A program made the translations under genes and the position numbers. The notes under the pieces are model-generated. The model saw nothing but the letters and a program-made list of their open reading frames with translations. It did not search any database and was not told the origin of the DNA. A DNA stretch of 25,471 nt, taken from IMG/VR virus record IMGVR_UViG_3300004807_000114, positions 1-25,471 of that record; one strand, written 5' to 3'. Below, piece after piece: positions 1 through 25,471 of this stretch (the stretch's first letter is position 1; every line of letters starts with the position of its first letter). The stretch is from a virus.

Positions 1-170
1 TACCGCTAGAGAGGCCTGTTAGACCTGATTTTCCTAAGGTGAAAGGTTCCGATCTATCATGTGTACCGAGTGATACTAAACAACAATTGTTGATGAGAGA
101 TGATGTAATTAAATCTTACATCAATAGACTTGAAGCGACAATTGATGCCACTAAAGTTACAGACCAGTAA
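1..170 (+). CDS. Spanin-like lysis protein, C-terminal part (5' end outside window)
   Basis: An open frame enters from the left edge (first complete codon at position 3) and stops at TAA 168-170, leaving 55 visible residues. It has a proline/arginine-rich start (PLERPVRPDFPKVKG), one cysteine, and a charged helical tail ending near LEATIDATK. This resembles the C-terminal part of Rz1/PseT-type outer-membrane spanins, which join the inner and outer membranes in the last step of lysis of Gram-negative hosts. The resemblance is from memory of the family and the N-terminal lipobox is not visible, so the call is tentative. It is on the opposite strand to its neighbours, and its last 14 bases overlap the 3' end of the lipoprotein gene that converges on it. 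Confidence 0.5.
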   Translation, partial: PLERPVRPDFPKVKGSDLSCVPSDTKQQLLMRDDVIKSYINRLEATIDATKVTDQ

Positions 171-387
171 ATTTACAACCAAGAACTGCTTGAGTACCCA
201 TTAACACCTGCAATCCTTGTTTTGGTGTTAATGGTGTACCCGATTCATAATCCCTTTTGCCATAATACTGCATTAATTCACTATTCATTTTAGGTTCTAC
301 TGTACAATCACTAAAACCTTCATATCTTGCACAACTAATAGAAAACAACATTCCTGCCGTTAGTATAAACAACTTGAGAATGTTCAT
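157..387 (-). CDS. Small lipoprotein or exported protein of unknown function
   Basis: A 76-residue protein starts at ATG 387, just after an AGGA ribosome-binding sequence. A TTG five codons further upstream is possible but less likely. Residues 1-18 form a short signal peptide: a lysine at 5, a hydrophobic stretch LFILTAGMLF, then SIS-C19. This fits a lipoprotein signal with a weak lipobox (serine rather than leucine at -3). Two more cysteines (28 and 70) could form a disulfide. The gene begins 53 bases inside the previous minus-strand gene and its 3' end overlaps the convergent spanin-like gene. I do not recognise the family. Proximity to a lysis-type gene suggests an envelope role, but that is inference. 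Confidence 0.6.
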   Translation of the reverse strand: MNILKLFILTAGMLFSISCARYEGFSDCTVEPKMNSELMQYYGKRDYESGTPLTPKQGLQVLMGTQAVLGCKFTGL

Positions 388-616
388 TTTCCTGTTTTTC
401 AATTTTAATCCATTCTGAGTCGGAGAATTTATAACCTTCTCTTTCTTGAACTGTTATTTTCAGATAATTGATCTTTTCTCTTATATATTTGGCTAGACTG
501 ACGTTATCTATACCACCAACTCTAATGAACAATACATTCTTTTCATACTTTACTTCTGGTTCAAAACCAAAATTGTTTTTCACCAATTGAATGGCTTGAT
601 CAAGTGTATAAGGCAT
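335..616 (-). CDS. Conserved-looking small protein, function unknown
   Basis: A 93-residue protein starts at ATG 616, two bases after the stop of the upstream gene, with AAGGA about nine bases before the start. It looks like a compact alpha/beta domain: an N-terminal helix (YTLDQAIQLVKNN), a beta segment with VLFIRVGG, and a C-terminal strand ending VVFY. There is no signal peptide, membrane segment or catalytic motif I can name. It is the second-last member of the leftward head-associated gene run and overlaps the lipoprotein gene at its 3' end. No function can be assigned from sequence. Confidence 0.6.
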   Translation of the reverse strand: MPYTLDQAIQLVKNNFGFEPEVKYEKNVLFIRVGGIDNVSLAKYIREKINYLKITVQEREGYKFSDSEWIKIEKQENEHSQVVYTNGRNVVFY

Positions 617-618
617 AA

Positions 619-984
619 TTAGAAATCCTTTCTTTTACCTATACCCATTGGCATTCTAGGATCAGAAACTTTCTTCTTACGCTTTCGAAGGTCAACGCCA
701 GGTTCACCTCCTTTTCCCCCGCTACCAGCAATTGCACCACCACCAACTACGTTGGTTGGGCCACCGGCAACTGCTCCGGCACCCATTCCATCTTCTTTTA
801 AATCTTTACCGTCATGACTGACCACATGAATGGTACCAAATCCAGGTTTATGATTTGAATCCATTCTTACATTTTTATAACCACTTGTTGCTAATTTTTT
901 AGCGTGAGCTATAGCACCCTTTTCACTAAAGTGTATTGATTTTCTATCTTCTTCTTCGGTTACAAACTGTTTAAATGTTTTCAT
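619..984 (-). CDS. Head-associated protein with T4-like capsid-targeting leader and glycine-rich module
   Basis: A 121-residue basic protein. It starts MKTFKQFVTEE, close to the capsid-targeting sequence of T4 internal proteins (MKTYQEFIAE), which is cut after (L/I)-x-E by the gp21 prohead protease; here the first candidate site is V-T-E at 8-10. A second candidate, L-K-E followed by D, comes just before a glycine-rich module (about residues 66-97, with GGPTNVVGGGAIAG and GEPGV) that I recall as recurring in proteins of marine T4-like phages. The C-terminus is lysine/arginine-rich (RKRKKK), as expected for a DNA-associated internal protein. ATG 984 overlaps the previous stop as ATGA, indicating translational coupling. 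The packaged role is inferred from the leader. Confidence 0.65.
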   Translation of the reverse strand: MKTFKQFVTEEEDRKSIHFSEKGAIAHAKKLATSGYKNVRMDSNHKPGFGTIHVVSHDGKDLKEDGMGAGAVAGGPTNVVGGGAIAGSGGKGGEPGVDLRKRKKKVSDPRMPMGIGKRKDF

Positions 985-1373
985 CTACATTTCCATTTTC
1001 TTAGAGATAAAGCCTTTCTTGTAGGTTCACCATTAGGTTTCTTCATAGGACCAGGCATACCACTCATTCTTGCACAAAATGACTTTCTGCGTTTTGCAGC
1101 TTTACTACCAGGTTTTACTTTACCTGTAACAGCCTTTTTTAATTTAGAACCTGGATTTTCTCTACGGTATGATGCAATACCTTTTGCATTCAAACCACCA
1201 GTAGGACTTTTACCTTCTTTGCGTTTCCATGCAGCTGACTTTTCATCTAACTGAACTTCTTCAGGAACACAATTAGGAACTGTTTTACCACCTTTCTTTT
1301 TAGTACCAATTGCGGTATAACCTTTCCAACAAGATTTCTTTAAATCTTCTCTGAGTTCTTTAAATGTCTTCAT
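981..1373 (-). CDS. Two-module basic protein with capsid-targeting leader (DUF6321-like C-terminus)
   Basis: A 130-residue, strongly basic protein. It opens MKTFKELRE, a leader like that of the neighbouring 121-aa protein, with L-R-E at 7-9 as a candidate prohead-protease site. Residues 14-36 form a Cys-Trp-Lys-Gly-Tyr...Asn-Cys-Val module (C15, C35). A QLDE site at 41-44 separates it from the C-terminal module (about 45-130), which carries PTGGLNAKGIASYRRENPGS, KAAKRRKSFCARMSG and a final RKWKCR. I recall this second module as DUF6321, found in many marine phages. The four cysteines could bind a metal. The gene overlaps both neighbours as ATGA. Function is unknown; the leader and charge suggest a packaged nucleic-acid-associated protein. 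Confidence 0.65.
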   Translation of the reverse strand: MKTFKELREDLKKSCWKGYTAIGTKKKGGKTVPNCVPEEVQLDEKSAAWKRKEGKSPTGGLNAKGIASYRRENPGSKLKKAVTGKVKPGSKAAKRRKSFCARMSGMPGPMKKPNGEPTRKALSLRKWKCR

Positions 1374-1753
1374 ATGCTTAGTAGTATCTCTGCAACAATG
1401 GGGTCTATAGGTATATCATAAGAATTTATATTTTTTCCTCTAATACCATCTATTTCTTCTGGCATTATTCTAAGATAACATAAAAATGTTTTCAATATAT
1501 CATAATCCCTTTCATCAATCTTATAGAATAAAATTCTTGTTGTGGCTACAGGACCAAAAACATTATTCAATAAAATGATGTGATTTAGTATCAATCTTTC
1601 TTTGAGAATTTTGGTAACTTTATATTTACGAAACAACCTTTTAAGATACTTCGTTCTTTTAATGTCACCTTCAAACTCCGATAAAATGCAATGAGGTGAC
1701 ATGTAACACTTCATTGCATATATCAGAAAATTATCTTCAGTTAAATTTTGCAT
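1370..1753 (-). CDS. Conserved T4-like phage protein, DUF7207-like
   Basis: A 127-residue protein starting at ATG 1753. Its sequence (MQNLTEDNFLIYAMKCY, then a basic helix KYLKRLFRKYK and ERLILNHIILLNNVFGP) matches my memory of a conserved hypothetical family of T4-like marine phages, listed as DUF7207. It looks mostly alpha-helical, with no signal peptide or membrane span. The ATG lies only seven bases after the hairpin at 1760-1779, so it probably depends on readthrough or on a start beyond the hairpin. Its stop overlaps the start of the next gene as ATGA. Function unknown; the family assignment is from recollection, not a search. Confidence 0.7.
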   Translation of the reverse strand: MQNLTEDNFLIYAMKCYMSPHCILSEFEGDIKRTKYLKRLFRKYKVTKILKERLILNHIILLNNVFGPVATTRILFYKIDERDYDILKTFLCYLRIMPEEIDGIRGKNINSYDIPIDPIVAEILLSI

Positions 1754-1759
1754 AATTAA

Positions 1760-1779
1760 AGGGGGATAAAAATCCCCCT
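1760..1779 (-). terminator. GC-rich hairpin terminator after the 209-aa virion-type gene
   Basis: AGGGGGAT at 1760-1767 pairs perfectly with ATCCCCCT at 1772-1779 around a four-base loop. On the minus strand the hairpin is followed by TTTAATT, a short U-rich tail. It lies three bases after the stop of the 209-aa gene and seven bases before the next start, so it likely attenuates late transcription. The weak U-tract suggests partial readthrough. Confidence 0.7.
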
Positions 1780-1782
1780 ATA

Positions 1783-2412
1783 TTATAGACCAGAGACAAT
1801 CTGGCCGGCAGTTGTGTTACCTGAATTGGTATTAGAAGCAGAAGAGTTAGCTAATGCAACTAAAGTTTCTTTCAAATAACGAACAGTACCATCATTATTA
1901 ACCTTTTTAGTGATTTTATTCCAACCTGTATTTAAATTACCAATGTTAGCAATTGCACCATTAGCGGTTGTAGTATTTGCTGCTCTTGTTGTAGTAATAA
2001 GAATGGTATCGTAGAAATATGTATTTGCTGGTGAAGGCCATGCAATAGACTTGTCAAATTCGACACCCCATCCAGAGTTAACCACACCAAATAAATTATT
2101 TGTTAATGTGATTGTATTACCACTAATCGAACTAACCTGTGTATTTGATGCAAAGAATCCTGGAATACCATTACCAGATTGGCCTCCATTGTTTGCATTA
2201 AATCCGTTAGCCCAAAAATATACATATTGTCCTGCTGAAACACCGATGTTAGCTACGTTATTTTGAGCACCATCGTTATAAGAAACCGAAATTATGTTAT
2301 TACCAGCTGTATTACCAGCATAAACATATAGCTGAACATTTTCTCTTGTTTGACGTTCATAACCAAACTTAGGTTTGGTTTTTGGTCCGTCAGTATTAGA
2401 CCATGATGGCAT
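1783..2412 (-). CDS. Putative virion structural protein (MPSWSNTDG family)
   Basis: A 209-residue protein starting at ATG 2412 behind a strong AGGAG ribosome-binding site seven bases upstream. It is rich in Asn, Gly, Ser and Thr and looks all-beta: repeated short strands such as NIISVSYNDG and GNTITLTNN, then a C-terminal GWNKITKKVNNDGTVRYLKE segment. I recall this family, beginning MPxWxNTD, from structural gene regions of marine T4-like phages, where it is taken as a virion surface or decoration protein; no function has been proved to my knowledge. A late-promoter-like GATAAATA box lies 32 bases upstream and a hairpin terminator follows the stop, so it may form its own late transcription unit. 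This is consistent with a protein needed in many copies. Confidence 0.7.
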   Translation of the reverse strand: MPSWSNTDGPKTKPKFGYERQTRENVQLYVYAGNTAGNNIISVSYNDGAQNNVANIGVSAGQYVYFWANGFNANNGGQSGNGIPGFFASNTQVSSISGNTITLTNNLFGVVNSGWGVEFDKSIAWPSPANTYFYDTILITTTRAANTTTANGAIANIGNLNTGWNKITKKVNNDGTVRYLKETLVALANSSASNTNSGNTTAGQIVSGL

Positions 2413-2442
2413 TTGAATTCTCCTAGAATAAGTTTTACTGTA

Positions 2443-3234
2443 TTATTTATCTTTTTTATTTTCTTCTTTCTTCTTGTCTTTATCTTTGTCTTTTCCTTTT
2501 GTTATATCTGGTTGGCCAGGACGATTTCTCATCATAGGATCAATTTCTATGGTGTCTCTTTTCTGTCCTGTTAAAGTTGATCCACCAGTCATAACAGCGG
2601 CTGCATGGGGTTTATTTTCACCGACACTATCTTTTTTATCAGCTGTTTCTATTTTAGGTTTTTTACCGTATGTTGCAACAGACTTATCTTCCTTCTCATG
2701 GTCATACAAATCTTCATTCACTTTTTTCTTGAAAATCGATTTAATCAATTTTGCAGCTCTTGAAAGTTTCTCAGAAACATCATTTGTATTATTTGCGCCA
2801 TCAAACACAGTCTGTGTTGCAGCCTGTGGATCTTGATATACATCTTCTCTTTTCAAACCAGGTGTAGTAACAACATTGTGCATAGATTGTCTAGCTTTCA
2901 GTTGTTTATGTCTTTTTGCAGTAGCATTAATACTACCTTTTACATCAGAAAGACCTTTATCAATTTCTTCCTTTTTGACAACCGGAAGTCTACCACCAGA
3001 AACATGGTCTCTTTTCCATTTTTCAAATTCGCCAGTCTTTGAAGCAGAAATCTTAGATATTTTACTTGCAGTTTTAGGATTCAATCCTTTTGTTTGCATA
3101 TATCTATTAAGTAAATCATCTTCATTAATGCCGGCCTTCGCAGACCATGGATCTTTAGGATCGACACCAAACTTAGGTTTTTCCCTGACAGTATCTTTAA
3201 CAATTGATTTTATCTTGTCAGATTTGCTGCTCAT
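2443..3234 (-). CDS. Conserved charged phage protein with ATYGKKPK / ENKPHAAAVMTGG module, likely head-associated
   Basis: A 263-residue, very hydrophilic protein, starting at ATG 3234 in a TAATG overlap with the upstream stop. The N-terminal part (1-60) has an NRYMQTKGLNPKTASKISKI helix. The C-terminal part has VNEDLYDHEKEDKSVATYGK, then ENKPHAAAVMTGGSTLTG and DTIEIDPMMRNRPGQPD, ending in a lysine/aspartate run. I recall this C-terminal module as widespread in marine T4-like phages, without a known function. V-N-E and similar sites resemble the prohead-protease sites of its neighbours. There is no classic leader, membrane segment or catalytic motif. Low complexity and position point to a core or internal head component, by inference. 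Confidence 0.65.
   Translation of the reverse strand: MSSKSDKIKSIVKDTVREKPKFGVDPKDPWSAKAGINEDDLLNRYMQTKGLNPKTASKISKISASKTGEFEKWKRDHVSGGRLPVVKKEEIDKGLSDVKGSINATAKRHKQLKARQSMHNVVTTPGLKREDVYQDPQAATQTVFDGANNTNDVSEKLSRAAKLIKSIFKKKVNEDLYDHEKEDKSVATYGKKPKIETADKKDSVGENKPHAAAVMTGGSTLTGQKRDTIEIDPMMRNRPGQPDITKGKDKDKDKKKEENKKDK
2444..2451 (-). promoter_or_regulatory. Candidate late promoter (GATAAATA) for the 209-aa gene
   Basis: The minus strand reads GATAAATA, one base from the T4 late-promoter consensus TATAAATA and matching the looser NATAAATA seen in cyanophage relatives. It lies 32 bases upstream of ATG 2412, over the last codons of the preceding gene. Supported by similar boxes before other genes in this window. 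Confidence 0.5.
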
Positions 3235-4547
3235 TACTTTGGACCTGCATGGAATTTAACTTTAGTTGATTTAAAATCTGCACCTGGGCCAACGTCATCT
3301 TTTTTCCCACCTTTAACTGGGCCTTTTAGCATATCAGTTGATCTTGTTTCATAATCAAGTTCTTCTGATGTTCCAATCTTACCTAACATTTCACTCTTCA
3401 TTCTCTTCATGGCATGACGAGCAACTTCTTTTACTCTAGCCGCAGGTGTTATTGGATTGCTTGATGGGTTTGCATTCTGTACAAAAGGAGAATCAGAACC
3501 ACAACCTGCATCCATACTTGGATCTTTACCTTCATCAATCTCAACATCTTCTTTCTTGAGTTTCTTCATGTCTTTAAATTTCTTCAGTCCTTTACCAGCA
3601 GCATTAGCAGCGGCAGAAGCAGCAGAAGATTTACTTCTTGTTGACTTCTTCCAAGGACCATCAGCAATATCTGTCCACTTGTCTTCGTTGACTTCAGATT
3701 CTTCATTATATGTTGATTTAGGGAATCCACCAGCAGTTTTACCTTTCTTCCCACCACTCGTCAAATTATAGTAACGATTGGAATTTCTTATTGCTTTCTC
3801 TGCTTCCTTTTGATCACCGCCGTGTTGTGAATGTTTTATAACCTTTCCGAATGATGCCCATCCTTTCTTTTCTGCTTCATTTCCACGTTTAATTCGTCCA
3901 AGAAGAGATTTCTTGTCTAGTTCATCAATCTGTTCTACTGACTCATCAACTTCCTTTGGTGTCTTCTTTGCCAACTTACCAATTTCCTTATCTGGATCAG
4001 TTTTCTTGTCTGCTTCAATTGGCTTTGCCTTCATTCTCTTGAGTTCAGCATCAGCACGACGAACATCATCATCTTCATCGTCATCATCCCAACGTTCTTC
4101 AAGAGTTTCTTCTTTCATTGCCATCTTGGTAGCGGTAGCATACATTACTTCTTTCCAACGCTTACCATACTTAGCCTTGAATTCTTTTTCTCTATCCTTC
4201 ATAGACAGAACAATTTTTTCTTTTTTCTTTGTCTGTGCAGGAGTCATTTCCTTTTCATCAATCTGTTCAATATCGAACTGTTTGTTCTTAAAAGAATCGA
4301 TTAGATAGTCTTTGAATGAAAGGTCTTCTTTATGGAATTTCTTAGATGCTGTGAAATAATCATCATGTCTCTTCATCTTACGTTCCATAGAGTCTGGGTT
4401 CTTAGGATCAGCCATTCTCTTTGTATTTGCTCTCATGTAGTTGCCGAGAGTTTTCTTTGACAGTTCATCAATCTGTTCCGGTTCTTCAGAGATAATCTTA
4501 TCCACGGCATCAGTAACAGAGTCTTTTATAAATTTATTGTTAAACAT
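3234..4547 (-). CDS. Modular head-associated protein with repeated I-D-E sites (polyprotein-like)
   Basis: A 437-residue, highly charged protein, starting at ATG 4547 after AAGGAAAG. I-D-E sites recur at 26-28, 96-98, 207-209 and 337-339 (three as EQIDE, one as VEIDE), with I-S-E at 19-21. T4 gp21 cuts after (L/I)-x-E, so these look like processing sites. They delimit modules: ELSKKTLGNYMRANTKR (28-44) and the degenerate copy ELDKKSLLGRIKRG (209-222); MTPAQTKKKEKIV with YGKRWKEVMYATATKMAMKE (101-146); an acidic run WDDDDEDDD (153-161); an alanine-rich stretch (308-317); and a C-terminal SPFVQNANPSSNPITPAARV block. Several modules are ones I recall from other marine phage proteins. It overlaps both neighbours. 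A prohead-core or internal-peptide role is inferred. Confidence 0.7.
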   Translation of the reverse strand: MFNNKFIKDSVTDAVDKIISEEPEQIDELSKKTLGNYMRANTKRMADPKNPDSMERKMKRHDDYFTASKKFHKEDLSFKDYLIDSFKNKQFDIEQIDEKEMTPAQTKKKEKIVLSMKDREKEFKAKYGKRWKEVMYATATKMAMKEETLEERWDDDDEDDDVRRADAELKRMKAKPIEADKKTDPDKEIGKLAKKTPKEVDESVEQIDELDKKSLLGRIKRGNEAEKKGWASFGKVIKHSQHGGDQKEAEKAIRNSNRYYNLTSGGKKGKTAGGFPKSTYNEESEVNEDKWTDIADGPWKKSTRSKSSAASAAANAAGKGLKKFKDMKKLKKEDVEIDEGKDPSMDAGCGSDSPFVQNANPSSNPITPAARVKEVARHAMKRMKSEMLGKIGTSEELDYETRSTDMLKGPVKGGKKDDVGPGADFKSTKVKFHAGPK

Positions 4548-5754
4548 CTTTCTTTCCTTTTTTCTTTTTAATTGTTATACCAATGTTTCTATTTTGATCT
4601 TTGTAAGATTGCATAGGTTCTTTGTTACTAGCACCACCAAGAACACCACCAACACCCATTCCATCAGCATCATTCTGAAAACCGTTGAATTCCTTTAATG
4701 ATTTCTTAAATTTCTTGAAAGGTTTCTTTTCAACATCATATGAACTACTTAGTGGGTTAGGACTCGCACCTTTGGTCATTCCAGCAAAATTAATAACATC
4801 GTCATTATTAAAATCTCTATCTTCACTATAGGTTTGATTACCTAAACCAGCACCAGCTGCTGCTCCTTGACCACCAGCTCTAGTATCATATTCTGGCCCT
4901 ATTCCGGATGGTCGACCTACTCTACCAGCACTCAAAGACTTATCACCTCTTTTCAACTTTTTATTCTTATCATTATCTTTGTTGAAATTAGGTTCTTTCG
5001 GTGGTGGGCTATATGTCATATGCGGTTGACTTGCCTCACTATATGTTCTAAAAGTATATGTTTTAGTTTTCTTAGGTGCATCATACTTGATATTATCAAC
5101 ACGTTCACTTGAACGATTATCTGGTGTTATATCATCAGGACCGTCAGCCTTCAATGCAGGGTTGATCTTTTTCTTGAACTCTTTTAGTATGTTTTTACCT
5201 AGAAAAGTATTTATCTTTTCGTGTGTTTTTTGTATTTCTTCTGATAACTCTTCAATAGAACCCATGTTATTGAATTCTATATAATTATCAAAAGAATCTG
5301 AAAACACATCTTTGTTTTCTTGTGCCTTTAACCATCTTGAATGACGAACTGATTCATTCATTGATCTGGATAGTTTTTCGTTACGTTCTTTGCTAACTTG
5401 ATCTGAAGTATTAGTGTAAACCATTATAGTTGTGTAACCAAACTCTTCAAGTTCTTCTTTGATGTAAAGAATCTTATCAATATCACTAGCTGGAGCATTA
5501 ATTACCAGCGGCATTCTATGTCTAATAGATTCCATTCTGTAATCTTTTGATTTTGATAACATATTATCTTTATCTGCAAGGAAATTATATACTTGAAGAT
5601 GGTTGAGTTCACTTATATCAGTTTCGGACAAAACATCACGAATGATAACATCCTTTCCTGATCCTGGACCACCAGAAACGAAAATAGCCTTAGACATAGT
5701 ATCATGTCTTCTATTTTCCGAGATATTAACAATAAAATCTTTGAAATTTTTCAT
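4540..5754 (-). CDS. P-loop kinase with capsid-targeting-like leader and long disordered tail
   Basis: A 404-residue protein. Residues 1-13, MKNFKDFIVNISE, resemble a capsid-targeting leader with candidate cleavage after I-S-E. The kinase domain follows at about 21-190: a beta strand AIFVSGG, a Walker A GGPGSGKD at 28-35, and later INAPASDIDK and TTIMVYTNTSDQVSKERNEK, as in polynucleotide- or zeta-toxin-like P-loop kinases. The rest (about 200-404) is low-complexity and charged, with GGQGAAAGAGLGN, two L-K-E sites and a terminal ADGMGVGGVLGG block. ATG 5754 overlaps the previous stop as ATGA. An alternative start is Met20 (position 5697), which would remove the leader. The substrate is unknown: RNA/DNA 5'-ends, a nucleotide, or UDP-sugar. 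Confidence 0.75.
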   Translation of the reverse strand: MKNFKDFIVNISENRRHDTMSKAIFVSGGPGSGKDVIIRDVLSETDISELNHLQVYNFLADKDNMLSKSKDYRMESIRHRMPLVINAPASDIDKILYIKEELEEFGYTTIMVYTNTSDQVSKERNEKLSRSMNESVRHSRWLKAQENKDVFSDSFDNYIEFNNMGSIEELSEEIQKTHEKINTFLGKNILKEFKKKINPALKADGPDDITPDNRSSERVDNIKYDAPKKTKTYTFRTYSEASQPHMTYSPPPKEPNFNKDNDKNKKLKRGDKSLSAGRVGRPSGIGPEYDTRAGGQGAAAGAGLGNQTYSEDRDFNNDDVINFAGMTKGASPNPLSSSYDVEKKPFKKFKKSLKEFNGFQNDADGMGVGGVLGGASNKEPMQSYKDQNRNIGITIKKKKGKKDV

Positions 5755-7559
5755 TTACTTTTTGTTCTTTGTTGTATTCTTTTAACAATGGACTTGACCA
5801 TACCACGACTTAAATTAGGATGTAACATACTTTGTACTGTATCAACATCACCTTCTCTAGCAGCCTTTCTAACATCAGAAGCATGTACACCATCACGACC
5901 AGATGCATCTCTCATGTTATTCTGGTCATGTCTTGTCATAACGTGAATAGATTTGAAGTTGTATCCTCGGCCATTCTTGTCAAACTTTCCATTATACGCA
6001 TGAAGGCTGTTCTTCATTTCTTCAATTCTATCATCACCTAATACAACAGTTGCGTGTCTATATCCTTTTGCATGAAGGTCTGCCAATGCATGAAATATAG
6101 ATGGTGAAGTCTTTGAAGAGGTGTGAAATATACCTCTATGTTCAGGATGAGCTTGTCTTAAAACAGCAACCTTTTCGTTACCTGTCAATGGATTCTTGTC
6201 TTTATCATGTGAATGACTAACGAACACATGAGGGTCTCCACCAATATCATTTGCATGATCAACTACAGCATCAACCAAATGACTGTGTTCTTTATGTGGA
6301 GGAGAGAATCTTCCAAATGTAATAACAGCATGTTTACTTTTGGGTTTATAATTGGTCAGAGATTCTAAGAACATATTTTCCGTAACTGGTTTACGGAAAC
6401 GAGCATTCATATTGAAATTGTTTCTACTGAAATCAGCACGATTGACCAATTTCAATGTATTGATGTTGTGGTGTTCAGGTGAATCGAATGTCCATCCTTC
6501 CGCACCAGTCTGTCTAAATGATCCATCAGCGTTTTCTAGATGATGTGTCACTTTACTGTTAGAATCAGCTTTATTAATCAAATCAACTAAATGATCTTTC
6601 GCTTCTTCTGTTGCTGCATGTAAATTAACACCGTGTTGAATATGTTGACGATTATCACTCAACATTTGTATGTGTTTTTGTTGAGATTCGATTTTCTGTT
6701 TCTTAGCTTTATCAGTTTTTACTTTATCGATACCCTTTTGATGTTGTTCATTAACATGATTAATGAAATCATTGACATTAGGTTTAGAACCTTCCCTGAC
6801 AGTTCTATTGATATAAGTCTTGAAGTGTTCTTTAACATCAGGATGACTCATGAAGTCGAATGCTTCTTTTGGAGTATTGCTTATTGTATTAGATAACTTC
6901 TTCAATACCTTTTTTGTCTGTTCATTCTTTTGAATCTTAGGTGCAGACAGGTCCATGTTATAAACATCTGGATGTTCCTTTACATCACCTGGTTCTAATG
7001 GTTTTCTTTCACCCTTTTCATTGAAAGCTGAGTGCATAGCAACACCAACCTTTGCATTCTTGATTTTTTGTGCTTCTGCATCATCATGAACTTCATTTTT
7101 GATAGTGTTGGGTTTAAAAGAAACACTACCATTCTTTTCCTTTTCTACTTCTTTTGGAGTAAATAAGAACTCACCAGAAATATGGCGATTATTTCCAGAA
7201 ATTTTGTGTGCATTATCAAGTAACTGATGTAATTTATCAGCCAGGCCAGGAGAGTGGCCATGGTTTTTTTCTATGTCTTCGTGTGTGTAATTGATCTTTG
7301 GATCTTTGTTGTCAATGGACTTGGTAGCAATACCTTTTTTACCTTGAACATTGGTAACAATATGAAATGCCAATGAACCATCACCTTTCTTTTGTAATGG
7401 GTGACGGTTATTAGCAGTATCTTGTAATAATTTATGTGCTGCTACAGCACCTTCTTTACCATGATCCAAAAACAATTCTTCTGGGTGTCTATAATGCCCA
7501 CGATAACCACCAAGATTATCGAATACAGATTCCTGTAAATAGAATTTAAAATTTATCAT
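5751..7559 (-). CDS. Bifunctional nucleotidyltransferase: ligase-like N-terminus (DUF6267-like) plus HxGH-type C-terminus, with capsid-targeting-like leader
   Basis: A 602-residue protein, starting at ATG 7559 after AAGGA. The leader MINFKFYLQES has L-Q-E at 8-10. Residues about 50-380 show marks of covalent nucleotidyltransferases (RNA/DNA ligase superfamily): motif I K-G-D-G at 58-61 with Lys58 as candidate nucleophile, GIATKSIDNK at 76-85, SGEFLF at 128-133, EGW at 354-356 and LKLVNR at 369-374. I recall this domain as DUF6267. From about 409 a Rossmann nucleotidyltransferase begins: AVITFGRFSPPHKEH (HKEH replaces the usual HxGH at 422-425) and a late GRDGVHASDVRKAA, similar to the ISxTxxR motif of NadR/cytidylyltransferase enzymes. 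A late promoter precedes it and the kinase gene follows with ATGA coupling. The reaction is unproven. Confidence 0.75.
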   Translation of the reverse strand: MINFKFYLQESVFDNLGGYRGHYRHPEELFLDHGKEGAVAAHKLLQDTANNRHPLQKKGDGSLAFHIVTNVQGKKGIATKSIDNKDPKINYTHEDIEKNHGHSPGLADKLHQLLDNAHKISGNNRHISGEFLFTPKEVEKEKNGSVSFKPNTIKNEVHDDAEAQKIKNAKVGVAMHSAFNEKGERKPLEPGDVKEHPDVYNMDLSAPKIQKNEQTKKVLKKLSNTISNTPKEAFDFMSHPDVKEHFKTYINRTVREGSKPNVNDFINHVNEQHQKGIDKVKTDKAKKQKIESQQKHIQMLSDNRQHIQHGVNLHAATEEAKDHLVDLINKADSNSKVTHHLENADGSFRQTGAEGWTFDSPEHHNINTLKLVNRADFSRNNFNMNARFRKPVTENMFLESLTNYKPKSKHAVITFGRFSPPHKEHSHLVDAVVDHANDIGGDPHVFVSHSHDKDKNPLTGNEKVAVLRQAHPEHRGIFHTSSKTSPSIFHALADLHAKGYRHATVVLGDDRIEEMKNSLHAYNGKFDKNGRGYNFKSIHVMTRHDQNNMRDASGRDGVHASDVRKAAREGDVDTVQSMLHPNLSRGMVKSIVKRIQQRTKSK

Positions 7560-7602
7560 GTATTATCCTTATGAATTGCAACACACTATGGTTGCCTAAA
7601 GG

Positions 7603-7610
7603 TATTTATA
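7603..7610 (-). promoter_or_regulatory. T4-type late promoter TATAAATA
   Basis: The minus strand reads TATAAATA, identical to the T4 late-promoter consensus recognised by the gp55 sigma factor. It overlaps the last codons of the methyltransferase gene and lies 44 bases upstream of ATG 7559. It separates the glycan genes from the head-associated genes and probably starts late transcription of the latter. Confidence 0.75.
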
Positions 7611-8238
7611 TATTCTTTTTTGCTACAACAGTTAGAATATTTGGCCACATATCGACCGGTTTTCTTATTTGATCTTCTTCATTTCCGATATGAATAATAG
7701 AACAATTTGCATCAGTTAGTAGTCCAACCAAACCATGTACATCAAAATGATGAAAATGTTCATTTGGTTTTCTGTGTTTCCAGTTTTTAAATGATCCGAC
7801 ACCCAAGAATTCATGGAACCAAGGAACAGAAATAACAAAATACTTCGCCTTCTTATTATTCAAGAAAGATACCAAGTCTTCCTCTACGATATGTTCTATC
7901 GAATCAAAGAAAGTCATAACATCAACTTCTAGATTATCAATATCACTTACAGAATGTACACCTTCCGGTACAGGATAATCTGAAATATCATATGCATGTG
8001 ATGTGTGACCTTTAGATTGGCAATATCGAATAAATGCACCATTACCATATCCAAAATCACAAATAGAATCAAATTCCTTTACATATTGCTTAACAATATT
8101 GTATCTAATTTCAGACATTGCATCGGATGGAATATTGTTGTAATAATTACAATATTCTATTGAGTATTGGGGACCAATACCAGTTACTTCTGTTTGATAT
8201 AAGTGACCGGCTCTTAAAAATCTATAGTTTTCTTTCAT
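7606..8238 (-). CDS. SAM-dependent class I methyltransferase
   Basis: A 210-residue protein. The AdoMet-binding motif I is at about 58-69 (SICDFGYGNGAF), followed by an acidic strand end (HAYDISD), motif II/III-like FFDSIEHI, and FVISVPWFHEF. HFHHFDVHGL resembles the NxxHxxHF signature of Methyltransf_23 enzymes that act on sugars or quinone-type substrates. The length suits a single-domain methyltransferase. ATG 8238 overlaps the previous stop as ATGA; the ribosome-binding site is weak, so it is likely translationally coupled. As the last gene of the glycan cluster it probably methylates a sugar or glycan intermediate; the exact substrate is not visible. A late promoter for the next block lies across its 3' end. 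Confidence 0.75.
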   Translation of the reverse strand: MKENYRFLRAGHLYQTEVTGIGPQYSIEYCNYYNNIPSDAMSEIRYNIVKQYVKEFDSICDFGYGNGAFIRYCQSKGHTSHAYDISDYPVPEGVHSVSDIDNLEVDVMTFFDSIEHIVEEDLVSFLNNKKAKYFVISVPWFHEFLGVGSFKNWKHRKPNEHFHHFDVHGLVGLLTDANCSIIHIGNEEDQIRKPVDMWPNILTVVAKKNI

Positions 8239-8975
8239 AGTAATCTTTCTAATTCAGTTGCGTGTACCATTTGTGACTTTCTGTTTTTATAGAAATGTTT
8301 TTCAAACACTTTGTCGATATTACAGTTATCCCAAGACACATCATTTCCGTTTCTATACTCTGGTTTCCAGTCTTCGGGTTTCCAGACAATAAATGTTTCT
8401 TTATTAAGTAAATCCGCAATAACAGAAACACCAGTCAGATTTGTGATAAAAGGTTTCGTTGAATTCTTGATAATATAACAATTAGTTAGAATGTCATTGT
8501 TATAATCAATGAATTCAAAGTCAGAAAGATAGGTCAAAATGTTACATTCTCTTCTTCTATCTGTAAATTGACCAGCCCAGCGATCACCAACATAATAGTT
8601 ATCTTTAACTTCAATGTCACAATGGGGGAATTTGATTTCAAAATCATCATCTACTTCAAAATCGGGGTTTAGGTTGTCTCTTATCCAATTTTCATATTTG
8701 CACGTTTCATGTGGACGAATATCAGAATTTACTGTGTGTCTACAGTTCCAAATGTCTAACTGTACCACATTATAATCGATATTGATCTCATTGTCAAGAT
8801 ATACGTTGTCGAACAAATCTTGGTATAAGAAAAATTCTCTTATACCTTTGAATTGTGTCAGTTCATGTTTTATAACTAGATCAAATTTACCTATTTTCTT
8901 ATTTAATCCTGATAATACTGGTAGTGAATTTAACAAATCACCTAAAGAACCAATATGCTTGATATAAAGTTTCAT
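8235..8975 (-). CDS. GT-B glycosyltransferase-like protein (GT9/heptosyltransferase-like)
   Basis: A 246-residue protein. ATG 8975 is chosen because AAGGAG lies five bases upstream; a longer frame up to 8999 would overlap the previous gene. It starts MKLYIKHIGSLGDLLNSLPV, like the first strand and helix of GT9 family ADP-heptose transferases (G-x-x-G-D). The C-terminal half has a second Rossmann-like stretch (FITNLTGVSVIADLLNKETF) matching the GT9 region that places the nucleotide-sugar. It is shorter than typical GT9 enzymes (about 320-350 residues), so it may be a reduced or divergent form. The start is one base after the upstream stop. The sugar and acceptor cannot be told from sequence. 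Confidence 0.55.
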   Translation of the reverse strand: MKLYIKHIGSLGDLLNSLPVLSGLNKKIGKFDLVIKHELTQFKGIREFFLYQDLFDNVYLDNEINIDYNVVQLDIWNCRHTVNSDIRPHETCKYENWIRDNLNPDFEVDDDFEIKFPHCDIEVKDNYYVGDRWAGQFTDRRRECNILTYLSDFEFIDYNNDILTNCYIIKNSTKPFITNLTGVSVIADLLNKETFIVWKPEDWKPEYRNGNDVSWDNCNIDKVFEKHFYKNRKSQMVHATELERLL

Positions 8976-8976
8976 A

Positions 8977-10488
8977 TTACTCCTTAATATCTCTTCCATC
9001 GAAGGCCATTATACCCTCAACATTGATTTTATCGAATTCAATAATGTTGTTGGGATCAATGTATCTTTTGAATACATGTTCCATGTTATTACCTTGATTC
9101 TGTAAATGTTTACCCATGATATCAATAAGTTTCATAAAATCTGTAACATTAGTTTTACACATTGACCAAAATCTACATTCAAAAACAGGATAAGATTGAA
9201 TTGGAGACTTTAAGAACACATATTTTCCGTATGTACTACTATAATCATTCATATCAAAATCATCAGTAAGATAATATCTTCCACTAATCTTAAATACTCT
9301 GTTTAAGTCAAGCATGTTAATATTTCTAGTGACACAAAGTAACATTTTGTATAACATGAATAATTCAGGTAAGCTTCTATCGTAATTGACTGATGCTAGA
9401 TATTCTGGTTTACTTAATTTGCAGATCAATTTATCAATATCATCTTTTTCGTCTCCAGATTCTATCAAGATATTTACCTTTTTCTTTATATCATCAAGAT
9501 ATTCTTTTGCGTCCACCAGAGAAATGTCATTCATAATAATGAATGGATTTTTAATATGTTTTTTAACCGATTCAATTGTTTTTAGTGTTTGTTTATATCG
9601 ATCTTCGATACTCACTTTACCAAAAGTAGTTCCAATAGAAGAAGTTATCAACACAACATTAAACATACTATCTTTCACTATTCTGTAGTATAACTTTTGA
9701 TAGTTTTTACCTTCCATCTTTTCGAACATGTGGATAAAAGGAACATAACTGTCATGTTCAAATACTCTATTATTTTCATCTAATAGAATCTGTTTATTTG
9801 ATGGAATAACTTCGTCACCGTCATAATTAAATGACATAATAGGAAATTCAGTATAACCAATAGGTAAAATTCCTAACTTAGCATATACAATAGCAAAGAT
9901 ACCTTCTTCCGTTCTAGCACCTCTAAAGAATCTCTTGCATCCATAATTATCATAATTCAAGAAAACTTCTCTTGCACTTTCAAAAAATTTATCAGCAAAT
10001 TCACCTTTTTTTACATAAGTTAATCCGCAATGCATAGAAGGAATAGTTTTACCCAGTAACTTGGAAATGTTATTAGATTCACCCCAATGCCAATTTGGAT
10101 CAGCTACTTTATTTCCCATATTGGCAACAGAAAACTTATTCTCTTTCATATAATCCCAAATCTTATTTGGGCTATACTGACACAAAACATCACTATCTAA
10201 GTTAATAGTTTCATCATAGGTTGAATACTTTTCCAGATTCAATCTGATGTATACACAATTTCTTTCAAAATCATTTTGACAATCCAAATACACAGAATCG
10301 TTTATATCTGGTTGAAATATTACTACATCATCAAAAACTTTGAAGTTTTTAGCCATTTCTTCGTCTTGTTTATGAACAAGTATAGAAACAGGTCTAGTTT
10401 CACCCTGCATTCTTAGTGTTCTAACTAAATGATAATTTTCTACAATATATTTTTGACCAAGACCGATCAAAAGATAACCTTGTGACAT
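8977..10488 (-). CDS. Two-domain glycosyltransferase (GT-A with DSD motif)
   Basis: A 503-residue protein with a GAGG ribosome-binding site before ATG 10488. The N-terminal domain (about 1-260) is GT-A, similar in layout to GT8: YLLIGLGQKYIVENY, then ETINLDSDVLC with the metal-binding D-S-D at 98-100, then SMHCGLTYVKKGEFADKFF and an acidic GARTEEGIFAIVYA stretch. A second domain starts near 277 (FNVVLITSSIG) and includes RVFKISGRYYLTDDFDMNDY, which looks like another sugar-transferase-type domain. The fusion suggests two linkages made by one protein, or one catalytic and one acceptor-binding domain. It sits within the tightly packed glycan operon, with 16 bases separating it from the upstream gene. 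Confidence 0.7.
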   Translation of the reverse strand: MSQGYLLIGLGQKYIVENYHLVRTLRMQGETRPVSILVHKQDEEMAKNFKVFDDVVIFQPDINDSVYLDCQNDFERNCVYIRLNLEKYSTYDETINLDSDVLCQYSPNKIWDYMKENKFSVANMGNKVADPNWHWGESNNISKLLGKTIPSMHCGLTYVKKGEFADKFFESAREVFLNYDNYGCKRFFRGARTEEGIFAIVYAKLGILPIGYTEFPIMSFNYDGDEVIPSNKQILLDENNRVFEHDSYVPFIHMFEKMEGKNYQKLYYRIVKDSMFNVVLITSSIGTTFGKVSIEDRYKQTLKTIESVKKHIKNPFIIMNDISLVDAKEYLDDIKKKVNILIESGDEKDDIDKLICKLSKPEYLASVNYDRSLPELFMLYKMLLCVTRNINMLDLNRVFKISGRYYLTDDFDMNDYSSTYGKYVFLKSPIQSYPVFECRFWSMCKTNVTDFMKLIDIMGKHLQNQGNNMEHVFKRYIDPNNIIEFDKINVEGIMAFDGRDIKE

Positions 10489-10504
10489 AATAACCTCGCT
10501 CTTA

Positions 10505-11254
10505 TTAATAGTATTTCTTATAGTGCATGATTACATCGTAATCTGGTCTAAGATCATCAACCAACTTATCATAATCAATATCACTCTTCGGTTTATCATG
10601 CGAACTTCTTGGGAGTTCTGTACACCTAGTATTAACTGTAAAGTCTTTTCCTGCCAACATAAAGAAAATGGTCATGAAACAATCAACCCAACCTATAGTG
10701 GGATAGATATGATCCTGAATAATTCTTCCAGTTGTTCTCATGAACTTTACAACTTCTGGGTAATATTCAATGAATGTTGATACTTTATAAATTGATCCAC
10801 CGCAACCTGCATAGTAGTTTGTCTTTGGATATTTTCCAGAGAATTGATAGATCCAGTCTAAAACTGGTTCTGGAATAAATTCATGTGATTGAACACTCAT
10901 ATGTTCACAGTCATAATCAAACTTTAATGGACGTGTAAGTATAATATCGTCCTCCATCAACATAATATGTGAGGATGGACTTCTTACAGCCGCAATATAG
11001 AATCTACTCAGAAAATCCAACGCATCTTCAATTTTATATCCATGTGGCTGTTGTTGATATCCCAATCTTTTATTACAATGTAAATATTCGCAATTATAAG
11101 TTTTAGCCATTTCCATATAACTATCACAACCATCACAGGCTAATAGAATATATTCTTCTGGATAAATCTTTCTCAATTCGATTAGAGATTGTTCTGTAGC
11201 ATTTCTATAAACGGAAACACTATTAAAAAAACTCAAACTAGCTTCATTCTTCAT
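10505..11254 (-). CDS. Glycosyltransferase, GT-A type (EDD motif)
   Basis: A 249-residue protein from ATG 11254, with AAGG ten bases upstream; a longer in-frame start would run into the previous gene. It has SVSVYRNATEQSLIELRKIY near the start, a strand EEYILLACDGCD, and HIMLMEDDIIL with the metal/nucleotide-sugar-binding E-D-D at 101-103. Later TNYYAGCGGSIYK and DHIYPTIGWVDCF fit acceptor and catalytic loops of GT-A enzymes. No membrane anchor is present, so it is probably cytoplasmic. It is separated by four bases from the previous stop. The donor sugar is unknown. Confidence 0.7.
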   Translation of the reverse strand: MKNEASLSFFNSVSVYRNATEQSLIELRKIYPEEYILLACDGCDSYMEMAKTYNCEYLHCNKRLGYQQQPHGYKIEDALDFLSRFYIAAVRSPSSHIMLMEDDIILTRPLKFDYDCEHMSVQSHEFIPEPVLDWIYQFSGKYPKTNYYAGCGGSIYKVSTFIEYYPEVVKFMRTTGRIIQDHIYPTIGWVDCFMTIFFMLAGKDFTVNTRCTELPRSSHDKPKSDIDYDKLVDDLRPDYDVIMHYKKYY

Positions 11255-11258
11255 TATT

Positions 11259-12083
11259 TTATACCTTGTTGTAATCTTTGAAAATTCTGAACCAATCATC
11301 AGGTGAATTGTAATGCAGTTCAAAATACTGTGGTGCTGATAGATAAGACATTAACAGGAAAGTCTGATCATCATCAGAAAGATTCATACTCAAAGCAAGG
11401 TCTAAATTTAAAAGTACCAGATTATATAATTTCTTCCACATATTGGATCCGGCAACAATATGACAACCTTGAATATAAACATCACCTGTATATACAATAT
11501 CTGCAAAAGTTCTATTCAGATTACCATCAATATCACGCATGTTGAATAGATGAATCTTCTCTTTATCGAAGTCATAGTTCCATTTCAAGTTTTTAGGTAA
11601 AGTTTCCAGGTTACGAACATATCCAAAATCAATCCAAGCTACAAGATCGGTTTTTACAACATCTCTTTCAATTGCATAGTTGAGGTACCAAGACTTTAGT
11701 ATATTAACCAGTACATAATCCGAATGCCAATACTCAATGAGTTGTGGATTTACAATTTTAGAGATATATTCAGGATCATTCATTACCTTTTCAATCTTTT
11801 CTTTATAATGAGATAGATCATCAGGTAAATATGAATCTACAGATATTACAGTTGTCTTATCTCCAAGGCCTTCTGCAATTCTAATATTCCTAACACGATC
11901 CGCAAGATCGTGTGTTGTAAATATGACCATAGGATTTTTGATTTTGGACAAATTCTTGAAAAATTCAAAATAAGTTTCAGTCGAACGATGTTGATAGTGA
12001 GGTAGAATTCTTCCATATTTCATTGCAGGAAGATCACCACGACCAATATCAAAGAAAGCGGTAACGATTGTAATTTCACTCAT
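11259..12083 (-). CDS. HtrL/YibB family protein, probable glycosyltransferase
   Basis: A 274-residue protein. Its start, EITIVTAFFDIGRGD, and the later segments NPMVIFTTHD, LVAWIDFGYVR and YIQGCHIVAGSNMWKKL follow the HtrL_YibB family, found in LPS and capsule gene clusters and related to glycosyltransferases such as WlaTC. Length matches the family. The D-F-G in WIDFG stands where GT-A enzymes carry the DxD motif. Its stop is five bases before the next start, and its own start overlaps the previous stop by eight bases. The membership is fairly clear by eye; the catalytic role is family-level inference. Confidence 0.7.
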   Translation of the reverse strand: MSEITIVTAFFDIGRGDLPAMKYGRILPHYQHRSTETYFEFFKNLSKIKNPMVIFTTHDLADRVRNIRIAEGLGDKTTVISVDSYLPDDLSHYKEKIEKVMNDPEYISKIVNPQLIEYWHSDYVLVNILKSWYLNYAIERDVVKTDLVAWIDFGYVRNLETLPKNLKWNYDFDKEKIHLFNMRDIDGNLNRTFADIVYTGDVYIQGCHIVAGSNMWKKLYNLVLLNLDLALSMNLSDDDQTFLLMSYLSAPQYFELHYNSPDDWFRIFKDYNKV

Positions 12084-12939
12084 ATTTTTTCTCTATAATA
12101 TCTTTCCAGGCTGGTACACGATTATATTGGTGTACCATACAATACTTTTCACCTTTACTGTTATATACATATTCACCATCCCAAATAGGTTCGGGACATA
12201 ACAGATTAGGTCTAAACTTATCTATCTTACTTGGATCCACGGTTGTTCCTGCCTCACAAGCCCAACTAACATCGTGGTTATTAAATTGAGTAATCTGTTT
12301 ATAAGGTTCCAATGAAAGAACAAGATTAACTGCTGCTTGATCGGGTGTAGGATTATGTTGTGCGTTTGTAAGAACCAAAGCCACATTCAACGAAAAATCA
12401 ACAAAGGTATTAAATCTCCCCATCATTGATCCGGCATTATAAATGGATGAATCTTTTACCTTTTCATAGATTTCTGAACCGAAACATTGTTGGAAGTTCT
12501 CATTACCCCAATCTTCATTTTTATACTTCAGTCCTTCTGATTGATACATCAGAGAATAAACGGATAATTGTAGAAAATTTTCATCAATCCATTCGGAAGG
12601 ATTGGTCTGAAATACTACATCAGATATATCTGTGGAAATAACATAACGAATGTCTTTTTGATCCTTGAGGAACTTCCAATAAAAGAAGTGACGTAGAGCA
12701 GGAACTTGGTATGTGATGTTATCTGCAAAATGATAACCATCATTTGTTTTATTTCTTTGTTCGGAAGATAACCAAACTTCAAAACCATTATCGTTTAAAT
12801 GTTTGATTGTTTCATCTTTGATATTAAAAGCGACTACTGCCTTTCTACCAGTGAAACCACTTCTATTAATTGAATTGACCCAGATTTTAAGTTTGTCGTA
12901 ATTATACTCCGATACTGCGCTTATGATCAAGTCTTGCAT
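12076..12939 (-). CDS. Glycosyltransferase-like protein (DxxD, NAG, DQ motifs)
   Basis: A 287-residue protein. It starts DLIISAVSEYNYDKLKIWV, then AVVAFNI; YVISTDISDVVFQTNPSEW carries D104 and D107 in the position of the metal-binding motif; SIYNAGSMMGR, PTPDQAAVN and a C-terminal HQYNRVPAWKD follow the order acceptor loop, catalytic acid, metal-binding histidine seen in several nucleotide-sugar transferases. It starts at ATG 12939, with AGG nine bases upstream, inside the end of the SDR gene: 38 bases overlap in a different frame. No signal peptide. The sugar is not determinable. Confidence 0.7.
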   Translation of the reverse strand: MQDLIISAVSEYNYDKLKIWVNSINRSGFTGRKAVVAFNIKDETIKHLNDNGFEVWLSSEQRNKTNDGYHFADNITYQVPALRHFFYWKFLKDQKDIRYVISTDISDVVFQTNPSEWIDENFLQLSVYSLMYQSEGLKYKNEDWGNENFQQCFGSEIYEKVKDSSIYNAGSMMGRFNTFVDFSLNVALVLTNAQHNPTPDQAAVNLVLSLEPYKQITQFNNHDVSWACEAGTTVDPSKIDKFRPNLLCPEPIWDGEYVYNSKGEKYCMVHQYNRVPAWKDIIEKKYE

Positions 12940-13717
12940 AATATGAACCTATATTTTTAATAATATCTTTGTTTAAAACTTGCGGCCTTTGAATGTCCAA
13001 TACATTATATATTAGATCACTATTGAGAATAAATTGTTCACCTAATTCATTGGATTCTGATTTTACATTTGCTTGGCCATATCCAGTAATCAACCAGTTA
13101 CCAACGTCACCAATCTTTGTGCCATACCCGCTACCAAGATTAAAAATTCCAGTTTCTTTCTTATAACACATAGATGCAATGGCATCAGCAGCATCCATCA
13201 CATATAATAAATCTTTTTGTGTATCAGATGATACAGTATACACTATACCACCGTTTTTGTCAAGAGAATTAAGGAAATAACCCATAAATGAGTTTCTACC
13301 AAGTTCTCTTCCGTACCAATTACTTCCACGAATAATTGTTGATGAATCTCCAAAATATGATTGTATCTTTAATTCAGAGATAACTTTGTTTTCACTATAA
13401 TAATCATATGGTTTTAGTTTAGAATCTTCATAATACTCTTTTAGTTCAGTTGATGAACCATATACTTTTCTTGTGGAGAACATGATGTAATGACATTTAT
13501 TATCATTAGCCCATTTTGCAATCTCAAAATCAACATCATTGTTTACATCATAATAACTTGTTTTTGATAATGGGTTGAGAGCACAATTTAAAACAACATC
13601 ATAATCTTTTAGATCAACATTTTTATAATCTTTGTATGATACTGAAAAGAAATTTGAATGTCTTGATAGGTATTGAGATATAAAACTATTTTTACCTACT
13701 ATTAAGACTTTCGCCAC
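12902..13717 (-). CDS. NAD(P)-dependent SDR epimerase/dehydratase
   Basis: A 271-residue extended short-chain dehydrogenase/reductase. The start is GTG 13717 with GGAGA seven bases upstream. The N-terminal nucleotide-binding strand is KVLIVGKNSFISQYL (a relaxed GxxGxxG), then FSTRKVYG at 80-87 and the catalytic Y107-S-E-N-K111 pair, preceded by a Ser81/Thr82 candidate. GIFNLGSGYGT is the usual substrate-domain loop. Such enzymes make activated sugars such as dTDP- or GDP-sugars, so it likely supplies a donor for the transferases around it. It is a little shorter than typical (about 310). It overlaps the previous gene by 16 bases and the next by 38. Confidence 0.8.
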   Translation of the reverse strand: MAKVLIVGKNSFISQYLSRHSNFFSVSYKDYKNVDLKDYDVVLNCALNPLSKTSYYDVNNDVDFEIAKWANDNKCHYIMFSTRKVYGSSTELKEYYEDSKLKPYDYYSENKVISELKIQSYFGDSSTIIRGSNWYGRELGRNSFMGYFLNSLDKNGGIVYTVSSDTQKDLLYVMDAADAIASMCYKKETGIFNLGSGYGTKIGDVGNWLITGYGQANVKSESNELGEQFILNSDLIYNVLDIQRPQVLNKDIIKNIGSYYARLDHKRSIGV

Positions 13718-14415
13718 GGCAGTTCTCCATTGAAATGTTGTTCAACAAGTTTATTATTATGTTTAAAGAAGTCAGATTGCACCACATTAGTTCCACCACC
13801 CATACGATAGTTTACTGTATATTGGCTTGTGGTGTTAAACTTTTTAAAGGAATCAAATAGACACATCAAGAATTTTCTATCTTGTCCCCATCCACCATGC
13901 CAGTTAGATGCAACTTGAACCGCACGATCTGTTCTAATACAGTAACAGTTTGTATCCACATGAGCATATCCCATAATTGGCCATTGGGGACCTAATGATT
14001 CACAGTTATCTTGACATGCAAATTCACCATTCTGTTCATATATATTTCTGAGAGAATAACACCAGTCTAAATTGTTCTCTTCAATCGTCTTGACACAAGA
14101 TTCAACATGATTGGGTTCTAACCAACAATCTTGATCTAGATAAAGAACGTAATCAGTATTGATTAGATGAGTAAATGCAGCATAGACCCTATGACCATAG
14201 AATCCATTTGCACCTACGTTATTGGGTAGAGTACATACATTTAATCCCGAATCTGTAAGGTCCATGTGATAGAGGATTTCATCAACTTTGTCAACATGTT
14301 CTAGTCCATCAATAACTAGATATGTTTCTGTTGGGTATGTTTGATTGAATACACTTTCTAAAGCTTTTTCCAAATCATCAGATCCCGTAGTTGGGATAAT
14401 CACAGTTGCAGTCAT
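13702..14415 (-). CDS. Family 2 glycosyltransferase
   Basis: A 237-residue GT-A enzyme, starting at ATG 14415 with AGGTAA just upstream. Residues 1-10 (MTATVIIPTT), LEKALESVFNQTYP and TYLVIDGLEH are the typical GT2 opening, and YVLYLDQDCWLEP carries the D-Q-D (94-96) that binds metal and nucleotide-sugar. A later GGWGQDRKFL fits the ED/GxD catalytic-base region. It is cytoplasmic with no transmembrane segment. It is the first gene of the glycan cluster, seven bases after the stop of the 431-aa gene, so it is probably cotranscribed with that gene. The donor is unknown. Confidence 0.82.
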   Translation of the reverse strand: MTATVIIPTTGSDDLEKALESVFNQTYPTETYLVIDGLEHVDKVDEILYHMDLTDSGLNVCTLPNNVGANGFYGHRVYAAFTHLINTDYVLYLDQDCWLEPNHVESCVKTIEENNLDWCYSLRNIYEQNGEFACQDNCESLGPQWPIMGYAHVDTNCYCIRTDRAVQVASNWHGGWGQDRKFLMCLFDSFKKFNTTSQYTVNYRMGGGTNVVQSDFFKHNNKLVEQHFNGELPWRKS

Positions 14416-14422
14416 AAATTAC

Positions 14423-15718
14423 CTATTTTGATATAATAAATCTACTAGAATCTTCCGTTCTGGATGTTGCATACTTATAAATTTCTTGCATAAATCTATC
14501 AGCCGGTGGTATATAATCAGGATTATTACTATTGTCCCGAGAATTGGCTTTTAACCATTTTATTAAAGGAGGAAAAATTACATTTGTTACCATCATAGCA
14601 TCCAATGCACCCCTATCTTTGTCAAATTGATCCCTGGCCATTTTGATTGCAGCCGGATTAGTTAGTCTTTTGACTTTTTCTTGATATTCCATTTTAAGTT
14701 TTTTTGCTTCTTTTTTATATTTTTCATTGGCAGCATTATATAGCCTTAGTTCTTCAGAAGCAATTTTTGGATCAATAAGTTCTAATATATCACAGAAAAT
14801 TTTCCAAGAGCCAATAGAACCACCTCTTGCTTCCATATCTTTACTTTCAAGTTCCGTTTTCATTGCTGCTGTAGAAGCATCATGTCGAATTTTAATGGAC
14901 TCTCTATCTGATGTAGAAAATTTTATTTGCAAATCTCTTGTTTGTGGATTGTCCAACTCATATTTTTTCCATTCTTTTTTAAATCCATAAAATCCATATT
15001 TTAGAATTTCTGATGTTTCATGAGCTCTATCAAAATTAACTTTTTTTATGGTTACAGAATTTGTTTGTTTTTTCAAGGAAATAGGTAATAAATCCCCAGA
15101 CTCAATTAATTCATTAACCATATTATTCATGATATCAAAACCATAAGCTTTACCTTTACCCTTGACGTAATCAGCAACATTGGCTTTTATTCTTTCTCTA
15201 GCTTTATTTGTAGCAAAGTATATATCAGCTGGTGACCATTTATTAACATCGCCGAATTTTGGATCTGCTTTATTTTTATTGGCAACTTTGAATAAATCTT
15301 CTAAATTTTTCATTACATCTTTATCACCACGAAAATACCAAACATCACTTGTACTTGGTTTTTTATTAAAACCTTTTGAAATTGTAGAAATGTCTTCAAC
15401 TAGTTTTTTACCAATTAAACAGGATGATGTATACCAACCCTTGTCAAACATCAAAAATCCTTCAATTTCACCATAAGGTATTATTCTTGAACCTGTTGAA
15501 GCTTCTGTAAATTTTTCGTATATTTTGTGTAATGAATCACTATTATTTTTGAATACACTCTTCCACTTACTTTCGAATCCGGTGAATGTATCTAATCCCT
15601 TACTTTTATCTTTTGGATCTAAAAATTCGTTTAAATTTTTACCTTTAATTGTTAAGTAATCAGCAATAGCACAGAAAAAAGCTTGTGATGATTCGGCTAA
15701 AGAAGTTGTATCTGTCAT
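14423..15718 (-). CDS. Conserved phage protein of unknown function (KWSPADIYFAT family)
   Basis: A 431-residue soluble protein. It carries SQAFFCAIADYL near the start, DVWYFRGDKDVM and KFGDVNKWSPADIYFATNKA in the middle, and a long charged helical region (about 300-370). I recall the KWSPADIYFAT segment as a marker of a conserved family in T4-like phages that has no function assigned to my knowledge. No leader, signal peptide or membrane span is present. A GATAAATA box 21 bases upstream of ATG 15718 suggests late expression, unlike the replication genes before it. That would fit a virion or assembly protein, but this is inference. An R-G-D near 125 is noted without weight. Confidence 0.6.
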   Translation of the reverse strand: MTDTTSLAESSQAFFCAIADYLTIKGKNLNEFLDPKDKSKGLDTFTGFESKWKSVFKNNSDSLHKIYEKFTEASTGSRIIPYGEIEGFLMFDKGWYTSSCLIGKKLVEDISTISKGFNKKPSTSDVWYFRGDKDVMKNLEDLFKVANKNKADPKFGDVNKWSPADIYFATNKARERIKANVADYVKGKGKAYGFDIMNNMVNELIESGDLLPISLKKQTNSVTIKKVNFDRAHETSEILKYGFYGFKKEWKKYELDNPQTRDLQIKFSTSDRESIKIRHDASTAAMKTELESKDMEARGGSIGSWKIFCDILELIDPKIASEELRLYNAANEKYKKEAKKLKMEYQEKVKRLTNPAAIKMARDQFDKDRGALDAMMVTNVIFPPLIKWLKANSRDNSNNPDYIPPADRFMQEIYKYATSRTEDSSRFIISK

Positions 15719-15738
15719 TACTATATCCCAAATAAAGA

Positions 15739-15746
15739 TATTTATC
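15739..15746 (-). promoter_or_regulatory. Candidate late promoter (GATAAATA) for the 431-aa gene and glycan cluster
   Basis: The minus strand reads GATAAATA across the stop region of the DUF4338-like gene, 21 bases before ATG 15718. It matches seven of eight bases of the T4 late consensus. If active it separates late transcription of the 431-aa gene and glycan genes from the replication operon. Confidence 0.5.
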
Positions 15747-16848
15747 GAATGATATCAATATCTTTTCCTGAGGTCCATACCTCAAGTTCAGTCCTCAATC
15801 GACCTTCAGACTTCAAAGTTTCATAACGGTTTGTTGCTTTCCTTTTCCACCATTCTATGATATTTTCCAATTCAAACTTATCATAATTCTGACCTTTAAT
15901 CAAGTTGTCAGTTTTACCATTAACTACATCAATATAGTTTTCAAATCCATAATCAGATATGTAATACCTTTTTTGTTCAGTTAGACTTTTAGCATTTTCA
16001 ATTATTTTATTAAAATGTTCACCTTCTACTGAACCTTTTAGAGCCTGCTTAGTCAAAGCAATGATCCTTTGTGAAATCTTGAGTTTTCTACTAGAAGCAT
16101 TATCATCCACAATTTTTCCAATCTTTTCTTCCATGAAGTTTTTCAAATCCTCAAAAGGCTTACCATTCATCATAGGAAGAAAATCTGAATCAGTCAAACC
16201 TTTAAATCTAATATAAGGTTTCATGCCATCGTACTGAGATACAGATTTTGAACTACCATAAAGTGATGTAGTTTCAAATAAACAGAGATTCATATCATAT
16301 TTCTTGTTACAAATCTCTCTTACTGCATGTGAACAACAAATAGCAGCCAATAATTTACCACCAAGATAGTTATATCCAAATGGTTGTGATGGAACAATAA
16401 CAAAACCCATTAGTGTAGTCTTGTTAAATATTTTAGCATTTTCTATTGTTTGAGTGAATACCTGACCAAGCATTTCGTTACGAGGTTTACAATTAATCAA
16501 TGGCGAACCAAGACGAATAAATCCAACATATTTACCAGTATTCTTTTCAAGAACAGCGAGTTTAATATTTTTACCAACAGGTGCAATATTAATATGTGAG
16601 GAGGTGATACTCAATAATGTTTCCCATTGTGATCCTGGAATCTCAACAACATCTAAATCCATATCATTTGGATGCATATTGAAATCAGAGAATAGATCAT
16701 CTTCTGGTGGAAACAATGCATTGGTTGGTATATCAGATAAAGATGCCAACTTCTGATCTTTCATATACTCATCTATACGACTAAAATTACTGAAATAGTC
16801 TTCGTATACTTTAGAAACGTGTATGGCATCTTCTTTTTCAAAACTCAT
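15742..16848 (-). CDS. DUF4338-like protein in the replication operon
   Basis: A 368-residue protein. Its core at about 100-235 (GFIRLGSPLIN, KPRNEMLGQ, MGFVIVPSQPFGYNYLGGKLLAAICCSHAV, LFETTSLYGSS, GMKPYIRFKGLTDSDFLPM) is what I recall as the phage branch of the DUF4338 family; a DUF4338 protein (DruA) is also part of the Druantia defence system, though the shared activity is unknown. The C-terminal part has EQKRYYISDYGFENY and a WW-KRKATNRY segment. It overlaps the gp41 stop as ATGA, with AAGG nine bases upstream, so it is coexpressed with the replisome. It stands where T4 has its primase gene 61 region, but shows no primase zinc motif. Role unknown. Confidence 0.65.
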   Translation of the reverse strand: MSFEKEDAIHVSKVYEDYFSNFSRIDEYMKDQKLASLSDIPTNALFPPEDDLFSDFNMHPNDMDLDVVEIPGSQWETLLSITSSHINIAPVGKNIKLAVLEKNTGKYVGFIRLGSPLINCKPRNEMLGQVFTQTIENAKIFNKTTLMGFVIVPSQPFGYNYLGGKLLAAICCSHAVREICNKKYDMNLCLFETTSLYGSSKSVSQYDGMKPYIRFKGLTDSDFLPMMNGKPFEDLKNFMEEKIGKIVDDNASSRKLKISQRIIALTKQALKGSVEGEHFNKIIENAKSLTEQKRYYISDYGFENYIDVVNGKTDNLIKGQNYDKFELENIIEWWKRKATNRYETLKSEGRLRTELEVWTSGKDIDIIR

Positions 16849-18221
16849 ACTTTAAAACCTTCAAATTTACTTTTCATATCAGTCTTTGGAACCTTATCAT
16901 AACCGGAGTCAACAATTTCATCTTGTGCTGACTGTTCAACATCATACAATTTCATCTTACTCCTGTCAACACCGATCACTCCACGTTTCATAAAGGTAGG
17001 ATCAGAGTATCGATTCTTCAACTGCTTCACCATGATCTGTCCTAACTCTTCCAGTTCTTCGGAGGAGATCAATGCAAACATTAGATCGGCGGTTGCTGGG
17101 AGTCCGAATGATTCCGAGGTATCCTCCAATCCAGGATCAGAGCTGTTAAATCCTGCTCTTGTAGTCTGTGTAGCACTGACAACAGGCACAGAATATTCCA
17201 CCGCAAGTCCACGAAGTTCTTCAGCAATGGATTTGACGTAGGTATAGGAGTTAATGCTAGCACCAGGTTTAATACGAGCAGAAGTGCAGATATTAAGATA
17301 ATCAATAAAGATGATATCAGGTCTGAAGTTGCGTTTAAGATGAAGTTCATTTAATAAAGTCCTAAAGTGTGTGGCCGATGCGGATGCAGTCGGATACTCT
17401 TTGATAATCAATTTACCCGTTGTCTTACTACGAACACGAGCAACCTTTCTATCATATTCTTCTTTGGAAAGTTTTTCTAATTCATCAACTTTGACATTGA
17501 GAAGATTTGCATCAATACGTTCTGCAATCTTCTCTTCTGCCATTTCTAACGTGATATAGAGTACACTTTTACCTTTTACCAAACATCCAGCCGCAACATG
17601 ACACATGAACAAACTTTTACCAACACCAGTTCCGGCAAGAGCAATGTTGAGTGTTTTACTTGGAAGACCACCTTTTGTAATCTTATTGAAATAATCTAGA
17701 TCAAAAGGGATTCGTTCTTCTTTACGGTGATAGAATTCATATCTAGCATCCGAGTTCTCAAGGTAATCATGACCTACCGAATTGTCAAAGGATATTGCAA
17801 GCGCATCAGAAAGGATTTTCGGGATTGCACCCTTTTCGTGACTTTTATCTTTCCCATCCAATATGGAAATCGATTCAAGAACTGCGTTATATACTGCTTT
17901 TTCTTGACAGAATTTTTCTGTTTTGTCGATGAGCCATTGTTCTTCCGAAACAGAGAGGCTAGAAGTTGATTTGATTTCTTGTAGATAATCTTCAAACTTC
18001 TCAATTTCTTCACCTGTGATATTTCTCTTTTCCTTGATGGCAATACTAAGTGCATCAAGTGAAGGCGATGCATTGTATTTGTTCGCAAATGCTTCGAATT
18101 CTTGAAATATATTCTTCTCTGTCCTGTCACTAAAATATTCCTTCTTTAGGAATGGCAAGACCTTTCTAAAATAATCTTCATTCTGAATTAGATTCCTCAA
18201 GATCAGTTGTTCCATTCTCAT
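16845..18221 (-). CDS. 41: Replicative DNA helicase gp41 (DnaB family)
   Basis: A 458-residue protein when started at ATG 18221, with AGGA eight bases upstream (TTG 18224 and ATG 18215 are alternatives). It is a RecA-fold hexameric 5'-3' helicase that unwinds DNA ahead of gp43 on the lagging strand. Visible: N-terminal helical domain with MEQLILRNLIQNEDYF; Walker A A-G-T-G-V-G-K-S at about 196-203; acidic ITLEMAEEKIAERI; Walker B IIFIDYLN with Asp at about 307; SATQTTR and SFGLPATADLM in the C-terminal sensor region. Length matches T4 gp41 (475). It overlaps the preceding small gene and the following DUF4338-like gene. Confidence high from motifs and context. Confidence 0.93.
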   Translation of the reverse strand: MRMEQLILRNLIQNEDYFRKVLPFLKKEYFSDRTEKNIFQEFEAFANKYNASPSLDALSIAIKEKRNITGEEIEKFEDYLQEIKSTSSLSVSEEQWLIDKTEKFCQEKAVYNAVLESISILDGKDKSHEKGAIPKILSDALAISFDNSVGHDYLENSDARYEFYHRKEERIPFDLDYFNKITKGGLPSKTLNIALAGTGVGKSLFMCHVAAGCLVKGKSVLYITLEMAEEKIAERIDANLLNVKVDELEKLSKEEYDRKVARVRSKTTGKLIIKEYPTASASATHFRTLLNELHLKRNFRPDIIFIDYLNICTSARIKPGASINSYTYVKSIAEELRGLAVEYSVPVVSATQTTRAGFNSSDPGLEDTSESFGLPATADLMFALISSEELEELGQIMVKQLKNRYSDPTFMKRGVIGVDRSKMKLYDVEQSAQDEIVDSGYDKVPKTDMKSKFEGFKV

Positions 18222-18501
18222 CAATAATTTCCTGTTCTAAATTTCCAGATATGATCTCAATCAACAAATTGCCAATGCAATTCTTGAAGTCTTCATTCTT
18301 TTCCAATTTCTTTGGTTTACTTACCTTGGATTCTAACACATCATAGTCAAAAAGTAAATAGGCCTGTTCATCTTTTTCTTCAAATTTAACCTTGCCATAC
18401 TTAAAAATGGTCCCCTCATAGGGACCACTTAAAAGTTTGATATGAACTGATGTAGAATCGGTTACAGAATTAATATACTGGTAATCAACATTTTCAATCA
18501 T
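18178..18501 (-). CDS. Conserved small protein between uvsX and gp41
   Basis: A 107-residue protein starting at ATG 18501 with GAGGA six bases upstream; a GTG four codons further upstream is less likely. It has MIENVDYQYINSVTDSTSVH, then KLLSGPYEGTIFKYGKVKFE, a small beta-rich fold, and an acidic tail (EIIDENGTTDLEES). I recall the same gene at the same place in other marine T4-like phages, with no function known. It overlaps the uvsX stop by eight bases and the gp41 start by about 44 bases, so it is strictly coupled to recombination and replication genes and may be an accessory factor of those complexes, by inference. Confidence 0.75.
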   Translation of the reverse strand: MIENVDYQYINSVTDSTSVHIKLLSGPYEGTIFKYGKVKFEEKDEQAYLLFDYDVLESKVSKPKKLEKNEDFKNCIGNLLIEIISGNLEQEIIDENGTTDLEESNSE

Positions 18502-19537
18502 CTTCTTCCTCACTAGAAATAATTTGGGTAGACGCTACCCGATACTTGTCTTCAATAAATTCCTTGAAACTATCATTGTTTATGATAGAACTCCAGAAAT
18601 CTTTAGTGTTTGTGTCAGCTTCACGATACTTCTTATCTTCTACTTCCCCTGTGTTTGGATCGACTTTAGAGTACCATCCATTAGAGGGTTTGATGACATG
18701 GCCGGATTCAATTGCAAGATCAAGAAGACCAGACCACTTGCTAAGCCCACCGTCATAAGATACAGTAATAGGGATTTTAGACTTTTCTTTGACATACCTT
18801 GACTTCTCCACATTGATAATGAAATCGTAACCAACGATCTCTTTTCCTTCTTTTTCTTGTTGTCTACCAATGATATAGATATTGTCTGCTGAATAATATG
18901 AACCGGTACCACCACCTACAATATCTTTGGGATACAATCCAATTTCTTTATATGTATGATTAACCACGACCATAGGAATGTCCTTCATGGTCAAATGTGG
19001 AGTAATCATACGGAACAATGATTTAACCTGTTTTGCACGACTCATATCCGCAACAGATTTGCCATCAAGAGCATCATCAACTTCTTTCTTAGATGCAAGA
19101 TTACCAATAGAATCAATAACAATAATCAGATGATCTCCACGTTCAAGACTACTCAACTGATTCATAATATCAAACTTCAACTGTTCAATATCAGTTAGAG
19201 GAGTATGAAGTACCCGATTAGTATCAATTCCAAAAGAATCAAAGTAAGACTGTGGTGTGCCAAATTCACTATCATAGAATAAGAGAGCTGCATCTTCGTA
19301 TTTCTCCAAATATGATTTAGCCATCAACAGACTAAATGAAGTTTTAAAATGTTTACTCGGTCCGGCCCACATAGTAAGACCTGGAGTAAGACCACCATCC
19401 AACTTACCAGACAATGCAATATTGATTGCTGGAATAGAAGTAGGAATCATGTCCTTCTCATTGAAGAACTTTGACTTTGCTAGAATTGCAGAATCCTTAA
19501 TAGTAGAATTCTTTTTGATTTTATCTAGAATACTCAT
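18494..19537 (-). CDS. uvsX: UvsX RecA-like recombinase
   Basis: A 347-residue strand-exchange ATPase that drives recombination-dependent replication and repair in T4-like phages. Walker A is the UvsX-type G-P-S-K-H-F-K-T-S at 59-67; LLFYDSEFGTPQSYFDSFGI (86-105) holds the catalytic-glutamate region; Walker B is LIIVIDSIGN with Asp142; SRAKQVKSLFR, VVNHTY and GGGTGSYYSADNIYIIG are the L1/L2 and interface segments; the C-terminus is acidic (SSEEEDD), as in T4 UvsX. It is slightly shorter than T4 UvsX (about 390). ATG 19537 is preceded by AAGGTG. It lies eight bases after gp43 and overlaps the next gene. Confidence 0.95.
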   Translation of the reverse strand: MSILDKIKKNSTIKDSAILAKSKFFNEKDMIPTSIPAINIALSGKLDGGLTPGLTMWAGPSKHFKTSFSLLMAKSYLEKYEDAALLFYDSEFGTPQSYFDSFGIDTNRVLHTPLTDIEQLKFDIMNQLSSLERGDHLIIVIDSIGNLASKKEVDDALDGKSVADMSRAKQVKSLFRMITPHLTMKDIPMVVVNHTYKEIGLYPKDIVGGGTGSYYSADNIYIIGRQQEKEGKEIVGYDFIINVEKSRYVKEKSKIPITVSYDGGLSKWSGLLDLAIESGHVIKPSNGWYSKVDPNTGEVEDKKYREADTNTKDFWSSIINNDSFKEFIEDKYRVASTQIISSEEEDD

Positions 19538-19545
19538 TTATCACC

Positions 19546-22086
19546 TTAATTAAAAAAGTCAGCTAACGAACTTGTTTTTTCAGTTTTCCAACCGATAGAA
19601 TCCATAATAATCTTGATTGGATCTAAGAAAGTTTTATCGAATTGTACATCATAATCGATATACTTGTCAAGCCCCAATTCTGTTGGAAGTTTCTGTGGAT
19701 AAGAAATAACATCTTCTTTGATTGGATTTGGCATTTTAAGATAAGTGAACTTCAACTTTTCCCCTTCTTGGATCAAAGGATATTGCTTGTCGAGTCCATT
19801 CTGTTTCAGATAATAATTATATAGAATTGCACCACGAACATGAATTGGACAACTTTTCTTATACAATGAAACAGGATCAGACCACTTTTGAAGACCATTT
19901 ACTCCACGGGGGAATGAAATATCCTCAGCAGACTGACTCTTGAATTCACTTCTGAATTTTTCAATAAACTCTTGAACTTTAGATTCTGTTCCATTCAAAA
20001 GAACCTTAATCAATTCAGCCATTCTTTCACGAATGAATGCTGGAGTTGAAGATTTGATCATTTCAAGACCCATGACTTTAATATCAGGTTCTTCAAACTG
20101 AACACCTTCATTGTTATATACATTCAAAATATAACGCTTCTTGGCAGTCCAAATACCTTTGTCCGCAAGAGCCTCTCGCTTCATTTGCATTTTTTGATCA
20201 TAAGCGAACACATAGTCAGCAAGTTCTCTGTAACTTCTATCGATAAATGGTTGAATCTTTTCTTCACAGAATTTATCCATGATGGAGATAGTTTTGAAAG
20301 TGTCACCTCGGTGAAGAGAAAACTTATGTACCATCGGCCCAAGATTGAGATAAATCGAGTCAGTATCAGACGCAACCACATAATCACTACTAGTCTCCAA
20401 TAAATTATTCATAAACTCATTCAGTTTCTTTTCGATCCAACGAATAGACAACTGACCTGCCATTGTTACACCCAATGCCATACGCAAATCGTAGAATCTG
20501 AAATACTGTGAACCGGTTGCACCATAAGCAGAATTCAAACCAACTTTCTTAGCCAATTCAATGTTCTTATATTTTGCTACTGTTTTTGAAATCTCAAACT
20601 TCTTCTTTTCATCATGTTCATTGACATACTGTTGCTTGGCTTCAAGCATCATCTTCTTGAACTTCTTTCGATCATTATACATTTCTTCTAACATTCTCGG
20701 TAAGAAACCTTGAATATCGGTCCTAAAGAACTGACCGTTAGGAGTCATGGTAACATTTAGACCTTCAAGGGCACTCAAATCAATTTGTTTATGCAACATT
20801 TTTTCAACAGTAATACCTTGAGACAGAATATCACGCATTTCTTGTGTGTAATCTTCTGGTTCAATCAATGTTTCTGGTGAAATATTATACTGCATCATCA
20901 AATGGGGATATAGAGAATTCAAGTCGAAAGATGCAACCCAATTGTGCATACCAACTTGAACTTCTTTTACATAAGCACCCTCAAAGGACGCATCCTTCTC
21001 TTTAACAACTCTTGGGGGAACGATAATGTTCCGTTCCAACAAATGAGAATATGTCAGAGCATCCCACATTCTGGTTTGTGCAAAGATATCCTCATAGTTT
21101 GATTTAGTATCATAAGCAAGAGTCAAACCCAACTCAAGAAGCCTTAACTTATCTTCAAGACGAACAATAAGTTCAACGTCTTTGATATTATATTCGATGA
21201 ATAATTGAAAGTTTTCTTTATACAGATTATGCAGGTTTCCATACTCTTCATAAGACAACTTACGTTCTTTCAACTCAACATGAGCAATATTATCCAAACG
21301 ATAAGATTCTTGAGTCTTGCCGTTTGGAGCGTACCACTTATAAAGTTCAATATAATCAAGTGAGGCGACACCTTCCATACCGTAGGCAATCAATTCTCGA
21401 CCATTTACGTTAGTCTTACGTTCAGAGATATAATTCCAAGGGGAGAGTCTCCTGGTGTCATCCTCGCCAAGAATTTTACGAAAACGATTGACGATGTATG
21501 GAATATCGAAAAACTTGGTATTCCAACCGGTGATTACATCCGGACACCTTTCTGTCCAGAGTTTAAGGAACTGCCTACAAAGCGTCCATTCATCTTTGCA
21601 TCGTAGATAGTGTTCATCACCTTTAGTTTCATATTCACCACAACCAAAGACCCAGGTTGCTCCATTTAGATATGTAACGGTGATAGCTGTGATAGGTTCA
21701 TTTGCAAGATATGGATCCGGAAAACCATTCTCCGATCCAACTTCGATATCGATAATTGCAATAGAGACTTTATCGAAATCCCACTCAATTTGGCCTTTGT
21801 GTTGATCCGCAATAAAAGCATATTCAAACCTAGACTGACCATAGATTGTAGGTGCTCCAGAAACTTTCTCAAATTGCTTGATATAGTCACGAGCTTCACG
21901 CATCGTGCCAAAGATTTTCTGTTGTAGATTGTCACCCTTTAGTGACTTAAATTTAGATGGAATTTTAGAGGGAATGTAAAACGAAGGAGAATATTCAATT
22001 TTATGTTTTACTCTTTTACCGTTAACAACACCCCGATAAAGGATGTTGCTACCGGATACTTGAACGTTTGTATAGAAATTTTTCAT
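19546..22086 (-). CDS. 43: DNA polymerase gp43 (family B)
   Basis: An 846-residue replicative polymerase with 3'-5' proofreading. Exonuclease motifs: Exo I D113-I-E115, Exo II around GWNTKFFDIP (187-196), Exo III YNIKDVELIV (299-308). Polymerase motifs: A SFDLNSLYPH (386-395), B KKVGLNSAYG (513-522), C SDTDS (573-577). The C-terminus SSLADFFN looks like the sliding-clamp-binding tail. Length is near T4 gp43 (898), so the gene is complete with no intron or split. ATG 22086 fits the conserved FYTNV opening, but no Shine-Dalgarno sequence precedes it (AATATTTATAAAATG), unlike its neighbours, so its translation may be specially controlled. Confidence 0.97.
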   Translation of the reverse strand: MKNFYTNVQVSGSNILYRGVVNGKRVKHKIEYSPSFYIPSKIPSKFKSLKGDNLQQKIFGTMREARDYIKQFEKVSGAPTIYGQSRFEYAFIADQHKGQIEWDFDKVSIAIIDIEVGSENGFPDPYLANEPITAITVTYLNGATWVFGCGEYETKGDEHYLRCKDEWTLCRQFLKLWTERCPDVITGWNTKFFDIPYIVNRFRKILGEDDTRRLSPWNYISERKTNVNGRELIAYGMEGVASLDYIELYKWYAPNGKTQESYRLDNIAHVELKERKLSYEEYGNLHNLYKENFQLFIEYNIKDVELIVRLEDKLRLLELGLTLAYDTKSNYEDIFAQTRMWDALTYSHLLERNIIVPPRVVKEKDASFEGAYVKEVQVGMHNWVASFDLNSLYPHLMMQYNISPETLIEPEDYTQEMRDILSQGITVEKMLHKQIDLSALEGLNVTMTPNGQFFRTDIQGFLPRMLEEMYNDRKKFKKMMLEAKQQYVNEHDEKKKFEISKTVAKYKNIELAKKVGLNSAYGATGSQYFRFYDLRMALGVTMAGQLSIRWIEKKLNEFMNNLLETSSDYVVASDTDSIYLNLGPMVHKFSLHRGDTFKTISIMDKFCEEKIQPFIDRSYRELADYVFAYDQKMQMKREALADKGIWTAKKRYILNVYNNEGVQFEEPDIKVMGLEMIKSSTPAFIRERMAELIKVLLNGTESKVQEFIEKFRSEFKSQSAEDISFPRGVNGLQKWSDPVSLYKKSCPIHVRGAILYNYYLKQNGLDKQYPLIQEGEKLKFTYLKMPNPIKEDVISYPQKLPTELGLDKYIDYDVQFDKTFLDPIKIIMDSIGWKTEKTSSLADFFN

Positions 22087-22088
22087 TT

Positions 22089-22096
22089 TATAAATA
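22089..22096 (+). promoter_or_regulatory. T4-type late promoter TATAAATA for the plus-strand HNH gene
   Basis: A full-consensus T4 late box lies on the plus strand, 26 bases upstream of the HNH start at 22122, inside the gap between divergent genes. It would let the endonuclease be expressed late and independently of the surrounding minus-strand genes. Confidence 0.75.
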
Positions 22097-22101
22097 TTAT
22101 A
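22096..22101 (-). promoter_or_regulatory. Possible -10 box (TATAAT) for gp43
   Basis: The minus strand has TATAAT ending ten bases before the gp43 ATG. No good -35 box is seen. If used, transcription would start within a few bases of the ATG, giving a nearly leaderless mRNA. It abuts the plus-strand late box. Weak evidence. Confidence 0.25.
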
Positions 22102-22121
22102 GACTAACCTTGGAGAATTTC

Positions 22122-22700
22122 ATGAATTATGAAAAACATTATTATACACTAATCAATAGAGCCAAGTCAAGACTCATAGAAGGATATGTAGAGAAACATC
22201 ACATATTACCTAAATGTTGTGGAGGATCTGATGACCTTGACAACATTGTTATTCTTACTCCAGAAGAACATTATGTTGCTCATCTTTTACTTATAAAAAT
22301 TTATCCCGATAATTTGGGTCTGTTATATGCAGCAAAAATGATGTGTGTAAAAAGTGACAAACATCAAAGAAATAATAAACTTTATGGATGGTTGAAACGC
22401 AAATATTCAGTATCATTAACTGGCGTTAAAAGAAAACAATACAACAAATCGGGAAAACCCAGAAAGGTTTATACGAAGTCTGGACAACCAAGAAAAGTCA
22501 GAGCCAAAGAAACTAAACCTAGAAAAAAAAGAACACTCACCGAAGAACATAAAAAGAAAATTGGATTGGCCAGTCTAGGAAGAACCAAAAGCAAAGAAAC
22601 AAAACAACTTATTTCCACCAATTCAAGTTCCGCTCTACAAAAAAAGAAAGCGGAACTTGGATATGTTCGTTCCTATACTCCTAAGCGAACTATCCCGTAA
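22122..22700 (+). CDS. HNH homing endonuclease with NUMOD3-like repeats
   Basis: A 192-residue free-standing HNH endonuclease, the only complete plus-strand gene. ATG 22122 has GGAG six bases upstream; the longer frame from 22068 lacks support. The HNH site is E24-K-H26-H27-I ... N41 ... H50 (YVEKHHILPKC, DNIVILTPEEHYVAH), cutting DNA for homing into unoccupied alleles. The C-terminal DNA-binding part is very basic, with SGKPRKV and SGQPRKV repeats and LTEEHKKKIGLASLGRTKS, a NUMOD3-type motif. It sits between gp43 and a conserved 103-aa gene, with the 3' end overlapping the latter by 11 bases, and is paralogous to the HNH gene in the tRNA island. Confidence 0.85.
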   Translation: MNYEKHYYTLINRAKSRLIEGYVEKHHILPKCCGGSDDLDNIVILTPEEHYVAHLLLIKIYPDNLGLLYAAKMMCVKSDKHQRNNKLYGWLKRKYSVSLTGVKRKQYNKSGKPRKVYTKSGQPRKVRAKETKPRKKRTLTEEHKKKIGLASLGRTKSKETKQLISTNSSSALQKKKAELGYVRSYTPKRTIP

Positions 22701-23001
22701 TCAAAGTCTTGTTAGGAAGTACGATTCCAGAACCAAAGATTTTGTCATAATTTGCTTTGAAATCTTCAGCAGGATCATAGGAGTATACTACATGAGCGAA
22801 CTGAATGTCAATAGTTTTTCCTGTTTTGTCTTCTGCATGAAGAGGAAAAGGTGAAAATCCTACGTTAGGTCGACCATCTTGGCCACGAACAATAGAAATG
22901 CCAACTGGATTTTGTAATCGAATAATGCGTTCACTATCTGAAGAAATTTCTTCACCAAGAATATCTTCACCAGTAACAAGTTTAAGTGCAATAATTTTCA
23001 T
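22690..23001 (-). CDS. Conserved T4-like phage protein upstream of gp43
   Basis: A 103-residue protein, starting at ATG 23001. MKIIALKLVTGEDILGEEIS opens like a small Sm- or SH3-like beta barrel, followed by RIIRLQNPVGISIVRG, RPNVGFSPFPLHAED, HVVYSYDPAEDFKANYDKIF and a terminal SGIVLPNKTLITG. I recall this as a conserved hypothetical of marine T4-like phages placed near gp43. Its function is unknown; a nucleic-acid-binding barrel is a guess. The start lies 23 bases past the terminator hairpin, with a GGGGT sequence as the only ribosome-binding candidate. Its 3' end overlaps the convergent HNH gene. Confidence 0.7.
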   Translation of the reverse strand: MKIIALKLVTGEDILGEEISSDSERIIRLQNPVGISIVRGQDGRPNVGFSPFPLHAEDKTGKTIDIQFAHVVYSYDPAEDFKANYDKIFGSGIVLPNKTLITG

Positions 23002-23022
23002 AATTTACCCCATAAAAAAAAG

Positions 23023-23064
23023 AAACCCCTCAGTTTGAGCATCGTTGATAGGCTTGAGGGGTTT
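23023..23064. terminator. Bidirectional hairpin terminator at end of tRNA island
   Basis: AAACCCCTCA at 23023-23032 pairs perfectly with TGAGGGGTTT at 23055-23064 over a loop of 22 bases that contains a small ATC-GTT-GAT hairpin. On the minus strand it is followed by CTTTTTTTTATG, a strong U-tract that ends tRNA-island transcription. On the plus strand TTTTGTT follows, so it may also stop plus-strand transcripts. Confidence 0.85.
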
Positions 23065-23116
23065 TGTTAAAATGTCCAACTACACTCGTTATATACCGAG
23101 ATGTACATTGTATAAT

Positions 23117-23192
23117 TGGTAGCGGGTAGCAGAATCGAACTACTCTAGACTGGCTTATGAGACCAGTGATTTCACCAGAAATCTAACCCGCA
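23117..23192 (-). tRNA. tRNA-Met (CAT), possibly initiator-like
   Basis: 76 nt with encoded CCA. Anticodon loop CTCATAA gives CAT. D-stem GATT/AATC, T-stem AGTAG/CTGCT with loop TTCGATT. Pairs 2-71 to 7-66 are perfect but position 1-72 is T-T, a mismatch that is a hallmark of bacterial initiator tRNA. However the anticodon stem lacks the three G-C pairs of initiators. C27-G43 argues against Ile2. Last tRNA before the terminator. Confidence 0.85.
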
Positions 23193-23198
23193 TCAAAC

Positions 23199-23447
23199 TT
23201 AAGCGTCTTCAAAGATCAAGATAATATGATCGATTGGAATAATATATAGTTCATCTTCAACCTTGGTTGCCGCATTCCAGTTAATCAAAGCAACTTCATC
23301 GACAGTAATTTCATCAATTTCAGGTCCAATTGCAATAATCTTTGCTCTATCAGGATCTTGTGTTGACTTTAAAATAATTCCAGATTCAGTTTGCTTTGCA
23401 GCTGCAATACGTTCAACTAAAACATTCTTTCCAGTAGGTCTATACAT
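23199..23447 (-). CDS. groES: GroES/Cpn10-like co-chaperonin
   Basis: An 82-residue GroES-fold protein. RPTGKNVLVERI is the first strand, AAAKQTESGIILKS the mobile loop that binds GroEL, then AKIIAIGPEIDE, ALINWNAA and a final strand IDHIILIFEDA. It is shorter than bacterial GroES (about 95) and T4 gp31 (111), lacking the roof-loop length. By analogy with gp31 it would pair with host GroEL to fold the major capsid protein. The gene sits inside the tRNA island, 25 bases after tRNA-Asn and six before tRNA-Met, so its mRNA must survive tRNA processing; the ribosome-binding sequence (GTGAG) is weak. Confidence 0.88.
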   Translation of the reverse strand: MYRPTGKNVLVERIAAAKQTESGIILKSTQDPDRAKIIAIGPEIDEITVDEVALINWNAATKVEDELYIIPIDHIILIFEDA

Positions 23448-23472
23448 AATTATCTCACTTCTGTTGTTAAAT

Positions 23473-23547
23473 TGGCTGGTAAGGTGAGATTCGAACTCAC
23501 ATGTGACGCATTAACAGTGCGTTGCTTTGCCAGTCAGCCACTTACCA
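23473..23547 (-). tRNA. tRNA-Asn (GTT)
   Basis: 75 nt with encoded CCA. Acceptor TGGTAAG/CTTACCA is perfect, anticodon stem ACGCA/TGCGT with loop CTGTTAA, T-arm GTGAG/CTCAC with loop TTCGAAT. Discriminator G73 fits Asn. Confidence 0.93.
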
Positions 23548-23553
23548 ATAAAT

Positions 23554-23630
23554 TGGTCCGGGTAACACGATTCGAACATGCGACCCTCTGGTCCCAAACC
23601 AGATGCTCTACCAAACTGAGCTATACCCGG
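23554..23630 (-). tRNA. tRNA-Pro (TGG)
   Basis: 77 nt with encoded CCA. Acceptor CCGGGTA/TACCCGG, anticodon stem TCTGG/CCAGA with loop TTTGGGA, D-arm of GCTC/GAGC type. Six bases separate it from tRNA-Asn. Confidence 0.93.
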
Positions 23631-23756
23631 AAAATATACTGGTTACGCTTCCAGTGTCATCATTTCGTTATGACCGTTCTATGTTCACGCCAGTGTTTTA
23701 TTTTAAATCGCTTCTGGTCTTCGATCTTTTTGACCTACTATCTTTCGGTCACGTTT
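23631..23756 (-). other. 126-base spacer between tRNA-Pro and tRNA-Thr, no gene seen
   Basis: No open frame of useful length. A short hairpin ACTGG-8 nt-CCAGT lies at 23639-23656, and several CTGG/CCAG and GACC/GGTC elements repeat. A TATATT on the minus strand directly abuts tRNA-Pro, too close to act as its promoter. It could be a decayed tRNA or a small structured RNA; no clear cloverleaf forms. Confidence 0.4.
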
Positions 23757-23832
23757 TGGAGCCCTTTGCCGGAATCGAACCGACTATTTCCTGCTTACAA
23801 GGCAGGCACATCGCCAGCAATGTTTAAAGGGC
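23757..23832 (-). tRNA. tRNA-Thr (TGT)
   Basis: 76 nt with encoded CCA. Acceptor GCCCTTT/AAAGGGC, D-stem ACAT/ATGT, anticodon stem CCTGC/GCAGG with loop CTTGTAA, T-arm GTCGG/CCGGC with loop TTCGATT. Its first nine bases overlap the end of the 54-codon gene. Confidence 0.92.
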
Positions 23833-23988
23833 ATTTAATTTACGATCCAGTTCACTCTGGATCTTGTGTTTTACCTTAGGTGTTGAATTCTTTACCAATG
23901 CTTCTTGTAGTTGTACAATACTGTGTGCCTTCCAATTTGGACGACCATGACGAGTATGCATTGGATTACTAATTTTCTTAACACTCAT
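23824..23988 (-). CDS. 54-aa conserved-looking basic protein inside tRNA island
   Basis: Fifty-four codons from ATG 23988 to TAA 23824-23826, with GAGGTG six bases upstream, a good ribosome-binding site. The protein is basic: it opens MSVKKISNPMHTRHGRPNWK, continues AHSIVQLQEALVKNS and ends in a charged helix, HKIQSELDRKLNAL. I have a faint memory of HGRPNW small proteins in T4-like phages. No function can be given. The start follows tRNA-Gly by 16 bases and the last three codons lie within the 5' end of tRNA-Thr, so mature tRNA and full mRNA are mutually exclusive from the same transcript. Confidence 0.65.
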   Translation of the reverse strand: MSVKKISNPMHTRHGRPNWKAHSIVQLQEALVKNSTPKVKHKIQSELDRKLNAL

Positions 23989-24004
23989 AAAACACCTCAT
24001 AAAT

Positions 24005-24080
24005 TGGAGCGGAAGACGAGACTCGAACTCGCAACATCTGACTTGGAAGGACAGTACTCTACCAATTGAGTTACTTCCGC
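24005..24080 (-). tRNA. tRNA-Gly (TCC)
   Basis: 76 nt with encoded CCA. Acceptor GCGGAAG/CTTCCGC, D-arm ACTC/GAGT, anticodon loop CTTCCAA on a stem CTGTC/GTCAG with one T-T mismatch, T-arm GCGAG/CTCGT with loop TTCGAGT. Discriminator T73 is usual for Gly. Confidence 0.92.
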
Positions 24081-24088
24081 ATTTAAAT

Positions 24089-24162
24089 TGGAGCGGGATG
24101 ACAGAATTGAACTGTCAACTGGACCTTGGCAAGGTTCTATTTTACCTTTAAACTAATCCCGC
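24089..24162 (-). tRNA. tRNA-Gly (GCC)
   Basis: 74 nt with encoded CCA. Acceptor GCGGGAT/ATCCCGC, anticodon loop TTGCCAA on stem GAACC/GGTCC with an A-C mismatch, T-arm GACAG/CTGTC with loop TTCAATT, discriminator T73. The second glycine tRNA; together with TCC it covers GGA, GGC and GGT. Confidence 0.9.
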
Positions 24163-24173
24163 ATTGTTCAAAC

Positions 24174-24202
24174 ATTATACTTTATATATGCCTCTTTGGC
24201 AA
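24174..24202 (-). promoter_or_regulatory. Sigma70-type promoter inside tRNA island (TTGCCA-17-TATAAT)
   Basis: On the minus strand TTGCCA (24202-24197) and TATAAT (24179-24174) are 17 bases apart: one mismatch from consensus. The first downstream gene is tRNA-Gly(GCC), whose 5' end is at 24162, matching a transcription start just before it. Confidence 0.6.
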
Positions 24203-24210
24203 CCTTTATT

Positions 24211-24285
24211 TGGCACCCCGAGAGGGAATCGAACCCCCATTCTGGCTTTAGAAGAACCATGTCCTTTCCATTGAACGACCGGGGC
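24211..24285 (-). tRNA. tRNA-Arg (TCT)
   Basis: 75 nt with encoded CCA. Acceptor GCCCCGG with TCGGGGT includes G-T pairs at 1-72 and 7-66; anticodon stem TGGTT/AGCCA with loop CTTCTAA; T-arm GGGGG/CCCTC with loop TTCGATT; G73. It reads AGA, a common codon in AT-rich phage genes but rarer in many hosts. Confidence 0.92.
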
Positions 24286-24290
24286 ATAAT

Positions 24291-24366
24291 TGGTGGGCCT
24301 CGCAGGGCACGATCCTGCAACCTACGAATTATGAGTTCGCTGCTCTACCAATTGAGCTAGAGGCCC
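24291..24366 (-). tRNA. tRNA-CAT, probably tRNA-Ile2
   Basis: 76 nt with encoded CCA. Acceptor GGGCCTC/GAGGCCC, D-arm GCTC/GAGC, anticodon loop CTCATAA. C4-G69, C5-G68 and a G27-T43 wobble are the features the lysidine synthetase TilS uses to tell Ile2 from Met in E. coli, so it likely reads AUA. The T-loop is unusual (ATCGTGC). The HNH gene's stop codon lies in its 5' end. Confidence 0.85.
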
Positions 24367-25043
24367 TTAAAACTTTTTCCCTGTGAACTTATTTTTTTGT
24401 ATTCTGGTATCCACTTATTCCAGAGTTTTGACAGTCTGGGTTGAGATGAATTTATCAACCTGGCAAACTCACAAACCGACTTACATTCAGAACTTATAAA
24501 ATCTGTATATAAGTTTTCAGCAAGTTTTTTAGTCTTTTCGTAATTTGAATGTGATCTACAATATTCAACATCAACATGATGTGTTTCTTTCTCACAAATT
24601 TTACATTTTCCTACTGATTTAGGATTTCTACCTAAAATCCAACCACTAGGAATTTCATCCTTTAAGAATTTTCCATTTAATAATGTTATAGGATCATAAT
24701 ACCATTTTCTACCAAAAGAACCGTTTTTATGACCTTTTCTATTTTTAGAAATTTCCGAATATCTACGCTTTAACCAACCATAAAATTTATTATTTCTTTT
24801 CAAGAAATTATTATTACAACACATCATTAAAGCTGCATGTATTAATTTATGATTATTTGGTTCCATTTTCACCAATAATTGGTGAGCAACATAATGTTCT
24901 TCTGGAGTTAATGCCACAAGATTTGTTTTTTTGTTGCTTCCACCTAAACATCTAGGAATAATATGATGTATTTCAACATACCCATCAATATTCCTAGTTT
25001 TAGCTCTTTCAATTAAAAGTTTATAATGTTTTTCGTAGTTCAT
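24357..25043 (-). CDS. HNH homing endonuclease in tRNA island, paralogue of the one beside gp43
   Basis: A 228-residue protein from ATG 25043; the frame upstream only translates the tRNA-Leu and is excluded. It matches the plus-strand HNH protein over about 95 residues: both start MNYEKHY, share GYVE-x-HHI-x-P and LTPEEHYVAH with H26, H27, N41 and H50 in the same places, and RNNK-x-YGWLKR. The C-terminal part differs: WYYDPITLLNGKFL, DEIPSGW, a zinc-knuckle candidate C147-K-I-C150 ... C162 ... H165, and a terminal helix-turn-helix-like region (SVCEFARLINSSQPRLSKLW). No ribosome-binding site is seen in the 11 bases after the tRNA. The gene ends inside the next tRNA (last codons FKGL). Confidence 0.83.
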   Translation of the reverse strand: MNYEKHYKLLIERAKTRNIDGYVEIHHIIPRCLGGSNKKTNLVALTPEEHYVAHQLLVKMEPNNHKLIHAALMMCCNNNFLKRNNKFYGWLKRRYSEISKNRKGHKNGSFGRKWYYDPITLLNGKFLKDEIPSGWILGRNPKSVGKCKICEKETHHVDVEYCRSHSNYEKTKKLAENLYTDFISSECKSVCEFARLINSSQPRLSKLWNKWIPEYKKISSQGKSFKGL

Positions 25044-25054
25044 TATAATAAAAT

Positions 25055-25139
25055 TGGTGCGGGTAGTCGGACTTGAACCGACAAGGATTTCTCCGGCGGA
25101 TTTTAAGTCCGCTGCGTCTACCAATTTCACCATACCCGC
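25055..25139 (-). tRNA. tRNA-Leu (TAA)
   Basis: 85 nt, type II with a long variable arm (CGGAG/CCTTG) and encoded CCA. Acceptor GCGGGTA/TACCCGC, anticodon stem GCGGA/TCCGC with loop CTTAAAA, T-loop TTCAAGT, A73. Reads UUA. Confidence 0.95.
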
Positions 25140-25145
25140 TTTATT

Positions 25146-25222
25146 TGGTGCCCTCGGTCAGATTCGAACTGACACTGGACGGCTTCTAAGACCGTTGCCT
25201 CTACCAATTGCGCTACGAGGGC
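25146..25222 (-). tRNA. tRNA with UAG anticodon (Leu-CUA codon) but type I body
   Basis: 77 nt with encoded CCA. Acceptor GCCCTCG/CGAGGGC and T-arm GTCAG/CTGAC (loop TTCGAAT) are perfect. Anticodon stem ACGGT/GCCGT with loop CTTAGAA gives TAG, reading CUA leucine codons. Yet the variable region is only five bases (CCAGT), not the long arm of bacterial leucine tRNAs, and the D-stem (GCGC against GAGGC) pairs poorly. Amino-acid identity is therefore uncertain. Confidence 0.8.
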
Positions 25223-25235
25223 ATTCATTCAGTTT

Positions 25236-25265
25236 ATGTGGACCATTATAACAAATGATCCACAT
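25236..25265. repeat. Inverted repeat over the tRNA-island promoter
   Basis: ATGTGGACCATT (25236-25247) and AATGATCCACAT (25254-25265) form a 12-base inverted repeat with one mismatch and a six-base centre. The left arm covers part of the -10 box and the right arm fills the promoter spacer. It could be an operator or a hairpin at the RNA 5' end. Confidence 0.65.
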
Positions 25266-25273
25266 GTTGTCAA
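25245..25273 (-). promoter_or_regulatory. Consensus sigma70 promoter (TTGACA-17-TATAAT)
   Basis: On the minus strand TTGACA (25273-25268) and TATAAT (25250-25245) have the ideal 17-base spacing. Transcription would start near 25238, 16 bases before the UAG-anticodon tRNA, and run through the tRNA island. It should be read by unmodified host RNA polymerase, giving early expression. Confidence 0.8.
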
Positions 25274-25282
25274 CCACTTTTT

Positions 25283-25358
25283 TGGAGCTCCTAGATGGAT
25301 TCGAACCATCGTCTCCTCCCTACCAAGGAGGCATGTTACCATTACACACCATGGGAGC
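25283..25358 (-). tRNA. tRNA-Thr (GGT)
   Basis: 76 nt with encoded CCA. Acceptor GCTCCCA/TAGGAGC with a C6-A67 mismatch, D-stem GTGT/ACAT, anticodon stem CCTCC/GGAGG with loop TTGGTAG, T-arm ATGG/CCAT region with loop TTCGAAT. Second Thr tRNA; lies upstream of the consensus promoter, eight bases after the stop of the truncated gene. Confidence 0.9.
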
Positions 25359-25366
25359 AAACCTTT

Positions 25367-25471
25367 TTAGATCAAATCCTTTAGACGGTCAGCACAATGA
25401 CTGGCAGCCCAACTGTTTGGTTTGACCATTGGTGTTAAATTACAAGTGCCTCTTATGTACCCTATTGCTTG
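25367..25471 (-). CDS. C-terminal part of unidentified protein (5' end outside window)
   Basis: A minus-strand frame enters from the right edge and ends at TAA 25367-25369. The 34 visible residues contain GYIRGTCNLTPM, then VKPNSWAASHCADRLKDLI. The IRGTCN segment is faintly like the RGLLCxxCN region of endonuclease VII-type proteins, but the pattern is not met well, so no function is given. The stop is eight bases before tRNA-Thr(GGT), suggesting that tRNA is cotranscribed with this gene. Confidence 0.55.
   Translation of the reverse strand, partial: QAIGYIRGTCNLTPMVKPNSWAASHCADRLKDLI

Follow-up and report, generated by a model that had tools for sequence, protein, structure and literature searches.

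What do eight adjacent genes for glycan enzymes build in a T4-like phage, and on which surface would the product be placed? The window, i.e. the whole stretch of DNA analysed here, is a 25,471-base record of such a phage, whose polymerase is ~50% identical to those of cyanomyophages, 45% to that of Pelagibacter phage HTVC008M and 70% to that of a related contig of 235.8 kb (G005). Two longer contigs belong to the same species, G001 (100% identical in shared stretches) and G002 (95-98% in the main aligned blocks). On the minus strand the genes of the window run in the order DNA polymerase (gp43), UvsX, gp41, a DruA-like protein, a 431-aa protein, the island, a DUF6267/cytidylyltransferase protein and more uncharacterised proteins (Table 1). 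A sequence-only reading of this DNA had placed an eight-gene glycan island at 7606-14415 between replication and head genes. The island itself was borne out: the ORFs are present, four of the seven junctions overlap (16, 38, 8, and 4 nt) and Pfam, PHROG and AlphaFold support the families. The other three junctions are gapped (4, 16, and 1 nt), all figures assuming that two starts are moved to ATG, since the true start of gene 5 is the ATG at 11254 and not the TTG at 11323, and that of gene 7 is the ATG at 8975. With junctions between a 38-nt overlap and a 16-nt gap, the eight genes form one tightly packed set, and all eight adjacent genes encode soluble proteins. The replication side of the proposed placement holds as well; on the other side no head gene was identified, the block there consisting of the DUF6267/cytidylyltransferase gene and further uncharacterised genes that follow a late promoter motif of the T4 type.

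Table 1. Coordinates of the island genes and flanking features in the window.
Feature	Position	Strand	Evidence
Glycan island, eight genes	14415-7606	minus	all eight ORFs without internal stops
Gene 1, GT2-type glycosyltransferase, 237 aa, DQD motif, first in island	13702..14415	minus	Pfam Glycos_transf_2 1.2e-12
Gene 2, nucleotide-sugar SDR (epimerase/reductase), GTG start, YxxxK	12902..13717	minus	Pfam Epimerase 4.4e-15, RmlD 1e-8
Gene 3, GT-A-like glycosyltransferase, conserved T-D-x-x-D	12076..12939	minus	phrog_1579 glycosyltransferase 5e-6
Gene 4, HtrL/YibB family	11259..12083	minus	Pfam HtrL_YibB 1.8e-52, NCBIfam YibB 1.3e-65
Gene 5, predicted GT-A-fold glycosyltransferase, EDD motif	10505..11254	minus	AlphaFold pLDDT 94.2
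Gene 6, two-domain protein	8977..10488	minus	Pfam GT8 2.3e-5, phrog_1903 3.3e-38
Gene 7, compact GT9-fold (heptosyltransferase-like) glycosyltransferase, 246 aa, GxxGD	8235..8975	minus	AlphaFold pLDDT 94.6
Gene 8, SAM-dependent methyltransferase (Methyltransf_23)	7606..8238	minus	Pfam 1e-10
Flanking slot gene, 431 aa	14423..15718	minus	phrog_1462
DruA-like flanking backbone gene	15742..16848	minus	phrog_19197; PF14236 29.3 bits vs cut-off 27
DUF6267 + cytidylyltransferase-like domain, backbone flank, first gene of next block	5751..7559	minus	Pfam DUF6267 1.8e-50
T4-type late promoter motif TATAAATA, downstream island border, serves next block	7603..7610	minus	

The family assignments differ in strength. 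The sole match of gene 3 is the weak one to a phage glycosyltransferase PHROG (5e-6); T103, D104, and D107 of its TDxxD motif are invariant among 37 relatives. Gene 4 scores 179 bits against PF09612 (gathering threshold 24.1) over residues 2-269 and is therefore a full-length member of that family, while it stays below the NCBIfam YibB equivalog cut-off (221.9 of 342). It is probably a glycosyltransferase of the LPS/LOS core type; we know of no established reaction for HtrL/YibB proteins. Gene 6 is GT8-like with an LDSD motif in residues 1-273, where the Pfam GT8 match is marginal (24.6 bits vs. a cut-off of 24.3), and carries an extra domain with no family assigned in residues 274-503; its homologues in two related loci (L004 and L005) end after the GT8-like domain. 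Gene 8 probably methylates a sugar. Genes 5 and 7 matched no family by sequence and were compared as predicted structures. The gene 5 model matches GT-A enzymes in Foldseek (1e-7) and reaches VIA Z scores of 11.8-15.7 to GT-A enzymes; E101 and D103 of its acidic metal-site motif are invariant and D102 nearly so. On the model, gene 5 is of the GT-A fold with the acidic metal-site residues in place. For gene 7 the best Foldseek matches are WaaC (6.5e-5), and VIA gives Z 13.9 to 3tov (GT9) and 13.5 to WaaC over 205-209 of the 246 residues. WaaC and other GT9 enzymes lie at Z 11-14 and other enzyme classes at or below 7.5, with the absence of a family from a VIA list not counted as evidence. The same list also contains a plant NDH-PSI subunit at Z 11.6-11.9. 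At the Pfam Glyco_transf_9 gathering score none of 38 gene-7 relatives match, and because gene 7 falls outside Pfam GT9 by sequence we term it GT9-fold and not a GT9 member. Profiles of gene 7, gene 3, gene 5, and HtrL found no meaningful match among PDB sequences, and a marginal PLOD-GT match in 1 of 37 members was too weak for use.

Is this set of genes a chance assortment? About 150 loci were gathered from viral contigs with the gene 7 and gene 8 profiles as baits, and after clustering there were 43 non-redundant islands of uncultured relatives, complete from the gp41/DruA-like genes to the DUF6267 gene. GT2, HtrL, and the GT9-like gene occur in all 43 and gene 3 in 42; the full count of the GT9-like gene is partly the result of selection, since it served as bait (as did the methyltransferase). 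A second GT9-like gene, c3, which the window does not have and which scores 19.4 against the Pfam Glyco_transf_9 cut-off of 22, is found in 39 islands, gene 5 in 36, a second SDR in 31, the methyltransferase in 23, the SDR of the window in 11, an RfbH-like 3-dehydrase in nine and the GT8-like gene in seven. Measured between the last gene on the replication side and the DUF6267 gene, the islands span 6.4-13.3 kb, with 9-17 genes between gp41/DruA-like and DUF6267 when slot genes are counted, and the gene order near the core is preserved. Accessory genes in the relatives include DegT/RfbH, HAD plus nucleotidyltransferase, C-methyltransferase, cytidylyltransferase and several methyltransferases, i.e. 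the toolkit for unusual surface sugars that is known from O-antigen pathways; the RfbH-like 3-dehydrase matches at 1e-111 (371.6 bits, under the equivalog cut-off of 423). Between two contigs of the same species, 43 synonymous vs. 14 nonsynonymous substitutions were counted in seven of the eight genes. The recurrence of 43 non-redundant islands at the same site, together with the mainly synonymous substitutions, argues that the island is not a product of chance. The proposal that these genes make a defined oligosaccharide, and not a single transfer, gains from these comparisons: five or six glycosyltransferase domains, an SDR and a methyltransferase are kept together, a set that is enlarged in relatives by RfbH-like, HAD-nucleotidyltransferase, C-methyltransferase, and cytidylyltransferase genes.

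The site is fixed while its content changes. In place of the slot gene the relatives carry unrelated proteins, and even the slot gene of G002 differs from that of the window. Homologues of the DUF6267 gene were found in 526 phage records. HTVC008M and Methylophilales phage Melnitz have the gp41 and DUF6267 block in common with the window; a single unrelated gene lies between and the island is absent. Within the lineage, a phage pair with 96% identical DruA-like proteins carries islands that are entirely unlike from past GT2 to the late promoter. When locus L101 is compared with L132/L133, the stretch that holds gp41, the DruA-like and slot genes and c12 is 92.6% identical in DNA, and GT2 follows at 86%; past GT2 the proteins are 38% (gene 3), 46% (HtrL) and 36% (GT9-like) identical and the gene content differs, and similarity is back at 88.5% immediately ahead of the DUF6267 gene. 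The swapped block begins at the 3' end of GT2 and stops close to the late promoter. Since L132 and L133, taken from two separate IMG records, match at 99.985%, the second island type is no assembly accident; the first type is backed by L100. Among pairs with at least 90% identical DruA-like proteins, gene 3 is below 60% identity in 12 of 32, the pairs not being independent, and over 780 pairs gene content is not predicted by how similar the backbones are (Spearman 0.03). By analogy, the block replacement resembles bacterial serotype switching.

Three targets had been suggested from the sequence: modified DNA bases, virion surface proteins and host LPS. The best explanation of the data, in which we have moderate confidence, is a glycan assembly locus carried by the phage: in the course of lytic infection it would remodel host LPS, either the outer core or a lipid-linked O-unit, working from the cytoplasmic side. 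The SDR (in relatives also the RfbH-like, HAD-nucleotidyltransferase, and other enzymes) would make a special activated sugar; GT2, gene 3, HtrL, gene 5, gene 6, and the GT9-fold enzyme would add sugars sequentially to a membrane-anchored host acceptor; the methyltransferase would cap a sugar; and the modified acceptor would be exported by the host's own flippase. The altered surface may block the adsorption of competing phages, and of the progeny onto debris or already infected cells, and with block swapping the phage may track surface types or make them more diverse.

Both the bacterial context of HtrL and the GT9 fold favour host LPS. The fold of gene 7 is nearest to WaaC and other LPS heptosyltransferases. 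Among 398 genomes of one bacterial phylum, both carriers of HtrL have it in waa-type or LOS-type loci, the neighbouring genes being identified by eye from their translations. The HtrL family has been tied to LOS synthesis, and one member lies in an Acinetobacter outer-core locus (PMC4172580). The RfbH-like, C-methyltransferase, and HAD-nucleotidyltransferase genes of the relatives are typical O-antigen sugar genes. No membrane span is predicted in 514 of 527 island proteins and at most one in any protein, so that the islands are without a many-spanning flippase, polymerase, or ligase; in the entire G005 contig one ORF has at least four predicted spans. Set against a complete O-antigen locus, the islands have the special nucleotide-sugar synthesis genes and several glycosyltransferases, and the multi-spanning flippase, polymerase, and ligase are absent. 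Assembly of the LPS core requires none of these three beyond the host's, and their absence fits the extension of a cytoplasmic-leaflet acceptor that is exported by the host. The promoter pattern points the same way: TATAAATA is found directly ahead of the DUF6267 gene in 38 of the 43 islands and in none of the 43 from GT2 to the DUF6267 border, which fits an action directed at the cell and separate from virion assembly. Judged by this motif, the downstream block would be late and the island probably is not. Further copies, 93 nt ahead of the end of the DruA-like gene, were discounted as they are inside the coding sequence. Real expression timing can hardly be read from a missing late promoter motif. 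A search of the 398 genomes of one phylum with a profile that matches three of four lineage records found no GT9-like core enzyme, and a pattern-limited scan of bacterial and archaeal genomes gave one bacterial relative of the methyltransferase at 31% identity; together these two results make a phage-specific acceptor possible. Soluble glycosyltransferases are equally able to act on phage proteins.

The main rival is accordingly the virion: the acceptor would be a capsid or decoration protein, on which soluble glycosyltransferases would assemble a methylated oligosaccharide that alters the particle surface, and swapping would diversify virion glycotypes. We consider this somewhat unlikely. An island without membrane-spanning transport proteins is what is expected for cytoplasmic protein glycosylation, the core glycosyltransferases appear to be phage-specific, the adjacent block encodes a 209-aa Asn/Ser/Thr-rich protein (35% N+S+T), and mycobacteriophage virion glycosylation is a precedent (PMC12619734). 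However, the HtrL and GT9-fold relatives indicate LPS core, none of the 43 islands has a late promoter motif from GT2 up to its border, and the 209-aa family is present in 20-36 loci vs. about 130 for the island, a count in which many contigs stop short of that gene. The Asn/Ser/Thr-rich 209-aa protein named in the sequence-only reading exists; nothing links it to the island. Under a stricter form, which is unlikely in our estimate, a whole lytic T4-like lineage would carry its own serotype-like locus, the O-antigen-like glycan would decorate the virion instead of the host, and recombination between phages would move glycotypes in blocks.

Transfer of an oligosaccharide to a hydroxymethylated pyrimidine of the phage DNA, as a defence against restriction, is very improbable. 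Replication genes adjoin the island, and phage DNA glycosyltransferases exist, cases with diverse glycans included; a match to TET-associated glycosyltransferase (TAGT) in 1 of 38 gene-5 relatives was marginal (E 0.0044) and too weak for use. The known pyrimidine (dCMP/dUMP) hydroxymethylases belong to PF00303, for which 0 of 17 lineage records gave a match (13 including the one of 235.8 kb, plus G001, G002, G019, and G020; fragments or records of unrated completeness, none rated complete), whereas the T4 control matches three times. Of C5 DNA methylase there was no match in 10 such records, while the Melnitz control matches, and searches for a TET-type oxygenase, run without a positive control, gave no match either. 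With neither a thymidylate-synthase-family enzyme nor a C5-methylase found, a glycosylated pyrimidine is unlikely, and modified bases are the one proposed target that lost ground. Least probable of all is a reading of the genes as metabolic cargo taken from a host, or as a drifting collection with no single joint product: the content does vary widely (9-17 genes) and one gene 6 is a fusion, but the near-universal core (GT9-like partly bait-selected), its preserved order and the excess of synonymous substitutions speak against it.

Glycosyltransferase clusters of aquatic phages are usually entered among the auxiliary genes, with their use left unclear. In the present lineage, a conserved glycosyltransferase core, one fixed site, interchangeable sugar cassettes, and clean block replacement between close relatives look like the genetics of bacterial serotypes in a lytic phage. 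With the host as target, cells may be re-serotyped in the course of lytic infection, before they lyse; with the virion as target, phages would have serotypes themselves. With either target, the island is a testable locus with defined borders.

Several known systems share part of this picture. The LPS-gene islands of pelagimyophages and cyanomyophages (PMC7029224; Synechococcus phages S-SM2 and ACG-2014f) are likewise clusters of glycosyltransferase and nucleotide-sugar enzyme genes in T4-like phages, and a change of the LPS O-chain against co-infection has already been proposed for pelagimyophages (PMC7029224). S-SM2 has in common with the present lineage a methyltransferase (59% identical to that of a relative), SDR2 (67%), HAD-nucleotidyltransferase and a GDPD-like protein, and ACG-2014f has a GT8-like, an RfbH-like and an SDR protein; the core GT2, gene 3, HtrL, GT9-like, and gene 5 found no match in the S-SM2, ACG-2014f, and Melnitz stretches or in HTVC008M. 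The sites differ too: the pelagimyophage genes lie mainly in the host-recognition cluster between VrlC and gp14 (PMC7029224) and the ACG-2014f cluster next to a tail-fibre gene, whereas the present island lies between the gp41/DruA-like genes and DUF6267. The freshwater genomes of the same study were reported to be without LPS-related genes (PMC7029224). The phage was not equated with the published fonsimyophages, as those are reported to be without LPS genes, nor with moraphages, which reportedly fall outside the T4 group. At the DNA level, nothing among annotated phages matched the island, and the core glycosyltransferase set gave weak matches only. A 38% HtrL match to 'Campylobacter phage A11a' was set aside; the record is marked UNVERIFIED and the stretch reads as enterobacterial waa/hldD/kbl/tdh DNA.

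Bacterial waa and LOS outer-core loci also have HtrL/YibB, GT9, GT8, other glycosyltransferases and sugar-modifying genes side by side (PMC4172580). By sequence, the phage island is without the kinase, ligase, and standard Waa enzymes of those loci, and its GT9-like enzyme, compared with bacterial GT9, is compact (246 aa) and under Pfam detection. Serotype conversion by temperate phages (gtrABC) also depends on phage genes that are thought to alter host O-antigen. The gtr products are membrane proteins that usually add one sugar, whereas the island is soluble, has multiple glycosyltransferases and its own sugar synthesis; as to a GtrA flippase or multi-spanning GtrC, no island encodes a multi-spanning protein. 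T4 DNA glucosylation is likewise the work of glycosyltransferases in a T4-like phage, but T4 has PF00303 enzymes and in the island lineage none was found. Phage glycosyltransferase islands with a proposed LPS role were already known; the new part, not found described in the literature examined, is a conserved glycosyltransferase core with serotype-like block swapping at a fixed site.

The site that separates the island from the DruA-like gene is occupied across relatives by unrelated proteins of 340-500 aa, and even the same-species contig G002 carries a slot protein unrelated to that of the window. By eye, a D...SLK pattern is common to several slot proteins, and it is reminiscent of PD-(D/E)XK nucleases. 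The adjoining DruA-like protein is kept throughout the lineage and is present in Pelagibacter phage HTVC008M, where we observed two stretches similar to it. The matched Pfam family is that of a Druantia defence protein.

Features discussed, with coordinates
Feature	Location	Remark
DruA-like backbone protein	window 15742-16848	Pfam DruA, 29.3 bits (cut-off 27)
Slot	window 14423-15718	
Gene 6, C-terminal 229 residues	window 8977-9666	
HNH-like ORFs, alike	window 22068-22700; 24357-25133	
UvsX start of a relative	L004 206-715	VVTHN-T junction
L018	MG065691 135839-160630	UNVERIFIED Campylobacter phage A11a record
Downstream block	window 619-7559	

The C-terminal residues of gene 6 matched no Pfam family, and this extra domain is missing from the GT8-like genes of the related loci L004 and L005. 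Locus L018 has the appearance of an LPS core locus from an enterobacterium (hldD, waaF, waaC, ligase, yibB, kbl, tdh), and its presence in the phage record is therefore probably due to contamination or misassembly.

One HNH-like ORF adjoins gp43 on the plus strand and the other lies within an array of 11 tRNAs; both are possibly homing endonucleases. The L004 UvsX start resembles an intein's C-terminal end. In the downstream block, several proteins start with M-K/I-x-F-x-x-F/Y-like leaders, which we take to resemble the sequences that target the internal head proteins of T4 to the capsid.
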